Shown in pieces: positions 1-64,000 of a DNA stretch of 64,000 nt. A program made the position numbers and the translations under genes. The DNA is from Flavobacteriaceae bacterium PS02337 (GTDB taxonomy: Bacteria; Bacteroidota; Bacteroidia; Flavobacteriales; Flavobacteriaceae). The first letter of the stretch is position 1; every line of letters starts with the position of its first letter. Under the pieces are notes generated by a model. That model searched no databases. It saw only the letters and a program-made list of their open reading frames with translations, and had not been told where the DNA came from. Location of the stretch: positions 1 to 64,000 of the forward strand of contig JASCOE010000014.1 in NCBI GenBank assembly GCA_029959285.1, in the 5' to 3' direction.

Positions 1-130
1 TAATAGAAAACGTCTGCATTCTTCTTTGGGATATAAAACACCTAAAGAAATGGAACTAGAATTTTATAAAATTAAAAGTGTAGCATAGGTCTTAAAAAAA
101 TTGTCCGACTTTTTGTTGCAAGTCCAAACA
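1..130 (+). mobile_element. Right end of an IS3-family insertion sequence
   Basis: Bases 2-88 read in frame as the last 28 codons of an IS3-family OrfB transposase (NRKRLHSSLGYKTPKEME and onward, ending KSVA, stop at 86-88). The R-x-H-S-S-L-G-Y-x-T-P motif is the usual carboxy end of the DDE integrase domain in this family. The rest lies left of the window. The terminal repeat should sit between the stop and about base 130, where traG homology begins. The exact tip cannot be fixed without the other end or the target duplication. Confidence 0.85.
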
Positions 131-1970
131 GATAATCGTATTCGCCACCCTTGTAGTAGGGTTCGAGGACGTTCAGGAAATTTGCAATGTCAAAGTCTTT
201 TTCCCTTACCTGTTTTTCTTCGAGTACCTTGCGGTAATCACCTTTGACATACTCGTAGAAACCGTTGAATGATGGGTAAACATCATCTGTTTTGATACGT
301 TCAATATAACCTGATACGGCATTGGATAATGCCACTTCTTCCGAACGGGTTGGCGGTTCATCATCACGTTTCCATAGTGTCAATATTAAGGTCTTAACAC
401 TTTCTCTCTTTTCGATGTCGAAAACCCCATCATCCGTGTAAAATGGATTGAATGCAATCGGGTTGCCTTCGGTGTACGTAAAATAAACACCGTCTTCACC
501 TTTGGTCTTTCCTTTGATGAGTTCGCATAAGCCCTGATAAGAATTACCCGTATCTACCAACAATACGTGTGCGCCCTGTTCGTAGTATTGCCTTACCATA
601 TGGTTTGTGAAGAACGATTTTCCCGAACCTGACGGACCAAGTATAAACTTGTTCCGGTTCGTGATGATGCCACACTTCATAGGCAGGTCGGAAATATCCA
701 AATGGATAGGTTTTCCTGTAAGCCTGTCAGCCATCTTGATACCGAACGGCGAGGGCGAATTGTGATAGTTGGTTTCTTCTGTGAAGAAGCACAAGGCAGG
801 TTCGATAAAAGTGTAAAAACTTTCCTCACTCGGAAAATCGCCTGCATTGCCGGGCATTCCAGCCCAAAACAAAGTGGCTACGTCCGTAGTGTTGTGGCGA
901 GGCTTACACTCCATCAATGCCAATGCACTACCGCAATCGTTCTTTAACTGTTTCAGCTCCGCAGGGTCTTCCGACCACGCCATAATGTTGAAGTGTGCCC
1001 TGATAGACGACAGACCGAAGCTGTGGGCTTCGTTCAGGTATTTTTCTATCCACTCTTTGTTGATTTGGTTTGCCCTGCTATACCTTGCCAAAGAGTGCAT
1101 ATTGCGGGCGGACTTTTCAAACTTTTGCAGGTTGTCTTCGCTGTTATCCAAAAACAAATATTGGTTGTAGATATGGTTACAGCTAAGGAGTAATCCCACG
1201 GGAGCAGCGAACGACAAACGGCAGTCGCTCCGGTCGGTGGATAGCTTTTCAAAACGGGTATCAGCCGATACCGTTCCGGGCAAATCGTCTGTATCGGACA
1301 AGGTGTGCAGGCTCAACCTTTTGTTTCCGATACGGACTTCTTCCGTTCCGAGTGCGATGTCCTGCATCGGTGTTCCGCTTTCCCTTGACAGGGTTAGGTA
1401 CTGTTCCAACAATCCCTGCTTTTCGTCCGTTCCGATGATTTCATCTTCGGTAAGGCGTTGCAGGGTTATGAAACCGCTATCGTTCACGATACGCTCAAAC
1501 TGTGCCACCGCTTCCATAAAGCGGTGTATCGTTTCCTTGTTCCTGATTTCCTTTGGTATGAGCGTACCTTTGCAAAGCGAACTGAAGTTGCTTTGCATAC
1601 GCATTCTTTCCTTAGTGGTCTTGGTCAGGAACAGGTAACAATAATGGTTCAGAAATGGTCGCTCATTAAAATGGCGTTGGTAGGATTTAGCCAAAAAACT
1701 TTGGTCTTCCTTTGCCAAATCGGGAGCATAGCTTTCTTTGATGTACCAATCCTGTTTGTGGATGACCGTAAAATCCGGCAAGGTCTTGATAGCCTTATGC
1801 CAGGCGGAGTGAATAGCTTCGTATTCCGCCGATGCTACCGTAAACAGTTCCGGCAAACGAACCTCAAAGCAGGCGGTAATGTCCGCATCTTTGGAAAGGA
1901 TGCAGTTGTTTTCTACTGCCAACAAAGGAAATTTGTTTTCCAGCGTTGTTGTCTTTGCAACGTTTCTCAT
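72..1970 (-). pseudogene. traG: TraG/VirB4-type conjugation ATPase, interrupted by the IS
   Basis: This is the conjugative-transposon TraG ATPase that powers assembly of the type IV mating channel at the inner membrane. A Walker A motif GPSGSGKS lies near residue 443 and is followed by LLVDTGNSYQGLC. Family members are usually above 800 residues. Here similarity ends near residue 612, and the last roughly 20 codons are read from IS sequence, so the Walker B half is absent from this window. It overlaps the traF stop by 4 bp, so the two were translated together. The missing half may lie beyond the IS, so the gene is interrupted here and not necessarily lost. As it stands it should not support transfer. 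Confidence 0.9.
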
Positions 1971-2299
1971 AGGGCATTCGATTTAGGAGTGAATTTCAGA
2001 TAGCGGTGTACAGGCTTGCGACAAATGATGTATCGGGGATGTCTTTTTCCTGCTCCGATTTTCATTAGCCCGTGTTCGCCGTACTTCCTGTTTAGTGAAA
2101 AGGTCTGCCACACAATGAGCGAAGCACCGCCTGCTCCGAGGAACAGGCAGATGTAAGAGTTTACGCCTGCCATATACAGTATCATCACGAGGATGAGCGT
2201 ACCGAGCAGTCCGCCAGCGAAAATGAACAGGTATTGTGCTTTCAGTCCCTTAAATTCCACTGTCCTGCCAATGCCTTTGTTTATGTTGTAATTGTTCAT
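1967..2299 (-). CDS. traF: TraF, DUF4133 conjugative transposon protein
   Basis: Small membrane protein of the DUF4133 family, beginning MNNYNINKGIGRTVEFKGLK and followed by two hydrophobic segments (YLFIFAGGLLGTLILVMILY and SYICLFLGAGGASLIVW). It is the VirB3-like inner-membrane part of the mating channel. The open frame extends 21 codons upstream, but the ATG at 2299 gives the conserved family amino terminus and avoids a long overlap with traE. It lies between traE (11-bp gap) and traG (4-bp overlap), the standard CTnDOT order. Confidence 0.85.
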   Translation of the reverse strand: MNNYNINKGIGRTVEFKGLKAQYLFIFAGGLLGTLILVMILYMAGVNSYICLFLGAGGASLIVWQTFSLNRKYGEHGLMKIGAGKRHPRYIICRKPVHRYLKFTPKSNAL

Positions 2300-2310
2300 A
2301 AAGCAAAGGA

Positions 2311-2616
2311 TTAAAGGAAGAATGAACGCAGGATGGTAGCCGCTACGATTAAGAAGATACACGCACCGAACCAGCTTGCCGCAGTCTTCGATGTGTCGGG
2401 GTCGCCCGAACTGAACTTATTGTAAACTTTAACGCCCCCTATCAAGCCCACGACCGCACCGATGGCGTAGATTAATTGGGTTGCGGGGTCGAAATAGGAA
2501 GTTACCATTTGGGTAGCCTCGTTGATACCTGCCGAGCCGTTTCCCTGTGCGAACGCACCAATTCCTGACAGCATAGCCACGGCTGCCAGCAAAACTTTTT
2601 TTCTCTGTTTTTCCAT
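2311..2616 (-). CDS. traE: TraE, DUF4134 pilin-like conjugative transposon protein
   Basis: 101-residue DUF4134 protein with a cleavable-looking signal (KVLLAAVAMLSGIGAFAQ) and two membrane spans (LIYAIGAVVGLIGGVKVY and FGACIFLIVAATILRSFF). Size and topology match the VirB2-like major pilin slot of Bacteroidota transfer operons. It is the first gene of the traE-F-G half-operon now separated from traA-D by the SIR2-HerA cassette, so it needs its own promoter. A TGCCAC box lies about 90 bp upstream at 2703-2741. Confidence 0.85.
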   Translation of the reverse strand: MEKQRKKVLLAAVAMLSGIGAFAQGNGSAGINEATQMVTSYFDPATQLIYAIGAVVGLIGGVKVYNKFSSGDPDTSKTAASWFGACIFLIVAATILRSFFL

Positions 2617-2702
2617 AATTGAAACACATTAATTTGTTATTGTTATCCCGCACCTTGCGGACTTTCGGAACAAAGGTGTTTCAGAAATCAGGGCGTTATA
2701 AT

Positions 2703-2741
2703 AAAGTGGCAGTCAAAGGAATGATTTGGCAGTGAGTGGCT
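2703..2741 (-). promoter_or_regulatory. TGCCAC-type box upstream of traE
   Basis: On the minus strand this reads AAGCCACTCACTGCCAAATC, then TTTGACTGCCACTTTA. The core (C/A)ACTGCCAC recurs upstream of five other operons of the element in the same orientation relative to the gene served. A CACCTTTG, close to the -7 consensus, lies about 25 bp further towards traE. Confidence 0.5.
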
Positions 2742-2782
2742 TTATAGAAAGTCTAAATCCGTATTTATTAAACTATTTTGCT

Positions 2783-2810
2783 TAAATTTGACATATTTAG
2801 ACAAGTCTTA
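2783..2810 (+). promoter_or_regulatory. Promoter and operator of the XRE-SIR2-HerA cassette
   Basis: TAAATTTG at 2783-2790 fits the Bacteroidota -7 consensus TAnnTTTG. Directly downstream, AGAC-AA-GTCT at 2799-2808 is a perfect short palindrome placed between the -7 box and the ATG at 2821. That is where a small XRE repressor could block its own transcription. The operator role is inferred from position only. Confidence 0.5.
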
Positions 2811-2820
2811 AAAAAGCAAA

Positions 2821-3120
2821 ATGGCATTTGGAAAACACATAAAAAGACTAAGAGAAAGTAAAGGATTGTTCCTACGGGAAGTTGGGGCTGCATTGGAACT
2901 GGATAGTGCTTTTATCAGTAAAGTCGAAAATGAAGAAAGACCATTGCCAAGAAAACACATCGAAAAGCTTGCAGAATTTTTGAATACCCCAATTGATGAG
3001 CTATTGGTTTTATGGTTTTCAGATAAAATAAAGGGACTTATTGACGATAAAGAAATAGGAAAGCAGGCTTTAAAAATTGTTTTAAAAGAATTAAATGCAA
3101 TCAAGAATAATGCAGATTAG
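2821..3120 (+). CDS. XRE-family HTH regulator
   Basis: 99-residue protein with a Cro/C1-type helix-turn-helix over about residues 6-62 (IKRLRESKGLFLREVGAAL, then SAFISKVENEERPLPRKHIEKLAEFL) and a short helical tail. Regulators of this size often control restriction-modification and other defence cassettes in Bacteroidota. It leads a three-gene set with the SIR2 and HerA genes and lies opposite to the surrounding tra genes. It probably autoregulates the cassette through the palindrome before its start. The target DNA and any signal are unknown. Confidence 0.85.
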   Translation: MAFGKHIKRLRESKGLFLREVGAALELDSAFISKVENEERPLPRKHIEKLAEFLNTPIDELLVLWFSDKIKGLIDDKEIGKQALKIVLKELNAIKNNAD

Positions 3121-3175
3121 GTTTTTAACAACTCTTCTTTGGCAATAAAAAGGTTAACAAATAAAATATGCGAAT

Positions 3176-4381
3176 ATGAAATACATTTTACTCAACAATA
3201 ACAGTTCTGTTGCTTATGATGATAGTGATGCTACTGATATAAAAGTATATATCGACGGCAAACTTCACGATTTCAAAGAAAGTACCGAAAATAGAATTGA
3301 TTATGCAATTGCAACAAATAGGAATAAATACTCCCAAACTCTAAATAATCAGTTTGAGAATTTATTACTTCTAACTGGTGCAGGGTCATCTATTGGTTGG
3401 GGAAAAGATGGGAAGTTGGGTAAGTCGATGGCAAATTTATGGGATGATGCGGAAGCTCTTTTAACAGCCGATGTTTTTGGAAAGTTACTTGAAACTATTG
3501 GCTACGATGAAAAATGGGATGATGGCTCTATAGTAAAGAATTTAGAAAAGGTTCTTTCTATGGCAACACCTGCTATACCATATATACCCAAAGAGGATAT
3601 AGATATTGAGGATTGTGTAAACAAAATTAAAGATTTTATCAAAGAAGCCTGTCAATTGAGTTTGCCAGATAATTCGCCACATACGCTCTTATTAAATAAA
3701 ATAACGAAACGCAAAGTTACTTTACCAAGATTTAAGCTGTTTACATTGAATTATGACCTAATGTTTGAACAATCAGCTTGTGAAAGCAATTTTGTTGTTA
3801 TAGACGGGTTTTCATTTTCTCAACCAAGAATATTTAGTGGGCGTAATTATGATTACGATATTGTTTCCCGCAATCAAAGTAGAGTAAAAGAAGAAGACAA
3901 TTTTATTCAAAAAGTTTTCCATTTGTACAAATTACACGGTTCTGTAAATTGGGAAAAGCAAGACAACAAGATTATACAAAAAGAAGAACCTGACGAACCA
4001 TTGATGATATATCCACATCAATCAAAATATGAAAGCTCTTATGAACAGCCGTATTTTGAAATGATGTCGAGGTTCCAGTCCAATTTGAGAAAGGAGAATG
4101 TTTTCCTTATTACAATAGGCTTTAGTTTCGGGGATAAACATATCGTAACCGCAATCATCGAAGCCTTGGAACAAAATCCAGGCTTTCAATTGATGATTGT
4201 AAATAAAGGGATAGATGAAACCAACGAAAATATGAAACCCTTTATTGATGCTGCAAACAAATATTCCAATATATCTATTGTTTCAGAAACCTTTGAGGAT
4301 TTCGCTAAGAATTATCCTGACTTAAAATCTTACAATCAGGAAGATACACGACAAATAGTAATTAATATCCCTAATAGTTAG
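3176..4381 (+). CDS. SIR2-domain defence protein (NADase-type candidate)
   Basis: 401-residue SIR2-like protein. Visible motifs are the NAD-binding TGAGSS at 67-72, the TLNYD motif at 190-194, the likely catalytic His in KLHGSVNW near 254, and IGFSFGDKH near 314-322. This layout is the SIR2_2 type found in phage-defence proteins that degrade NAD+ on infection, not the protein-deacetylase type. The partner HerA ATPase starts 2 bp after its stop, so translation is coupled. In known SIR2/HerA systems the two proteins form a large complex. NAD depletion here is inferred from that family. Confidence 0.85.
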   Translation: MKYILLNNNSSVAYDDSDATDIKVYIDGKLHDFKESTENRIDYAIATNRNKYSQTLNNQFENLLLLTGAGSSIGWGKDGKLGKSMANLWDDAEALLTADVFGKLLETIGYDEKWDDGSIVKNLEKVLSMATPAIPYIPKEDIDIEDCVNKIKDFIKEACQLSLPDNSPHTLLLNKITKRKVTLPRFKLFTLNYDLMFEQSACESNFVVIDGFSFSQPRIFSGRNYDYDIVSRNQSRVKEEDNFIQKVFHLYKLHGSVNWEKQDNKIIQKEEPDEPLMIYPHQSKYESSYEQPYFEMMSRFQSNLRKENVFLITIGFSFGDKHIVTAIIEALEQNPGFQLMIVNKGIDETNENMKPFIDAANKYSNISIVSETFEDFAKNYPDLKSYNQEDTRQIVINIPNS

Positions 4382-4383
4382 AT

Positions 4384-6138
4384 ATGAGCAATAGCCCCTT
4401 TAATCACAGTCATTTTCTTGGGTATGTAAATTTTGTATCCCCTGCATTTGTGAAAGTGCATTTCCCGTCTTCTGTTTTGATGAAAACATTTGTTCACCAC
4501 GCAGAAGTGTTGAGAGGTGGACTTGTAGGAAACTATATTGTTGTTGAGGGAGAGGAAAAAGGTTTTCTGGGAAAAATGTTGGAAATATCGTTACCTGAAA
4601 AAGAACGGTTGGAATTAAGTGAAAGAACTTTTTCAACTAAAGCATTTCATCCAGTAGGAAGAATAGAAATTCTTTTATCATTTGATTTGTTTGACCCGAG
4701 TAGAATAGAAAAAGGGATAAATAGCCTCCCACTCATTGGTTCTAAGGTATTCATTTGTTCGTCGGAATTTCTTTCTACACATTTCAAAACCTTTGGCATA
4801 AAACCCGAAAATATCGAACATTCTCCTACTTTTAGAATGGGGAATTTGATATACGATAAAAATGTTCCCGTAGATATTTCTTTGCAAGCGATATTTAGTC
4901 GTCATTGTGCGGTTGTTGGTACAACAGGAGGAGGGAAAAGTTATACCATCAGCAAATTTATTGAGGGAGTTATAGAAACCGGAGCAAAAGCTATAATCTT
5001 AGACCCAACGGGAGAATACTCTACATTTGATGCTCATCCAAAAGTTGACCATTCAACACTGATTTCAGAAAGCTATTTTCCATATCAGAATTTAACCATT
5101 AATGATTTATTCGTTCTGTTCAGACCATCAGGACAAGTACAGCAACCCGTTTTATTGGAAGCTATTAAGTCGTTAAAAGTTGCACATTGCTTATTAGGGA
5201 ATATTCCTAATAATGGACATAATAATGATGGAACTAACGATACTTTTACATTCAGGGGTCAGCAAGTAGTTATAAATAATGGATTAGTTGTAAAACAAAA
5301 TAATATTACTGCGGCATATAATAATGCCTACTTTACTTATAAATCTATTATAGAAGATTTCACAATAAATAATTTCAGTATAAATCTACTCCACAGGCAA
5401 ATAGGGAATGAATGTTTTCAAATATTCAACGACCGTTGGGCAAACAATAGAGATGAAAGAAATTATGGAAATGCAACGAGTTTAATAATGCGTGTTAACA
5501 ATGTAATATCGGACAATGATTATTCCGGTATGTTTGGATTTAATGCTCCAACCACAAATAACCTAATAACCAAGATAGACGAGTTTTTGAATAATCCAGA
5601 ATTAAATATTTTAAGAATTGGTTTTGAAAATGTACCTTATAATTTTCAGGCAAGAGAAATCTTGGCAAATTCATTGGGAAGATACTTATTGAATAAAGCT
5701 CGAACTAATATTTTCAGAGAAAATCCTCTAATTCTCTTTGTAGATGAAGCCCATCAGTTTTTAAACAAGAAAATTAAGGATGAATATTTTGAAAGCACAG
5801 AATTAAATGCTTTTGATAACATTGCTAAAGAAAGTCGTAAATATGGATTATTTCTATGTTTATCAACACAAATGCCAAGAGATATTCCTGTTGGTACGCT
5901 AAGTCAAATGGGAACATTCATTACTCATAGGCTGATAAATTATCAAGATAAGGAAGCAATCGCGAGTGCTTGCTCGACTGCCAATAAAGAAACTCTTTCT
6001 TTTTTACCATCTTTAGGGTCAGGAGAAGCAATTATTATGGGAGTTGATTTTCCAATGCCAATATCAGTCAAAGTAGATATGCCAACAATTACACCGAAGT
6101 TCGATACTCCAAAATTTGTAAAAATAGCGGGCACTTAG
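4384..6138 (+). CDS. HerA-like DNA translocase ATPase (SIR2 partner)
   Basis: 584-residue HerA/DUF87 ATPase. It has an amino-terminal barrel-like region (1-150), a Walker A GTTGGGKS at 179-186 followed by an IILDPTGEYS segment, and a Walker B LFVDEAH near 450. A carboxy helicase core follows (SRKYGLFLCLSTQMPRDIP, then THRL). HerA proteins form hexameric pumps on double-stranded DNA. Next to a SIR2 gene they form an anti-phage complex. It ends 57 bp before the convergent traD gene, with no strong terminator visible between them. Confidence 0.85.
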   Translation: MSNSPFNHSHFLGYVNFVSPAFVKVHFPSSVLMKTFVHHAEVLRGGLVGNYIVVEGEEKGFLGKMLEISLPEKERLELSERTFSTKAFHPVGRIEILLSFDLFDPSRIEKGINSLPLIGSKVFICSSEFLSTHFKTFGIKPENIEHSPTFRMGNLIYDKNVPVDISLQAIFSRHCAVVGTTGGGKSYTISKFIEGVIETGAKAIILDPTGEYSTFDAHPKVDHSTLISESYFPYQNLTINDLFVLFRPSGQVQQPVLLEAIKSLKVAHCLLGNIPNNGHNNDGTNDTFTFRGQQVVINNGLVVKQNNITAAYNNAYFTYKSIIEDFTINNFSINLLHRQIGNECFQIFNDRWANNRDERNYGNATSLIMRVNNVISDNDYSGMFGFNAPTTNNLITKIDEFLNNPELNILRIGFENVPYNFQAREILANSLGRYLLNKARTNIFRENPLILFVDEAHQFLNKKIKDEYFESTELNAFDNIAKESRKYGLFLCLSTQMPRDIPVGTLSQMGTFITHRLINYQDKEAIASACSTANKETLSFLPSLGSGEAIIMGVDFPMPISVKVDMPTITPKFDTPKFVKIAGT

Positions 6139-6194
6139 TTTTATAGCGTTTGAACAATTTTTAATTTGTGTCTAACATACAAAAGGGAGCTTGC

Positions 6195-6830
6195 CTAAAC
6201 AAACTCCTCAATGTCAAAATCACTCAAATCACTTTTCCGCAAAGTGGAAGAACTGTCTTCCGTTTCAGATGAAAGGGTGCTATCCAAAAGCTCGGCTATT
6301 CTTCGGGAAGCATCTTCCATAGAATTCTCCAATAGGCTGAATAATTCGGTTCCCTGTATTTTTTGAACTATGGCTATCGCTGTTTCCTTTTGGGCTGGTT
6401 CCAATTCTTCTTTTTGGAGCAACACCCCCACGGAGCTTAGTTCTTCAAAGGTAACCCCTTGGGCAAAACCGTCATCGCCACCGGATATTCCGTACCTGTT
6501 CCAATCTTCTTCCTCTTCCTCCAAATCAGGTATATTACTGAAAACTTCGTCCAGCTCTTCCTTGCGGATTTGAATGCCGACGTTTTCATTTTCGTCGTAT
6601 TCAATGTCTAAATTAGCGGGGTTTATCTCCGGTTCCTCAATTTGGCGTTCATTGGCAGCGTTTGGCATTGAAAGGCGTTCTACGGATTTTGGCTGCCCCA
6701 TAATATCGGGCAGGTTCGGATTGACTTTCTTCTGCGGAGGTACTTGTTTTGTCCTTTTCTTAATGACAATCTTATCCTGTAAAAGCAGGACAATGACTAT
6801 CAGCAGGCATATCACAATTACTATTTCCAT
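6195..6830 (-). CDS. traD: TraD-like conjugative transposon protein
   Basis: 211-residue protein with one amino-terminal membrane anchor (IVIVICLLIVIVLLLQ), a basic stretch (KIVIKKRTKQ) and a long acidic, low-complexity cytoplasmic part (DLEEEEEDW). It fits the poorly characterised TraD position in CTnDOT-type operons, after two DUF3408 genes. The role in transfer is not established. The downstream side, where traE would follow, is now occupied by the SIR2-HerA cassette on the other strand. Confidence 0.6.
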   Translation of the reverse strand: MEIVIVICLLIVIVLLLQDKIVIKKRTKQVPPQKKVNPNLPDIMGQPKSVERLSMPNAANERQIEEPEINPANLDIEYDENENVGIQIRKEELDEVFSNIPDLEEEEEDWNRYGISGGDDGFAQGVTFEELSSVGVLLQKEELEPAQKETAIAIVQKIQGTELFSLLENSMEDASRRIAELLDSTLSSETEDSSSTLRKSDLSDFDIEEFV

Positions 6831-6842
6831 AACGTAGGTTTT

Positions 6843-7148
6843 TTAAAACAAGCCTTTGTACTTTTCGTTGAACTCTTTTGTAATCATATCTTCAAATACT
6901 TTAAAATGATGTTCAAGAATATTATTGAGATAGGCAAACAAGGGTATTTTATCATCGCCTATAATCTGGACTATGCGGGTTAAACGCTCGTGATGTTCAG
7001 GACTTAGGTATATGCTTTTATTGCCTCTTTTCTGCATTTTATTCATTTGCATAAATGCGTTTTCATAGGTTGTTTTAGCTGTATTGCTAACTGTATCGGA
7101 GTTGCTGCCGGCTGCAACAGTATTCCTGTTCTTTTTATCTTTCTTCAT
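6843..7148 (-). CDS. traC: DUF3408 protein, TraC position
   Basis: 101-residue DUF3408 protein with a disordered basic amino end and a conserved carboxy half (YLSPEHHERLTRIVQIIGD, then PLFAYLNNILEHHF). That half resembles a small ribbon-helix-helix-like DNA-binding fold. It overlaps traB by 1 bp and is clearly paralogous to it (YIRPEYHERLLRIVQLTRE in TraB). The pair lies between the ParA gene and traD, the standard arrangement, and probably acts in DNA processing or partition. Confidence 0.75.
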   Translation of the reverse strand: MKKDKKNRNTVAAGSNSDTVSNTAKTTYENAFMQMNKMQKRGNKSIYLSPEHHERLTRIVQIIGDDKIPLFAYLNNILEHHFKVFEDMITKEFNEKYKGLF

Positions 7149-7552
7149 TATAGAATGGGTTTAAAATGTTCATTGAAATAATCGGTAATATCGTCCCCGT
7201 ACTCCCTGAAATGATGTTCAAGAATATTGTCAATGTAAGAGTAGAGCGTTGTTCTTTCTTCCCTTGTCAGTTGAACGATGCGGAGCAATCTTTCGTGGTA
7301 TTCAGGGCGTATGTAAACGACCTTGCCATTACGCCCCGATGGAAAACGATTGACCAAAAACGTTTCCTCGTAGTCCGCTTTCTTTGATGAACTGTTACGG
7401 GCTTTTTCCCTGGGCTTGTTTTCCTTTGGTACATCCTGCTTTTTGTTAATGGTCGGTGGAGCAACAGGCTCATCGCCGCTTATGACGTTCATAAGGTATT
7501 CCTCATCAACATTGGGCTTTTCAAAATCGTTGTTTTTGTTATCTGAAGCCAT
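7148..7552 (-). CDS. traB: DUF3408 protein, TraB position
   Basis: 134-residue DUF3408 protein. The first 70 residues are charged and likely disordered. The conserved module VYIRPEYHERLLRIVQLTRE, then YSYIDNILEHHF, lies at about 80-125. It is the longer paralogue of the next gene and follows the ParA gene after 12 bp. A role as DNA-binding partner of the ParA ATPase is inferred from position. No experimental function is known to me. Confidence 0.75.
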   Translation of the reverse strand: MASDNKNNDFEKPNVDEEYLMNVISGDEPVAPPTINKKQDVPKENKPREKARNSSSKKADYEETFLVNRFPSGRNGKVVYIRPEYHERLLRIVQLTREERTTLYSYIDNILEHHFREYGDDITDYFNEHFKPIL

Positions 7553-7564
7553 ACTTTACTATTT

Positions 7565-8332
7565 TTATAGATGAGTGATTTTTAAAAATTCCTCGACAAA
7601 CAAATCCATTTTAGTTGCTTTCATTAACTGTGGTTCGGCAGGCAGCAAACTTGACCTGAATACATAACTGGCTGTGTCGTCTGTTTCCTTTCGGAAACGC
7701 TTGCTGTCCATTATCCTTGTTTCCATTATGGGCAGGTTGAGTTCTTTGATGACACTTTGATACGCATCATACAAACCTGTTTTTTCCCTGCCATCCACTT
7801 GGTTCCAGAACAGCCACATCTCTTGTTCGGGATTGCCCTCGTCCGTTTGGGGAAGTCCGAGAAAGGCTTTGGTAAAGCCCAATGTACTTTCCACTACCAA
7901 ACGGTCGGCAGTAATGGGCGAAAAGATGAAGTCCATTTTTTTTAAGGTTGTCAGTACACCTTTGGTATTGGCTGTTCCCGGCAGGTCGAAGAAAATAACA
8001 TCCGGCACAACCGCCGACTGGCTTCTGTATTCCGATGCTTTCTCCAGAGCTGTTTCAGCCTTGCATTTGATAATCGGGTACGCTTTTTTGTTGATGGCTT
8101 GAAACTGCTTCATTGCCGCCTTTTTATGGTAGTCGTTCTGCATTATGGTTCTCTTATCCCGTTCACGCATATTGGTCAGGCTGTGTTGCGGAAAGTCGCA
8201 GTCCATCACCAGCACATTAAAACCTAAACGGTAGTGAAGCACACTTGCCAGCAAGGTGGTCATTGTAGATTTTCCCACACCGCCTTTTTGGGTGGAGAAG
8301 CTGATTTTTAAAGTTTTCTTTGTTGTTTCCAT
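7565..8332 (-). CDS. traA: ParA/MinD-type ATPase, TraA of the element
   Basis: 255-residue ParA-family ATPase with the deviant Walker A KGGVGKST at about 17-24, a Walker A' segment VLVMDCDFPQHSL, and FFDLPGT near 117. It opens the minus-strand transfer operon, the usual TraA position in CTnDOT-type elements. It is thought to help maintain or position the excised circle. The 696-bp region upstream separates it from the divergent mobilisation genes. A TGCCAC box oriented towards it lies about 360 bp upstream. Confidence 0.85.
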   Translation of the reverse strand: METTKKTLKISFSTQKGGVGKSTMTTLLASVLHYRLGFNVLVMDCDFPQHSLTNMRERDKRTIMQNDYHKKAAMKQFQAINKKAYPIIKCKAETALEKASEYRSQSAVVPDVIFFDLPGTANTKGVLTTLKKMDFIFSPITADRLVVESTLGFTKAFLGLPQTDEGNPEQEMWLFWNQVDGREKTGLYDAYQSVIKELNLPIMETRIMDSKRFRKETDDTASYVFRSSLLPAEPQLMKATKMDLFVEEFLKITHL

Positions 8333-8694
8333 TATTTAAAAATTTATTGTTACACACTTTATTTGTTTTGCAGGATTGAATATTGGTTTATCTGATTATT
8401 ACCTCATTCCTATATTCCTGCATTCCCTTTTGCGTACTTTCCTGCACAGGTATTTGCTTTCATTTTTGCCTTGTCAGGCACATTCTTTAGCAAGTGGCAA
8501 ACCTTACAATAGGTAAATTGCTTTACCGCTTTTATGCTTTTACACTTTTATTGTTTTATGCTTTTAAAACCTTATGCTTTTATTCCAAACTGCCTGTTTG
8601 CAAACCTGATTTTCTTCTTTGTCGAAATACATTTTTTACTACCTGCACTAAAATTATACGGCAAATAAAGCGATTGATTTATCCGCTGATTGAG

Positions 8695-8733
8695 GTGTGG
8701 CAGTGTTTGGCACTCAAAGGCAGTCTTTGTCCG
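8695..8733 (-). promoter_or_regulatory. TGCCAC box with CAAAG-N5-CTTTG dyad
   Basis: Read towards traA it contains GAGTGCCAAACACTGCCAC. Bases 8708-8731 are identical to 38250-38273, and inside that lies a perfect dyad CAAAG-GCAGT-CTTTG (8715-8729). The same box stands before other operons of the element, so a shared regulator is likely. Confidence 0.55.
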
Positions 8734-8868
8734 GGTATCGCATTGCAATACTCTTACAGGTAGGGCTTTACTTTGTACAATGATTATTATTAACGGATTT
8801 ATGCAAAAGTCTTTTGACAAAATGGAGGGTAACGGGAACGGCATCGAGCCGTTTTCCCTGTTACATTT

Positions 8869-8893
8869 AATCCGTCCCGAAGGGCGGATTTTT
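8869..8893 (+). terminator. Rho-independent-type hairpin ahead of mobA
   Basis: AATCCGTCC, loop CGAA, GGGCGGATT, then TTTTG. This is a compact stem with a T-run on the plus strand, about 140 bp before mobA. It may end a leader transcript or belong to the oriT structure. Confidence 0.45.
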
Positions 8894-8909
8894 GTGTTCA
8901 ACGGAACAC

Positions 8910-8965
8910 GGCAAGTTGTGTTTTGAGCATCTCGGAATGATTTCCGATGCTCAAAACAACTTGCC
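8910..8965. repeat. Long interrupted hairpin in the oriT candidate
   Basis: GGCAAGTTG (8910-8918) pairs with CAACTTGCC (8957-8965), and pairing continues inward through TTTTGAGCA/TGCTCAAAA and TCGGAA/TTCCGA with only two small bulges, closing on a 4-base loop. It ends 63 bp before mobA. Such long inverted repeats commonly mark relaxase recognition regions. Confidence 0.55.
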
Positions 8966-9028
8966 CTTTGCAGGGGGCAGAAAACACCTTCCGAAGTCAG
9001 GGTTTTGTATGGATTTTAAAATGGATTA

Positions 9029-9463
9029 GTGATGAACGATAACAACAAAAAGCAATTGAAAAAGACAGGACGCCGCCCCAAAGAAGACCCGGCGACCATT
9101 CGCTATACGATTTCCTTTAACGAGCAGGAACACGCCCGTTTTCTTGCCCTTTTTGATAAATCAGGTATGCAGGTAAAGGCGCACTTTATAACGTCCTGCA
9201 TCTTTGAAAAGACCATAAAGACCATCCAGATTGACAAGGGAACGGTTGATTTTTATATGCGGCTGACCTCTTTTCACAGCCAGTTCCGTTCCATCGGTGT
9301 GAACTATAACCAAATTGTAAAGCTGTTGTACAAGAATTTTTCCGAGAAAAAGGCGGCTGCGTTTCTGTACAAACTGGAAAAACAGACGGCTGAAATGGCA
9401 ATGCTGTGTCAGAAAATCATTCAGATTACCGAAAAATTTGAGGAAGAACACCTAAAAAAATAA
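9029..9463 (+). CDS. mobA: MobA relaxosome accessory protein
   Basis: 144-residue protein resembling the ribbon-helix-helix relaxosome accessory family (MobC/MobA type). A basic start (KKTGRRPKEDP) precedes IRYTISFNEQEHARFLALF, and the centre has the family-typical SQFRSIGVNYNQIVKLL. It would bind near oriT and help the relaxase melt and nick DNA. The relaxase GTG start lies 7 bp after its stop, so the two form an operon. Confidence 0.8.
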   Translation: MMNDNNKKQLKKTGRRPKEDPATIRYTISFNEQEHARFLALFDKSGMQVKAHFITSCIFEKTIKTIQIDKGTVDFYMRLTSFHSQFRSIGVNYNQIVKLLYKNFSEKKAAAFLYKLEKQTAEMAMLCQKIIQITEKFEEEHLKK

Positions 9464-9470
9464 TGTAATA

Positions 9471-10757
9471 GTGATAGCGAAAATCGGAAGAAGCGGAAAT
9501 TTATACGGGGCATTGGCGTACAATCAGCTTAAAGTGGAGAATGAAAACGGGCAGATTTTGTTTGCCAACAAGATGATTGAAACCGCAAGCGGTCATTATT
9601 CCGTGGCACAATTAGCACAATCTTTTGCGCCTTACCTGATAGCCAACCGAAACACCGAGAAACATACGCTGCATATTTCGCTCAATCCTGACCCAAACGA
9701 CAAGGTAAATGATGATAAGTTTCGGGAAATGGCAGAACAGTATATGCGGGAAATGGGTTACGGAGAACAGCCTTTTGTGGTATTCAAACACACGGATATT
9801 GACCGCAACCATATACACATTGTATCGGTTTGCGTGGACGAGCAGGGTAAAAAGATTTCGGATAAATTCGAGAAAATGCGGTCTATGAATGTATGCCGTG
9901 AACTGGAAAGACAACACGGGCTGATACCCGCAACAGACAAAGAGCGCAACCAAACTGATAAGGTTTTCCGTCCGGTAGATTATCGGACAGGAGATGTAAA
10001 GAGCCAAATCGCTTCGGTCGTTCGCCACCTGCCGAACTACTACCAGTACCAAACTTTGGGCGAGTACAATGCCCTGCTTTCCCTCTTCAATATTACCGCC
10101 GAGAAAATCGAGGGCGAATTACAGGGAAAGATGCAGCAGGGCTTATTATATATTCCGCTAAATGAAAAAGGCGAAAGAGCCGGGCATCCGTTCAAGGCTT
10201 CGCTGTTCGGAAAGAGCGCAGGGCTTCCGGCATTGGAACTGCATTTTGCGAAATGCAAAACCGCTTTGAAAGACAGCCCCACCAAGCAGACCCTAAAATC
10301 TGCCGTTACCATCGCCTTGAAAACCACTGGCGATGAACAGGCATTTAAAAAGCAGTTATCGGAACAGGGCATTAACGTAGTAGTGCGCCAAAATGATACA
10401 GGTCGTATTTATGGTATCACATTTATTGACCACAATTCCAAATCAGTTTGGAACGGTTCACGTTTGGCAACAGAACTTTCTGCGAACACCTTTAATGATT
10501 ATTGGAACAATAATATCAAACCGGATATTAAAGAACCTGCCGTTTTACAACCCAAACTATCCATATCAAATGATGCGGATCTTCCGCAGGAAGAACCACA
10601 CCATTTGTTCGACTTCTTATCTACGGATAAACACGAAGACGGTTTGATTGAAGCACTGGGTGGCTTACTGCCCGAAGCACAGGGCGAAGATTACGAAGAA
10701 CAAGACTTTGCCAATAAGATGAAGAAGAAGCGCAAACACCAACGAGGTCAGAAATAA
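9471..10757 (+). CDS. mobB: MobB relaxase (MOBP-type mobilisation nuclease)
   Basis: 428-residue relaxase. The amino half shows KIGRSGNLYGALAYNQ, HTLHISLNPDPND and the metal-binding FKHTDIDRNHIHIVSV with its HxxxxxxHxH-type cluster near residues 105-115. It nicks one strand at oriT and stays bound through a tyrosine during transfer. The start is GTG at 9471, chosen because it gives the conserved MIAKIGRSGN terminus and sits 7 bp after mobA. The carboxy 150 residues are less conserved and end in a basic tail (KKKRKHQRGQK). Confidence 0.88.
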   Translation: MIAKIGRSGNLYGALAYNQLKVENENGQILFANKMIETASGHYSVAQLAQSFAPYLIANRNTEKHTLHISLNPDPNDKVNDDKFREMAEQYMREMGYGEQPFVVFKHTDIDRNHIHIVSVCVDEQGKKISDKFEKMRSMNVCRELERQHGLIPATDKERNQTDKVFRPVDYRTGDVKSQIASVVRHLPNYYQYQTLGEYNALLSLFNITAEKIEGELQGKMQQGLLYIPLNEKGERAGHPFKASLFGKSAGLPALELHFAKCKTALKDSPTKQTLKSAVTIALKTTGDEQAFKKQLSEQGINVVVRQNDTGRIYGITFIDHNSKSVWNGSRLATELSANTFNDYWNNNIKPDIKEPAVLQPKLSISNDADLPQEEPHHLFDFLSTDKHEDGLIEALGGLLPEAQGEDYEEQDFANKMKKKRKHQRGQK

Positions 10758-10762
10758 TATTT

Positions 10763-10801
10763 AGCCAAACACTGCCACACAACGCCACTGGCTGCCACAT
10801 T
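10763..10801 (+). promoter_or_regulatory. TGCCAC box upstream of mobC
   Basis: GCCAAACACTGCCACACAAC is followed by further CCACTGG and CTGCCACATT repeats, 60-95 bp before the mobC ATG. The first 15 bases match the box upstream of traA. This suggests mobC has its own regulated promoter besides read-through from mobB. Confidence 0.5.
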
Positions 10802-10858
10802 CTTAGAGCCACTCCATAGAGCCTTTAAATTCACGCCCGAACATTAAAACTTTAAATA

Positions 10859-12859
10859 ATGCAGGGAGAAGACGATTTAAGAGGGCTTGCCAAGATAATG
10901 GCTTTTATGCGGGCGGTCAGTATTCTTTTGGTGCTGATGCACCTTTATTGGTTCTGCTACGGTTTCTTTTTAGAACGTGGCTGGACGTTGGAAGTCATCA
11001 ATAAGATATTAGGCAATTTCGACCGGACGGCGGGTTTGTTTTCACATATCCTTTACACCAAAGCATTTGCTTTGGTTTTACTGGCTTTAAGCTGCTTAGG
11101 AACAAAGGGTGTAAAGAACGAGAAGATAACCTGGTCTAAAATCTACGTGGCTTTGGGCGTTGGTTTTGTGCTGTTCTTCCTGAACACTCCGTTGCTAAAG
11201 CTATCTCCAGTAATAGGTACATTCCTGTATATACTTACTATCTCGTTAGGTTATATCGCCTTGTTGATGGCGGGCGTATGGATGAGCCGATTGCTTCGCA
11301 CTAACCTGATGGACGATGTGTTCAACAACGAGAACGAGAGCTTTCAACAGGAAACCAAGCTGATGGAAAACGAGTATTCCGTTAACCTGCCCACCAAATT
11401 TTACTACAAAGACAAATGGAACAACGGTTGGATAAACATTGTAAATCCGTTCAGGGCATCAATAGTTTTGGGTACTCCGGGTTCAGGCAAATCTTATGCT
11501 ATCGTAAACAACTACATCAAGCAGCAGATTGAGAAAGGCTTTAGTATGTACATCTACGATTTCAAGTTCGACGACCTTTCCACCATTGCCTACAATCATT
11601 TGCTGAAGCACAGGGATAAGTACAAAGTTCAGCCGAAATTTTACGTGATAAATTTCGACGACCCACGCAAGAGCCACCGTTGCAACCCGCTCAATCCCGA
11701 CTTTATGACGGATATTTCAGATGCCTACGAAGCCGCATATACCATAATGCTGAACCTTAACAGGTCGTGGATACAGAAGCAAGGGGATTTTTTCGTGGAA
11801 AGCCCAATTATCTTATTGGCTGCTATTATTTGGTATCTGAAAATCTATGAGGATGGCAAGTATTGTACATTCCCACACGCTATTGAATTACTGAATAAAA
11901 AGTATTCGGATGTATTCACGATTTTAACTTCATACCCGGATTTGGAAAATTATTTGTCGCCCTTTATGGATGCGTGGCAAGGTGGAGCGCAAGACCAGTT
12001 ACAAGGACAAATCGCATCGGCAAAAATTCCGCTATCAAGGATGATTAGCCCACAACTTTACTGGGTAATGACGGGCGATGATTTTACGCTTGACATCAAC
12101 AACCCGAAAGAACCTAAAATTTTGTGCGTGGGTAACAATCCCGACCGTCAAAATATTTATTCCGCAGCTTTGGGTTTATACAATTCGAGGATTGTAAAGC
12201 TGATAAACAAAAAGGGACAGCTAAAGAGTTCCGTTATCATAGATGAGTTGCCCACAATTTATTTCAGGGGACTGGACAATCTTATCGCAACGGCGAGAAG
12301 TAATAAGGTAGCGGTATGTTTGGGCTTTCAGGATTTTTCGCAATTAACAAGGGATTACGGCGACAAGGAAAGCAAGGTAATACAGAATACTGTCGGTAAT
12401 ATATTCAGTGGTCAGGTGGTTGGCGAAACAGCAAAAAGCCTTTCGGAACGTTTCGGTAAAGTATTACAGAAACGCCAAAGTATGACCATTAACCGCAATG
12501 ATAAATCTACCTCTATTTCGACACAGTTAGACAGCCTTATTCCGGCTTCCAAAATCTCAACACTTACACAAGGTTTGTTTGTTGGTTCTGTATCAGATAA
12601 CTTTGATGAACGTATCGAGCAGAAGATATTTCACGCCGAAATTGTAGTGGACAATGAAAAGGTAGCGGCAGAAAGCAAAGCCTATCAGCAAATACCGCAA
12701 ATCTTATCTTTTGTAAATGAGCAGGGCGAGGATAAGATGAAGCAGGAAATAGAAAACAATTACAAGCAGATAAAATCAGACATTCTGAATATTGTTGTTA
12801 GTGAAATGGAGCGTATCAAGAATGACCCTAACTTACAGCATTTGGTGCAGAAAGAATGA
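10859..12859 (+). CDS. mobC: MobC type IV coupling protein (TraG/VirD4 family)
   Basis: 666-residue coupling ATPase that docks the relaxase-DNA complex to the mating channel. The amino end has four hydrophobic spans (about 15-40, 60-80, 95-115, 120-145) with the YWFCYGF motif that defines the Bacteroidota family. Walker A GTPGSGKS lies near 205-212, an RSWIQKQGDFFVESP segment near 300 and the Walker B SSVIIDELPTIYF near 460. The length is typical and no damage is visible. It is the last gene of the mobilisation module; cargo begins right after it. Confidence 0.88.
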   Translation: MQGEDDLRGLAKIMAFMRAVSILLVLMHLYWFCYGFFLERGWTLEVINKILGNFDRTAGLFSHILYTKAFALVLLALSCLGTKGVKNEKITWSKIYVALGVGFVLFFLNTPLLKLSPVIGTFLYILTISLGYIALLMAGVWMSRLLRTNLMDDVFNNENESFQQETKLMENEYSVNLPTKFYYKDKWNNGWINIVNPFRASIVLGTPGSGKSYAIVNNYIKQQIEKGFSMYIYDFKFDDLSTIAYNHLLKHRDKYKVQPKFYVINFDDPRKSHRCNPLNPDFMTDISDAYEAAYTIMLNLNRSWIQKQGDFFVESPIILLAAIIWYLKIYEDGKYCTFPHAIELLNKKYSDVFTILTSYPDLENYLSPFMDAWQGGAQDQLQGQIASAKIPLSRMISPQLYWVMTGDDFTLDINNPKEPKILCVGNNPDRQNIYSAALGLYNSRIVKLINKKGQLKSSVIIDELPTIYFRGLDNLIATARSNKVAVCLGFQDFSQLTRDYGDKESKVIQNTVGNIFSGQVVGETAKSLSERFGKVLQKRQSMTINRNDKSTSISTQLDSLIPASKISTLTQGLFVGSVSDNFDERIEQKIFHAEIVVDNEKVAAESKAYQQIPQILSFVNEQGEDKMKQEIENNYKQIKSDILNIVVSEMERIKNDPNLQHLVQKE

Positions 12860-12965
12860 TTATACTAAATATTTTTGTGATTTTTCTATTAATATATTGT
12901 TAGAAGAATTAAAAGTAACAGCACCATTACGTCAACATATAAAATGCCAAATTTTAATACTCATA

Positions 12966-13004
12966 ATTTAGCATTTGCTTAAATAAACAAATTAGTTACA
13001 TTTG
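12966..13004 (+). promoter_or_regulatory. Promoter/operator of the arsR-merTP operon
   Basis: TACATTTG at 12997-13004 fits the -7 consensus and leaves a very short leader before the ATG at 13009. ATTTAGC-ATTT-GCTTAAAT (about 12967-12985) is a near-palindrome of the kind ArsR/SmtB repressors bind. The operator role is inferred. Confidence 0.45.
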
Positions 13005-13008
13005 CATT

Positions 13009-13386
13009 ATGGATAATACTTCTTGTACACGACAACAGGCAGACATTAAACAAATCAATCGCTGTAAAGAAAGAGTTTCGGAACTCCACAGTTCGTTTGA
13101 CTATTTGTCGAACGCACTTGAATTGACTGGAAACAATGTAAGACTGAAAATTCTGTTTCTTCTTTATGAAGAAAAACGACTTTGTGTTTGTGATGTGAGT
13201 GAAATTCTTGGAATGACAATTTCAGCGATTTCTCAGCACTTGAGAAAACTTAAAGACCGAAAGCTTATTGAAACCGAAAGAGAGGCGCAAACCATTTTTT
13301 ACTCATTGACAAAAGAGTATGAGAAAATGTTGGACCCATTTTTTAAAATACTTGACGATAAAAAAAATTTAGAAACAATATGGTAA
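13009..13386 (+). CDS. ArsR/SmtB-family metal-responsive repressor
   Basis: 125-residue winged-helix regulator. The metal-box motif LCVCDVSEIL (about 62-71) is the alpha-3 Cys pair used to bind thiophilic metals, followed by the recognition helix ISAISQHLRKLKDRKLI. It overlaps the merTP start by 7 bp, so it most likely represses this operon and releases on Hg(II) or a similar ion. Bacteroidota mer operons often use such an ArsR in place of MerR. Confidence 0.85.
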   Translation: MDNTSCTRQQADIKQINRCKERVSELHSSFDYLSNALELTGNNVRLKILFLLYEEKRLCVCDVSEILGMTISAISQHLRKLKDRKLIETEREAQTIFYSLTKEYEKMLDPFFKILDDKKNLETIW

Positions 13387-13982
13387 CGGACGGAAAACTA
13401 ATTGGGACTGGACTTTTGACAGCAATAGCAGCTTCATTATGTTGCATTACACCTGTTTTGGCTCTCATAGCAGGAACAAGTGGACTTGCTTCAACTTTCT
13501 CTTGGCTCGAACCTTTTCGTCCATATTTTATCGGGTTAACTATTTTAGTGCTTGCTTTTGCTTGGTATCAAAAATTGAAACCGCAAAAGAAAATTGACTG
13601 CAACTGTGAAACAACTGAAAAATCAAACTTTATGAAAACAAAATCATTTTTAGGAATTATTACCGTTATGGCGGCTTTACTTTTATCATTTCCGCTTTAT
13701 GCTCACATTTTTTTTCCAAAGACCGAAAGTAAAGCAATTATTACCCAAACTTCCAAAATTCAGAAAGTTGAGTTTACAATCAAAGGGATGACTTGTTCAG
13801 GTTGTGAACACCACGTTAAAACGGAAGTTAGTAAACTAAAAGGAATTGTGGAAGTTGTGGTTTCTTATGAGAAAGGCAATGCCATTGTTAAGTTTGACAA
13901 CAAACAAACAAGTATTATAGAAATTGAAAAAGCTATCAATTCGACAGGTTATAAATCACTAAAAAGTAAAATTATATCATAA
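13380..13982 (+). CDS. merTP: MerT-MerP fusion, mercuric ion transporter
   Basis: 200-residue membrane protein. The amino half is MerT-like: LTAIAASLCCITPVLALIAG carries the Cys-Cys pair in the first span, with two more spans near 45-62 and 90-110. The carboxy half is an HMA domain (VEFTIKGMTCSGCEHHVKT) equivalent to periplasmic MerP, GMTCSGC being the metal-binding loop. It imports Hg(II) for cytosolic reduction. No merA is present in this window. The stop overlaps the next start (TAATG). Confidence 0.85.
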   Translation: MVTDGKLIGTGLLTAIAASLCCITPVLALIAGTSGLASTFSWLEPFRPYFIGLTILVLAFAWYQKLKPQKKIDCNCETTEKSNFMKTKSFLGIITVMAALLLSFPLYAHIFFPKTESKAIITQTSKIQKVEFTIKGMTCSGCEHHVKTEVSKLKGIVEVVVSYEKGNAIVKFDNKQTSIIEIEKAINSTGYKSLKSKIIS

Positions 13983-14191
13983 TGGAAATTAAATTACAAT
14001 CAATTATAACTTGCCCAAATTGCGGATACAAAAAAGAGGAAACAATGCCAACAGATGCTTGCCAATATTTTTATGAATGTGAAAATTGCAAGACAAGATT
14101 AAAACCATTACAAGGCGATTGTTGTGTGTATTGTAGTTATGCCAGTGTTCCTTGTCCATCAATACAACAGGATAAAAAATGTTGCTATTAG
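13982..14191 (+). CDS. Small Cys-rich protein of Bacteroidota mer operons
   Basis: 69-residue protein with a zinc-ribbon-like front (TCPNCGY, then CENCKTRL) and a Cys-rich tail (QGDCCVYCSYASVPCPSIQ, ending KKCCY). The GDCCVxCSYxSVPCP signature is familiar from proteins beside merTP in this phylum. It probably binds or passes thiophilic metal in the cytosol, but no function is proven. It starts within the merTP stop codon and shares its transcript. Confidence 0.75.
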   Translation: MEIKLQSIITCPNCGYKKEETMPTDACQYFYECENCKTRLKPLQGDCCVYCSYASVPCPSIQQDKKCCY

Positions 14192-14260
14192 AAACCAATT
14201 AAGAGAAAAAAATGTTCAGTTTTTTCAAAAAATATTTTCAAAAATTTAAGAAGAATACTT

Positions 14261-14599
14261 ATGCTATCAACAGAAAAAACATTATCAGAAGTAATTGAAG
14301 TACTAAGACAAAGGGGTTATACGGAAGACTTTAATCTATTGGAAGAAAACATTTCGTACAAAATAGACGGAGAGAAAGTTAATTTAAGGGACATTGTTAT
14401 TGATAAAATTTATCGTTTTACTGGGCTTAATGACTTGGAAGATGAGGCTATCTTATATGCGATGAGAAACCAAAAAGATGGAGCAAAAGGTGTTTTCGTA
14501 AATGGTTATGGTACATACTCTGACAGTGCAGCAAACAGCATCATTGAGCAAATATCAGTTGACGAGGACGATAATGATGATTGGACGATAGAAAATTAA
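14261..14599 (+). CDS. Hypothetical protein, annotated elsewhere as phosphoribosylpyrophosphate synthetase-like
   Basis: 112-residue acidic protein (KTLSEVIEVLRQRGYTEDFN near the start, DEDDNDDW at the end). Homologues in Bacteroidota carry the name phosphoribosylpyrophosphate synthetase, but I see no PRPP-loop motif and would not assign that activity. It lies between the mer-type genes and the czcA remnant. No catalytic residues can be recognised. Confidence 0.6.
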   Translation: MLSTEKTLSEVIEVLRQRGYTEDFNLLEENISYKIDGEKVNLRDIVIDKIYRFTGLNDLEDEAILYAMRNQKDGAKGVFVNGYGTYSDSAANSIIEQISVDEDDNDDWTIEN

Positions 14600-14649
14600 A
14601 TCACAATGACTGAATTAGAAAAAATGAAACCAGAAGTATTTCTAGGTTT

Positions 14650-16445
14650 GGTTTGTCCGTAATTACAGTTGTATTTAAGGAAAAAGTAGACATTTATTTT
14701 GCCCGACAGCTCATTAATGAAAAACTGAAAGAAGCAGAAGAAAAAATTCCGAACGGAATAGGGACACCTGAACTGGCTCCGGTCAGTACAGGGCTTGGTC
14801 AGATATACGAATATATAATACATCCCAAAAAGGGAAGTGAAAATAAATACAATGCCAAAGACCTTCGTACAATGCAGGACTGGATTGTTGCAAGGCAACT
14901 GTATGGTACACCCGGAATTGCAGAAGTAAATAGTTTTGGTGGCGAGCTAAAGCAATATGAAGTTGCTGTTAATCCTAATCGCTTAAAGGCTATGGATATA
15001 AGTATTACCGATATTTTCAACGCTCTTGAAAAAAATAACCAAAATACAGGGGGAGCATATATTGATAAGAAACCAAGTGCTTATTTTGTTAGAGGTATTG
15101 GTTTGGTTACATCATTAGAAGATATAAAAAACATCAGTGTAAAAAATAATCCTGGCAGTGTTCCAATTTTTATAAAAGATGTGGCAGATGTACGATTTGG
15201 TAATGCTGTAAGATATGGGGCTATGACATATAATGGAGAAGTTGATGCAGTAGGCGGTGTGGTAATGATGCTAAAAGGCGAAAATGCCAATAATGTAATT
15301 GAAAAAATAAAAGAAAAACTTCCTACTATACAAAAGTCATTACCTGATGATATTATTATTGAACCCTATATAGACCGTTCAGTTTTAGTTGACAAGGCAA
15401 TGAGTACCGTAGAAAAAAACCTGATAGAAGGTGCGTTGATTGTTATCTTTGTATTAGTACTTTTTTTAGGAAATTTTAGAGCCGGATTAATAGTAGCTTC
15501 CGCTATTCCATTAGCAATGCTGTTTGCCTTAGCGATGATGAATGTGTTTGGTGTAAGCGCCAATTTAATGAGTTTGTAGATGTTTCTTTTGCAGGTGAAA
15601 AAGTATCTGAAATATATGAGGGAAACAAGACCTTTGATTTGATGCTTCGTTTAGATGATGCCAATAGAGGAAATATTGACAAGATTAAAAATGCAATGAT
15701 TGATGGGACTAATGGTCAAAAAATTCCTTTGTACTATGTAGCTGATGTCGTAAGTACTACTGGTCCTAATACCATTAACCGTGAAAATGTACAACGTAAA
15801 ACGGTAGTGTCTGCCAATGTTTCGGGTAGAGATCAAAAAAGTGTGGTAGAGGAAATTCAGAAAATTATCAATGAAAAAGTAAAACTTCCAGAAGATTATC
15901 ATATCGAATATGGTGGTCAATTTGAAGCTGAAGCCGAAGCATCGAAAACGCTTATAGCTACTTCATTGCTGTCTATTTTAATCATTTTCTTAATCTTATT
16001 CAGAGAATTTAAAACCGTAAAATTAGCGGCTATCATTCTGATAAACTTACCATTAGCTTTAATTGGCGGGGTGTTCAGTATTTATTTCACCAGCGGAATT
16101 TTAAGTATTCCTGCAATCATTGGTTTTATCACTTTATTTGGGGTGGCAACACGTAATGGGATTTTATTAATATCGCATTACAATACACTTCGTGAAGAAG
16201 GATATACGCTTTTTGATACCGTAATACAAGGTTCTAAAGATAGGTTAAGCCCTATTTTAATGACTGCTTTAACCGCAGGTTTAGCACTTATTCCGCTAGC
16301 TATTGCTGGAGATTTACCAGGTAACGAGATTCAAAGTCCAATGGCAAAAGTTATTTTAGGTGGTTTACTTACTTCTACCATTCTGAATATCTTCATTGTA
16401 CCAGCAGTCTATTATTTATCGAACAAAAAAGAAGCTACAAAATGA
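14650..16445 (+). pseudogene. czcA: czcA/cusA-type heavy-metal RND pump, deleted at two places
   Basis: Two collinear blocks of a CzcA permease are present where an intact gene would be about 1040 codons. Block 1 (14653-15579) begins mid-protein at LSVITVVFKEKVDIYFARQL without a start codon and runs to VFGVSANLMSL before a frame break. Block 2 (about 15578-16445) resumes at EFVDVSFAGEKVSEIYEG and runs to the normal end. Roughly 300 codons between them are missing, including the fourth membrane span with its proton-relay Asp. The junction lies in GAGTTTG, which fits both sides, a short-homology deletion. The first 80-90 codons are also absent. The product cannot pump. Confidence 0.88.
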
Positions 16446-17626
16446 AAATAAATAGCATCGCTTTGTTGGTTGCCTGTCTTTGGGTAGCCAACGCAGAAGC
16501 ACAGTCAGGGTTGGAAACAATCCTGACTGATATTAGTAAGAATAACAAAACTTTACAAAGTCAATCCAAATATTGGGAAGCTCAAAAATTGCAATTCAAA
16601 ACAGGAAATACCTTGTATGATCCTACAATAAGTTACGATTATATGCGTGGTACCCCCAGTGCAGTGGCTGGAAATCAAACCGATATTAGTGTGATACAAA
16701 GATTTGATTTTCCTACAGTGTACGGTAAAAAGAAAAATTTAGCCAACGAAAAGAGTAAACAAGGAGATTTCGCATTACTTGCTACTAAACAAGATATTTT
16801 GTTAGAAGCGAAAAAATCGGCTATAGAACTTATTTACCGGAATAAATTGCAAGAAAAAATCAAAGAAAGAAAAACCAAAACTGAAAAGTTTCTTTCGGAT
16901 TTTCAAACCAAATTAAATAGAGGTGAAGGAAATATTTTAGATGTCAACAAAGCAAAATTACAGTTAATTGAAATTAATAAAGATTTGAAGTTGAATACAT
17001 CTTCAATTAATCAGCTTCAGCAAAAATTAACAGAACTCAATGGTGGTATTGATGTTATTTTTAATGAATCGGAATATCCTGAAGTTATTGCAATACCTTC
17101 TTTTGAAGAGCTAGAAGAAATCATCGAAGCTCAAGATCCAACAAGAAAACTATTGCAACAACAAACAACAATTGCCCAACAACAAATTCAGGTTACCAAG
17201 GCAATGGCTTTACCAAAATTTGAAGCAGGTTATCACTATCAAGGTATTTTGGGACAAAATTTTCACGGAGCTCGTATTGGGATGTCTATCCCTCTATGGG
17301 AAAATAAAAACCGTGTAAAACAAAGTATGGCTGAGTTGGAAATGAACGAAGTACAGTTGAATGAACATAAAGTGGAGCATTATTACAACATAAAAAGCCT
17401 TTATGAAAAATACACCAACTTACAAAAAACACTCGACGAATACCAAACGGTTTTAGAAAGTATCAACAGCATTCAGTTACTAGATAAAGCTTTGCGATTC
17501 GGAGAAATTACAACCATTCAATATTTCTTAGAAGCCAGTTACTACTACCAAGCTAGTAATAATTATTTACTTACCGAAAAAGAGTATCAAGATGTAATTG
17601 CAGAATTACTGAAATATCAATTGTAA
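16442..17626 (+). CDS. czcC: CzcC-like TolC-family outer-membrane factor
   Basis: 394-residue outer-membrane efflux protein with a signal peptide (IALLVACLWVANAEAQ) and long coiled-coil helices rich in Gln, Lys and Glu (IYRNKLQEKIKERKTKTEKF; QQQTTIAQQQIQVTKAMALP). These are typical of the trimeric TolC channel. It overlaps the czcA stop by 4 bp (ATGA), so it was translationally coupled to the now dead pump. It could still serve another RND pump. Confidence 0.85.
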   Translation: MKINSIALLVACLWVANAEAQSGLETILTDISKNNKTLQSQSKYWEAQKLQFKTGNTLYDPTISYDYMRGTPSAVAGNQTDISVIQRFDFPTVYGKKKNLANEKSKQGDFALLATKQDILLEAKKSAIELIYRNKLQEKIKERKTKTEKFLSDFQTKLNRGEGNILDVNKAKLQLIEINKDLKLNTSSINQLQQKLTELNGGIDVIFNESEYPEVIAIPSFEELEEIIEAQDPTRKLLQQQTTIAQQQIQVTKAMALPKFEAGYHYQGILGQNFHGARIGMSIPLWENKNRVKQSMAELEMNEVQLNEHKVEHYYNIKSLYEKYTNLQKTLDEYQTVLESINSIQLLDKALRFGEITTIQYFLEASYYYQASNNYLLTEKEYQDVIAELLKYQL

Positions 17627-17647
17627 TAATATTGAAGAAAAACACAT

Positions 17648-17685
17648 AAAGCCTTGTAAAAAATAAATTTTGCAAGGCTTTGTTT
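17648..17685 (+). terminator. Terminator after czcC
   Basis: AAAGCCTTG (17648-17656) and CAAGGCTTT (17673-17681) form a perfect 9-bp stem followed by GTTTT, 22 bp after the czcC stop. Confidence 0.75.
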
Positions 17686-17823
17686 TACTCAAAAAAACAG
17701 ACGTTTTTAGCTACGAATGTATTTAGTTAAGTTTTATAATATCTTTTAATACTCCTCAAAGCTACATTAAATTGCTATAATTATGGGGAGCGTTATTGAT
17801 ATTTTAAGTATGTCTAACGTTAG

Positions 17824-17859
17824 TATCCAAATTCTCTCCAAAATTATTGTTTAAATTTG
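17824..17859 (+). promoter_or_regulatory. Promoter of the two-component operon with 11-bp-spaced repeats
   Basis: TATCCAAATT (17824-17833) and TCTCCAAAAT (17835-17844) are direct repeats with 11-bp periodicity. They are followed after 7 bp by the -7 box TAAATTTG (17852-17859). The same arrangement occurs before the efflux operon at 19817, so the encoded OmpR-type regulator probably binds both and activates its own gene. Confidence 0.65.
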
Positions 17860-17874
17860 TACAAATCGAATCAA

Positions 17875-18549
17875 ATGAGGCTATTGGTAATCGAAGACGA
17901 ATCCGATTTGTTACAAAGCATTTTGGAATATTTCAAGCAGGAATATTTCCGTTGCGAGGGAGTCACAACGTTTTATGAAGGGATCGAACGAGTGGAATCT
18001 TTCGATTATGATTGTATTATCCTTGATATCAATCTTCCTGATGGAAACGGATTAAAACTATTACAACATATTAGAGAGGATAAAAAGCAAGATGGTGTCA
18101 TTATCATCTCCGCTCGTGATTCCCTGGATGACAAAATTGATGGGTTATTGTTGGGAGCAGACGACTATGTTACCAAACCTTTTCATTTGTCTGAACTAAA
18201 TGCCAGGGTAAAAGCTTTGATCCGTAGAAAGTATAATCAAGGTAGCGCGGTACTTGAAGTGGGTAGTTTACAGCTTAATCTTTTAAATAGACAAATTACC
18301 TGTCATGGGGAAGAACTTCAGTTTACCAGAAGCGAATTTGATCTACTGGCTTATCTGCTCAATAATGCTAACCGGGTGGTTAGCAGGCAGGCTATAGCAG
18401 AGCATTTGTATGGAGACCGCACCGATAATATGCCGTCGTTTGATTTTGTTTACTCTCAAATAAAAAACCTAAAACGTAAATTGAAAGAAAGAGATTGTGA
18501 TGAGTTGATACAGACAGTTTATGGATTAGGATATAAGATTTCATTATGA
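17875..18549 (+). CDS. OmpR-family response regulator
   Basis: 224-residue regulator. The receiver domain (1-120) has acidic DED near residues 8-10, the phospho-acceptor Asp in IILDINLPDGNG near 51, ISARDS near 79 and KPF near 101. A winged-helix DNA-binding domain follows (about 130-224: FTRSEFDLLAYLLNN, then VYSQIKNLKRKLKERD, and the terminal VYGLGYKI). The ATG at 17875 was chosen over the TTG 18 bp upstream because MRLLVIEDE is the canonical start. The kinase gene overlaps by 4 bp. The likely role is activation of the downstream efflux operon. Confidence 0.9.
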   Translation: MRLLVIEDESDLLQSILEYFKQEYFRCEGVTTFYEGIERVESFDYDCIILDINLPDGNGLKLLQHIREDKKQDGVIIISARDSLDDKIDGLLLGADDYVTKPFHLSELNARVKALIRRKYNQGSAVLEVGSLQLNLLNRQITCHGEELQFTRSEFDLLAYLLNNANRVVSRQAIAEHLYGDRTDNMPSFDFVYSQIKNLKRKLKERDCDELIQTVYGLGYKISL

Positions 18550-19811
18550 GTAGCCCACTTTTACAACGTCATACCAAATCATTGTTGATTTGGCTTCCAC
18601 TTATCCTAGTTATCAGTTCGGCTATCTTTTATTTTGTGTTGAAAGGACATGCTCACCACGCTGAGGAGAAGTATCTTTTGCTAAAACAACAAAATGTATG
18701 GAACAGCTTTATGGCTACATCGGGAAATCTAGAACGACACATAACCGGTGAATATAGTATTGAAGAGAAAAATACATCAAGTGAGGTGGTATTAAATATC
18801 CCTAGAGATACCGCCCTATTCTATGAAATGGAAGGAAAGAAACTTCCTTTTAAGGTATTAACAAAAGAATATCAATGGAAGAATGCTTCTTATCTTGTCT
18901 CGACCTATATTTCTTCAACGGAGACAGCTCATCTTATTGCCAAGGTATTTTTTTCGGAAGCGATTATCCTTTTGGTTTTATTGATTACGATTGTCCTGGT
19001 AAGCCGAAAAAGCTCTGTTAGGCTTTGGCAACCTTTCTTTTCAAGTATAGATGCTGCTGAAAAGTTTGATCTTAACAGGAACAATGAGTTGCGACTTCCT
19101 GCGTTAACTGGAACTACTGAATTTGACAGGCTTAATGAATCACTCAATAAACTGGTTGAAAATGTAAATAGAGCCTATCATAATCAAAAGCAGTTTGTTG
19201 AAAATGCTTCGCACGAAAGCCAGACACCACTTGCTATTATCCGGGCCAAGCTTGAATTACTTATTAATTATCCAAATATTGATGAGAAGGAAGCGCTATT
19301 GCTAGGTGATATAACAAATGCAACAAATCGCTTGAGTGAGATGAACAAGACTTTGTTATTACTTGCCAAAATTGAGAATAATCAATTTCCTGAGACTGAA
19401 CGTATAAATGTAAATGAGGTTGTTCAGGAAATATCAGGAAACTGTGAAGCATACATAGATGATTGTCCTCGTATGACAAGTACAGTTGTTGACCATATTA
19501 CGGTTACCGCTAATCGAACATTGATTGAAATCCTTGTTTCAAATATTATCAATAATGCTATCGTACATAATAATGAAAAAAAAGAAATAAGAATTAGTAT
19601 AGAAGACAGTAAGGTAAAAATAGAAAATACAGGGAATCCTTTGCTCATAGATCCAGAAGCCTTATTTGAACGCTTCCGGAAGAACACTTATCAAAAGAAT
19701 ACTACAGGTTTAGGATTGGCGCTGGTAAAGCAAATCTGTCAATTATATGGTTACACTGTAAAATACAATTATATAAATGGTTGGCATAATGTAGAAATTT
19801 GCTTTAGCTGA
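18546..19811 (+). CDS. Sensor histidine kinase
   Basis: 421-residue membrane kinase. Two spans (LLIWLPLILVISSAIFYFVL near 13-32, AIILLVLLITIVLVS near 140-155) enclose a roughly 105-residue periplasmic sensor domain with no family I recognise. The HisKA motif ENASHESQTPLAIIRAKLEL places His near 222; the usual Leu after His-Glu is Ser here. The ATPase domain shows NNAIVHN (N box), IENTGNP (G1) and TTGLGLALVKQI (G2). It is coupled to the regulator gene and ends just before the regulated efflux promoter. The stimulus is unknown. Confidence 0.9.
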   Translation: MSSPLLQRHTKSLLIWLPLILVISSAIFYFVLKGHAHHAEEKYLLLKQQNVWNSFMATSGNLERHITGEYSIEEKNTSSEVVLNIPRDTALFYEMEGKKLPFKVLTKEYQWKNASYLVSTYISSTETAHLIAKVFFSEAIILLVLLITIVLVSRKSSVRLWQPFFSSIDAAEKFDLNRNNELRLPALTGTTEFDRLNESLNKLVENVNRAYHNQKQFVENASHESQTPLAIIRAKLELLINYPNIDEKEALLLGDITNATNRLSEMNKTLLLLAKIENNQFPETERINVNEVVQEISGNCEAYIDDCPRMTSTVVDHITVTANRTLIEILVSNIINNAIVHNNEKKEIRISIEDSKVKIENTGNPLLIDPEALFERFRKNTYQKNTTGLGLALVKQICQLYGYTVKYNYINGWHNVEICFS

Positions 19812-19816
19812 TTGTT

Positions 19817-19852
19817 TCTCCAAAATCTCTCCAAAATCACATTATAGCTTTG
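19817..19852 (+). promoter_or_regulatory. Efflux-operon promoter with 11-bp-spaced repeats
   Basis: TCTCCAAAAT occurs twice exactly, at 19817-19826 and 19828-19837. After 7 bp comes TAGCTTTG (19845-19852), a -7 box. Repeat phase and distance to the -7 box equal those at 17824-17859, the expected layout for an OmpR-type activator replacing the -33 contact. Confidence 0.7.
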
Positions 19853-19888
19853 CTACATAATCAAAATTATCAATAGCTGATAAATATT

Positions 19889-21271
19889 ATGTTGCAAAGT
19901 ATTTTTAAAAAGAAATGTCTGCCCATTTTTATAATGGCGATTTCTGTAACCCAGGCTTCGGCGCAGCAAGATACGTTACTAAGTCTGAACGATGTTATCG
20001 TTTTGGGCAATCAGAATTATCATCTTCTCCGAGCCAGAACGTTTGACGCAATAGCGGCAGAAAAGCATGTAGATGTGGTAAAATATAGCAGGTTGCCGAC
20101 TCTTGATGCTAGTTATCAGGCAGGGATTTCTACGGCTAATAACCTGATAGGTGTTTTTAATCCAAACGGGATATTGCCCATCTCAGGTCCTCCGTCTACC
20201 GAGAATAAATTTGAACCGGGCACAGGAAGTGCAGCAGGAATATTGTTGAATTGGCAGGCGGTTACTTTTGGTGAAAGAGATGCCCGTATAAATACCGCTG
20301 TCGCTGAGGCTACTGTTCAGAAATCTTTATTACAAAAAGAACAGTTTCAGCACGCTATCAATATCATCAGTAGTTATCTGGATATCCTGTTGGCGAATGC
20401 TAATCTGCATATACATCAACAGAATATTAAGCGTGTGGAAGCAAATCTAAAGCAAAGTCGTGTATTGACTAGCAGCGGGATAAAAGCTGGTGTCGATACT
20501 GAATTGTTTCAGTCTGAATTATCAAAAGCGAAAGTGGAATACATCAATTCGCATAAACAGTTGGAGATTTTGCAATGGAATCTGGCTCGTTTAATTGTAA
20601 TCGAGAATCTACCTGTTCCTCGGGATTCTGCTTTTTTGTCGACATTACCTTCAAGTAGAATATTGACGGATAGTAATCTTGATTTACATCCAATTATCAA
20701 ATATTCGCAAAGCCAATTTGAATTAAGCCAGTCAAAGGAACAGCAGATTAAAAAATCATATCTACCTAAAATAAATGTATGGGGAGCAGGTTTTGCTAGG
20801 GGTTCTGGTTTTCTGGCTGATGGCAGTTTACATGCTTGGGAGGGGTTGAACCTTACTCGATATAATTACAGTGTAGGGTTACAACTTACTTTTCCGATTA
20901 TGAAGTATGGTGAAGCTAAACGGCTATTAGCACATCAATCCTCTTTATCAAAGGGTGCTGAAGAACTTTTGCAGAATGAACGTTCTCAACTCTTCTCTCA
21001 GCAACAGATTGCCAATACTACACTTGATCATAGTCTTCAGGTGGTGTCTGAAACCAAGGAGCAGTTAAGGTCTGCACAAGCAGCTTTCCAAGCTATGCAG
21101 ATTAGGTATAATACTGGTTTGGTTAATTTTTCGGACCTGATACAGGCTCAGTATACCTTATTGAAATCTGAACTTGATGTTAAGCAAGCTTATTGGGATA
21201 CTTGGAAGGCTCAGTTGCTGGAAGCTGCTGTAAAAGGTGATGTGAATATTTTTTTAAATGAAATGAAATAA
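19889..21271 (+). CDS. TolC-family outer-membrane channel of the RND pump
   Basis: 460-residue outer-membrane factor with a signal peptide (LPIFIMAISVTQASAQQ) and two repeats of paired long helices, including LLQKEQFQHAINIISSYLDI and IRYNTGLVNFSDLIQAQYTL, the classic TolC family carboxy motif. It is the first gene of an OMF-RND-MFP operon under the two-component promoter. The RND gene starts 5 bp after its stop. The channel should span periplasm and outer membrane for the pump encoded next. Confidence 0.9.
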   Translation: MLQSIFKKKCLPIFIMAISVTQASAQQDTLLSLNDVIVLGNQNYHLLRARTFDAIAAEKHVDVVKYSRLPTLDASYQAGISTANNLIGVFNPNGILPISGPPSTENKFEPGTGSAAGILLNWQAVTFGERDARINTAVAEATVQKSLLQKEQFQHAINIISSYLDILLANANLHIHQQNIKRVEANLKQSRVLTSSGIKAGVDTELFQSELSKAKVEYINSHKQLEILQWNLARLIVIENLPVPRDSAFLSTLPSSRILTDSNLDLHPIIKYSQSQFELSQSKEQQIKKSYLPKINVWGAGFARGSGFLADGSLHAWEGLNLTRYNYSVGLQLTFPIMKYGEAKRLLAHQSSLSKGAEELLQNERSQLFSQQQIANTTLDHSLQVVSETKEQLRSAQAAFQAMQIRYNTGLVNFSDLIQAQYTLLKSELDVKQAYWDTWKAQLLEAAVKGDVNIFLNEMK

Positions 21272-21276
21272 GGGAT

Positions 21277-24200
21277 ATGATAAAATTAATTCAACTGGCA
21301 CTTCGCAAGCCTATTGCGATTATGGTGTTGGTCGTTGGGATCGTGATTTTTTCTATACTTTCCATCAAGAAGACACCAGTTGACATCTTTCCAGCGGTAA
21401 ATGCGCCTACTATTTATGTTGCTCAAACTTATGGCGGATTATCACCTCAGCAAATGGAAGGGTATGTTACTTCTTACTATGAGTATCACTTTCTGTACGT
21501 CACGGGAATTAAAGCTGTCGAGAGTAAATCTATTCAGGGATTGAGTTTAATTAAGCTTCAGTTTTATGATGGTACGAATATGGCCAATGCGATGGCGGAG
21601 GTTATTTCTTATGTGAATAGATCTCGGTCCTTTATGCCTCCTGGTACATTGCCTCCATTCGTCATGCGGTATGATGCTGGGTCTGTTCCTGTAGGTCAAC
21701 TGGTATTCAGGAGTGAGACAAAATCGCTCAATGAAATTCAGGATTTGGCTTTATTTAAGGTGCGACCTATGTTTGCGGCTTTACAAGGAGTATCGGCTCC
21801 GCCTCCATTTGGGGGAAATCAACGAACAATCGTTATCAAAGCGGATCCGGAAAGAGTAAGAAGTTATAACTTGACACCGGACGAAATAGCCGTTGCAATT
21901 GCGAAAAATAATTCTATACTGCCAGCTGGAACAATGCGTACGGCAGATAAAGCTGTAATTACGGCAACCAATAGTGTAGTTGATAATTTTAAAGAGCTTG
22001 AAAATGTTGCGGTCAAAAATGTTGATGGTACTTCCGTACTGGTAAGAGATGTGGCTTCTGTGGATAATGGCGCTGACGTAGGAACTGGTTATGCGTTGAT
22101 CAATGGTAAGCGTTCAGTATATATTCCAGTCACTAAGCGAGCGGATGCTTCTACGTGGGATGTGGTACAAGCTATCAAGAAAGCGCTACCTGATATGCAA
22201 TCGGCTATCCCTGATGATATAAAGGTATCTTATGAATTTGATCAGTCTGGATATGTTGTAAACTCTTTAAAAAGCTTGCTTGTTGAAGGTGCTCTTGGTG
22301 CTTTACTAACGGGACTGATGGTGTTGCTTTTTTTACGGGATCTGCGTAGTGCCATCATTGTGATTGTTACTATTCCTCTGGCGTTGTTAGTGTCGGTTAT
22401 GTGTCTTTACCTCACGGGACAGACTATTAATATCATGACTTTAGGGGGACTTGCTTTGGCGGTCGGTATATTGGTGGATGAATCGACGGTGACCATTGAA
22501 AATATACATCATCATCTTGAATTAGGGAAATCAAAATCGAGAGCAATATGGGATGCTTGTAAAGAAATCGCTACTCCCAAAATATTGATTTTATTGAGCA
22601 TTTTAGCTGTTTTCGTACCTTCTGTGCTGATGACTGGCGTACCGCGTTCGATGTTTCTTCCACTTTCATTGGCTGTGGGATTTGCGATGATTGCATCTTT
22701 CCTATTGTCACAAACGTTGGTTCCTGTGTTATCTAACTGGATGTTAAAAGATACTTATAAACAACATCCGGAGCCACGATTGGATAAACTTAAAGAAAGT
22801 CTATCCAAGACAATTCAGAGAACATTTCCAATGCGAAAATTGGCTGTTCCCATTGTTCTTGTGCTTCTACTGCTGGCAGCTTTCGTTGGGTATAGGCAGG
22901 CGGGGTCGGAAATCTTCCCTAAGGTGGATGCAGGACAGCTTCAGTTGAGGTTGCGAATGCCTACGGGTACACGGATAGAACGTACGGAGGAAGCAACTAA
23001 AAAGACTTTGCAATTATTAGCTGATGAGGCAGGAAAAGATAATGTAGCTATTACTTCGTCATTTGTGGGTTTACAACCACCTACATTTGCGATTAACCCT
23101 ATCTTTTTATACACGAGTGGTCCTCATGAAGCTGTTATAAAAGTGAATTTGAAAAAGGGTTCTGGTGTGGAAATCGAAGATTTGAAAGAACGATTACGTG
23201 GGTCGGTTACAAAAAGTCTACCTGGTGCTCAATTGTCGTTTGAACCTGCTGACTTGGTGGATCAGGTCATGAGTATGGGCGCCAGTAACCCTGTTGAGAT
23301 TGTGGTTCAGGGAAAAAATCTGACACAGAGTAGAGAATTGGCTGATCGGTTAAAAAAATCTCTTGGCTCTATTTCTTATCTGCGTGATTTGCAGTTGGCG
23401 CAGCCATTGGATTACCCGACTATGCATATCAATTATGATCGTATTCGACTAGGTCAAATGGGTCTGACCGTTGATGAGGCGGGAAGGTCTGTCGCAGAAG
23501 GTACTTCTTCGAGCCGTTATACGCAGCCGGTGTATTGGTTGGATAAAGCTTCTGGAAATGCTTATCAGGTGCAGGTAGAATACCCGCAGTTTGTAATGAA
23601 TAATCCGGAACAGGTGAATCAGATACCGGTGGGAAAATCTGGAGATAACACAGTTTATCTAAGAGATGTAGCTGATTGGAAAACAGGGAATACTATAGGT
23701 GAATATGATCGGATTAATCAACAGCGGTTTATCACGCTTACGGCTAATATTCACAAAAAAGACCTTGGTAGTGCAGTGAAGGATATCAATGAGGCAATAC
23801 AGAGATTGGGTGAGCAGCCTCAGGGTGTTAAGGTGTATTTGCGAGGACAATCGGAAATGCTGAATCAAACAACTGGTGAACTGTCTAACGGACTTTTACT
23901 GGCGATTGTCGTAATTGGTCTGATGTTGACTGCTTATTTTCAATCTCTACAATTAAGTCTTTCAGTGTTATCTGTGCTTCCTGGTGTGTTGGCAGGTTCT
24001 ATGCTGCTGCTGTGGCTTACTGGTAATACTATAAACATTCAGTCATTTATGGGTTGTATAATGGCTGTCGGAGTCGCGGTATCTAATTCTATTTTGATTG
24101 TAGCAAGTGCTGAAAGTATCCGAAAGAATCAAGAAGATAATAACTTGATTGGTGTGCAGGCGGCACTTAGCCGTTTCCGCCCTATTATTATGACAAGTAC

Positions 24201-24423
24201 AGCAATGATTGCCGGAATGATACCGATGTCTCTTGGTTTGGGTGAAAGCGGACAGCAAACTGCACCTTTGGGCATTGCCGTGATAGGGGGATTGTTATTT
24301 AGTACAGTAATTAGTCTTTGGCTGGTTCCATTAGTTTATGAAATGTTAAGAAAAAAGAAGCAAATATCCGTATCTCTTGATCCAAACGATACAAATTCTC
24401 TATATTATGACAAGAATATTTAA
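21277..24423 (+). CDS. RND-family efflux pump, inner-membrane permease
   Basis: 1048 residues, full length for an RND permease, with twelve expected spans: one at 13-30, a cluster at 330-500, one near 525 and a cluster at 860-1030. The proton-relay region reads GGLALAVGILVDESTVTIEN, where HAE1 pumps usually have Asp-Asp. The periplasmic loops look like broad-specificity HAE1-type pumps more than CzcA/CusA metal pumps, and no methionine metal relay is evident. The substrate cannot be predicted. Both partner genes are adjacent, so this is a complete tripartite pump. Confidence 0.9.
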   Translation: MIKLIQLALRKPIAIMVLVVGIVIFSILSIKKTPVDIFPAVNAPTIYVAQTYGGLSPQQMEGYVTSYYEYHFLYVTGIKAVESKSIQGLSLIKLQFYDGTNMANAMAEVISYVNRSRSFMPPGTLPPFVMRYDAGSVPVGQLVFRSETKSLNEIQDLALFKVRPMFAALQGVSAPPPFGGNQRTIVIKADPERVRSYNLTPDEIAVAIAKNNSILPAGTMRTADKAVITATNSVVDNFKELENVAVKNVDGTSVLVRDVASVDNGADVGTGYALINGKRSVYIPVTKRADASTWDVVQAIKKALPDMQSAIPDDIKVSYEFDQSGYVVNSLKSLLVEGALGALLTGLMVLLFLRDLRSAIIVIVTIPLALLVSVMCLYLTGQTINIMTLGGLALAVGILVDESTVTIENIHHHLELGKSKSRAIWDACKEIATPKILILLSILAVFVPSVLMTGVPRSMFLPLSLAVGFAMIASFLLSQTLVPVLSNWMLKDTYKQHPEPRLDKLKESLSKTIQRTFPMRKLAVPIVLVLLLLAAFVGYRQAGSEIFPKVDAGQLQLRLRMPTGTRIERTEEATKKTLQLLADEAGKDNVAITSSFVGLQPPTFAINPIFLYTSGPHEAVIKVNLKKGSGVEIEDLKERLRGSVTKSLPGAQLSFEPADLVDQVMSMGASNPVEIVVQGKNLTQSRELADRLKKSLGSISYLRDLQLAQPLDYPTMHINYDRIRLGQMGLTVDEAGRSVAEGTSSSRYTQPVYWLDKASGNAYQVQVEYPQFVMNNPEQVNQIPVGKSGDNTVYLRDVADWKTGNTIGEYDRINQQRFITLTANIHKKDLGSAVKDINEAIQRLGEQPQGVKVYLRGQSEMLNQTTGELSNGLLLAIVVIGLMLTAYFQSLQLSLSVLSVLPGVLAGSMLLLWLTGNTINIQSFMGCIMAVGVAVSNSILIVASAESIRKNQEDNNLIGVQAALSRFRPIIMTSTAMIAGMIPMSLGLGESGQQTAPLGIAVIGGLLFSTVISLWLVPLVYEMLRKKKQISVSLDPNDTNSLYYDKNI

Positions 24424-25525
24424 ACATAAATTACCGATAATTAATGCAGTTGCGAGTGTATCACTTCTGCTATTCGTTGCTGCCTGCACTCAAAATGGTC
24501 AGGAAAAAAATAGTGATGTTAATGAAAATAAAATTGACTCGGTCAATGTATTTACAATTGAAACCGATACGGTTAAAAAAATACTTGCTCTTCCTGCGGA
24601 GCTGCTTCCACTAGAAGATGCCCAAATAAGGGCAAAGGTGCCGGGCTATGTACGTAAAATGCTGGTGGATATTGGTTCTAAGGTTAGCAAAGGACAGGTT
24701 TTGGCTTTGATTGAGGCGCCGGAATTAAATACACGTATCCAAGAGCTGAACGATAAAGCTAATGCTTCACGGGCACGTTACTTATCCAGTAAAGATTATT
24801 TTGAACGGATTTATTCTGCTTCTCGAACTGACGGTGTGATTGCTACTGGCGAATTGCAGCGTGTGAAAAATCAAATGATGGCCGATAGCCTTGAGTATAA
24901 GGCTAATCAGTCATCTGTTGCATCGGCTAAACAAATTGGCAACTATCTTGCTATTGTTGCTCCGTATAGTGGAGTTATTACAAAAAGAAATATTGTAACA
25001 GGTTCTTTTGTGGGGTCTCCCAATGATAAGCCGTTATTTGAAATATCAGATAATAGTGTTCTGCGTTTGCAGGTTTCAGTTCCAGAAATATACACGGATG
25101 CTGTTTTATCTAATGGTGTTGCTGAAGTGTCTACAAGGTCATTGCCTGATAAGAAATTTGAGGCAAAACTGGTACGGAAAGCAGGACGAATAGATCATGA
25201 TAGTCGAAGCGAGATTTGGGAATTTGAAATTGGTAATACGGATAATAAATTAAAGCCAGGCAGTTATGCGGATGCAAAATTATCATTTTTAAGACAACAG
25301 GAAGGAATTGTAGTTCCGGCATCAGCGGTGGTTACTACCTTGGAGAAAAAGTTTGTAATTAAAGTGTCAAATGGAGTAACGCATTGGATCGATGTTCGCC
25401 CTGGATTTAATATGGGAGATAGAACTGAAATTTTTGGTGATGTCCAAAAAGGAGATACTTTGGTGTTAAAAGGATCGGAAGAACTGAAAACAGATACACG
25501 GATAATCCCGTTAATTAAAAAATAG
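24407..25525 (+). CDS. Membrane-fusion (periplasmic adaptor) lipoprotein of the RND pump
   Basis: Adaptor protein of about 372 residues. The signal ends in a lipobox LLLFVAAC, so it is anchored as a lipoprotein. A split lipoyl domain (VPGYVRKMLVDIGSKVSKGQ, and APYSGVITKRNIVTGSFVG) brackets a helical hairpin (RIQELNDKANASRARY), with beta-barrel and MP domains after. The ATG at 24407 puts the Cys in the usual place and overlaps the RND gene by 17 bp. An ATG at 24377 would add ten residues. It bridges pump and channel. Confidence 0.88.
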   Translation: MTRIFKHKLPIINAVASVSLLLFVAACTQNGQEKNSDVNENKIDSVNVFTIETDTVKKILALPAELLPLEDAQIRAKVPGYVRKMLVDIGSKVSKGQVLALIEAPELNTRIQELNDKANASRARYLSSKDYFERIYSASRTDGVIATGELQRVKNQMMADSLEYKANQSSVASAKQIGNYLAIVAPYSGVITKRNIVTGSFVGSPNDKPLFEISDNSVLRLQVSVPEIYTDAVLSNGVAEVSTRSLPDKKFEAKLVRKAGRIDHDSRSEIWEFEIGNTDNKLKPGSYADAKLSFLRQQEGIVVPASAVVTTLEKKFVIKVSNGVTHWIDVRPGFNMGDRTEIFGDVQKGDTLVLKGSEELKTDTRIIPLIKK

Positions 25526-25553
25526 TAGTATAAATTTTAAATAAATTAAAGTT

Positions 25554-26522
25554 ATGAAAAAGACAATTAGTATTATTAAGTTGGTCGCATTTTCAACAAT
25601 TATTACGCTTGCTTGTAGCAATTCTATTTATGCACAGAAGAAGGGGCAAGTTAAAATGATGCATAACGCCTCAGTAAAAAAATTAGATATAGCAAAAATA
25701 GAGGCTATTTTGGAAATGAAAGGCGTCGAAAACAATGGAGAGTTTAAAATAACGGTGCCTCAGAATGATTTGGATATAGAGGTTGACGGATTTAAAATCA
25801 TACCGCCAATGGGTTTGGGTACGTGGATAGCATTTACGCCAAGTACCGATGGTGCAATGATCATGGGTGATATCGTAATTACAGAAACTGATCTGAAACA
25901 AGTACAGTTCGAGGTTATAAAGCAGGGACTTACCATTACGGCGATACATAACCATTTCGTTAGAAATCATCCGAACGTCATGTATATGCATATCGGAGGA
26001 AGTGGTCCCGCTGAACAGATGGCAATGAAGGCAAAAGCAGTATTGAATAAAGTTAAAGAAATGCGAGGTGCAGATCCATTGAAAGGTACTTTTGCAGGGA
26101 GAAAGGTTGAAAACACGATTGACACAAAAAAATTGGACGCTATCTTGGGTATCACAGGAGAGATGAATAATGGCGTTTACAAATATACCATTGGTCGCCC
26201 AGATGCGCCCATTACAGAGCATGGAATACCAATCTCAACTTTCTTTGGTTATAATACCTGGATTGCCATTCAAGGAACAGAGGAAAAGGCTGCAATCGCA
26301 GGAGATTTTGCTATGCTAGAGGATGAAGTAGCTCCAGTGATTAAGGCGCTTATTGAAAATGGAATTGAAGTGGTTGCTGTTCATAATCACATGGTGCAGG
26401 AAAAGCCACACGTATTTTTCTTACACTATTGGGCAATTGGAAATGCGGAGGAACTTATAAAGTCTTTAAAAATTGCGCTGAGCAAAACAGGTAAAGTTGG
26501 TGGAATGAAAATGAAACATTGA
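25554..26522 (+). CDS. Exported DUF1259 (LppY/LpqO-type) protein
   Basis: 322-residue exported protein (signal ends SNSIYAQ) containing two DUF1259 repeats. Matching segments are KIEAILEMKGVENNGEFKIT with LTITAIHNHFVRNHPNVMY, and KLDAILGITGEMNNGVYKYT with IEVVAVHNHMVQEKPHVFF. The repeated AxHNHxV motif with a later His could bind a metal. The family is known from secreted LppY/LpqO proteins, but its activity is not established. It lies 28 bp after the adaptor gene and is followed by a terminator, so it is co-transcribed with the pump. Confidence 0.85.
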   Translation: MKKTISIIKLVAFSTIITLACSNSIYAQKKGQVKMMHNASVKKLDIAKIEAILEMKGVENNGEFKITVPQNDLDIEVDGFKIIPPMGLGTWIAFTPSTDGAMIMGDIVITETDLKQVQFEVIKQGLTITAIHNHFVRNHPNVMYMHIGGSGPAEQMAMKAKAVLNKVKEMRGADPLKGTFAGRKVENTIDTKKLDAILGITGEMNNGVYKYTIGRPDAPITEHGIPISTFFGYNTWIAIQGTEEKAAIAGDFAMLEDEVAPVIKALIENGIEVVAVHNHMVQEKPHVFFLHYWAIGNAEELIKSLKIALSKTGKVGGMKMKH

Positions 26523-26887
26523 TAGAACAATAGGCTATATATCCGAAATAACTATTACAAATAATTGAGCCTTTCGAAACACCACTTTCGCAAGGCTTTA
26601 TCTTATTCGAGTTATTTTTTTTTAATAATTCCTTATAGCTCTTTCCTTCGAAACAATGTTTGAAGAGAAGCATGTGATTAGAAATAGTTCTTAATAACTG
26701 AATAGGCGACGTTTTTTACATTCAATCTTATCATAATGAATAAAATGTTAATACAGTTATATTTTAGTTGAAATTCAGTTATTTGATTGTCAGAAAATTA
26801 AATAAGATGAGAAATGAAGCACACGATTGTTAAAACAAATCATTTATAAAGTATATAAGAAAAATATTAATATCTTAATATAGTTTA
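26523..26887. other. Intergenic region after the efflux operon
   Basis: No gene seen. It holds the operon terminator at 26569-26604 and an AT-rich stretch that should contain the promoter of the RteC-like gene at 26888. No clear -7 box was identified. Confidence 0.6.
26569..26604 (+). terminator. Terminator after the efflux/DUF1259 operon
   Basis: GCCTT-T-CGAAA (26569-26579) pairs with TTTCG-C-AAGGC (26586-26596) with one mismatch, followed by TTTATCTT. Confidence 0.65.
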
Positions 26888-27709
26888 ATGAATAAATTTT
26901 ACGAAGAAACACTAAACAAGCTAGAAGACGAAATTAGGGATCTTGAAATTGAAGCTAATTGTCCTATCCAACGTATTGAAGAGGTAATAAAACTTATCGT
27001 AAATGCTCTATCTAAAATTAAAGAGTTTGTATTAAAAAATGGATTTAAGAATATTAACGACGAAATTCATTTTTTCAAATATCAAAAACCAGCTATTGTT
27101 GCAAAACTTATCTTTCATAATGCTATCTACAAGATAGAAATGAAAAAACCTAATGACACAAAGGCATTAAAAAAATATTTGAATGAAGAATTAAAAAAAC
27201 TTAAAAAGTATTTTGAAAATAACCTTGAATTTTATAAATACTATAGAACCAATAATTCTTTTATTGACGATAAATTATTTGTTCGTGGTAAACACGATTT
27301 AAAACTAAGTTTGGATACAATCTATTTTGAAACCGATCATAGATTTTCTACATCTCACGATTACAAAGCAGCTAAAATTATAGCCAATGATCTGATACAA
27401 GTATATCTTGAAGACCAACTTCACAGACCGGTACATAAAAGTAAATCAATAGAGTTACCTAACTTAAATTGGCGAGGAAGTAAAACGGCATTAACTGAAT
27501 TGATATATGCCTTACATGCTCAAGGTGCATTTGATCATACTGATATTAAAATAATAGCTAAAACATTTGAAAGTATTTTCAATGTTGATTTGGGCGACTT
27601 CTACCATACATTTATGGAATTGAAAGCCCGAAAGATAAATAGAACAAAATTCCTTGACAACTTGCGTGATGCATTAATAAAACGGATGGACGAACAGGAA
27701 GAAGATTAG
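26888..27709 (+). CDS. RteC-domain regulator, copy 1
   Basis: 273-residue RteC-type protein. RteC of CTnDOT is the DNA-binding activator of the excision operon. Family features include FFKYQKPAIVAKLIFHNAIYKIE, the NNLEFYKYYRTNNSF motif and a carboxy helix-turn-helix-like part (ALTELIYALHAQGAF). It is closely related to copy 3 (40170-41012; shared NNLEFYKYYRTN, STSHDYK, VYLEDQ), less so to copy 2. It converges on the methylase-helicase gene across a shared terminator. Its target is unknown. Confidence 0.85.
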   Translation: MNKFYEETLNKLEDEIRDLEIEANCPIQRIEEVIKLIVNALSKIKEFVLKNGFKNINDEIHFFKYQKPAIVAKLIFHNAIYKIEMKKPNDTKALKKYLNEELKKLKKYFENNLEFYKYYRTNNSFIDDKLFVRGKHDLKLSLDTIYFETDHRFSTSHDYKAAKIIANDLIQVYLEDQLHRPVHKSKSIELPNLNWRGSKTALTELIYALHAQGAFDHTDIKIIAKTFESIFNVDLGDFYHTFMELKARKINRTKFLDNLRDALIKRMDEQEED

Positions 27710-27716
27710 AAATTAA

Positions 27717-27752
27717 AAAGAAAACGGAAACTTACAGATTCCCGTTTTCTTT
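27717..27752. terminator. Bidirectional terminator
   Basis: AAAGAAAACGG (27717-27727) pairs perfectly with CCGTTTTCTTT (27742-27752), giving A/T-rich flanks on both strands. It lies between the convergent RteC-like and methylase-helicase genes. Confidence 0.75.
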
Positions 27753-27768
27753 ATTAATCCATTTACAT

Positions 27769-30700
27769 TCACAATATACCTCTTGGTAAATGAACACTTT
27801 TCGTTCTGATAATACTTTCTGAAATCTTCTGATTTTCCTTTTTTTCGACTTGTTCAGCAGGTTCTTCAATCTGATTAACAGGCTCAATGGACAATTGTAT
27901 TTTTCTTTCGACAGCAGCGAGTTCTGTTTTAAGTTCACTTAATCTATTTTCCTTAGACCACGTACCGTTTACCACTTCATGAAGAACAGGCAGGTCTTTT
28001 TGTGTTTCAGTAATTTTCTTTTGTTCCTGTTCGATATAAGCAGGTAGCTTTTCCAACGCATTAAGGAAATTCAAGGACGCTAATTTTTCATCTTTGGCAA
28101 TGATACCATTATTGTAAGTATATTTTATGTTTCCTTCGCCTTCAACCAAGAAACGGTTTATCCGAATATCCAAGCCTTCTTTTTCAGACATTTCGGTTTT
28201 GACCAACAAAGTAAATCCGTACAAGCTGCCAATTTCTACATACTGACCTCCTGTACGGGCTTTGTCCGCAAGCTGATTGAGTTTTCCACCGATTTGTTTG
28301 ATATCCACATTGGGCGGCAAACCATCCAACTGTACAGGATTTGCCATTGTACCGTCCGAACGTTTTTTGATTCGCCCTTGCAGATTATTCCAATCAAGGC
28401 TCATTCGGTCAAAGCGGGATTGGGCTTTATCAAGTTCAGCCTTATAGTCTTCCAATTTGTACTTCGCACTATACTTTGAACGGTTGAACGCCTGTTTTTC
28501 GCTTTCCAATCCGGCAATCTGTTTTTCTAATTTGGCTTTATCCAACAGGTCGGTATTTCCAGAAAGGATAGCCACATATTCCGAAAAATTCATTCCTGAT
28601 TTTTCGTCCATACTGCCCTCGTCAATAGTCCGTTTGCCAAGATTATTGTTTTTTAATTGGTCAATGAATAGCTGTTTATTGTACAGCAGGTTAAACTTAT
28701 AGCTATCCAAAGATTTTTCTACAGCATAGATAATCACATCTACTTTATTGTCTGCAAAGAATTTGGCAATCTCATTGCCTTTACGAACAGCTCTGCCATC
28801 CCTTTGGGCAAGGTCGCTTGGTCGCCACGGCGTATCCAGATGATGAACGGCAACGGCTCTTTTCTGTGCATTGACACCTGTGCCCAACATACTTGTAGAA
28901 CCGAACAGCACACGGATTTTTCCCTCGTTCATTCCTTTGATAAGCTCCTTACGCTGTTTATCATTTTTGGCTTCCTGTATAAAACGGACTTCGTGCATAG
29001 GCAAGCCGTGGTCTTCCACGAGCTTGCGTTTGATTTCGGAGTACACATTCCATTCGCTGGGCTTATATGTTCCCAAATCAGAGAAAACGAACTGCGTCCC
29101 TTTTTGTGCGTTGTATTGGTTGTAGTACTTGGCAATGTTTGCCGCACAATGCGAAGCCTTGTTGTCGGGGTGGTCATCATACGCACCGCTTACCATACGC
29201 ATATCAAGCGACATTTTACGGGCATAATCCGTAGCGATGAGCATCTTTGCTTTTTCTTCACTTTGTGATAAAGGTTCTCTTCTTAATAAGGTCGCATCGC
29301 CTGTTTTGGCAAACTGCATCAGGTTTTGGATAAATTCTTCCTGGTCAGGTGTAGGCGGTATATTGTAAAGTACCTCGTTCTTGTTGGGGCGGTCAATGCC
29401 GATATCCTTTGCTGTTCGGTAATCCGTAATTTCAGAATAGAATTGGGCAAGCTCTGGTACTTTGATAAAGTATCTGAAACGCTCTTTGGCTACGATATTG
29501 TTCGCTACCGAAAATTCATAATCGGTCGTTTTTCTTGCGTAGATAGCTGCCCACGCATCAAAAGAGTGAATACCCTGTTTTTCCAATGCTCTTGGTCGCA
29601 GGTATTTGAATAGTAAGTACAGTTCCGTCAACGAATTACTGATAGTTGTGCCAGAAAGGAAAGTTGCCCCCATATCCGCATTGATGCGTTCCTGAATGGT
29701 ACGGATAGCAAAGAGCAAGTTCATCGCCTTTTGGCTTCCGTCCACATTGCCCAATCCGGCAACCCTCGTATGCCGTGTGTTGAACATCAGGTTTTTGAAT
29801 TGATGACTTTCATCTACGAACAAATGGTCAATGCCCATCATTTTAAAATCTACCACATCATCTTTGCGGTTTTCAATATCGTGTTGCAGGGTTTTGAGTT
29901 TGACTTCAAGGTTTTCTTTCCGCTTGATTACTCCGGCAAGCATTCCTCTGGTCACTTCTTTGCCTTGCGATTGTAACGCATCGAGGCTTCGTTCCACGCT
30001 GCCCAGTTCTATTTCGAGGATTTCCTTTTGAATTTCGGGCGATTGCGGTATCATCCCGAATTGGTCGTGTGTCAGTATCACACAATCCCAATCGTTATTT
30101 TTAATATCGCCAAATATCCGCTGACGTTTTTGTGGTGTAAAATCTTCTTTGCCCGGAAACAGGATTTTGGCGTGTGGGTAAGCAGTGCGGTAGGCTTCGG
30201 CAATTTCGTGAACATTGCTTTTCAGCCCTATAATCATCGGCTTGTGAGCCAATCCTAAACGCTTCATTTCCTGTGCGGCGGTACACATTACCAACGTTTT
30301 TCCTGCACCTACTTCGTGGTCGCAGATAGCACCATTGTTCAGCTTTATAATCCAAACGGTATCCTTTTGGCTTGAATACAGGTCTTCGATGCCTAATGCT
30401 TTGCGGTCCAGTCCCGGAAAATCCTGATGGCTTCCGTCATAGTTTGGTCGGACGAAACAATTAAAAGTGTCGTTGTATTGGCCCGTCAGCCTGTTTTTAA
30501 ACCCATCGTTTTGGGCGTGGAGCCATTCGGTAAAGGCGGTACGGATTTCGTCAATCTTTGTGTTCGCCATTTGTATGGCTTCCATATCCCGTACTTTGAC
30601 CTCTTGGTCGCCAACCGTGATTTTTTTGGTAATATCGGGGGTGGTATTGACAAGGGCGTGTTTGAGCAAGGCAATCCCGTCAAACGTCCGGCTTTCAGCT

Positions 30701-33192
30701 TTGACAGCGTATTTTTCCCATATATGCAAATTCTTACGGTCGCACTTTACTGAAAAGTCATCCGAACTTTCAGAATAATGAACCAGTACGTCCGTATCAA
30801 AAAGATGTGAAGCAAAGCGGGCATAAATACCAGTGGGTATCCAGCGTTCGCCTAAATTAAAATCGAGTTCCTCAAACTCAATTCGTCTTGGTCGGGCTTC
30901 TTCCAAAACGGTAAGGCTTGTTTTGGCTTCGGTATCATTGGGATTGTTTTCAATGTAGTTCTGTACCTCTTGAGCTTTCTCTACTACGTTTCCTGCAACC
31001 CAGCGTTCGGCTATTTCATATTCCTTTTGCAAAGGATTGTAGTAAATACGACTGTGTAATGCTTCTTTCAAAGCATCATCGGTCATACCGCTGATTTCGG
31101 ACATATAGTCCAAATCCACATTTCCATATTTGTTCAGCGAAGCCGCTAACGCTTCTTCGGGATTGTCCGTTGCTATTGTTAAGGTGGAGAAACTTACCGG
31201 ACGGCTGAATATATCCGCTTTGTGTACCACGCCACCAACGACACGCTCCAAATAAGGGATTTCCTTGCCGGAACTATCCATTTTAATGAGCTTGATATTA
31301 TTGGCACTATTGAGGTTTCCATACCTTTTGACAAAGGCATCATAAAGGAGGTTAAGGTTTTCCCTTTCTTCTTTTTGTTCAGTCTGCAACGTTGCCTCTT
31401 TATTGTAAAGCTCTTGGTAAACATCACGTACAGCTATGTACGCTTCGGCTCTTGCTCTTTGTAAAGGTGGTAGCTGCAAAGGGTGGAAAACTGCCATACC
31501 GTCTGATGTATCTACATCTTGCAGATGACCGACCCAACCATTATCCACAACAAGGCAATCGTTACGGTGGTACGATTCCAGTTCGCCACTATAAGTAGCA
31601 GATTCGGGAATGGTATCGGGAACGGCTGGCTTATCAGCTTGGCCATTCCCGTTTATTTGTGAAAACAGGTCGCCGATAGCTTCCTGTTTTTTACCATTGA
31701 TAGATGTATTTCCATTGGTGGCTCTATTAGTAACAGGCGGCGTAAAAGGTTGCTGCATCGCACTACTGAACAGGTCAGGTTGGCGACCTACTGCACCTCT
31801 TCTCTTGTTGGTGCTTTGTCTTTTAACTTGTGGTGTTCTTTTGGGCGTAGCAAGAACCATTACAGGTTCGTCCATATTTTGAAACAAGTCAAAAATGCTT
31901 AGCTGCTTTAATTCCTGCGGACTTTCCCGATTTATTATCGGAACTGATATAGGTTGTATTTCCTGCCGAATGGTTACAGGTTCGACAATTGGAGGTCTAA
32001 CTTTGGGAGTAGCGGGAATTTGTGTTATTGACTCATCGTTCAGTTCGCCTTTATATAAACTCAAATTCAGATGTTTTCCAAAATCATCCGAAAGCATTCG
32101 TTTGAGGTCTTTGGCAATTCCGGCAACCCCGCCTTTATGCGTATAGATGAGTGCAGGCTGTCCGTAAGGGTCGGTATCTAATTTCCGGTCGGTATGTACA
32201 ATTCTTGTATTGTCCTGAAAGAGTGCATTGCCCGGAGTATTATATTCTGTTTGCCTGCTTTGGCAAAACAGATCTTCCCTTTCGGTCAGATTTTGTTTTG
32301 CCGTATTCTTTTGCAGGATAATCAGGTCGCTTCCGACTTCCGTACCTGCATATTCCGTAAACAGGCTGTTGGGTAAGCGGACAACCGAAACTAAATTATT
32401 ATCCTGCATCAACGCCCTGCGTATCGGCTCGTTCTTTGGGCTATTCAGAATGCCCTGCGAAGTAATGTAAGCCAACAAACCACCCTCACGGAGCATATCA
32501 GCACCTTTCAGGAAAAAGTAATTGTGTATGCTTCGGGCAGCCAGTACTTTTGCACTGTCCTTGCTTCGGGAATAGGAAAGGTCAAAAACGGAAGTGTCTC
32601 CAAACGGTATGTTGCTGGCGATTACATCATAGCTGTTTTGTTCCTTGTCGGGGATTTCTTCAAAACCACTTACACGGATATTGCTTTCGGGATAAAGCCG
32701 TTTTAAAATCTTGCCTGTCAGCAAGTCTTTTTCATAAGCGGTAACACTTTGTTGGTTTTCCAAAAAGGATTGTATGAATGAGCCGATACCTGCGGAGGGT
32801 TCGAGGAATTTATCGATGTTCAGACCGCTTTCACGCAATACGGAGGAAACCGCATCTATGACCTGTGGCGGTGTATAAAAAGCTGTCAGTACAGAGCTTT
32901 TCATACTATCCACATACCTGCGGTATTGCTTTTCGTCTTCGGAATTTTCTTTGAGTAGCTGGTGTAGTTCCTGCGTAATCGGGAAAAGGTCGTGTTCTGT
33001 TTTTCTCCAATTATTGATGTCTATTTCGTTCGCTATGGGGTTCAATACGAATTTAAGACCGCCAAATCCGCTGTATTGCATCATTAGCAGTCTTTCGCCT
33101 ACGGTGGCTTGCCGTTTCTCCTTTTCCAGTTTAAAAGCAATTCGCAGGGCATCAATGTTCTGTTGGAGATGTTGCTTTTTACTGAAGCCCAT
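27769..33192 (-). CDS. Giant N6-adenine methylase / SF2 helicase fusion
   Basis: 1807 residues. An amino-terminal N6-DNA methyltransferase part has SAM motif [11 protein letters not shown] near 130 and catalytic-type NIPFGD near 192 (NPPF family variant). Proline-rich and basic linkers lie at about 390-510. An SNF2/DEAD-like helicase follows with [12 protein letters not shown] near 960, LFVDESHQF near 1127 and a carboxy motor with [17 protein letters not shown]. Coiled-coil helices close the protein. Such proteins are common in Bacteroidota ICEs. By analogy with phage P1 DarB they may modify and protect entering DNA, which is inference. It overlaps the DUF1896 gene by 14 bp. Confidence 0.85.
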
Positions 33193-33616
33193 TTTCTTCT
33201 ATCCATATTGCGATGGTTCCGGTTATTTCGGTATAGAGCAGGTCAAACTCATAACCGTATGCGAAATCATCGGTTAGTCCATAGCTGGAGAAAACAGGCT
33301 CGCAAACAGGAAACATTTTAAGGGAGAACGGTCGCAGTTCCTCATCTGCCATTATGGTATCAAACTCATTGCATACCACTTGAAACACGGTATCGAATTT
33401 GGAGAAATGCAAGCCCTCAAAAAGTATGTAATTGGCTATTTCGTTGCATTGCTCAATAGCGTTTCCCGAACTAAAAGCCCCCTCGTAGGCATTGGTAGCC
33501 CACGAAGAACGTTGATCAATAAATTTTTGGTCATTTGCTTTTTCGGGGAAGCTGGTATTTAATAATTCTTGTAGTCGTAATCTGAAATACGATAGGTCTT
33601 TTTGCTGTACATCCAT
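33179..33616 (-). CDS. DUF1896 protein
   Basis: 145-residue DUF1896 protein ([57 protein letters not shown]). The family is found almost only in Bacteroidota mobile elements, directly ahead of the methylase-helicase gene, as here with a 14-bp overlap. A small acidic partner for the large enzyme is plausible; no activity is known. A TGCCAC box lies 70-105 bp upstream. Confidence 0.85.
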
Positions 33617-33683
33617 ACTATTATTTGTTTTAGAATTTTACTTGTAGCCTAAAATTATAGCAGTAGATAAGCCCCTTTGCAGA

Positions 33684-33722
33684 AGTGGCAGGGTTTGGCT
33701 TTGAGAGGTAGGATTTGGCTTA
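33684..33722 (-). promoter_or_regulatory. TGCCAC box upstream of DUF1896/methylase-helicase
   Basis: On the minus strand it reads AAGCCAAATCCTACCTC, then AAGCCAAACCCTGCCACTTC, a tandem form of the element-wide box. It starts about 70 bp before the DUF1896 ATG. Confidence 0.5.
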
Positions 33723-33757
33723 ATGGGCAATAAAAAACCTCTGGAAATTCAGAGGTT

Positions 33758-34639
33758 CTATTGATTGTTTAAAATTTGAAGCATCCTGCCAACCTCAATA
33801 TCCATTCTCGAAAAGGCAAACCATTTTTTGCCAAGGTCTTTGAGTGATGCTCCAATGTGATATAGTTCCACATTGTCAATAATCAAAAAACGGTCGTGAG
33901 CATCTGAAAATAATTCAACTTCAATGCGAGGATATTGGCTGTTGTACCGTTGCATATCTAACCGTAATTGATTGCTTATGCTTTTGGTATGAATTGTTGC
34001 GGTTACATTGTCGCTTCGCTTGCCCAATAAGGTCAATACCGTGTCATCCACATAATTATCCAGCAGAATAATGGAGGCTTTTGCATTTCGGATAATATCC
34101 GATACAAAGGCATAGGCATCAAAAACCTGCCCGTTGTAGAAAATCCCTTTCTCACTTCGGAGCTTATCACTTTCCAGAGCCTTAAAAATCTCTTCAAATT
34201 TTTGGTCGGCTTCCAATTGTTTCAGTTCTATATTGTCCAAACGATAAAACAGCGAAGAGTTGCTGATGAGCATTCTCCGCATTTCTACAAACGCTTCCAT
34301 TATTTCAATACTGATTTTAACAGCTATATCTGAACGGAGAATAGCGGAAGCCATCGCAACCCCTTGTTCAGTAAAAACATAGGGCAAATAACGTCTTCCG
34401 CCGTAGCTCAAACTTGAGGTTCCAATTTGGAACCTCAAGTTTTCAACTTCCTTTTCGGTCAGTTGAAAGCAGAAAGAAACAGGAAACCTGTTGATATTCC
34501 GTTTTACGGCTTTATTAAGGTTTTTTGTTTCCACCTGATACAGAGTAGCGAGGTCGCTATCCAGCATCACTTGTTTGCCACGTATGGTATAAATCAGATT
34601 TCTGATTTCTTGCGGTACAATAGTCGGTTTATTTTCCAT
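33758..34639 (-). CDS. ORF6N-domain protein with PLD-like carboxy domain
   Basis: About 293 residues. The amino half is an ORF6N DNA-binding domain (IYTIRGKQVMLDSDLATLYQ, then NLNKAVKRNINRFP and LPYVFTEQGVAMASAIL). The carboxy half (AKASIILLDNYVDDTVLTLL; AHDRFLIIDNVELYHIGASL) resembles a phospholipase-D-like fold, with His-Asp-Arg where PLD enzymes have HxK, so activity is doubtful. The ATG at 34639 gives the family start MENKPTIVPQEI. It overlaps the topoisomerase stop by 11 bp. A regulatory or DNA-binding role is inferred. Confidence 0.8.
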   Translation of the reverse strand: MENKPTIVPQEIRNLIYTIRGKQVMLDSDLATLYQVETKNLNKAVKRNINRFPVSFCFQLTEKEVENLRFQIGTSSLSYGGRRYLPYVFTEQGVAMASAILRSDIAVKISIEIMEAFVEMRRMLISNSSLFYRLDNIELKQLEADQKFEEIFKALESDKLRSEKGIFYNGQVFDAYAFVSDIIRNAKASIILLDNYVDDTVLTLLGKRSDNVTATIHTKSISNQLRLDMQRYNSQYPRIEVELFSDAHDRFLIIDNVELYHIGASLKDLGKKWFAFSRMDIEVGRMLQILNNQ

Positions 34640-36722
34640 TGCATTTGTAGCTTTTGTTTTTCTCAAACTCAAATGAGCTTTCGGCTTGTTCATCCAAGAC
34701 GATGTAAGCATCGAATTTCTTACCTGCCTTGCTTTTCATTCCTTTAATAAGGGAAGTTTTGCCCTTATTGACAAGGTTTTCAATATCGGCAATACCAATT
34801 TGTACACCGCAGATATTACGGAACTGTACCCAATTACAAACCTCATCAGGACACTTCACTATTTTATCACGGATAATGAGTTGTTGGTTTTTGCATTTCG
34901 GGCAAACCAATTTAGGCAGGTTGTTTTGAGCAATGGAAGTTTGCAACAATTCATTCGTAATAGATGAAGCGTAATTTTCCATTTCTTTTTGAAAAGCCTC
35001 TGCATCCACTTCGTTATTTTCGATTTTCTGCAAAGCAAGTTCCCATTCGGCGGTCATTGCCACGTCTGCAATTTTTCGGTCTTTGACAAACCCGTATACC
35101 TGCAATCCCTTTTCGGTGGGGATTAAGGATTTCTTTTCCCTTTGGATATAATTACGGGTAAACAGGGTTTCAATAATCGCTGCTCTTGTGGCAGGCGTAC
35201 CTATACCTATATTTTGCAACACTTTCCGTTCGTCTTCGTTTTCAATTTCCTTTCCTGCACTTTCCATTGCCGACAAAAGCCCTGCTTCGGTATAAAGCAC
35301 GGGTGGTTTGGTTTTCTTTTCTAAAACAGAGGCTTCTTTGATTTTAAGTTCATCACCTTTTTTTAGTTCTGGCAAATCCTGTACAGGTTCGGTATCATCA
35401 TCGGAGAAACTGCCTTTGATGGAACGCCAGCCTGCTTCTAAAACCTTACAACCCTTTGCTGTAAAATCATAATGCAATGCCTGTAAACCTACATCGGTTA
35501 TCGCTTTGATGCAGGCTTGTGAAAGGGCTTCGAGCAATCGAAAGGCAATCATATCATAAATGGAATTTTCCTTTGCGTTCAGGGCAGACGGGATTTTATC
35601 AGTAATCAATAATCCGTGGTGGTCGGTAACACGCAGGTCATTTACAATACGTTTATTGAACCGTCCCCATTTCATTTTAGATACGGCTTGCTTGTAGGTT
35701 TCCCTATCCTGCAAAGCCCTTACGAGGTTGGGTATTTCAGCCCAAACATCTTCGGGAATATATTTGCTTCCAGTGCGTGGGTATGTGATAAACTTCTTTT
35801 CGTAGAGGCTTTGGGCAATATTGAGCGTTTCTTCGGCAGAAAGGTTCAGCTTTTTGTTGGCTTCCTTTTGTAATCCGGTAAGGTCGAACAATAAAGGAGG
35901 TTGCTCTGTAACACTTTTGGTTTCTACGGATGTAACCGTTGCTGTTTCGTTTCGCTGAATGGCTTTCAGCGTATCATCGGCAAGTTTTTGGTCTTCCCAT
36001 TTGGTTTTGGAAATGCTTTTAAAATCTATCAGCTCTTTGTTGTGCGATAACTGTATATGCCAATATTTCGTTACCGAGAAATTTTTGTTTTCCAGATAGC
36101 GTTTGCATATCAATGCCAGCGTAGGTGTTTGTACTCTTCCGAGCGAATAAATTCCATTTCCTGCGGCTATGCTCAATGCTTGTGTAGCATTGATGCCCAC
36201 GAGCCAATCGGCACGGCTTCTGCCTTGCGCCGCCTGATACAGTCCGTCAAATGCTGCCCCGTCTTTTAGATTGTCAAAGCCTTGTTTTATAGCTTTTTCA
36301 GTTAGTGAGCTTATCCAAAGACGTTCAAAAGGCTTGTTGCATTTCAGGTATTCATAAATATACCTGAAAATGAGTTCGCCCTCACGACCTGCATCGGTGG
36401 CTACAATGATACTGCTGCTACGGTTAAAAAGCTGTTCGATGACTTTCAGTTGCTTTAACGCTCCTGTATCGGCTGTATAACCTTTGTCTTTTTTCACTTT
36501 CCGGACGGTCAGCAAAAAAGTATTTGGGAGTATTGGTAATGATGCCTTATCAAACCCCGAAATGCCGTACTCTTCGGGCATTCCCAATCCTATTAAATGA
36601 CCGAATGCCCACGTAACAAAATAGCCGTTCCCTGTCAGGTAGCCGTCCTTTTTATCGGATGCTCCCACAAGTCCGGCTATTTCTCGGGCTACGCTTGGTT
36701 TTTCTGCGATTATTGTTTTCAT
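34629..36722 (-). CDS. topB: DNA topoisomerase III, Exc-type
   Basis: 697-residue type IA topoisomerase. The Toprim domain shows IIAEKPSVAREIAGLV at the start and VATDAGREGELIFRY near 105. The active-site tyrosine is in FITYPRTGSKYIP near 315. A carboxy zinc-binding segment (VCPKCKNQQLI, then KCPDEVCNW) follows near 605-630. In CTnDOT the equivalent gene exc closes the xis2c-xis2d-orf3-exc operon, and the same order is present here. It is a complete gene, 6 bp after the DUF3945 gene. Confidence 0.92.
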   Translation of the reverse strand: MKTIIAEKPSVAREIAGLVGASDKKDGYLTGNGYFVTWAFGHLIGLGMPEEYGISGFDKASLPILPNTFLLTVRKVKKDKGYTADTGALKQLKVIEQLFNRSSSIIVATDAGREGELIFRYIYEYLKCNKPFERLWISSLTEKAIKQGFDNLKDGAAFDGLYQAAQGRSRADWLVGINATQALSIAAGNGIYSLGRVQTPTLALICKRYLENKNFSVTKYWHIQLSHNKELIDFKSISKTKWEDQKLADDTLKAIQRNETATVTSVETKSVTEQPPLLFDLTGLQKEANKKLNLSAEETLNIAQSLYEKKFITYPRTGSKYIPEDVWAEIPNLVRALQDRETYKQAVSKMKWGRFNKRIVNDLRVTDHHGLLITDKIPSALNAKENSIYDMIAFRLLEALSQACIKAITDVGLQALHYDFTAKGCKVLEAGWRSIKGSFSDDDTEPVQDLPELKKGDELKIKEASVLEKKTKPPVLYTEAGLLSAMESAGKEIENEDERKVLQNIGIGTPATRAAIIETLFTRNYIQREKKSLIPTEKGLQVYGFVKDRKIADVAMTAEWELALQKIENNEVDAEAFQKEMENYASSITNELLQTSIAQNNLPKLVCPKCKNQQLIIRDKIVKCPDEVCNWVQFRNICGVQIGIADIENLVNKGKTSLIKGMKSKAGKKFDAYIVLDEQAESSFEFEKNKSYKCNGK

Positions 36723-36728
36723 ACTTTA

Positions 36729-38186
36729 CTACATTTTTCTGCCTTTGGACTTTGCAGGTGTTTCGGGTTTTTCCTGTTGCTCCTGCTGCTGTTTGTTTTT
36801 CGGTCTTTGCTGTCCCGACTTCAAAGGCTCATTGATATTTTTGGTTGCTTCATTAGTCTTGCCCTCCGAATTGACGGCAATTTGCGTTTTGTGGGCTTCG
36901 ATGGGCTGCATTCTTTCTTTATATTGATTAGGAAACTCAAAGCCTGTTTTTCCGGTATCTTTGTCGAAAGTGATATAGCCGTTGTAGGTTTGTCCTTTCT
37001 TATCAACCAGCCCTGCCATATAAACGGTTTGTCCGGCTTTGAAATCCTTATGTTGCTCATCGGTCAGTTCTTTACCTCTGAACGTTTTTGGAGCTTCCTG
37101 CGGCTGGCTTTGTTGATTACTTTGTCCGTTGCTTTGGGTTTGCCTGTTGGAATTATTGCGGTCAAACAGGAATTCTACATAACGCTTGTCTGCATTGAAC
37201 TGTACCGTTGCCGAGAACTCCGTTCCTTTAGTGGAAATCATACCGTCTAGCTTTAGCGGTTTACCCTCCATTAAAGTTTGCTTCTGCTCATCGTTCAGCT
37301 TTACACCTTTAATTTCATCGGGAATTTTTATGAAATCCGTCCTCAATGCAATTACGTCATTGGTTAGCCTATCTATACTGATAATGGACGGCATCAGTTC
37401 GCCAGTTTTAGAATTGGTCAAGTTAACCACACGCCCCATATTACCCATTTCGAGCAGGTTCTTTTTGTCTTCATCGGTAAACTTGTGTCCGAAAAACTCA
37501 AAATGCAGGTTTGGTTCTTTTTTGATACCGTGTATTGCTACGATAACATTTCCATCTTCGGCTTGCTGTAAAGACAATCGGGCATCTGTGCGAAGAACAG
37601 AACCTCCGAAATTAATGCCTATCGGCAAGAGTTCATTGGTTTTGTAACCTCGTAACAAAGGGTCAAGCAGGTTTCTTTTTTCAAGGTATTCCTTGCTTAA
37701 TCCGAGGTTTTTCATTGTGTCCCAATCAATCTGCTCGGGCTTGTAGCGGTACTCGCTGGTTTCCGGTGTTGTTTGTGTTGTTGCCATATTATTTTGATTT
37801 TCTTGTTTCTTATCTTGTTGCAGTTCTGTTTTTACTTCGTGTTCCTTCATCACTTTTTCGCCTTCGGGAGTTGGCTTATCTACCTGCTTTTGCATTTCCT
37901 GTGCTTTTTCAACGGCGACGGGTGCAGGCACTTTGAAGAATGAAAAATTGGTAGGGTTCTTTAACTGGCTGAAAAAATTAGAGAAGAAGTTGGAAAAAAC
38001 GTCACCATTTTTATCCACACGCATAAACTGGTTTTGGTTTTTCTTCGTGGGGTCAACGGTTTCCATTTTCCCATTCTCGTCAATACTCTTTACGGCTTGG
38101 ATTTTCATTTTTTCTTTATCCAGCACTAATAGTATGTCCGATAATTGTTCGGGCATTTCCGGGTTGTTTGTGATTTCTTTGCTCAT
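36729..38186 (-). CDS. DUF4099/DUF3945 protein (orf3 of the excision operon)
   Basis: 485-residue protein. The amino 80 residues are DUF4099-like (LSDILLVLDKEKMKIQAVKS; FSNFFSQLKNPTNFSFF). A Gln/Lys-rich linker follows, then repeated DUF3945 modules (LLPIGINFGGSVLRTDARLS; LNDEQKQTLMEGKPLKLDGM; LTDEQHKDFKAGQTVYMAGL), and a low-complexity basic tail. It occupies the orf3 position between the HTH pair and topoisomerase III in the CTnDOT excision operon. Its biochemical role is not known. The 24-bp repeat/dyad stands 64 bp upstream, so it may have its own promoter. Confidence 0.85.
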   Translation of the reverse strand: MSKEITNNPEMPEQLSDILLVLDKEKMKIQAVKSIDENGKMETVDPTKKNQNQFMRVDKNGDVFSNFFSNFFSQLKNPTNFSFFKVPAPVAVEKAQEMQKQVDKPTPEGEKVMKEHEVKTELQQDKKQENQNNMATTQTTPETSEYRYKPEQIDWDTMKNLGLSKEYLEKRNLLDPLLRGYKTNELLPIGINFGGSVLRTDARLSLQQAEDGNVIVAIHGIKKEPNLHFEFFGHKFTDEDKKNLLEMGNMGRVVNLTNSKTGELMPSIISIDRLTNDVIALRTDFIKIPDEIKGVKLNDEQKQTLMEGKPLKLDGMISTKGTEFSATVQFNADKRYVEFLFDRNNSNRQTQSNGQSNQQSQPQEAPKTFRGKELTDEQHKDFKAGQTVYMAGLVDKKGQTYNGYITFDKDTGKTGFEFPNQYKERMQPIEAHKTQIAVNSEGKTNEATKNINEPLKSGQQRPKNKQQQEQQEKPETPAKSKGRKM

Positions 38187-38249
38187 ATTTTTGAAAATTT
38201 AAAAGTTCACTGCCGAATGTAAATTAAGCGTTGGCTGTATTGCCCAATG

Positions 38250-38273
38250 TGGCACTCAAAGGCAGTCTTTGTC
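38250..38273 (-). repeat. 24-bp copy of the traA-side box
   Basis: Identical over 24 bp to 8708-8731 and including the dyad CAAAG-GCAGT-CTTTG (38257-38271). On the minus strand it ends in GAGTGCCAC and points into the DUF3945 gene. Two exact copies 29.5 kb apart within one element suggest a binding site for an element-encoded protein. Confidence 0.6.
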
Positions 38274-38285
38274 TTTCATTGTCGT

Positions 38286-38576
38286 TCATTTTGAGAGTGG
38301 GTTAAAGCTCTCTCTAATGAACTGATGTACATCAGATAGCTTGTAATACAATTTTCCGCTTATGGTATAATAGCGCAGCCTCCCAATAGAGCGATACCGT
38401 TGCAGGGAACGGTTACTGATTTTAAGCATTTGAAGTAAATCCTGGTTATCGAGCAATTCCTCGCCGTCTATACTATTGCGTTTCTTTTGCAACTCATTTA
38501 TATTGTCGCCCAGCATATCAAGACGACCCATCAGGCGTTCCATCCACGCTAAAAATTCCATTCTGTCAATATTCAT
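38286..38576 (-). CDS. Excisionase-type HTH protein (Xis2d-like)
   Basis: 96-residue protein with an amino coiled-coil part and a MerR/excisionase-type winged helix at about 40-90 (LLDNQDLLQMLKISNRSLQR, then YRSIGRLRYYTISGKLYYKL). It is the second of two such small HTH genes ahead of orf3 and topoisomerase III, matching xis2d of CTnDOT, where Xis proteins bend the attachment site and set recombination direction. Assignment is by order, size and domain. Confidence 0.75.
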   Translation of the reverse strand: MNIDRMEFLAWMERLMGRLDMLGDNINELQKKRNSIDGEELLDNQDLLQMLKISNRSLQRYRSIGRLRYYTISGKLYYKLSDVHQFIRESFNPLSK

Positions 38577-38602
38577 AGGGATATACTTTTAGGGGTTCAT
38601 AC

Positions 38603-38956
38603 CTATTTTTTGTCTGTCTTTAGCTTTCTGCCTTTTTCGATATAGCTTTTGCCTTTTGCCATAAGCTCCTGCACAAACTGATCACTGCTCTGTATGGCAT
38701 TGGCATTGAGCATATCCTTAATTGCTCCAATAGTGTAGAAATATTGACCGTAGATTTTTGAATAAGCAATCTCGCCTTTGGTGCGCATACGCCACAAGGT
38801 CTTTTCGCTGATGTGCAGGTATTGGCATACCTCGTGGTTATTGAGCCACAGGTCATCATACCCCGTATCATCCAATCTTTTCAGATAGTCGGCAATGGCA
38901 TTAATACGGCTGTTGAGCTGTTGCCACGCTTCTTCTTCAATGGTTATTATTTTCAT
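38603..38956 (-). CDS. Excisionase-type HTH protein (Xis2c-like)
   Basis: 117-residue paralogue of the next gene, with HTH_17-type segment LNNHEVCQYLHISEKTLWRM, then RTKGEIAYSKIYGQYFYTI. It is the first gene of the putative excision operon, 26 bp before the second HTH gene. In CTnDOT the corresponding promoter is activated by RteC. An RteC-family gene lies immediately upstream here, and a strong dyad lies between them. Identity as xis2c is inferred from synteny. Confidence 0.75.
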   Translation of the reverse strand: MKIITIEEEAWQQLNSRINAIADYLKRLDDTGYDDLWLNNHEVCQYLHISEKTLWRMRTKGEIAYSKIYGQYFYTIGAIKDMLNANAIQSSDQFVQELMAKGKSYIEKGRKLKTDKK

Positions 38957-38997
38957 TGCACAGCTTTTTAAAGTTCACTATGCAAAATTGTTTAGAG

Positions 38998-39041
38998 TGG
39001 CAGTGTTTGTCTGCCAAGCCTTGCCAATTGGTTTGGCGGTT
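38998..39041 (-). promoter_or_regulatory. Putative RteC-type operator of the excision operon
   Basis: TGGCAG-N7-CTGCCA (38998-39016) is a perfect inverted repeat, followed by GCCAA-N5-TTGGC within 39024-39040. It lies 42-85 bp upstream of the xis2c-like ATG and includes the TGCCAC box. CTnDOT RteC is known to bind inverted half-sites upstream of xis2c, so this is the best candidate site. Confidence 0.55.
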
Positions 39042-39151
39042 TTTTGAAATTTTTTACAATTAGGAAAAACCCTTGTTTAATAAGGAGTTCAGGCATTTTG
39101 AGTATTTTGTAACAGGGAATTGCCGACATTTGCTAATTGGCAGATATGGGC

Positions 39152-39183
39152 AAAAAAAAGCAGTACATTTTGTGTACTGCTTT
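39152..39183 (-). terminator. Terminator after RteC copy 2
   Basis: AAAGCAGTACA, loop CAAAA, TGTACTGCTTT on the minus strand, followed by a run of T: an 11-bp perfect stem 22 bp after the gene. It isolates rteC from the excision operon. Confidence 0.8.
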
Positions 39184-39204
39184 GAAATTACTGTATTAAA
39201 ACAG

Positions 39205-40050
39205 CTAAAGGTCTTTATCCATATATTCTTCGAGGGATATTTTGAGCTGGTCTAAAAATGCCGTTCTTGAACCAGTACGGGTTTTCATCCGGTGAAACGC
39301 ATGATGCAAATCGCTAAGCGGAATACGGAAAAGCACCTGAAACATCAGACTGATTTTTCGGATTCCAATTTTACCGTGAGAGATCACACCCGAAGCATAT
39401 AGGGCATAAATCAATTCGACGAGTGCATTTTTGCTATCTGTCCAAAATATATCTTTTGAACTTTCGGTTTTTTGTAAATTCGTATCTAGACTTTCATCAG
39501 GATTGATTTTGGTAAGCAGGTAAGTGTAGAGCAGTTCATTAGCGATAATCCTTGCAACTTTGTAATCGAAGAAGGTTGAGAATGCTGGATCTATTTCAAA
39601 TACAATGCTGTTTAGTCCATCATGATAATTGATATTGCCACGTTTGAAATAAATGTCATCTCGATCAATTCGTCCCGAACGATAATACCTGTAAAAATCG
39701 GCATTGCAGATATGTTCAATATACTCCCGTTTAAGATTTGCCAATTGGCTAGAAAAATAACTATAATACATTTTACCATTACTGACCGGACAAGTAGTCT
39801 CTATACGATAAACCTTATTGTAATAAATTAGTTTGCCAAGTATTTGAGGTTTTATGGTACGGAAGAAATTGATTTCTTCAGCTTCATCATTAAATCCCTT
39901 TTGGGTAATTGACTTTTTGACTGAAAATAAAATATCTTGGAGATACAGGATCATTTCGTAAGCTTCATCAAGCAGGCTCTTGCTCTGAGATGAAATCTTA
40001 TCCTCTTTGTTGTGTATCTCTAAAAGAATGTTTTGTAGAGAATTTTTCAT
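39205..40050 (-). CDS. rteC: RteC-domain regulator, copy 2 (next to the excision operon)
   Basis: 281-residue RteC-family protein (FFRTIKPQILGKLIYYNKVY; NADFYRYYRSGRIDRDDIYF; SKNALVELIYALYASGVI). It is more diverged from copies 1 and 3 than these are from each other. Its place immediately upstream of the xis2c-xis2d-orf3-exc set makes it the likely true RteC of this element. No RteA/RteB two-component pair is seen in the window, so how it is controlled is unclear. Confidence 0.85.
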   Translation of the reverse strand: MKNSLQNILLEIHNKEDKISSQSKSLLDEAYEMILYLQDILFSVKKSITQKGFNDEAEEINFFRTIKPQILGKLIYYNKVYRIETTCPVSNGKMYYSYFSSQLANLKREYIEHICNADFYRYYRSGRIDRDDIYFKRGNINYHDGLNSIVFEIDPAFSTFFDYKVARIIANELLYTYLLTKINPDESLDTNLQKTESSKDIFWTDSKNALVELIYALYASGVISHGKIGIRKISLMFQVLFRIPLSDLHHAFHRMKTRTGSRTAFLDQLKISLEEYMDKDL

Positions 40051-40169
40051 AGCTCATGATTTTTTAGAACAGTTTGACTTTCCAGAAAGTGTTCTTCAAT
40101 TAAATCACAAACCTTATGAATTCTAGCGATAAATTCCCCACAGTTGGGGGTAACTTGGGTGATATTTTT

Positions 40170-41012
40170 TTATTTTCCTTCTTGTTCTTCCATTTTTTTT
40201 ATTAAGGAATCTTTCAAAAGATCTAAAAATTTTGTTCGATTATTCTTTCTATTTCTTAGCTCCAAATATGTATGATAGAAATCGCCTAAATCAATTCCAA
40301 AGGTATTTTCAAATATTCTTACAATAACCTTTATTTCGGAACTACCGTCATCAAAAGCTTTGAAAGCATGCAACGAATAGATTAATTCTATTAGGGATGT
40401 TTTGCTTGCAGTCCATTTTAATAATGAACTACGTATTTCTTTGGATTTTGCTCTAGAAAATTTATTCATGTTTAATATCTGATCTTCTAGATATACTTCT
40501 ATTAAATCATTTGCAATAACTTTAGCTACCTTATAATCATGAGAAGTTGAAAAACTATGATCTGATTCGAAATAAAATGTGTCTAAACTCAATTTAATAT
40601 CAAATTTTCCTCTCACAAAATACTTCTCATCGAGATACGTGCTATTAGTTCGATAGTATTTATAAAACTCTAGATTATTATCGAAAAACCGCTTTAATTT
40701 CGCCAATTCATTATTCAGATATTTTTTAATTATTCGTTGGCCTCCATGAGGCTTTTTCATCTCTATTTTGTAGATCGCATTGTAATAAATAAGTTTTGAA
40801 ACAATCTTGGGTTTCAATTCTTTAAAAAAGATAATTTCATCCTCGATTGTCTTGAACTCATTTTCGTTAATAAATCGCTTTAGTTTCGTCAATTTTTGTA
40901 AGGTAATTTCAATCATAGACTCGCATAAACTTATTTGGTCACCATTATCAATATAGCGTATACCAATTTCCTCTTCAAGTTCTCGAATAATTTTACAATA
41001 AAAGTCTCTCAC
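40170..41012 (-). CDS. RteC-domain regulator, copy 3
   Basis: 280-residue RteC-family protein, the near relative of copy 1 (shared KPxIVxKLI, NNLEFYKYYRTN, STSHDYKxAKxIANDLI, VYLEDQ). It follows the same strand as copy 2 with a 119-bp gap. Copies 1 and 3 sit at either side of the 27-40 kb maintenance module, which suggests duplication or nested elements. No ligand or target is known. Confidence 0.85.
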   Translation of the reverse strand: MRDFYCKIIRELEEEIGIRYIDNGDQISLCESMIEITLQKLTKLKRFINENEFKTIEDEIIFFKELKPKIVSKLIYYNAIYKIEMKKPHGGQRIIKKYLNNELAKLKRFFDNNLEFYKYYRTNSTYLDEKYFVRGKFDIKLSLDTFYFESDHSFSTSHDYKVAKVIANDLIEVYLEDQILNMNKFSRAKSKEIRSSLLKWTASKTSLIELIYSLHAFKAFDDGSSEIKVIVRIFENTFGIDLGDFYHTYLELRNRKNNRTKFLDLLKDSLIKKMEEQEGK

Positions 41013-41065
41013 AGAATTTTTTTATTTTTTCAATTAGGCTTGATTTAATTTGATTGTTTTTTATT

Positions 41066-43069
41066 TTATTTTTTGCTGGTTTTATAATACTGTATCCCGC
41101 ATTCTAGAAAATTTTTAAAATCATCTTTTGACATATAGCCTGAAATAGGGGAGTTAATAACTTTTCCATCTGGTGTTACCATAACATAATGTGGTTGCGA
41201 ATTATTGTTAAAGTTTATTTGTTGAAACATAGACCATTGGTCTCCAACTGTTTTAATTTTTTTCTTCTGTCCATTCCCCATATCAATTGATCTTTGTTGT
41301 TCTTTTGGTAACTCTTCGCGATCATCTACATATAAGGAAGCCAATACAACCTCGTTTTGAATTAGAGGTAAAACATCTGGTTCACTCCAAACAAATTCCT
41401 CCATTTTACGACAATTCTCGCACCCGTATCCGGTAAAATCTATAAGAACAGGTTTATTCTTTTCTTTTGCTACTTTAATAGCTTCATAATAATCATGTTC
41501 TGGATGTATTCCAAAAATGCCGTCCTCTGGGGAAGTATAGAAGCTTACATTTAAAGGAGGCAGAATGCCACTTAGTAAAGATAAACGTGGTTTCTCTGAG
41601 TGTAATAAGCCCGGTATCAAATACAATACAAACAAAATACCTGCGATCCCAAAACTTTTTCTAACAGTTGTTATCTTTTCATTTTTATCATCATGTGGGA
41701 ATCGGATTTTACCAAACAGGTACAAAACTAGACCCACTGTTACTATAATCCACAGTGCAATAAATACCTCTCTCTTTAGCAAAAAAGTCTTGGAAACTAA
41801 ATCCGCTTTTGATAAAAATTTTAATGCTAATGCTATTTCTATAAAGCCCAGACATACTTTTAATGTATTCATCCAGCTTCCTGATTTTGGAAGTGATAAT
41901 AATACTTGCGGAAATAAAGCTAAAAATCCAAATACAAATGCCCAGGCAAGTCCAAATCCTCCAAGAGCAAATGACAGTAACGTTGGGACATCTTTAGAAC
42001 TAGAAGCAACTCCGCCTAAAAGACTACCTAAGATAGGGCCGGTACACGAAAAGGAAACAATTACTAGTGTTAATGCCATAAAAAATATCCCTACAATTCC
42101 CCCAGCTTCTTCTGCTTGGGAGGATCTATTGACAATCCAAGTCGGTAACGTTATATTATAATATCCAAAAAAACTTAATGCAAAGAATAAGAATACAACA
42201 AAGAACACTAAGTTCAACCATATATTTGTTGCTATCTCATTGAAAACATTTCCACTGATACCATCTAAAATATGGAAAGGAATACTTAGTACTAAAAAGA
42301 TGACTAAAATAAACCCGCCATAAATCAGTGCATTCCGTTTTCCTTTAGATCTATCAGTAGCATTTTTTGTAAAGAAAGAAACTGTCAGTGGAATCATAGG
42401 GAAGACGCATGGTGTCAACAACGCTATTAATCCTCCTAGGAATCCTAATAGCAATACCAGCCAATTACCAGATTCTTCTGTGACTTGCTCATTACCACAA
42501 TCTACCAGGGGATTTTTAAAATCTAATGTATTGACCTTAATGTCACTTTGCAGATGAGCTAAATCAGAATCTTGCATTTCACTTACTATGATTTTGGACT
42601 TTGTTTCCAAATCATTTTTTGCATTTACTATTTCCTCAAATTCTATCGTATTTGGAGCTAAACAAATTTTATCGTTGCATACCTGAAAAATAATCTCAGT
42701 AGCTATCTTGGGATTGATTCCGTTACTTTTTAATCTGAATTTTTGAATAAATCTTACAGAATCGGCAAAATATACTATTTGAACACCAAATGCTTCACTG
42801 AACTCTTCTGTTTTTTTTCCCAGCTCTTTTACGTCTCCTATTAATTCAACGTTATTACTAACAATTTTCATTTTTGTTGGTATACCGCTATCCTTTGGTA
42901 AATCCTTAGAGTAAAGATGCCAACCTTCGTCTATCTGTGCTTTCAACACAGCCTCATATTCATTGTCTGCGATTTTATTAATTTTATAATCCCACTTAAC
43001 AACTTCCTTTATCTGAGCCTGTAAGTTTGTTATTTGGAACAATAGCAAGACCCATAACCATTTTTTCAT
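41066..43069 (-). CDS. dsbD: DsbD-family thiol:disulfide interchange protein
   Basis: 667 residues: signal peptide (WLWVLLLFQITNLQAQ), an amino DsbD-alpha-like domain (25-180), an eight-span membrane domain (about 200-470, with LLTPCVFPMIPLTVSFFTKN and FSCTGPILGSLLGG carrying the membrane Cys) and a carboxy thioredoxin domain (IDFTGYGCENCRKMEEF, CxxC near 548). It moves cytosolic electrons to periplasmic thiols. Placed after exported MsrA and MsrB genes, it probably recharges them. It ends the araC-cmd-msrA-msrB-dsbD run. Confidence 0.9.
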   Translation of the reverse strand: MKKWLWVLLLFQITNLQAQIKEVVKWDYKINKIADNEYEAVLKAQIDEGWHLYSKDLPKDSGIPTKMKIVSNNVELIGDVKELGKKTEEFSEAFGVQIVYFADSVRFIQKFRLKSNGINPKIATEIIFQVCNDKICLAPNTIEFEEIVNAKNDLETKSKIIVSEMQDSDLAHLQSDIKVNTLDFKNPLVDCGNEQVTEESGNWLVLLLGFLGGLIALLTPCVFPMIPLTVSFFTKNATDRSKGKRNALIYGGFILVIFLVLSIPFHILDGISGNVFNEIATNIWLNLVFFVVFLFFALSFFGYYNITLPTWIVNRSSQAEEAGGIVGIFFMALTLVIVSFSCTGPILGSLLGGVASSSKDVPTLLSFALGGFGLAWAFVFGFLALFPQVLLSLPKSGSWMNTLKVCLGFIEIALALKFLSKADLVSKTFLLKREVFIALWIIVTVGLVLYLFGKIRFPHDDKNEKITTVRKSFGIAGILFVLYLIPGLLHSEKPRLSLLSGILPPLNVSFYTSPEDGIFGIHPEHDYYEAIKVAKEKNKPVLIDFTGYGCENCRKMEEFVWSEPDVLPLIQNEVVLASLYVDDREELPKEQQRSIDMGNGQKKKIKTVGDQWSMFQQINFNNNSQPHYVMVTPDGKVINSPISGYMSKDDFKNFLECGIQYYKTSKK

Positions 43070-43131
43070 GATAATTTTTGTAAGTTTATTAAAATAATGT
43101 TGGGCTGTTTTCGGCCCATGTTAGAGGAAGC

Positions 43132-43659
43132 TTATCTGTCTTTTTTAAGCGTATCAGGCTCAAAATCCATTGAAATGGAATTCATACAGTAACGCTTATA
43201 TGTAGGGGCGGGGCCATCATCAAAGATATGTCCGAGATGCGAATTACAACGATTGCATTCAACCTCTGTTCTATGCATGCCATGTGAATTATCTTCTTTA
43301 TAGACGACACTGTTTTTAACGGGTTCGAAAAAACTAGGCCACCCACAACTGCTTGAAAATTTAGCATCTGAACGGAAAAGTTTATTTCCACACACCGCAC
43401 AATAGTAGGTGCCTTTCGTTTCACTATCCCAATATTTACCAGTAAATGCCTGTTCAGTAGCCTGTAATCTTGCAACTTGATACAACTGTGGATTTAAGAC
43501 TTTTTTCCATTCTGCATTACTGATATTTAATTTTTTTTTATCGGTTCTGGAATAATAAGGATTTTCCATATGTTCCTGACTTATACCTTTATTCGTTTCC
43601 TGCGCATAACAACTACCTAAGAAAAACATGCATCCAATTAATATCAATATCCTTTTCAT
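43132..43659 (-). CDS. msrB: Exported methionine-R-sulfoxide reductase MsrB
   Basis: 175-residue MsrB with a lipoprotein-type signal (ILIGCMFFLGSCYAQ). Visible are zinc-site pairs CAVCGNKLF and CNRCNSHLGHIF, the SSCGWPSFFEPV segment and the catalytic RYCMNSISMDF. It reduces R-methionine sulfoxide in envelope proteins. Its start overlaps the msrA stop by 4 bp, so MsrA and MsrB are made together. Electrons likely come from the DsbD product encoded next. Confidence 0.9.
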   Translation of the reverse strand: MKRILILIGCMFFLGSCYAQETNKGISQEHMENPYYSRTDKKKLNISNAEWKKVLNPQLYQVARLQATEQAFTGKYWDSETKGTYYCAVCGNKLFRSDAKFSSSCGWPSFFEPVKNSVVYKEDNSHGMHRTEVECNRCNSHLGHIFDDGPAPTYKRYCMNSISMDFEPDTLKKDR

Positions 43660-44306
43660 TTATATTTCGGTTTAACTTTATTCTTAAACACTTTTTTAAA
43701 CTTGTCTAGCTTAGGTTTAATCACTCTCTGACAATACGCGGCCTCTGGATTATTCTCAAAATAATTTTGATGATAATCTTCTGCTTTGTAAAACTCTCCA
43801 TAAGTTGTTACTTCGGTTATTATATTCTTTGGATAAACCTGTTCAATATTCAATTCAGCAATGATAGCTTCAGCCAATTTCTTTTGACTTTCATCATGGT
43901 AAAAAATAGCGGACCTGTATTGTGTTCCAATATCGTCTCCCTGTTTATTTAATTGGGTCGGATCATGCGCGACAAAAAAACCTCCTAATAATTCTTTATA
44001 TGATATTCTTTCAGCATCATAGACTATATTACAAGCTTCTGCATGCCCGGTCATACCAGTACTTACTTCTTTATAGCTAGGATTTTTCTGATGACCACCA
44101 GTGTATCCAGAGGTTACAGATTCCACCCCTTCTAGTAGTTTGAATTGTTCTTCTACACACCAAAAACATCCGGCAGCAAACGTGGCAATTTCACAATTTT
44201 TACTATCTATTTCCATGACTCCCTTTCTTTCGACTTCTTTTTTTCCTATTTTTTTATTGATTTTCTGTTGACCACAGGAAACCAAGGGTATTTCGACCAA
44301 TGCCAA
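43656..44306 (-). CDS. msrA: Exported methionine-S-sulfoxide reductase MsrA
   Basis: MsrA with catalytic FAAGCFWCVEEQF, the GYTGGHQKNPSY and HDPTQLNKQGDDIGTQYRS motifs and carboxy AEDYHQNYF with a later Cys. A lipobox-like VEIPLVSC lies at the amino end, but no ATG precedes it. The frame opens right after the upstream cmd stop (in the same frame), and only TTG codons, or an ATA that may be a mutated ATG, could start an exported form. A cytosolic start at the ATG of MEIDSKN (about 44219) is possible. TTG at 44306 is the choice shown. Confidence 0.8.
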   Translation of the reverse strand: MALVEIPLVSCGQQKINKKIGKKEVERKGVMEIDSKNCEIATFAAGCFWCVEEQFKLLEGVESVTSGYTGGHQKNPSYKEVSTGMTGHAEACNIVYDAERISYKELLGGFFVAHDPTQLNKQGDDIGTQYRSAIFYHDESQKKLAEAIIAELNIEQVYPKNIITEVTTYGEFYKAEDYHQNYFENNPEAAYCQRVIKPKLDKFKKVFKNKVKPKYK

Positions 44307-44336
44307 TAACCAAGTTTTTAAGTATTGCCCTATTTC

Positions 44337-44879
44337 CTAGTGTTCTTTTAATTCTTTAGCTAAAGGAAAATCTATTGGCACATTTAAAACTTTGCTTGTG
44401 AAGTTTGTGATGAAACTATCACCTACGACATGCAACGCATCAATCAGATTTTCATGATTATAGCCCATTTTAAAACATTGTTGAAGCAGTTGCACACTAA
44501 TCCTATTTTTTTCTTCAACTACATTTTTAATGAATTTTACCAGCGCATCTAATTTTTTATCAAATTCAGCATTCCCCCGACGAAGCTGTAATATTTGATC
44601 TTCATCAAAACCATTTAGCTTTCCGATCATAGTATGGACACTTAGACAATATAAAGAATTGTTTTTTTGAGAAACCACTAACATAATCGCTTCGCATTCT
44701 TGCTTTGACAAAGAAACCTTTCTAGTATGAAATTGATAGTAATTACTTAATGCATTTTCTGAATGCATCATCGACGCATAAAGATTAGGGACACTCCCTA
44801 AACGCTCTTTGAAGTATTTCAAGAACTCCTTGTTTTTTTTACTAACTTCCTTATTATCGGGTATTTCTATTGTTAACAT
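44337..44879 (-). CDS. AhpD/CMD-family protein with SxxC site
   Basis: 180-residue carboxymuconolactone-decarboxylase/AhpD-fold protein (RLGSVPNLYASMMHSENALS near 30; SLYCLSVHTMIGKLNGF near 100). The AhpD-type CxxCxxxH site has lost its first Cys (SLYC), so a normal disulfide cycle is unlikely. Its carboxy end (VLNVPIDFPLAKE) matches the CMD at 52156. It lies 31 bp after an AraC gene and before msrA. A pseudogene copy of this araC-cmd pair lies at 53886-55138. Confidence 0.8.
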   Translation of the reverse strand: MLTIEIPDNKEVSKKNKEFLKYFKERLGSVPNLYASMMHSENALSNYYQFHTRKVSLSKQECEAIMLVVSQKNNSLYCLSVHTMIGKLNGFDEDQILQLRRGNAEFDKKLDALVKFIKNVVEEKNRISVQLLQQCFKMGYNHENLIDALHVVGDSFITNFTSKVLNVPIDFPLAKELKEH

Positions 44880-44910
44880 TGTTATATCTTCATTTTTTTA
44901 ACTAAGACTC

Positions 44911-45744
44911 TTATTCTCTAAATTTGGAGATGTTTGTACCGGTATACATTTTAAAAAATCTGCTAAAATGTGCCGGACTTTCAAAACCTAATTCGTATGC
45001 AATTTCCTTTGCCGTTTTGTCGGTATAATGCAGATATCTTTTTGCTTCCAGGATAATCCTATTTTGTATTATTTTTGATGGAGCAGGTTGCCTCAAAATC
45101 GCGAAAATATTACTCAAAGTTTTTGGTGATTTATTTAACGCATCTGCATAAAATTTCACTCCATGTTCCTTTTTAAAATTTTCTTCCAGTAATAAGGCAA
45201 ACTTTCTGATCATATCAAGTTTTTCATCTGAAAATTTTGAATAGCATTCACTTTGCTGTTTTGCAGTACGGGTCGTTTTAATTATTAGATGTTTCAGCAA
45301 AGTCCTAAGCATTTCTCCTTGAAAATTATCTTGCGATAACCATTCATCAGAAAACATTTTTTCTAAGTATCGCATTTCTTCTTTCTCATCCTCATTTAAT
45401 TTAATAAACATAGGATGTTCAATACCATAAAATAGAAAACCAACGCAACCTACTTCAGCATCATGATCTACTATGCAATAAAACTCTCTGTTAAACTGCC
45501 AGGCAATTAATTGATCTGGTTTTTCAAATGTGAAATTTTGATTGGATACTAATGGTAATAAAGACCTTTCGGGCATTTCATAGTCAATTTCATCAATTTT
45601 TACTTTTTGCTTAGAACCTTTATTATAAACAAAAGTGTTGATAGGTGCTGTTGGCTTACGAAGTCCTGCTCCTTTTAACTGATCACTGTTCACATGCATG
45701 ACGAATCTTGCTGAAGTTATTTTATCTTCGTATTCCCTTACCAT
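44911..45744 (-). CDS. AraC-family regulator, redox island copy 1
   Basis: 277 residues: an amino cupin-like sensor part (1-170) and a carboxy double HTH (about 180-277: GVKFYADALNKSPKTLSNIF; AKEIAYELGFESPAHFSRFF). Two cysteines at 90 and 100 (EFYCIVDHDAEVGC) are kept in both paralogues in the window. It heads the cmd-msrA-msrB-dsbD run and is close to copy 2 at 53886. It is one of three candidates to read the 21-bp-period operators found at 48.3, 49.1 and 52.0 kb. Confidence 0.88.
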   Translation of the reverse strand: MVREYEDKITSARFVMHVNSDQLKGAGLRKPTAPINTFVYNKGSKQKVKIDEIDYEMPERSLLPLVSNQNFTFEKPDQLIAWQFNREFYCIVDHDAEVGCVGFLFYGIEHPMFIKLNEDEKEEMRYLEKMFSDEWLSQDNFQGEMLRTLLKHLIIKTTRTAKQQSECYSKFSDEKLDMIRKFALLLEENFKKEHGVKFYADALNKSPKTLSNIFAILRQPAPSKIIQNRIILEAKRYLHYTDKTAKEIAYELGFESPAHFSRFFKMYTGTNISKFRE

Positions 45745-45903
45745 ATTGATTTGCCTTTATTTTATCGTTTTTAAGTGGATACTAATTTAATTTTTCTCCC
45801 TCTTTATTCCCTTATAATATCCATCACGTTTCCCCAATTATCTCATACTTACACTACATCATAAGACACCCTCTCATTTCACATTTATATGTTCTTATAT
45901 ATC

Positions 45904-46668
45904 TTACAAAATTGCTGCTGTCGCACCTCCGTCCACTACAATATTTTGACCGCTCACATACGATGCCTTATCCATTGCTAAAAAAGCAACTACCGCTGCT
46001 ATTTCTACATCTTGGGCCACGCGTCGCAATGGGGTTCTGTTTGTTATTGCACTTAATTTTTGTTCATCTGCCAATACATTTTTTGTTGCTGGTGTTTCGG
46101 TAAACCATGGCGATACCGTATTTACTCTAATTTTATCTTCTGCCCATTCATTCGCTAGGTTTCTTCCCAATTGAATTAGCCCTGCCTTTGACATTCCGTA
46201 AGGAGCACCAGTTCTAGCATCCAATATTCCCGCTACAGACGCAATATTGACCACCGCACTTCCTGCCCCGTCCAAAAGGCTTGAATATAAAATTCTACTT
46301 AATTCAAATGGGGCTAACACATTTACTTCAAATACAGATCTGTATTCTCTTTCTTCATATTCGTTACTTGGTTTACGAATATTAATTCCAGCATTATTGA
46401 CCAGCACATCTAATTTACCCCATTTTTTATCTACCCACATTTTAATTCTCAAACGATGATCTGTACTAGTTACGTCAGCTGACATACCATATACATTTAA
46501 TCCTCGCTCTCTCAAAGCACTCTCTACTTTAATGACCTCCTCATTATCGCGTGCAGTAAACAATACTTCGGCTCCTAATTCCGCAAACTCTGTGACTATT
46601 GCTTTCCCAATCCCTTTGGAACCTCCCGTTATTACTACTTTTTTCCCTTCTAAATTCCAATTTTTCAT
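45904..46668 (-). CDS. SDR-family oxidoreductase
   Basis: 254-residue classical short-chain dehydrogenase: cofactor loop TGGSKGIGKA near 14, NNAGINIR near 93, catalytic Ser in NIASVAGI near 145, YGMSKAG near 158 and RVNTVSP near 184. The sequence is close to tropinone-reductase-like and 3-oxoacyl reductase SDRs, and the substrate cannot be told. It is the last gene of the operon that starts at the AraC-type promoter near 48.3 kb, 16 bp after the thioredoxin gene. Confidence 0.85.
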   Translation of the reverse strand: MKNWNLEGKKVVITGGSKGIGKAIVTEFAELGAEVLFTARDNEEVIKVESALRERGLNVYGMSADVTSTDHRLRIKMWVDKKWGKLDVLVNNAGINIRKPSNEYEEREYRSVFEVNVLAPFELSRILYSSLLDGAGSAVVNIASVAGILDARTGAPYGMSKAGLIQLGRNLANEWAEDKIRVNTVSPWFTETPATKNVLADEQKLSAITNRTPLRRVAQDVEIAAVVAFLAMDKASYVSGQNIVVDGGATAAIL

Positions 46669-46684
46669 GTCTTTATATTTTCAG

Positions 46685-47155
46685 TTATTTTTTCTTTGAA
46701 GCCTGTTCACCAAATTCTATCAACTGCTTTCCATTGACAAATCCTATTTTTGTCATCACTAATTTACCTTGTGGAGTGAAGAATAATAATGTTGGATATG
46801 CTGTCACTTTCCATTTCTCTGCTAATGCAATACCTTCACCACTCTCCATATCAATGGTCACATTAATGAAATTTTTATTAAAATACACTGCTGCTTCTTT
46901 CTCTTTGAATGTTTTAGATTTCAGTAATTTACAAGGCGCGCACCAAGTTGTATAAGCATCCACAAAAATATATTTATTACTTTTTTTTGCTTTTGCAGCA
47001 ATTTCGCTCCATTTCCCATTAGTAAAGTCAATTTCCTGACTTTCCTTTTTCATACCGGCTTTTGGATTATTTTGGGCAAATGACATACTTACTAAAGACA
47101 CCAATGCAAAAATTAGCATCGTATAAGTCATTACTCTTTTCTTAGTTTTTAACAT
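46685..47155 (-). CDS. Exported thioredoxin-like protein
   Basis: 156-residue thioredoxin-fold protein with a signal peptide (LIFALVSLVSMSFAQ) and active site YTTWCAPCKLLKSKTF near 70, then the cis-Pro region VTAYPTLLFF. A Trp/Ala-Pro CxxC of this type reduces envelope disulfides. It lies 10 bp after the peroxiredoxin-like gene and may serve it as reductant. Confidence 0.88.
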   Translation of the reverse strand: MLKTKKRVMTYTMLIFALVSLVSMSFAQNNPKAGMKKESQEIDFTNGKWSEIAAKAKKSNKYIFVDAYTTWCAPCKLLKSKTFKEKEAAVYFNKNFINVTIDMESGEGIALAEKWKVTAYPTLLFFTPQGKLVMTKIGFVNGKQLIEFGEQASKKK

Positions 47156-47165
47156 CGTTTCTGTT

Positions 47166-47870
47166 TTATAAGTCTTTAAATATTGTTTGTGCTACTACCT
47201 TTAATAATTCAGGCTTTAACCTTTTTGTAATATCTGGATTGATGTATTCAAAATTTATTTCACCATTTTTGCTTAATATAAATACCGATGGAACAGGTAT
47301 CAACAAATCAATGTCTTTTCCGCCAGTAGACTTAGGGAGAAAATCCCAATAACCTTTAGGGGCTTTATACGCGATGCCGAATTGCTTAGAAACTGCCAGA
47401 TCTGCATCTGACAACAATGTGTATTCTAAGCTTGCTTTATCCATTGAAGCGTTTAAACCTTCAGGCTTATCGGTGCTTATTGCAATTAACTGATATCCCA
47501 TTCTTTCCAGATCGCCTGATATTTCTTGTAATCCAGATAATTGTTTAGAACAGTATGGACACCATCCACCCCGATAAAAAACTAAGATAGTAGGTTTCTC
47601 AGCTACCATTTTATTTAAATCGACAATTTTCCCTTGCTGATTCATCAACGTTACCATAGGTATTTTCTCTCCTGCCAAAAGTGGGCTGATATCCTCAGCT
47701 TTTTGAGGATACATATTCTCTCCCATAGCCATCCTCCCCATTTCCATCTGGCTTTTTTCTTTATGGTCCATCATGTTCTTTTGTTGTCCTTGGGCATTGG
47801 CCTGACTAACCATTATAAGCAGACCAAGTATGCTCATAATGTGTTTTATTTTTTGTGTTATACTTTCCAT
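47166..47870 (-). CDS. Exported peroxiredoxin-like (AhpC/TSA) protein
   Basis: 234 residues with a signal peptide (MSILGLLIMVSQANAQ) and a redoxin domain. The motif FYRGGWCPYCSKQLSGLQ carries a CxxC at the peroxidatic position, as in the peroxiredoxin-like subfamily, and a later Thr-Asp-Lys-Pro segment follows (ISTDKPEG). It would reduce peroxides or act as thiol oxidoreductase in the periplasm. It is the second gene of the operon from the 48.3-kb promoter. Confidence 0.85.
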   Translation of the reverse strand: MESITQKIKHIMSILGLLIMVSQANAQGQQKNMMDHKEKSQMEMGRMAMGENMYPQKAEDISPLLAGEKIPMVTLMNQQGKIVDLNKMVAEKPTILVFYRGGWCPYCSKQLSGLQEISGDLERMGYQLIAISTDKPEGLNASMDKASLEYTLLSDADLAVSKQFGIAYKAPKGYWDFLPKSTGGKDIDLLIPVPSVFILSKNGEINFEYINPDITKRLKPELLKVVAQTIFKDL

Positions 47871-47890
47871 TTTTAGTTAATGAAGTGTGA

Positions 47891-48229
47891 TTAAATGTTT
47901 TTTGCTAAAGGAAAATCTACCGGTACTTGTGTTACGGCATGTAATAAGTTGCTTATTGTACGATCACCTAACATTGTTGCAAATGATACAGCCTGTCCTT
48001 TACCTGCATATAATTGAATTGAAATTGATTCTCCTGGCATAATTAGAGGAGAACCGCCATTATTTTTAAATGTTCCTGATTCAACTAAAGGTCTGGAGTC
48101 CAATACATTTTCAATTGTAATCGTTGACGATGATGACATTTCCATCATGCCATCATCGTCCTTACTACATGATGCTAAAACTAATGATAGTCCCAAAAGT
48201 GATAACCACCCAAATTGTTTGTGTCTCAT
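47891..48229 (-). CDS. Chimeric gene: spondin-like lipoprotein front, CMD tail
   Basis: 112 codons. Residues 1-85 are the start of a spondin-N-type lipoprotein (lipobox LVLASC, then ITIENVLDSRPLVESGTF and GESISIQLYAGKGQAVSFAT). The last 26 residues (LGDRTISNLLHAVTQVPVDF and on) are almost the same as the end of the CMD protein at 52156 (IGDRTISNILHAVTQVPNEF). Neither domain is complete. An in-frame deletion joining two genes is the simplest origin. It is the first gene behind the 48.3-kb AraC-type promoter and may be non-functional. Confidence 0.8.
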   Translation of the reverse strand: MRHKQFGWLSLLGLSLVLASCSKDDDGMMEMSSSSTITIENVLDSRPLVESGTFKNNGGSPLIMPGESISIQLYAGKGQAVSFATMLGDRTISNLLHAVTQVPVDFPLAKNI

Positions 48230-48256
48230 AAATTATTCTGTTAAAATTTTATAAAA

Positions 48257-48323
48257 CAAAGGTATTTGATGATATTAGTTATACTGATGTCCAAATTTCC
48301 CTATCATATGACTGAATTTCCCG
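48257..48323 (-). promoter_or_regulatory. AraC-type operator and promoter A
   Basis: On the minus strand, CGGGAAATTCAGTCAT and AGGGAAATTTGGACAT begin exactly 21 bp apart (48323 to 48287). After 22 bp comes the -7 box TACCTTTG (48264-48257). It drives the chimera-peroxiredoxin-thioredoxin-SDR operon. Confidence 0.75.
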
Positions 48324-48329
48324 ATTTAC

Positions 48330-49132
48330 GGTATCTATCTGTTTAACTCGAAAAAATTATTGATTTGGGAGATTCAAATTGACAAAATTAGCTAACTTAA
48401 AATGTCAACCACCTATTCAAAGGAAAATTTGAAACAGTAAATCGAAGACAGAATCAAAAAAAGAGAATTAATACCATGTTAACATACAATCCAGCCATGT
48501 ATTCATCAATCATATTCTATTCCTTCACAGGATAGAGGTCTTAGCGGGTTCTATGTAAAAATGGTATCATGACTTACTTGCACAAATTGCTTGGGTAAGT
48601 GGTTTTTTATATTCAAAAAAATACGCAGATTCCAAAACATCATTAACGGCAGTGTGTCTAAAAACCTAAACCTAACTGCTGAGAATCGAATATACGCGAA
48701 TTTTGTAAGATAGGTGCCCGTGTATGAAATTGTGATTTGAGGTTATTACACAGTTTGACGGTCAGCACCTCATGGCAAATGCGAATTGGTGGAGTGGTCT
48801 TTATTACATTTAGTCTGCTAAATTCCGAATATAAAATTTCAACATAAGGACCGTTGACATAGGATCACGGCTCTCACTATATTACCTGATAATATTTGCT
48901 TCCCTTATATCTTTTAGTGGTATGTACGAGTATCTACACAAGTAAGTATATATGCTTATGTAATCCTGTAGTGGCTATATTGCTTAGTTTATTCTTCACA
49001 AAAGATAAAATCACTTTAATTCTATGATAGGCCTTTTTATTATTTTAGAAAGCATCTTATTCATGAATATAAAAAATACGGAACAGCTTTAAATTAGAAT
49101 TAGAAAGAAAGCTATTCCAATTTAGTCGATAA
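48330..49132. other. Long gene-free stretch
   Basis: About 800 bp between two divergent AraC-type promoters with no open frame or RNA I can recognise. Stop codons are frequent in all frames. It may be decayed coding DNA left by the deletions seen around it. Confidence 0.5.
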
Positions 49133-49198
49133 AAGGAAATTTCGTCATGTATTAGGGAAATATGGACTATTAACCGCGCTGTTTTATAAATATCTTTG
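49133..49198 (+). promoter_or_regulatory. AraC-type operator and promoter C
   Basis: AAGGAAATTTCGTCAT and AGGGAAATATGGACTA begin 21 bp apart (49133 to 49169), followed after 21 bp by the -7 box TATCTTTG (49191-49198). It lies just before the DUF417 gene. Confidence 0.75.
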
Positions 49199-49223
49199 TT
49201 TTATCAAATAAAAAAATAAAAAA

Positions 49224-49661
49224 ATGGAAAAATCAAGCAACATAAAAACGCCAAGTATCGGGCTATTAATCATGGTTCTAGGTACAGCAGTTGTTCTACT
49301 CTGGATCGGTGCTTTTAAGTTTACATTAACGGAAGCTAAAGGAATTAAATCTCTCGTAGAAAATCATCCTTTAATGGGATGGAGTTATGAAATATGGTCA
49401 ATTAGAACCGTTTCAAATATAATCGGCATAATTGAAATTATCACGGGATTAATGCTGTTGATAGGAATAAAAATAAAAAATAGCCTAAAATGGGCTGGAT
49501 TGCTAATGATTTTGACTTTTGGATTTACAATTAGTTTTTTATTTACTACTCCTGGAGTATGGAAGACAGTAGATGGAGTACCTGTTACGGACTTTTTTAT
49601 TTTGAAAGATTTAGTCTTTTTGGGATTTGGTGTGGCCTTATGGAAAGATAGTATTAAATGA
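49224..49661 (+). CDS. DUF417 (YkgB/RclC-like) membrane protein
   Basis: 145-residue protein with four spans (SIGLLIMVLGTAVVLLWIG; TVSNIIGIIEIITGLMLLIG; WAGLLMILTFGFTISFLF; FFILKDLVFLGFGVALW) and the family segment FKFTLTEAKGIKSLVENHP. E. coli RclC (YkgB) of the reactive-chlorine regulon belongs to this family. Here the gene stands alone behind an AraC-type operator inside an island of methionine-sulfoxide and thiol repair genes, which supports a related oxidant-defence role. The exact function is unknown even in E. coli. Confidence 0.85.
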   Translation: MEKSSNIKTPSIGLLIMVLGTAVVLLWIGAFKFTLTEAKGIKSLVENHPLMGWSYEIWSIRTVSNIIGIIEIITGLMLLIGIKIKNSLKWAGLLMILTFGFTISFLFTTPGVWKTVDGVPVTDFFILKDLVFLGFGVALWKDSIK

Positions 49662-49794
49662 AGCCTCGGTAGCTGAAGAATCAATCGAATCAACGATAAA
49701 ATTGTATTGTGAATAAATAATTAATGAAAACAAGATTAGAAATAATGGGAGGCGTTAGTATGAGGTTACTTTTAAGTAGCCTTGTATTGATTTT

Positions 49795-49834
49795 GTTGAG
49801 CTTCAATCGTATGGATATACGATTGAAGCTCAAC
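49795..49834. repeat. Perfect 18-bp inverted repeat, 4-base loop
   Basis: GTTGAGCTTCAATCGTAT (49795-49812), loop GGAT, then its exact complement (49817-49834). AGCC/GGCT could extend pairing outside. There is no T-run, so it is not a standard terminator. Confidence 0.8.
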
Positions 49835-49845
49835 AGGCTTCCCAT

Positions 49846-50016
49846 ATGGAAATCTCTTATTGCAATCCTTTAAAAAGTGATTGTAAATCACATCAATCCG
49901 GTAAGACAAAAAATAATAAATGTAAAAGGGAATGTTCAAGTAAATGTTGCGGGAAAGCATGTAATAATGGCTCTATTGTAGTCGCAGTAATTGAAAAATC
50001 TACGAAAAGAATATAA
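49846..50016 (+). CDS. Small Cys-rich hypothetical ORF
   Basis: 56 codons with seven Cys (residues 6, 13, 26, 30, 34, 35, 39) and many Lys, including CKRECSSKCCGKAC. The frame is open back to 49780 without another ATG. The Cys spacing is suggestive of a metal- or disulfide-bearing peptide, but no family is recognised, and it may be a remnant frame-shifted from the signal-like ORF at 49760. Confidence 0.3.
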   Translation: MEISYCNPLKSDCKSHQSGKTKNNKCKRECSSKCCGKACNNGSIVVAVIEKSTKRI

Positions 50017-50154
50017 TGTTGATCATTGTAAACGTCGAAATTACCGACAAACCCCTACTCATACCATGCTCACTTATCGAAAGTAGCATAAAGGATTATG
50101 TCGCTAATTTGAAATTGCCTTTGAATAAATAGAAAACCTCAATTACATAAGAAA

Positions 50155-50673
50155 ATGAAACAATTTTTTACACTGATTATCTTTTTTGGTACATTTTGTA
50201 CAGCAATGGCTCAATCAACAGACAGTCTACAGGTACAGTTAGCAAGAAAATGGACTAATAGTAAATCTTATGCACTAAAGCTTGCTGCCTTAATGCCAGA
50301 AAAGGATTATGAATTTAGAGCTACGGATGAGGAAATGACTTTTACGGAGCAGTTGCTTCATATTGCCGACAATATGAATTGGTTATCGTCCACTTACCTT
50401 TTTACTAATGCCCCTGTTAAAAGAGATCCTGCAATAAAGCTCTCAAAGGCTGAAGTATTAAAAGTATTAGCGGAGGCCTACGATCGTGGATTGCAGGGCC
50501 ACAATAGAACAAGCAAAATGCAATTGGAAGAGCATGTGAAGTTTTTTGCCGGACCAATGACCAGGAGTCAGATTTTAATTTTGATGCATGACCACCAAAC
50601 TCACCATCTCGGACAGCTTATCGTTTACTTGCGTCTTAAAGGCATTAAGCCACCGAATTACGTGGGTTGGTAA
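50155..50673 (+). CDS. Exported DinB-family protein
   Basis: 172 residues with a signal peptide (FTLIIFFGTFCTAMAQ) and a DinB four-helix bundle. The metal-binding His are visible in EQLLHIADNMNWL (near 62) and HDHQTHHLGQLIVYLRL (near 143-149). DinB/YfiT-type proteins are metal-dependent thiol-handling enzymes (some use bacillithiol or mycothiol), which fits the redox neighbourhood. The substrate is unknown, and the exported form is common in Bacteroidota. Confidence 0.85.
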   Translation: MKQFFTLIIFFGTFCTAMAQSTDSLQVQLARKWTNSKSYALKLAALMPEKDYEFRATDEEMTFTEQLLHIADNMNWLSSTYLFTNAPVKRDPAIKLSKAEVLKVLAEAYDRGLQGHNRTSKMQLEEHVKFFAGPMTRSQILILMHDHQTHHLGQLIVYLRLKGIKPPNYVGW

Positions 50674-50737
50674 AACAAAAAATGTTTTTCAGTCAAAGAA
50701 CTAACAATGGCTAAGTTTTAAAATCAATTGAAAAAAA

Positions 50738-51532
50738 ATGAAGAACAGAAGAACCTTTTTACAGACCGTAGCACCAATAGGACTATTAAGTTTGGTGAAT
50801 ATTGAAGGCTTTGCAAATAAGCCTGAGCTTTCAACCAATAAGCATGAAGTTGCAACAGATAAGCCGAAAGTTATTTTCTTCGATGTAAATGAAACCTTAC
50901 TGGATTTAGAGCCCCTGAAGAAATCTGTTGTTGCAAAACTTGGAGGTAACAAGGAACTTGGTACATTATGGTTTACAACAATGCTTCAATACTCACTAGT
51001 GGTTACCGTAAGCGACCAATACATGGATTTTGGCAGCATTGGAGCCGCAACATTAAGAATGGTTGCAAAGAACAATAAGATTGATCTAAGCGAGGATGAA
51101 GCGAAAGCAGCAGTGAAGCCAATTTTGTCTTTAAAGCCACATCCTGAAGTCACGGAGGCTTTAGCGCTGTTGAAAAAAGCCGGATATGTTCTAGTCTCAT
51201 TTAGCAATTCTTCGAATAAGGCAGTCAAGTCGCAACTAGAATTTGCCGGAATTGACTCTTTCTTTGATCAAATTTTAAGTGTAGAGGATTATGGAAAATT
51301 TAAGCCGCATATCGAAGTGTATAAGTGGGCTGCAAGAAAAATGAATGTAAAAAATGTTGATTGTATGCTAGTAGCTGCTCATGGATGGGATGTTGGTGGA
51401 GCAAAGTGGGCTGGTTGGCAAACCGCGTTTGTATCTAGGCCCGGTCAACAGCTATTTCCTCTTGCGATCAGGCCAGATATCGTTAAGGATGATCTATTGA
51501 AAGTCGCCAATGAAATTTTAGCATTGAAATAA
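50738..51532 (+). CDS. Exported haloacid-dehalogenase-type (type II) hydrolase
   Basis: 264 residues. A twin-Arg-like signal (NRRTFLQTVAPIGLLSLVN) precedes a HAD domain: nucleophile Asp in IFFDVNETLLDL near 48, VSFSNSSNKAVKSQ near 157, Lys in VEDYGKFKPH near 190 and VAAHGWDVGGAKWAG near 212, as in 2-haloacid dehalogenases. Dehalogenation of small chlorinated acids would suit chlorine stress but is not proven; export of such an enzyme is unusual. Confidence 0.85.
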   Translation: MKNRRTFLQTVAPIGLLSLVNIEGFANKPELSTNKHEVATDKPKVIFFDVNETLLDLEPLKKSVVAKLGGNKELGTLWFTTMLQYSLVVTVSDQYMDFGSIGAATLRMVAKNNKIDLSEDEAKAAVKPILSLKPHPEVTEALALLKKAGYVLVSFSNSSNKAVKSQLEFAGIDSFFDQILSVEDYGKFKPHIEVYKWAARKMNVKNVDCMLVAAHGWDVGGAKWAGWQTAFVSRPGQQLFPLAIRPDIVKDDLLKVANEILALK

Positions 51533-52044
51533 TAATAGAAAAGTATTGTTTACGGTAGTTTTCTCTTTAGATCATCAATAATTACAAAAAGTAATAATGC
51601 TATAAACAGTTGACCTTCCCCCGCTAAACTGCTACGATTTAAAGTAGAGTAAAATGGCAATATATTGTTTAAGAAAGCCGGCAATTTACTGTCAAAATTC
51701 ACACCTAAGATGGCGCACAGTACTACAATACAATGTAGAAATAACTACTTCTTAATAAGGAAAGTGAAGGGAGAATAAACTGCCCGATGCATCTGGGAAA
51801 TATCAAATAAAGTTGTTTAAAAGAGAACTTTAGGGAAAATCAAAAAAACAAATTTGAAATTATTGGAAGGGAATACTCGTGCGTTTTAAGAAACATACAT
51901 AAGCAGGTCTTACATACAGATAAACTATTTCACCCACAATTTCTTTTTCGGTGATGGCTAACGTGTAAGTACTCTAATATAGCTAGTCAATTTGTACATC
52001 GTCAATATTTATTAAAACATATCCGGAAGTGAAATTTTCCATAT
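51533..52044. other. Gene-free stretch before the cmd operon
   Basis: About 510 bp with no supported gene, RNA or repeat; stops occur in all frames. It ends at the AraC-type operator. Confidence 0.5.
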
Positions 52045-52111
52045 CGGGAAGTATAGACAACTTAAAGGGAAGTACGGACATTTGTGAAAGCTTTCCCTCG
52101 GCTTACCTTTG
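52045..52111 (+). promoter_or_regulatory. AraC-type operator and promoter B
   Basis: CGGGAAGTATAGACAA and AGGGAAGTACGGACAT begin 21 bp apart (52045 to 52081), then 22 bp to the -7 box TACCTTTG (52104-52111). The geometry matches promoter A exactly. The site precedes the CMD gene at 52156. Confidence 0.75.
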
Positions 52112-52155
52112 TACTATACAAACGAATAAATTTATAACATAACAATTTAATAAAA

Positions 52156-52695
52156 ATGGAAAATACATTCAACGTCCTAAAAAGAGAAGAGGTTTCAGCA
52201 AAAAATCAACAGATATTCGATGGTCTGAAAAAAGCATTCGGTGCTGTGCCTAATTTGTACTCTACGTTAGCTTATTCCGAAAATGCGCTAGAAGCTTATA
52301 TTAATCTTGAAAATAGCAAAACTTCGTTAACAAAAAAAGAAATTGAGGCGGTAACGCTCGTAGTTAGTGAGGTGAATAGTTGTTTATATTGCTTAAGTGC
52401 ACATACTATGGTAGCCAAGATGAATGGTTTCACAGAAGAACAGACGCTTGAAATCAGAGGTGGAAGTGCAGGGTTTGATAAAAAATTGAATGCTTTGGTA
52501 AAACTCGCCAAACAGCTTTCAGAAAAAAGAAATGCAGGTGATGGAACATTGGTAGCAGCCTTTTTTGATGCCGGTTATTCGAAAGAGAACCTTATTGATA
52601 TGATCGTGCACATAGGCGACAGAACTATCAGTAACATATTACATGCTGTAACCCAAGTGCCTAATGAATTTCCATTAGCAAAATCTATTAGCTAG
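52156..52695 (+). CDS. AhpD/CMD-family peroxidase-type protein
   Basis: 179-residue AhpD-fold protein with an intact site CLYCLSAHTMVAK (near 78, CxxCxxxH). This arrangement lets AhpD-like proteins act as thiol peroxidases or reductants. The front KAFGAVPNLYSTLAYSENAL is typical. Its carboxy end is the source-type sequence seen fused in the chimera at 47891. It is expressed from promoter B and followed after 49 bp by a second CMD gene. Confidence 0.85.
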   Translation: MENTFNVLKREEVSAKNQQIFDGLKKAFGAVPNLYSTLAYSENALEAYINLENSKTSLTKKEIEAVTLVVSEVNSCLYCLSAHTMVAKMNGFTEEQTLEIRGGSAGFDKKLNALVKLAKQLSEKRNAGDGTLVAAFFDAGYSKENLIDMIVHIGDRTISNILHAVTQVPNEFPLAKSIS

Positions 52696-52744
52696 TAATA
52701 ACTACTATTCAGTTAACGTCAAAATAACTTTAAATCTATAGACT

Positions 52745-53290
52745 ATGATGCCAAGAACACAAGCTCTAAAGCCGGAACAGGTGCCGGCTGACTCTAAACC
52801 AACTCTTGATACGTTCACCAAGATGCTCGGGTTCACGCCAAATATGCTTGCGACATTTGCGCAGAGTCCAATTGCGTTTAATGCATGGGCTACTTTCCGC
52901 AGTTCCCTGAACAAGGTGCTTGACGTGAAGACGCGAGAAATCATCAGCCTCGCCGTCTCTGAGGTGAATGGCTGCAACTACTGCCTGGCGGTTCACAGCT
53001 ATGCGGCCAGTATGGCTAAGTTGCCGGCCGATGAAATTATTCTCGCTCGAAAAGGCCATGCTATCGATCCGAAGAAGGACGCCGCCGTCCAGTTTGCGCG
53101 CAAAATCATCGAGACCCGCGGTCAGGTCGGTGAGTCTGATCTGGAAACTGTTCGTCAAGCTGGATATACAGATGCGAATGTCATGGAGATTGTCGCTCTG
53201 GTGGCTATGTATTCACTGACGAACTTTTTCAATAACGTGTTCGATCCGGAGAAGGACTATCCCGCTGTTCCGCTGGCTGGTTCGATCTAA
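52745..53290 (+). CDS. AhpD/CMD-family protein, GC-rich import
   Basis: 181 residues, CMD/peroxidase-related family, with intact CNYCLAVHSYAA (near 77), KMLGFTPNMLATFAQSP at the front and FNNVFDPEKDYPAVPL at the end. Codons are markedly GC-richer (many GCC, CTG, ATC, CGC) than the AT-rich neighbours, pointing to recent acquisition, perhaps from a proteobacterium. It lies in the same direction as the CMD gene before it and probably shares its promoter. Confidence 0.85.
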   Translation: MMPRTQALKPEQVPADSKPTLDTFTKMLGFTPNMLATFAQSPIAFNAWATFRSSLNKVLDVKTREIISLAVSEVNGCNYCLAVHSYAASMAKLPADEIILARKGHAIDPKKDAAVQFARKIIETRGQVGESDLETVRQAGYTDANVMEIVALVAMYSLTNFFNNVFDPEKDYPAVPLAGSI

Positions 53291-53326
53291 CTTTTATGTG
53301 GTTGGATAAATAATCTTCTAAGAGAC

Positions 53327-53830
53327 ATGAACATGCTAAAAACAAGATTGCAAGATTATAAGCGACAGTAATATAAGTTAAAAACAAGAAAGGACATCGG
53401 AAAAGCAGAACCTAAATTATACAGAGCGAGGGGGACTTCGGACAAATATTTACCAACTTTAGATCAGGAACCAAACCCCCAAGGAACTTATCCGGACTTG
53501 GATTTCACCAATCAACGTTTGCGGTTACTATATAATCAGTCATACCCAAGCGGCGTTGGAATTAGGGTAAACTCCGTAGCGCCTGTTTGTCCTGGCCGCA
53601 TGGTGGGAAACAACTTTTTTACAGAAACAGAACAAGCTGTACTTAAACTGGCAGAAGAAATTGCTTAACTTGATATAGCTGGGGTTTCTGATGAAACTTA
53701 CGATCGAGCACTAGCGCTGCTTGGTGAACAGAAATTAGCTCAAGTAATTTTTGTTACAGTTACCATCGGTAGCTGGAACTGAATCGCTATTGCCATGCAT
53801 ATGGTAACCGGAGAATAGCCCAATAGTGCA
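53327..53830 (+). pseudogene. Composite remnant: SDR piece and AhpD tail
   Basis: A short start (MNMLKTRLQDYKRQ, stop) is followed by a Met-less frame. That frame contains an SDR-like piece, GVGIRVNSVAPVCPGRMV (about 53557-53610), joined to an AhpD/CMD carboxy part, FFTETEQAVLKLAEEIA, stop, LDIAGVSDETYDRAL and QVIFVTVTIGSWN, stop, IAIAMHMV. In intact AhpD proteins these segments are continuous (WN-R-IAI). Two nonsense codons and the foreign SDR piece mark a dead, recombined gene. Confidence 0.7.
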
Positions 53831-53885
53831 ATTGATGTTATTTTTTTATATGTATTATATGAAAGAAAATGAAATCTGAACGGGA

Positions 53886-54725
53886 ATGATCAAAGAATAT
53901 AACGAAAATGCAACATTGGCGCGGTTTGTTATGCACAGCGATAATCAACTGTTTTCAGGATTAGGACTTAGCAATTCAAGTCCTAATCCCGTAAATACTT
54001 TTGTTTACAATAAGGGTGAATCGCAAGAAGTACTCATCGATGCGATAGCCTACACAATGCCACCACGGAGCATTCTTCCGCTCGTTTCCAATCAGCATTT
54101 CACCTTTCAGCATCCTGAGACCCTAACTGCCTGGCAATTTAACCGTGAATTTTACTGTATCATCGATCACGATGCTGAAGTTGGATGCGTCGGTTTTCTC
54201 TTCTACGGAATCCAGCATCCAATGTTTATCACACTAAATGCCGATGAAGCAGAAGAATTGTCCGACCTTGAAAAAGTGTTTTCTACTGAACTGATGGTGA
54301 GGGATAATTTTCAGGGAGAAATGCTTCGTACCTTATTAAAAAGGGTAATTATAAAAACTACACGAATAGCAAAGCTTCAAAGTGAAAGCTATTCAAAATT
54401 CCCTGATGAAAAAATGGATATTGTGAGAAAATTTGCATTGCTTCTCGAAAAAAATTTCAAAGAACAACATCAGGTTAATTTTTATGCAGGTGCCCTCCAT
54501 AAATCTCCTAAGACATTGAGCAATGTTTTTGCACGATTAAAACAACCGGCACCTTCGGTACTCATTCGTGAAAAGCTTCTGTTGGAAGCCAAACGTTATT
54601 TACATTATACCGAAAAATCAGCTAAAGAAATAGCATACGAACTTGGGTTTGAAAATCCGGCACATTTCAGCAAGTTTTTTAAGCTCTATACGGGAACAAA
54701 TATTTCGAAGTTCAGAAGTATCTGA
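53886..54725 (+). CDS. AraC-family regulator, redox island copy 2
   Basis: 279 residues, highly similar to copy 1 at 44911 along its length (TFVYNKG; PLVSNQHFTFQ; AWQFNREFYCIIDHDAEVGC; AHFSKFFKLYTGTNISKF). The cupin-like part is at 1-170 and the double HTH at about 182-279. The cysteines of EFYC and EVGC are at 91 and 101. It is followed by a broken cmd gene, mirroring the araC-cmd order of copy 1 in opposite orientation. It is the nearest regulator to promoter B. Confidence 0.88.
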   Translation: MIKEYNENATLARFVMHSDNQLFSGLGLSNSSPNPVNTFVYNKGESQEVLIDAIAYTMPPRSILPLVSNQHFTFQHPETLTAWQFNREFYCIIDHDAEVGCVGFLFYGIQHPMFITLNADEAEELSDLEKVFSTELMVRDNFQGEMLRTLLKRVIIKTTRIAKLQSESYSKFPDEKMDIVRKFALLLEKNFKEQHQVNFYAGALHKSPKTLSNVFARLKQPAPSVLIREKLLLEAKRYLHYTEKSAKEIAYELGFENPAHFSKFFKLYTGTNISKFRSI

Positions 54726-54749
54726 TAGAAACATTTTAATATAATAGAG

Positions 54750-55138
54750 ATGTCAACGATAGATAACAACATGTACCTTCTTAATGCAATGAGTGAGCAG
54801 AATAGTAAGTATTTAACTTATTTCAATAGAAAGTTGGGGCGTAAACCAAATTTGTTTTTGACGGTGATGTATTCTAACGATGCGTTATCTGCCTACTACC
54901 GTTTCATACGAGAAAGACCTCTCTGTCAAAAAAGGAGTTAGAGGCAATAGCATTGACAGTATCACAACAGAATAAGGCAATGTACTGTCTGAGCATGCAC
55001 ACCATGATAGCAAAATTGAAGGGTTTCAGTGAAGAGGAAATTCTTGAAATACGAAAAGGTTCTGTTTCGTTTGACAGTAAACTTAATGTGTTAGTGGAAA
55101 CTATCAAAGGCTATAGCCGAACATCCAAGTTATTTTGA
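54750..55138 (+). pseudogene. Frameshifted AhpD/CMD gene
   Basis: The first frame (54750-54941) gives FNRKLGRKPNLFLTVMYSND and SAYYRF. Homology continues in another frame from about 54905 with LSKKELEAIALTVSQQN, MYCLSMHTMIAKLKGFSEEE and KLNVLVETIKG, then ends early. Compared with the CMD at 44337, one frameshift and loss of the last roughly 50 codons are evident. Like that paralogue the site lacks the first Cys (AMYC). Confidence 0.8.
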
Positions 55139-55222
55139 CATCAGTTAGATAAAGAATACTGAATTCAAAAGGATTTTTCAAAGGGAACCAAATACTTCTA
55201 AGATCGTGCAAATTTAAAAATT

Positions 55223-55663
55223 ATGATACACAAAAAACAAACCGTACGACTCTTCGTAAAGGATATTATGGGTGATATCGTTAAAGACAACCAGGAAAAT
55301 TACTTTTAACTGGCGAGCAGGACAACTGGTTCTCGATGAACCAGCATTTAATGATGGTAGTGATATTGGTTCCGATCCGTTTACAACGGTTTTATCTGGT
55401 ATTGTAGCTGTACATTGACCAATTTACGGATGTATATCAAAAGGAAGGGATGAGATGTTACCGACTACCTGCAAAGCAAATGGATGGAATTTGATGATTT
55501 TAATGTGGAAACAAAAATTGAAGCCGAAGCTAAAGTACGGGGTCTGTACGAAGGTAAATTAAAGTTCCCTACCATAATAGTGGGCAACGATTATATTAAG
55601 AATCCAACGATATCACAACTCGAAGAATTTTTAGAATGCGCAGCATCTCCGAATAATCTTTAG
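55223..55663 (+). pseudogene. Composite remnant: OsmC-like front, glutaredoxin-like tail
   Basis: Pieces in shifting frames read MIHKKQTVRLFVKDIMGD, then ITFNWRAGQLVLDEPAFNDG and SDPFTTVLSGIVA, then TLTNLRMYIKRKG, stop, DVTDYLQSK, an OsmC-type peroxidase layout. It runs on into EAKVRGLYEGKLKFPTIIVG and IKNPTISQLEEFLE, which matches a glutaredoxin-like carboxy half. At least two frameshifts and one nonsense codon are present, so neither part is functional. Confidence 0.65.
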
Positions 55664-55727
55664 GAGTTCAATTCATTATTTTAATATAAAAGACGCTAGC
55701 TCAGATAATAATTTGTTAATAAGAAAT

Positions 55728-56213
55728 ATGAAAAAAATAGGTTTTGGTGGAGGCTGTCATTGGTGTACAGAAGCCATATTTCAGGCTTTAAATGGCGTTG
55801 AGTCTGTGGAGCAGGGCTGGATCTCCTCATTGAACCCCTATGATACATTTTCAGAAGCCGTTATTGTCCATTTTAATGAAGGCATCACACTGGATGTGTT
55901 AATTGAAGTGCATCTGCTGACGCATAGTAGCGCAAGCGCACACAGTATGCGTTACAAGTATCGTTCGGCAGTGTATTATATTGATCCCAATGATAAAGAC
56001 ACTATCGAAATAATAATCAATAAACTGTCAAAGGAAAATGACACCAAATATATTACACAGACACTGCCCTTGGCAGACTTCAGATTGAATTCGGAGCGTT
56101 TCCTCAATTATTATAAAAAAGACAAACAGAAACCTTTCTGCCAAACCAATATAAATCCTAAACTAGCTGCAATACGCAAAACATTCGGTCATCATATTCG
56201 AAATGATTTTTAA
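55728..56213 (+). CDS. Divergent MsrA-like protein
   Basis: About 161 residues. The front MKKIGFGGGCHWCTEAIFQA is MsrA-like, but the usual GCFWC is GCHWC, and the GYxGG loop reads GWISSL. The substrate segment is altered (LTHSSASAHSMRYKYRSAVY in place of HDPTxxNRQGxDxGxQYRS). It ends with Cys in KPFCQTN. The catalytic Cys is kept, so sulfoxide reduction is possible, with changed specificity. ATG 55728 is preferred to the TTG at 55713. It stands alone ahead of the trx-msr operon. Confidence 0.75.
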   Translation: MKKIGFGGGCHWCTEAIFQALNGVESVEQGWISSLNPYDTFSEAVIVHFNEGITLDVLIEVHLLTHSSASAHSMRYKYRSAVYYIDPNDKDTIEIIINKLSKENDTKYITQTLPLADFRLNSERFLNYYKKDKQKPFCQTNINPKLAAIRKTFGHHIRNDF

Positions 56214-56274
56214 GATGGGAAGAATTGCCAAAATATCGGGTGATAACGGTAAGAGAAAGGGTATTGCCGTATAT

Positions 56275-56282
56275 TAACTTTG
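56275..56282 (+). promoter_or_regulatory. -7 box of the trx-msrB-msrA operon
   Basis: TAACTTTG fits TAnnTTTG and lies 31 bp before the thioredoxin ATG. No AraC-type repeat was found next to it. Confidence 0.5.
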
Positions 56283-56313
56283 TGGAGTTAGATAACAATT
56301 AAAGTTTTTAGTT

Positions 56314-56640
56314 ATGAGAAAAATAGAAAGTAAACAGGAATTTGAAGAAACAATTCAAAAAGAAGCAAGCGTAGTTGTAGATTTTTACGCCGACTGGTGT
56401 GGTCCTTGCCAGGCGCTATTACCCACATTGGATGACCTGTCCAAAGACTTTGAGGGGAAGGTCAAAATAGTTAAAGTTAATGTTGATAATCAACAGGAAC
56501 TTGCCCAGCGTTTTGGTGTGCGTAGCATCCCCACATTGATCTTTTTCAAGAACCAAAAAGCTGTGGAGACCATAGTAGGTCTTCGAACCAAGGACGAACT
56601 TCAAAAGAAGATATCCGCGTTGGAAATAGGAAATAAATAG
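56314..56640 (+). CDS. trxA: Thioredoxin
   Basis: 108-residue cytosolic thioredoxin without signal, active site DFYADWCGPCQALLPTL near 33-36, cis-Pro in VRSIPTLIFF near 76. It heads a run trx-msrB-msrA-hypothetical-msrA-gap and most likely supplies electrons to the Msr enzymes encoded after it. Confidence 0.92.
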   Translation: MRKIESKQEFEETIQKEASVVVDFYADWCGPCQALLPTLDDLSKDFEGKVKIVKVNVDNQQELAQRFGVRSIPTLIFFKNQKAVETIVGLRTKDELQKKISALEIGNK

Positions 56641-56661
56641 TAACATTCAAAATAAATAGTT

Positions 56662-57108
56662 ATGTTAAACTGGAATGATATCATCAAGTTCGTAAACAAA
56701 GGTAATCCTGTTCCGACTCGCAGGGTGGAAAAAACAGACGAGGAATGGAAAGAACTGTTAAGCCCCGATTCGTATTTTGTTACCAGGGGGAAGGGTACTG
56801 AGCGAGCACATAGTTCGGATATGTGCGGCTTATTTGAACCGGGTAAATATGAATGTATCAGTTGTGGAACACCTTTGTTTGATGCAACTGAAAAATTTAA
56901 CAGCACTTCTGGCTGGCCTTCTTTCACTCAGCCCATAGCTGTTGAAAATATTGCCTACCATAAGGATGGTGGTTATGGTATGATAAGAGTGGAAACGACC
57001 TGCAATGTCTGTGATGCGCATTTGGGCCATGTTTTTCCGGATGGTCCTGCACCAAGTGGTCTTAGATACTGTATCAATGCCGTGGCGCTTAAGAAAGTAG
57101 AGGGCTGA
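56662..57108 (+). CDS. msrB: Methionine-R-sulfoxide reductase MsrB, cytosolic
   Basis: 148 residues, no signal peptide. Zinc sites are CISCGTPLF and CNVCDAHLGHVF, with FNSTSGWPSFTQPI and catalytic RYCINAVAL. An extra amino region (WNDIIKFVNKGNPVPTRRVE) is typical of the free-standing cytosolic form. It lies 21 bp after trx and 63 bp before msrA, a compact R/S-sulfoxide repair set. Confidence 0.9.
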   Translation: MLNWNDIIKFVNKGNPVPTRRVEKTDEEWKELLSPDSYFVTRGKGTERAHSSDMCGLFEPGKYECISCGTPLFDATEKFNSTSGWPSFTQPIAVENIAYHKDGGYGMIRVETTCNVCDAHLGHVFPDGPAPSGLRYCINAVALKKVEG

Positions 57109-57171
57109 GATCTCTCAAGCATTTCAGATCAAAAATTTTAAAGAACTTAAATAAAATAAAAGCTATAAGTA

Positions 57172-57663
57172 ATGGAAAATTTGAAAAAAGCATATTTGGC
57201 GGGTGGATGTTTCTGGGGCATGGAAGATCTTTTCAGAGCACGTCCTGGCGTAATTAATACCGAAGTCGGGTACTTAGGGGGACAGAACGATAATCCCACC
57301 TACGAGTATCATCCCGGCCATGCAGAGGGTGTTGAAATTACCTATGATCCAAGCAAGACAACTTATAGGGAGTTATTGGATTATTTTTTCAGGGTACATG
57401 ATCCCAGCACGGTAGATAGGCAGGGCAATGACAGGGGCAAAAGTTACCGCTCGGCACTATTCATTCAGAACGATGAAGAAGGAAATGATGCCGTGGAAAT
57501 GATCAAATTAGTTGATGATTCGCAACGCTGGCCTGGAAAGGTAGTAACGACATTGGAGCCGTTCACAAAATTTTGGCCTGCCGAAGACTACCATCAAGAT
57601 TATCTGGTCAAAAATCCGAATGGCTACACCTGCCACTTTGAGCGCTTTGGAACTTTTTTGTAA
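57172..57663 (+). CDS. msrA: Methionine-S-sulfoxide reductase MsrA, cytosolic
   Basis: 163 residues. The active site [12 protein letters not shown] has the catalytic Cys but Gly where two-Cys MsrAs have a second Cys. [48 protein letters not shown] and a late Cys (GYTCHFERF) follow. Full length and intact, cytosolic, paired with the MsrB before it. Confidence 0.9.
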
Positions 57664-57667
57664 AGCA

Positions 57668-57877
57668 ATGAACAAAGTAACGGCAGAAATTTACCAGCTG
57701 CATCCCGATCGGTATATATTGGTCTCTGGACAGGAGGAAGGCGCACCTACATGCCCTTATGAAAATGTCCAACAATGGGTTGGCTATGATACCTTAACCA
57801 AAGAATATATTCGGTTTACAAAGTCGGTATACAAAAAGCTTGTTGAAGAAATGGAAAATAAAAAAATAAAGATATGA
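57668..57877 (+). CDS. Small hypothetical protein
   Basis: 69 residues from the ATG at 57668, 4 bp after the msrA stop (MNKVTAEIYQLHPDRYILVS, then GAPTCPYENVQQWVGYDTLT). It has a helical, Lys-rich tail, a single Cys, no signal and no recognised domain. Its stop overlaps the next msrA start (ATGA), so it is a true member of the operon and may assist Msr function. No activity can be assigned. Confidence 0.65.
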   Translation: MNKVTAEIYQLHPDRYILVSGQEEGAPTCPYENVQQWVGYDTLTKEYIRFTKSVYKKLVEEMENKKIKI

Positions 57878-58533
57878 ATATAGTAGTTTTCTTATCGACC
57901 GCACTCGGCTTCTTCGCCATGACAGGTTGTAGCAACAGTATGAGTAACAAAGCCGAGCATAATAAGGGCTTGGAAGAAAAAGCAAGCGTTACTGAAATGA
58001 CAGGCAATAGCGATAGCACGGACGTTATCTATTTTGCCGGAGGATGTTTCTGGGGAACAGAGCATTTTTTTAAACAGGTAGATGGTGTTATCGCTACCGA
58101 AGTAGGCTTTGCCAATGGCCGTACCGACAATCCGACATATGAGGATGTAGTACAGAAAAATACGGGCTACGCTGAAACCGTAAAGGTTACATACGATGCT
58201 GAAAAATTGGATTTGAATCTGTTACTTGATTTGTATTTCCTTGCTATTGATCCTACGAGCGTAAATAAACAGGGTAATGATATCGGTGATCAGTACCGTA
58301 CGGGCATTTATTACACCTCAGGCCAGCAGTTACCACTTATAAACCAACGGATAAATAAAGAGGCGGCAAAACATATCAGAGCTATAGCAGTTGAAGTAAC
58401 CCCCATAAAGAAATATTATAAAGCCGAGGATTACCATCAAGACTACCTGGATAAGAATCCGGGAGGATACTGCCATATTAATCCGGCACTTTTTAAAGTG
58501 GCGAAGGAAGCTAATAAGGCAACCAATAAATGA
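57874..58533 (+). CDS. msrA: Methionine-S-sulfoxide reductase MsrA, lipoprotein form
   Basis: 219 residues with a lipobox ALGFFAMTGC and a roughly 35-residue linker, then Msr[76 protein letters not shown]. Envelope-anchored, complementing the cytosolic MsrA two genes before it. The start overlaps the preceding stop. Confidence 0.9.
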   Translation: MNIVVFLSTALGFFAMTGCSNSMSNKAEHNKGLEEKASVTEMTGNSDSTDVIYFAGGCFWGTEHFFKQVDGVIATEVGFANGRTDNPTYEDVVQKNTGYAETVKVTYDAEKLDLNLLLDLYFLAIDPTSVNKQGNDIGDQYRTGIYYTSGQQLPLINQRINKEAAKHIRAIAVEVTPIKKYYKAEDYHQDYLDKNPGGYCHINPALFKVAKEANKATNK

Positions 58534-58561
58534 TAATATCATCAAAAAACTATAAAAAATC

Positions 58562-59557
58562 ATGAAAAAAGTAGCAATCAACGGATTTGGTCGCATAGGA
58601 AGGGCAGCATTAAAACTGATTTTTGAAACCGATGACCTTGAAGTCGTCGCCATAAACGATTTGATGTCGGTAGAAAATGCAGCATATCTGCTTAAATACG
58701 ACAGTAACTATGGTAAGTATGCTAAAGATGTTAAATTTGAAGGAGACAGCTTATTTGTGGGGGATAAAGAAATCAAGTATTCCAGTCTACGCAACATTTT
58801 AGAGTTACCATGGAAAGCACTCAATGTAGACGTTGTTATTGAAAGTACCGGCATATTTACCAACAGTGCCGATGCTGAAGGGCATATTCTGGCTGGTGCT
58901 AAAGCAGCTGTAATTTCAGGTCCTACAAAAGACACTCCAACAGTTGTTTATGGCGTAAACACTACAGATGATAAGACATTGGTCTTTTCTTGTGCAAGTT
59001 GTACGACCAATAACATCAGCCCTGTAATAGAAATTTTGGGAAGAAGGTTAGGTATAAAAAAAGCAATTCTTAATACCATACATGGATATACTGCTTCACA
59101 AAGCCTTGTCGATGCGCCTTCGAAAAAAGAGCCACGCATGGGTAGAGCGGCCGGCTTGAATCTGGCACCGGCTGCTACGGGAGCAGCCATAGCGACTACT
59201 AAAGTATTACCTCAGTACGCCGGAAAGTTCGACGGCGTTGCCATTAGAGTTCCCGTCCCTGTTGGCTCCATTTCGGATATTACTTTTATTGCTGAGAGAC
59301 CTACCACGGTTGAGGAAATCAATCAGATTCTGTCAGAAGAAGCGACCACAGAACGGTATAAAAAAGTGATCGCTGTAACAAATGAACCCCTTGTATCAAC
59401 TGATATCATAGGAAGTGCTTTCGCTTCTACCGTAGATTTAGAAATGACAAGGGTTGTTGATGGAGACCTAGTGAAAATAATGGCTTGGTATGACAATGAA
59501 TGGGGATTTACCAATCAGATGATCAGACAGATTCAATCAATATGGCAACCTGAATAA
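58562..59557 (+). CDS. gap: Glyceraldehyde-3-phosphate dehydrogenase, variant active site
   Basis: 331 residues, type I GAPDH: NGFGRIGR at the start, NAD-type Asp in AINDLMS near 33, catalytic Cys147 in SCTTN, HGYTASQ near 175, WYDNEWGF near the end. The active-site run is FSCASCTTNNISP, whereas most have SNASCTTNC. Asn replaces the usual second Cys four residues on, and an extra Cys144 lies upstream. It sits 28 bp after the lipoprotein msrA and is followed by a terminator. It is probably a second, stress-linked GAPDH; the housekeeping copy is not in the window. Confidence 0.9.
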   Translation: MKKVAINGFGRIGRAALKLIFETDDLEVVAINDLMSVENAAYLLKYDSNYGKYAKDVKFEGDSLFVGDKEIKYSSLRNILELPWKALNVDVVIESTGIFTNSADAEGHILAGAKAAVISGPTKDTPTVVYGVNTTDDKTLVFSCASCTTNNISPVIEILGRRLGIKKAILNTIHGYTASQSLVDAPSKKEPRMGRAAGLNLAPAATGAAIATTKVLPQYAGKFDGVAIRVPVPVGSISDITFIAERPTTVEEINQILSEEATTERYKKVIAVTNEPLVSTDIIGSAFASTVDLEMTRVVDGDLVKIMAWYDNEWGFTNQMIRQIQSIWQPE

Positions 59558-59594
59558 ACTGATTTAAGCGCACATGCTTACGTCGATTAACTGC

Positions 59595-59626
59595 ATTCCC
59601 CTTCTGAAAAGGATAGGGGAATTTTG
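59595..59626 (+). terminator. Terminator after gap
   Basis: ATTCCCC (59595-59601) pairs with GGGGAAT (59616-59622), followed by TTTT, 38 bp after the gap stop. It ends the trx-msr-gap operon. Confidence 0.7.
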
Positions 59627-59638
59627 ATATTTATTGTT

Positions 59639-60094
59639 ATGGAAATTTTGAACAACCAAATCCAACCCTGGCATTTGGAAAGTATCGGACAGAAAGATCT
59701 TCCACATTACGATAGCTTCAAAGGAAAACCCTTATTGATCTTGTTTTTCTATTTAGGCTGTCCGGGATGTGTAGGAAGAGCTATCCCATTTGCCAATAAA
59801 ATGGCGTATGAACACGGGGACAAGATGAACGTATTAGGGATTCATAGCAATTTTGAAGGTCCCGAATATACCAATGATGAAATTATTGAAAATTTAAAGT
59901 CATTGCATGTTAGGTTTCCGGTTTTTAGGGATGCCGGTATGGCCACCACTTTTCACGATTACCAAGCCGGGGGGACACCTCACTGGGTTTTGGTAGATAA
60001 AAACGGTAAGGTAGTCCGTTCCATATTTGGTTCGGATCCCAATCGAGCATTATTATGGTTAGATTACGCAATTATTGAAGAGTTGGAAAAGTGA
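59639..60094 (+). CDS. TlpA/AhpC-like redoxin
   Basis: 151 residues, thioredoxin-fold with PLLILFFYLGCPGCVGRAIP (GCPGC, CxxC near 37-40), LGIHSNFEGPEYTNDE and GGTPHWVLVDKNGKVVRSIF, as in TlpA-like redoxins. No signal peptide, so it acts in the cytosol. ATG 59639 is preferred to the TTG at 59624. It lies 44 bp before cysS. Confidence 0.8.
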   Translation: MEILNNQIQPWHLESIGQKDLPHYDSFKGKPLLILFFYLGCPGCVGRAIPFANKMAYEHGDKMNVLGIHSNFEGPEYTNDEIIENLKSLHVRFPVFRDAGMATTFHDYQAGGTPHWVLVDKNGKVVRSIFGSDPNRALLWLDYAIIEELEK

Positions 60095-60138
60095 ATTAGA
60101 ATTTACCTTCAAAACATTGCAACTTTTGAATATTCAAT

Positions 60139-61620
60139 ATGACTATATATAAAGATCATCCACTGAAAATATATAACTCACTTTCGAACGAAAAAGAAAT
60201 ATTCACACCGATTCAAGATGGTCACGTTGGGATGTATATCTGCGGTCCGACGGTGTACAGTAATGTACATCTTGGTAATGTAAGGACATTCCTCTCGTTC
60301 GATATCATCTATCGCTATCTTCTGCATTTAGGCTATAAAGTCCGTTATGTGCGTAATATCACTGATGTAGGACACCTGGTTGATGATGCAGATAGCGGTG
60401 AAGATAAAATTGCAAAAAGAGCGCGTTTGGAACAACTTGAACCAATGGAAATTGTTCAACGCTATACCGTTGATTTCCATGATATCCTCCAAAAATTCAA
60501 CCTTTTGCCGCCAAGCATTGAACCAACGGCGACCGGTCACATGATTGAGCAAATCAATGTCATACAGAACATCATAGATAAGGGCTATGCCTACGAATCG
60601 AATGGATCGGTATATTTCGACGTGGCAAAGTATAGTGAGGATTACGATTATGGTGTGCTCAGCCATCGGGACCTGATACACACGCTTGATAACTCCAGAC
60701 CACTTGACGGCCAGTCTGACAAACGGAATGAACAGGATTTTGCGCTATGGAAGCGTGCTGATCCACACCATATAATGCGCTGGCCTTCGCCGTGGAGCGA
60801 TGGTTTTCCGGGATGGCATACGGAGTGTACCACAATGAGCACAAAATACCTTGGGCAAAGATTTGACATCCACGGTGGAGGTATGGATCTGAAATTTCCA
60901 CATCATGAATGTGAAATAGCTCAGGGAGAAGCCTCCACGGGCCATGCACCGGTTAACTACTGGCTGCATGCCAATATGTTAACGCTGAATGGAAAGAAAA
61001 TGTCCAAATCTAGTGGAAATAATATTCTGCCAGATGAGATTTTGGCTGGCGACAATCCTGTTCTTAGCAAAGCGTTTTCAGCTTCGGTGACGCGTTTTTT
61101 TATGTTACAAACGCATTATCGAAGTATTATGGATTTTTCGAATGAGGCGATCCTGGCTGCTGAAAAAGGATACGACCGCCTGATGAAAGCGATAAATAGC
61201 TTATCGAAGCTTGAGCCTGGAAATAGATCGACACTCGACATCGCTGGTTGGGAAGCCAAATGTTATGAGGCGTTGGATGACGATTTTAATACGCCGATAC
61301 TTATCTCACACCTTTTTGAAGGCGTTACGTATATTAATCAACTGAAAGACAAGACTGCCATACTTTCAGCAACCGATCTGGAACATTTCAATAAAGGTAT
61401 TTCAACCTTTGTTTTTGACGTACTAGGATTGGAAATGAGATCGGGTGTGTATGACAGCTACGCTGAAAAACTCGACGGGACAATCAAATTACTAATTGAA
61501 ATTAGGAATAAGGTGCGAGCAGATAGAAACTTTACTTTGTCAGATCAGATACGCAACCGACTCGCTGAGTTAGCTATCAAATTGAATGATTCAAAGGAAG
61601 AAACAACTTTTAACTATTGA
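60139..61620 (+). CDS. cysS: Cysteinyl-tRNA synthetase
   Basis: 493 residues, full-length class I synthetase: [20 protein letters not shown] (zinc Cys and HLGN signature), [28 protein letters not shown] zinc ligands, [10 protein letters not shown]. It charges tRNA-Cys. Such enzymes also make cysteine persulfides in organisms tested. It lies among msr, redoxin and AraC genes and is probably an additional copy, since a housekeeping cysS would not normally sit in such an island. No damage is seen. Confidence 0.93.
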
Positions 61621-61713
61621 TCTGATTTAAAGATTCGCTTTAAATTAAATTGTGTTTTGAGATTATATGTATTTTTGATAATAATATAGAAGTACTTTAA
61701 ATTGAATATTAAT

Positions 61714-62535
61714 ATGATCTATCAAGGAAAGCAGAACGAATACTTTGAGTTGGAGTATGTAGATTGTGACAATTTCAGAAGCTTTAGGCCGATTGTATCT
61801 GGGGCTCTGCAGCTACTGTGGTTTCAATCTGACGGAAACAAATTGATCATCGATGGCATTCACCAAACTTTTAATAACAACCAGATTGTTAGTCTCTCTC
61901 AATACCATCATGTGCAATATGAGCAGATTAACGCTATGAAAATGCTTCGGTTCAATTCAGAATTCTATTGCATAATTAACCATGATAGCGAAGTCGGCTG
62001 TAAAGGTGTATTGTATTATACACCTGCAAAAATACCGGTTGTTTCGGTTCAGGAGCCGCAATTTGCGATAATGAATGATGCCTGGAACCTAACCGATATG
62101 GAATTAGAAATGAAAGACGAATTGCAGCTTGAAATGCTGCAAATTGTCCTCAAGCGCATCCTGATACTGTGCACAAGAATATACAAAATGCAAGGTACCT
62201 TGTCTTTCATCGACGATAGTCAGCATAATTTAATAAGGGAATTCAATTTTCTGGTTGAACAAAACTTTAAGGAGCAGCATAGCGTCTCTTACTATGCAGG
62301 TTTATTACACAAATCACCAAAGACCATTACCAATACCTTTAAGAAGATTGATGAAAAATCACCACTTCAGCTTATCCATGACCGTATTCTGTTAGAGGCT
62401 AAAAACTTGCTGCATTATACAAAACGGGATATTTCTGAAATAGCGTACGAACTCGGATTTGAAAACGTGCAGGTATTCAGCCGATTTTTCAAGAGACTCT
62501 CAGGTATTTCTCCTACCGAATTTCGACTCAAATAA
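61714..62535 (+). CDS. AraC-family regulator, redox island copy 3
   Basis: 273 residues from the ATG at 61714 (a TTG at 61702 would add four). It shares the layout of copies 1 and 2 but is more diverged: FNSEFYCIINHDSEVGCKGV holds the same Cys pair, and the HTH part reads YAGLLHKSPKTITNTFKK, AYELGFENVQVFSRFFKR and GISPTEFRLK. It ends the redox island. Its target may be the cysS-redoxin genes or itself; no 21-bp repeat was found before it. Confidence 0.85.
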   Translation: MIYQGKQNEYFELEYVDCDNFRSFRPIVSGALQLLWFQSDGNKLIIDGIHQTFNNNQIVSLSQYHHVQYEQINAMKMLRFNSEFYCIINHDSEVGCKGVLYYTPAKIPVVSVQEPQFAIMNDAWNLTDMELEMKDELQLEMLQIVLKRILILCTRIYKMQGTLSFIDDSQHNLIREFNFLVEQNFKEQHSVSYYAGLLHKSPKTITNTFKKIDEKSPLQLIHDRILLEAKNLLHYTKRDISEIAYELGFENVQVFSRFFKRLSGISPTEFRLK

Positions 62536-62960
62536 AAGAAGAGAATTTAGGCGGATTAGGCTTAAAAACATAGCAATTAAAAACGTAGACCTCTTTAAGG
62601 GCAGATCTTGAACAGTAGGGTAAATCGATCTTAATAGGTTTCGATTTAATTATTGTGCGACCTGATTGACTGAGTTTTGAATGTCTTGAAAAAAACTCTA
62701 ACTCAGTAAGGCTGTCATTATGGATATAAAACAGCACCATAGCTTTATGCTCAGTGTTCCTGGTACATGGATAGGTCAAACTACCAGCCTTTGCTTAAGC
62801 CATATATCTAAAGCATTCTGTATCTCTCTGTTTGGGTACATATTCTATATACACCTTGCCATGTCTTATACTAAAGCAGGGCTCATACTATTGGGATTAC
62901 GGTAATGCGCAATTGTAGGAGCACACAAATGAGCAACCTCCGCAATAACTTTGTAAGTCG
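62536..62960. other. Gene-free stretch at the island edge
   Basis: No supported gene. Short frames on both strands show no known domain and overlap one another. A possible boundary between element and chromosome, but no repeat or attachment core could be recognised. Confidence 0.4.
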
Positions 62961-63006
62961 AAATAAAGGGTAAAGAGCCAATGTACTCTACCCTTTATTT
63001 TTTATA
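62961..63006 (+). terminator. Strong terminator hairpin
   Basis: AAATAAAGGGTA (62961-62972) pairs perfectly with TACCCTTTATTT (62989-63000), with inner GAG/CTC, then a T-run. No intact gene ends just upstream, so the gene it served may have been lost. Confidence 0.75.
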
Positions 63007-63035
63007 TTTGCAATATTGATTTACAAGGTAATCAA

Positions 63036-63167
63036 ATGAAAAAGAATGTAATAAGCACCATTACTAAATCGTTACCGATAGAGTTTTCCTCTCTTGTAAA
63101 CTACTCTTTATTAGTCACTTTGTGCTATATTAATCTTTTTCCTGAAAAATTAAAAAAATATAATTAA
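63036..63167 (+). CDS. Short hypothetical ORF behind a -7 box
   Basis: 43 codons (MKKNVISTITKSLPIEFSSL and on). TATATTTG at 63003-63010 fits a -7 box 26 bp before the ATG. No domain is recognised; it may be the truncated start of a lost gene. Confidence 0.25.
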   Translation: MKKNVISTITKSLPIEFSSLVNYSLLVTLCYINLFPEKLKKYN

Positions 63168-63194
63168 AACTTGACTAATTCGGTAGAATTAGTA

Positions 63195-63202
63195 TATATT
63201 TG
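63195..63202 (+). promoter_or_regulatory. -7 box of the SAM-riboswitch transcript
   Basis: TATATTTG fits TAnnTTTG, with TTGACT about 20 bp upstream, and lies 27 bp before the riboswitch. Confidence 0.6.
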
Positions 63203-63228
63203 TATCACAAAAAAAATATTTAATGATA

Positions 63229-63324
63229 CTTATCCAGAAAGACTGAGGGAATAGGCCCGATGAAGTCTTAGCAACCTGTTGCCGAATAAGGTGCTAAATC
63301 CTTCCGCGAAGACGGACAGATAAG
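63229..63324 (+). ncRNA. SAM-I (S-box) riboswitch
   Basis: Hallmarks of the SAM-I aptamer are all visible: P1 strands CTTATC (63229-63234) and GATAAG (63319-63324), GAGGGA and GGCCCGATGAAG, the AGCAACC junction strand, and GGTGCTAAATCC. It binds S-adenosylmethionine and normally shuts off methionine genes. Only a 31-residue ORF and a DUF4369 gene follow. Confidence 0.93.
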
Positions 63325-63381
63325 AAAAAGATTGCTCCAATCTGAATAAGGTCATCCATTTTAAATCTTTATTATTTAAAA

Positions 63382-63477
63382 ATGAAAGCAGAAACTATTT
63401 TACACGCCGGTTATGAACTTTTGAATTCAATTTTTGAAGAAAATAGTCTTGCTGTTTTTCGAATGCGAAAGCATTAA
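63382..63477 (+). CDS. 31-residue ORF downstream of the SAM riboswitch
   Basis: 31 residues (MKAETILHAGYELLNSIFEE, then AVFRMRKH), 57 bp after the aptamer. It could be a leader peptide controlled by the riboswitch, or the stub of a truncated methionine gene. The AETILHAGY start loosely recalls transsulfuration enzymes, but the rest does not. Confidence 0.35.
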   Translation: MKAETILHAGYELLNSIFEENSLAVFRMRKH

Positions 63478-63567
63478 TAAATCTTATAAATTTTCTTTTA
63501 ATACAATTTGCTGATGACTTACACATTGGCCACAAATTCTTTTGTCTAATTCTAAAACTAAAATAAA

Positions 63568-64000
63568 ATGAAAAAAATAATACTAGGTTTTGCTTTGTTT
63601 CTTGCAGCCGTTCAAACTCAGGCGCAGGAAAATAACTTGCAATTAAAAGGGACGGTTGTAGATACTGTTGCACAATATGTTTATTTGCAAAAATTTCACA
63701 ATAAAATGTTTACCACAATTGATTCGGTAAAAGTAAAAGACGGAAGTTTTGCTTTTAAAACTAAAATAAAAACGCCAGAATTATACGGTTTAAGTGTAAA
63801 TACAGCAGATTCTCCGTTGTATATTTTTCTAGAAAAAGGACCAATTACCGTTAAATTAAGTCCAAAAAAATACTATACAAATTCTACAGTTGAAGGTTCT
63901 GCAACACAAGATTTATTTGAAACGTACAAAAAAACAAAAGATGTAGAAATAAGCCAATTCATTAAAGAACATCCAACATCAATTGTTTCGGCTTATGTTT
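63568..64000 (+). CDS. DUF4369-type exported protein, 5' part
   Basis: At least 144 codons, open to the window edge. A signal peptide (ILGFALFLAAVQTQAQ) precedes a DUF4369-like beta domain (LQLKGTVVDTVAQYVYLQKF; TTIDSVKVKDGSFAFKTKI; DSPLYIFLEKGPITVKLSP) and the linker SQFIKEHPTSIVSAYV. In Bacteroidota this domain usually precedes a TlpA-type thioredoxin domain, which would lie beyond the window. Its AT-rich codon use looks chromosomal. Confidence 0.75.
   Translation, partial: MKKIILGFALFLAAVQTQAQENNLQLKGTVVDTVAQYVYLQKFHNKMFTTIDSVKVKDGSFAFKTKIKTPELYGLSVNTADSPLYIFLEKGPITVKLSPKKYYTNSTVEGSATQDLFETYKKTKDVEISQFIKEHPTSIVSAYV

Follow-up and report, generated by a model that had tools for sequence, protein, structure and literature searches.

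Four promoters in the window (i.e., the whole 64,000-nucleotide stretch analysed) carry a repeated element ahead of a -7 box, hereafter operators 1 to 4. Operator 1 (48322-48287, minus strand) consists of two 15-bp direct repeats, the half-sites GGGAAATTCAGTCAT / GGGAAATTTGGACAT, and its -7 box is TACCTTTG (48257..48264, minus). Operator 2 (49134-49169, plus strand; half-sites AGGAAATTTCGTCAT / GGGAAATATGGACTA) precedes a DUF417 gene and has the box TATCTTTG (49191..49198, plus), whose distance is a base shorter than at the other promoters, and operator 3 (52046-52081, plus; half-sites GGGAAGTATAGACAA / GGGAAGTACGGACAT) precedes a pair of CMD genes, again with TACCTTTG (52104..52111, plus). 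In each of these three the half-sites start 21 bp apart, and 22, 21 and 22 bases, respectively, separate the second 15-mer from TAnnTTTG. The initial annotation had described the three elements to within one base of these positions, with the same 21-bp period and a gap of 21-22 bp; its three-promoter regulon is supported as far as it goes, yet incomplete, as a fourth site at 56217-56282 (plus) was overlooked. This operator 4 (56217-56252, plus) is weaker, with three mismatches to the looser search pattern described below, and lies before trx-msrB-msrA with the box TAACTTTG (56275..56282, plus).

The promoter at 48322 probably drives a nine-gene run on the minus strand, chimera-prx-trx-SDR-araC-CMD-msrA-msrB-dsbD, which may form a single transcript. 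The first gene (47891..48229) is a lipoprotein-like chimera with a spondin-type N part and a CMD-like C tail, as judged by eye against L010 and CMD; it has no Pfam or NCBIfam match of its own, and its full-length counterpart in Sphingobacterium shayense matches the NCBIfam spondin model. It is followed by a peroxiredoxin (AhpC-TSA; 47166..47870) and a thioredoxin-like protein (46685..47155), both profile matches, an SDR oxidoreductase (45904..46668; by eye from the translation), an AraC-family regulator (44911..45744), CMD family protein 3 (44337..44879, 31 bp behind araC), MsrA-like (43656..44306) and MsrB-like (43132..43659) proteins, both assigned by eye from the translation, and a DsbD-type thiol:disulfide interchange protein (41066..43069).

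On the plus strand, operator 2 is followed by the DUF417 membrane protein (49224..49661), and operator 3 by CMD/AhpD-like protein 1 (52156..52695) and CMD family protein 2 (52745..53290). The latter was apparently acquired from Proteobacteria; all ten matching records of a plasmid collection covered only the surroundings of this second CMD gene, in Proteobacteria. Behind operator 4 lie a thioredoxin (56314..56640), MsrB (SelR; 56662..57108) and MsrA (PMSR; 57172..57663). A second AraC-family regulator (53886..54725, plus), 70% identical to the one at 44911, follows the CMD genes that carry the operator instead of preceding them, an arrangement that counts against its acting on them. A third paralogue (61702..62535, plus), about 40% identical, is a less likely binder.

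Conservation of the element

A 35-base consensus with up to three mismatches matched only operators 1-3 in the 5.70-Mb own genome, and the reversed-pattern control matched nowhere. A looser, longer pattern that included the -7 box gave 12 matches versus 1 in the reversed control; those at C5:113269, C8:69684 and C16:12688 (three mismatches each) may be chance. With a matrix built from 60 elements of other genomes, operators 1-3 scored 43.4, 30.2 and 17.0 (the 17.0-scoring site is one base out of register with this matrix) and the 56217 site 23.0; 20 random windows matched in dinucleotide composition reached 5.9 at best. Among the three promoters, identity was 0.60-0.80 in the half-sites, 0.30-0.32 in the upstream flanks and 0.33-0.43 in the downstream flanks. 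As flank identity is near chance, operators 1-3 are not recent copies, and the case that the initial annotation had itself raised against its proposal, duplication of one promoter with identical flanks, does not hold.

A CMD/AhpD locus was found in 84 of 299 genomes of the family (90 places, 73 genera). We analysed 89 of these places, omitting the window's third CMD (44349), with its 31-bp gap to araC; tests on 87 regions also leave out two from the own genome, genera were not thinned, and some upstream regions are shorter than 500 bases or at contig ends. A matrix from the window's six half-sites detected the element (score > 15) in 61 of the 87 foreign regions, versus a mean of 0.05 and a maximum of 1 match in 40 rounds of shuffling, and at the same cut-off their reverse strands contained none. 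Across all 89 regions at a cut-off of 15, 62 had the element at a spacing of 21 and 0-12 at every other spacing from 14 to 35. The TTTG of the -7 box was exactly 62 bases from the element start in 58 of 60 elements. A matrix-free test at this offset, itself taken from the element analysis, was run at two thresholds side by side: period 21 appeared in 34/87 regions with 10 of 15 bases alike (other periods ≤1) and in 62/87 with the looser 9 of 15 (other periods ≤3). When the offset was allowed to vary, the peaks for period 21 were at 63 (35/87) and 62 (34/87), and other periods reached at most 5.

The remaining 26 of the 87 regions lacked the element at the cut-off, which counts against the operator reading. 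By eye, in several of them (e.g., L084, L087, L094, L097, L098 and L107) a half-site of the TCCAT type takes its place with an unchanged spacing. The looser pattern gave 184 matches in 76 genomes versus 32 in the reversed-pattern control, and at least 20 of these genomes had two elements; that 75 of the 76 were matched is a selected figure that carries no weight here, because the eight omitted from the 84 (G005, G047, G070, G091, G173, G196, G276 and G294) all had low-scoring regions. The half-sites of operator 1 are 15/15 and 14/15 identical to those in S. shayense, where the flanks have diverged. The element is thus conserved across many related bacteria and extends beyond the three promoters first described.

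Targets in other genomes were surveyed at 40 sites from the pattern searches, leaving out matches that resembled chance. They include CMD, an isochorismatase-type hydrolase, MsrA, OsmC and a fusion resembling glutaredoxin and thioredoxin reductase; for some (SPW repeat, alpha/beta hydrolase, YHS, spondin) a redox role is not obvious, which counts against the proposal made below. DUF417 is unsupported as a general target: none of five relatives elsewhere in the class has the element, so in the data seen it is a target only in this cargo, its near copies and S. shayense. At 49 of the 89 CMD loci there is a short conserved ORF (about 50 residues), whose product has no family match.

Association with AraC-family genes

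An AraC gene lay upstream on the same strand at 52 of the 61 CMD loci with the element, as compared with 9 of the 26 without (Fisher p 6e-6), though those nine element-less loci with an AraC gene count against a strict link. At the class level the site occurred in 17 of the 21 genomes that have an AraC relative (16/20 without the own genome; hand-counted before testing) versus 10 of the 274 that have none; a few of these sites (e.g., L166) lack an adjacent AraC gene, and the search gave 41 matches versus 4 in the control. Against the link, a site above 15 bits lay downstream of AraC at only 10 of the 24 class-level AraC loci.

Both window AraCs (53886 and 44911) group in a tree among operator-linked AraCs, the operator labels having been set by hand. 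Of 18 CMD-adjacent AraCs drawn randomly for this tree, 14 had regions above 15 bits and four (L014, L078, L092 and L108) scored 11-14; the eight that fell in the window AraCs' group of 13 were all above 15 bits. These comparisons indicate that the element is very probably the docking site of the neighboring AraC-type regulator. The AraC regulon of the initial annotation is thereby upheld comparatively, in dozens of genomes where the element follows AraC genes and precedes CMD genes or others, mostly of redox type, but not its limitation to three promoters.

The regulators at 53886 and 44911, our candidate binders, have 277-279 residues and C-terminal AraC-type HTH domains (HTH_18, 3.7e-18 and 1.3e-19, above cut-off), the only domains found by Pfam. 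Because the own genome has 67 HTH_18 places, the binder is not singled out by exclusion. Solved structures gave only two weak matches, the AraC-type DNA-binding domains of AdpA and AraC, and no relative was found in viral contigs. Within a conserved block, F-Y-C-I-x-D-H-D-x-E-V-x-C, Cys91 and Cys101 were each kept in 61 of 62 aligned AraCs. The pair is also present in paralogues unlinked to the GGGAA operator, which counts against a role tied to this element.

A proposed oxidant-responsive switch and its alternatives

We consider it likely, at a probability of roughly 70%, that the elements are operators of an AraC-family activator, with the protein at 53886, that at 44911 or both driving at least four promoters, i.e., those of the nine-gene run, DUF417, the CMD pair and trx-msrB-msrA. 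Two AraC subunits would bind the two direct half-sites, 21 bp apart and on the same face of the DNA. The promoter-near half-site has a fixed place before the promoter core (shifted by one base towards it at the DUF417 promoter of the window) and would replace the -33 element; given this place and the near-fixed distance to the -7 box, we propose class II activation, in which the protein would recruit RNA polymerase. Induction is likely to be by a thiol-reactive oxidant such as hypochlorous or hypothiocyanous acid, which may be sensed by the conserved Cys91/Cys101 pair.

The strongest alternative, in our view rather unlikely, keeps the operator and activator and assigns induction to an organic molecule (a quinone, an aldehyde, an aromatic acid or another electrophile) acting on the N-terminal domain, with the redox genes handling by-products. 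Isochorismatase-type and alpha/beta hydrolases and a quinone-oxidoreductase-like protein among the targets elsewhere would fit such an inducer, as would the best NCBIfam match of the window AraCs, HpaA (4-hydroxyphenylacetate catabolism), although it is far below cut-off. However, oxidation of thiols and methionine is what the Msr, Trx, DsbD, peroxiredoxin and OsmC targets suggest, and the cysteine pair is nearly invariant. The conserved block could also hold a metal site formed by C91, H95, D96, E98 and C101, so that the regulator would sense a metal or metal-catalysed oxidation with no disulfide. This is improbable, as five relatives (L200, L206, L207, L212 and L217) have N, Q or Y in place of H95 and yet retain Cys91, although L217 has lost Cys101, making the cysteines the more constant part.

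More improbable still is that another protein binds the repeats and the AraC neighbor is incidental. Nine of the 61 element-bearing loci had no upstream AraC in the DNA examined, but against this stand the co-occurrence across genomes, the TCCAT-type half-site that goes with a separate AraC clade, and 17 of the 24 class-level AraC loci in which, by eye, the operator starts between -52 and +42 relative to the AraC stop codon (a count that takes in weak sites down to 4.8, and L205, with CTTG for TTTG). Chance or the recent copying of one promoter can be dismissed, the former by the genome scan, matrix scores, shuffles and matrix-free period test, the latter by flanks only 0.30-0.43 identical, and the element being kept in other genera.

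Comparison with known regulators

The initial annotation knew of no described operator of this form. That does not stand, as the available parts of three publications report precedents. The HTCS of Bacteroides, from the same phylum, have an AraC-type domain and predicted operators whose directly repeated sites are on average 21 bp apart (PMC3878776), and direct repeats with about 21-bp periodicity are given for RhaR of Bacteroides (PMC3870299). At the Pm promoter, two 15-bp direct repeats are bound by a dimer of the AraC/XylS member XylS (PMC5481539); Pm comes from Pseudomonas putida and responds to derivatives of benzoic acid. The 21-bp direct-repeat form is therefore already known, on these texts, for other AraC-type regulators of Bacteroides. 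Membership in the HTCS is ruled out: these are built of a periplasmic sensor, a kinase and a receiver and function in the use of polysaccharides, whereas the window AraCs are short, with HTH domains alone, and have redox targets. RhaR-type regulators (Bacteroides, Bacillales, Enterococcus) act in rhamnose catabolism, and the likeness concerns the repeat form; the XylS boxes are TGCA and GGTA (PMC5481539).

What looks new is the sequence of the half-sites, together with the subfamily of the regulator and its redox targets. No oxidant-responsive AraC regulator of Bacteroidota, nor this operator, was among the matches listed, as judged from titles and abstract openings in a search with most subscription journals outside its scope. 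The element very probably marks a little-studied, widespread oxidant-defence gene network. If confirmed, a single motif would assign a regulator and a stress to the CMD/AhpD locus of those 84 family genomes and predict further targets, including the small protein.

RclR offers a close parallel. In the parts of the reports available, AraC-type RclR of P. aeruginosa switches on the AhpD-like rclX in response to HOCl and HOSCN (PMC7950407), and RclR of E. coli controls rclC, a DUF417 protein (PMC12096828). As in RclR-rclX, a putative AraC-family activator adjoins an AhpD/CMD-family gene, and as in RclR-rclABC, it would control a DUF417 gene, both probably in oxidant defence; the window operators precede rclX-like (CMD) and rclC-like (DUF417) genes alike, which they may control. 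The DUF417 protein is a distant relative of E. coli RclC, 30% identical and far below the RclC model cut-off. Membership in RclR itself is ruled out: the 53886 protein has no significant similarity to E. coli RclR (BLASTP, E 0.90), and neither it nor the 44911 protein has a Cupin_6 domain or matches the RclR NCBIfam model, to which E. coli RclR scores 557 bits. A bolder version, which we regard as possible though doubtful, is that of a new thiol-switch AraC family across the class, the Bacteroidota counterpart of RclR: it would sense hypohalous-type oxidants via Cys91/Cys101, act from GGGAA-type direct repeats with a 21-bp period, set rigidly relative to the -7 box, operate together with a conserved Cys-containing microprotein whose gene lies between araC and CMD, and have msr, prx, trx and dsbD gathered into a transferable oxidant-defence cargo. 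The targets in the window, among them msr, prx, trx and dsbD, form a broader set than those of the RclR systems, and the best reading is that the elements serve as operators for an AraC-family activator that senses redox state and acts in the manner of RclR while falling outside the RclR family.

A direct repeat of 21-bp period upstream of CMD genes

The three elements of the initial annotation were found within one base of where it had placed them, at 48287-48322 (-), 49134-49169 (+) and 52046-52081 (+) (putative operators 1, 2 and 3). In each, a pair of 15-bp half-sites with the pattern (A/G)GGAA(A/G)T..nGnCA (one half-site has CT for CA) start 21 bp apart, and a TAnnTTTG (-7) box follows 21-22 bases past the second. 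A search of the 5.70-Mb genome with a 35-base consensus (≤3 mismatches) matched only these three elements, and the reversed pattern matched nothing in the same genome. Recent copying of one promoter, which the annotation had named among the outcomes that would refute it, was excluded because the half-sites of the three promoters are alike (identity 0.60-0.80) and their flanks are not (0.30-0.43; 0.30-0.32 over the upstream 87 bases and 0.33-0.43 over the downstream 54).

A protein search for carboxymuconolactone decarboxylase (CMD) in 299 genomes of the family gave 90 places in 84 genomes, and the DNA of 89 places was used. Up to 500 bases upstream of CMD were scanned with a matrix built from the window's six half-sites alone, and 61 of the 87 regions from other genomes scored above 15 bits. 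In dinucleotide-shuffled controls (40 rounds) the mean was 0.05 regions and the maximum 1, and the reverse strand of the 87 regions gave none above this cut-off. When the spacing was varied from 14 to 35 across all 89 regions, 62 exceeded 15 bits at 21, and every other spacing gave 0-12 regions, the 12 being at spacing 20. The TTTG lay 62 bases from the element start in 58 of 60 elements, whose consensus is GGGAAAaaTtGACAAgc..t.gGGaAaT...t.Cat, 22 bases and CAtCTTTG. Self-similarity alone, without any half-site matrix, was also scored upstream of a -7 box at offset 62: with 10 of 15 identical bases required, 34 of 87 regions showed period 21, and with 9 of 15, 62 of 87 did, whereas any other period from 12 to 35 appeared in at most 1 or 3 regions, respectively.

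The converse matrix, made from the 60 foreign elements and run across the window, scored 43.4 at 52046, 30.2 at 48322 (-), 23.0 at 56217 (+) and 17.0 at 49134 (register shifted by one base); no other position of the window scored above 4.2, and 20 random windows matched for dinucleotide composition peaked at 5.9. The three annotated promoters were thus all recovered, but the set was incomplete: the additional site, 56217 (+), precedes thioredoxin, msrB and msrA genes, and its -7 box ends 31 bases ahead of the thioredoxin start codon.

A small protein is also encoded in 49 of the 89 CMD upstream regions, with the pattern S-x-F-N-L-I-x-I-F ... H-C ... D-F/Y-Y-C-D-x-E; its codons change most at the third position (0.53, against 0.32 at the first and 0.28 at the second). 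This conserved protein of ~50 residues (SIFNLIEIF ... HCE ... HDFYCDAEKP) has its own operator copy in many genomes, and its gene lies between araC and CMD (at locus L031, for example, at bases -300 to -132 before CMD). The one member compared with Pfam and NCBIfam had no match.

Genes behind the putative operators

The minus-strand run behind operator 1 comprises chimera, prx, trx, SDR, araC, CMD, msrA, msrB and dsbD genes, with intergenic gaps of 10-159 bases and one short overlap (msrA-msrB), and TAnnTTTG was absent from all seven gaps tested. From this layout the run is probably one transcript, in which case its AraC-family regulator, 44911 (-), would belong to its own regulon.

In Sphingobacterium shayense there is a spondin-domain gene of full length as well as a divergent DUF417 gene. 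Its operator 1 half-sites are identical to those of the window at 15/15 and 14/15 positions, against 24/57 upstream, 9/21 in the gap to the -7 box and 18/44 downstream (all ungapped). The element at its DUF417 promoter is recognisable yet weaker (21.0 versus 39.8), with TACCTTTA in place of TTTG, and the element was found at none of five DUF417 relatives elsewhere. The S. shayense counterpart of the spondin-CMD chimera is a 450-aa spondin protein. The chimera itself occurs at 47891-48229 in the window, 540-878 in L007 and 5221-5583 in L011. Two different junctions are seen, the chimera being 112 aa long in L007 and the window but 120 aa long in Epilithonimonas mollis.

Forty further sites were hand-chosen from genome pattern matches, the first genes being assigned using Pfam in six cases and by eye in the others. 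These were CMD (n = 12), isochorismatase-type hydrolase (n = 4), MsrA, OsmC and a glutaredoxin-thioredoxin reductase-like fusion; the rest were SPW-repeat, YHS and alpha/beta-hydrolase proteins and genes of unknown kind. At least 20 of 76 genomes scanned had two elements 235-271 bases apart.

The second CMD gene of the window (52745-53290), behind operator 3, has 51% G+C inside a 38% G+C window, and its DNA is 77-81% identical to Paraburkholderia, Methylobacterium, Rhizobium, Pseudomonas and Microvirga plasmid genes. Its capture across phyla, behind a Bacteroidota operator, is probable. Judged by eye, genes at positions 1-41000 resemble those of a conjugative element, with ParA, a relaxase, a TraG-like coupling protein, a topoisomerase and a large methylase-helicase. 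Close cargo or its promoters also occur in Flavobacteriaceae PS02336, E. mollis and a MAG labelled Ignavibacteriaceae (L007, L008 and L011), which together with the conjugative-like genes suggests that the redox cargo was transferred between genomes. Within this cargo lie GAPDH-like (58562-59557) and cysteinyl-tRNA synthetase-like (60139-61620) genes, identified by eye; since GAPDH is oxidant-sensitive, both genes might provide back-up copies of enzymes that are easily damaged.

The candidate AraC regulator

An AraC-family gene lay upstream on the same strand at 52 of 61 element-bearing loci versus 9 of the 26 CMD regions without an element at the cut-off (Fisher p 6e-6). Sites with ≤2 mismatches occurred in 27 of 295 genomes of the class (41 matches versus 4 in the control), and AraC relatives (E up to 1e-42) in 21; by hand count, 17 of these 21, including the genome studied here, had the site versus 10 of the 274 others. 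A downstream site scored above 15 bits at 10 of 24 foreign AraC loci, and by eye 17 of the 24 had a site whose start fell between 52 bases ahead of the stop codon and 42 bases past it. The two candidate binders of the window, 53886 (+) and 44911 (-), belong to a supported 13-member tree group that also contains ten operator-linked AraCs. The 67 HTH_18 places in the genome count against singling out the binder.

Cys91 and Cys101 are conserved in these two candidates. Among the 62 AraCs from the window and the CMD loci, each residue occurs in 61, and in a wider set of 33 the counts are 31 and 30, respectively. His95, between them, is substituted in five relatives that retain Cys91, so a thiol switch seems likelier than a metal site.

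In the same genome, AraC paralogues that form a clade of their own associate with a TCCAT-type half-site, with the 21-bp period and offset unchanged. This half-site, with the same period and TTTG offset, also stands before other CMD genes and near separate-clade AraC paralogues (C52:233356 (L163) in this genome; L169, L171 and L053). The architecture therefore seems to be a property of a wider AraC subfamily in which the half-site changes with the regulator, and the second half-site type might help to work out a recognition code between regulators and operators.

Relation to known AraC-type systems

In the proposed mechanism, an AraC-type dimer would occupy the two direct half-sites, the nearer one substituting for the -33 element, as is standard for activation at the promoter core. 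The operator form had been considered without precedent, but direct repeats of ~21 bp have been described for AraC-type regulators of Bacteroides (PMC3878776, PMC3870299), and XylS has a pair of 15-bp direct repeats (PMC5481539). The 21-bp direct-repeat form is thus known; for the regulator family, half-site and targets, we found no published description among the matches listed or in passages of a review (PMC7464077).

The AraC protein RclR of P. aeruginosa induces the AhpD-like rclX upon HOCl and HOSCN (PMC7950407), and in E. coli the gene for a DUF417 protein, rclC, is under RclR control (PMC12096828). By the sequence and model comparisons run, the window proteins are not RclR, and the proposed likeness is in mode of action. 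AhpD/CMD-type and DUF417 genes both lie behind the window operators, along with methionine and thiol repair genes, and these targets favour a thiol-reactive oxidant as the likely inducer.
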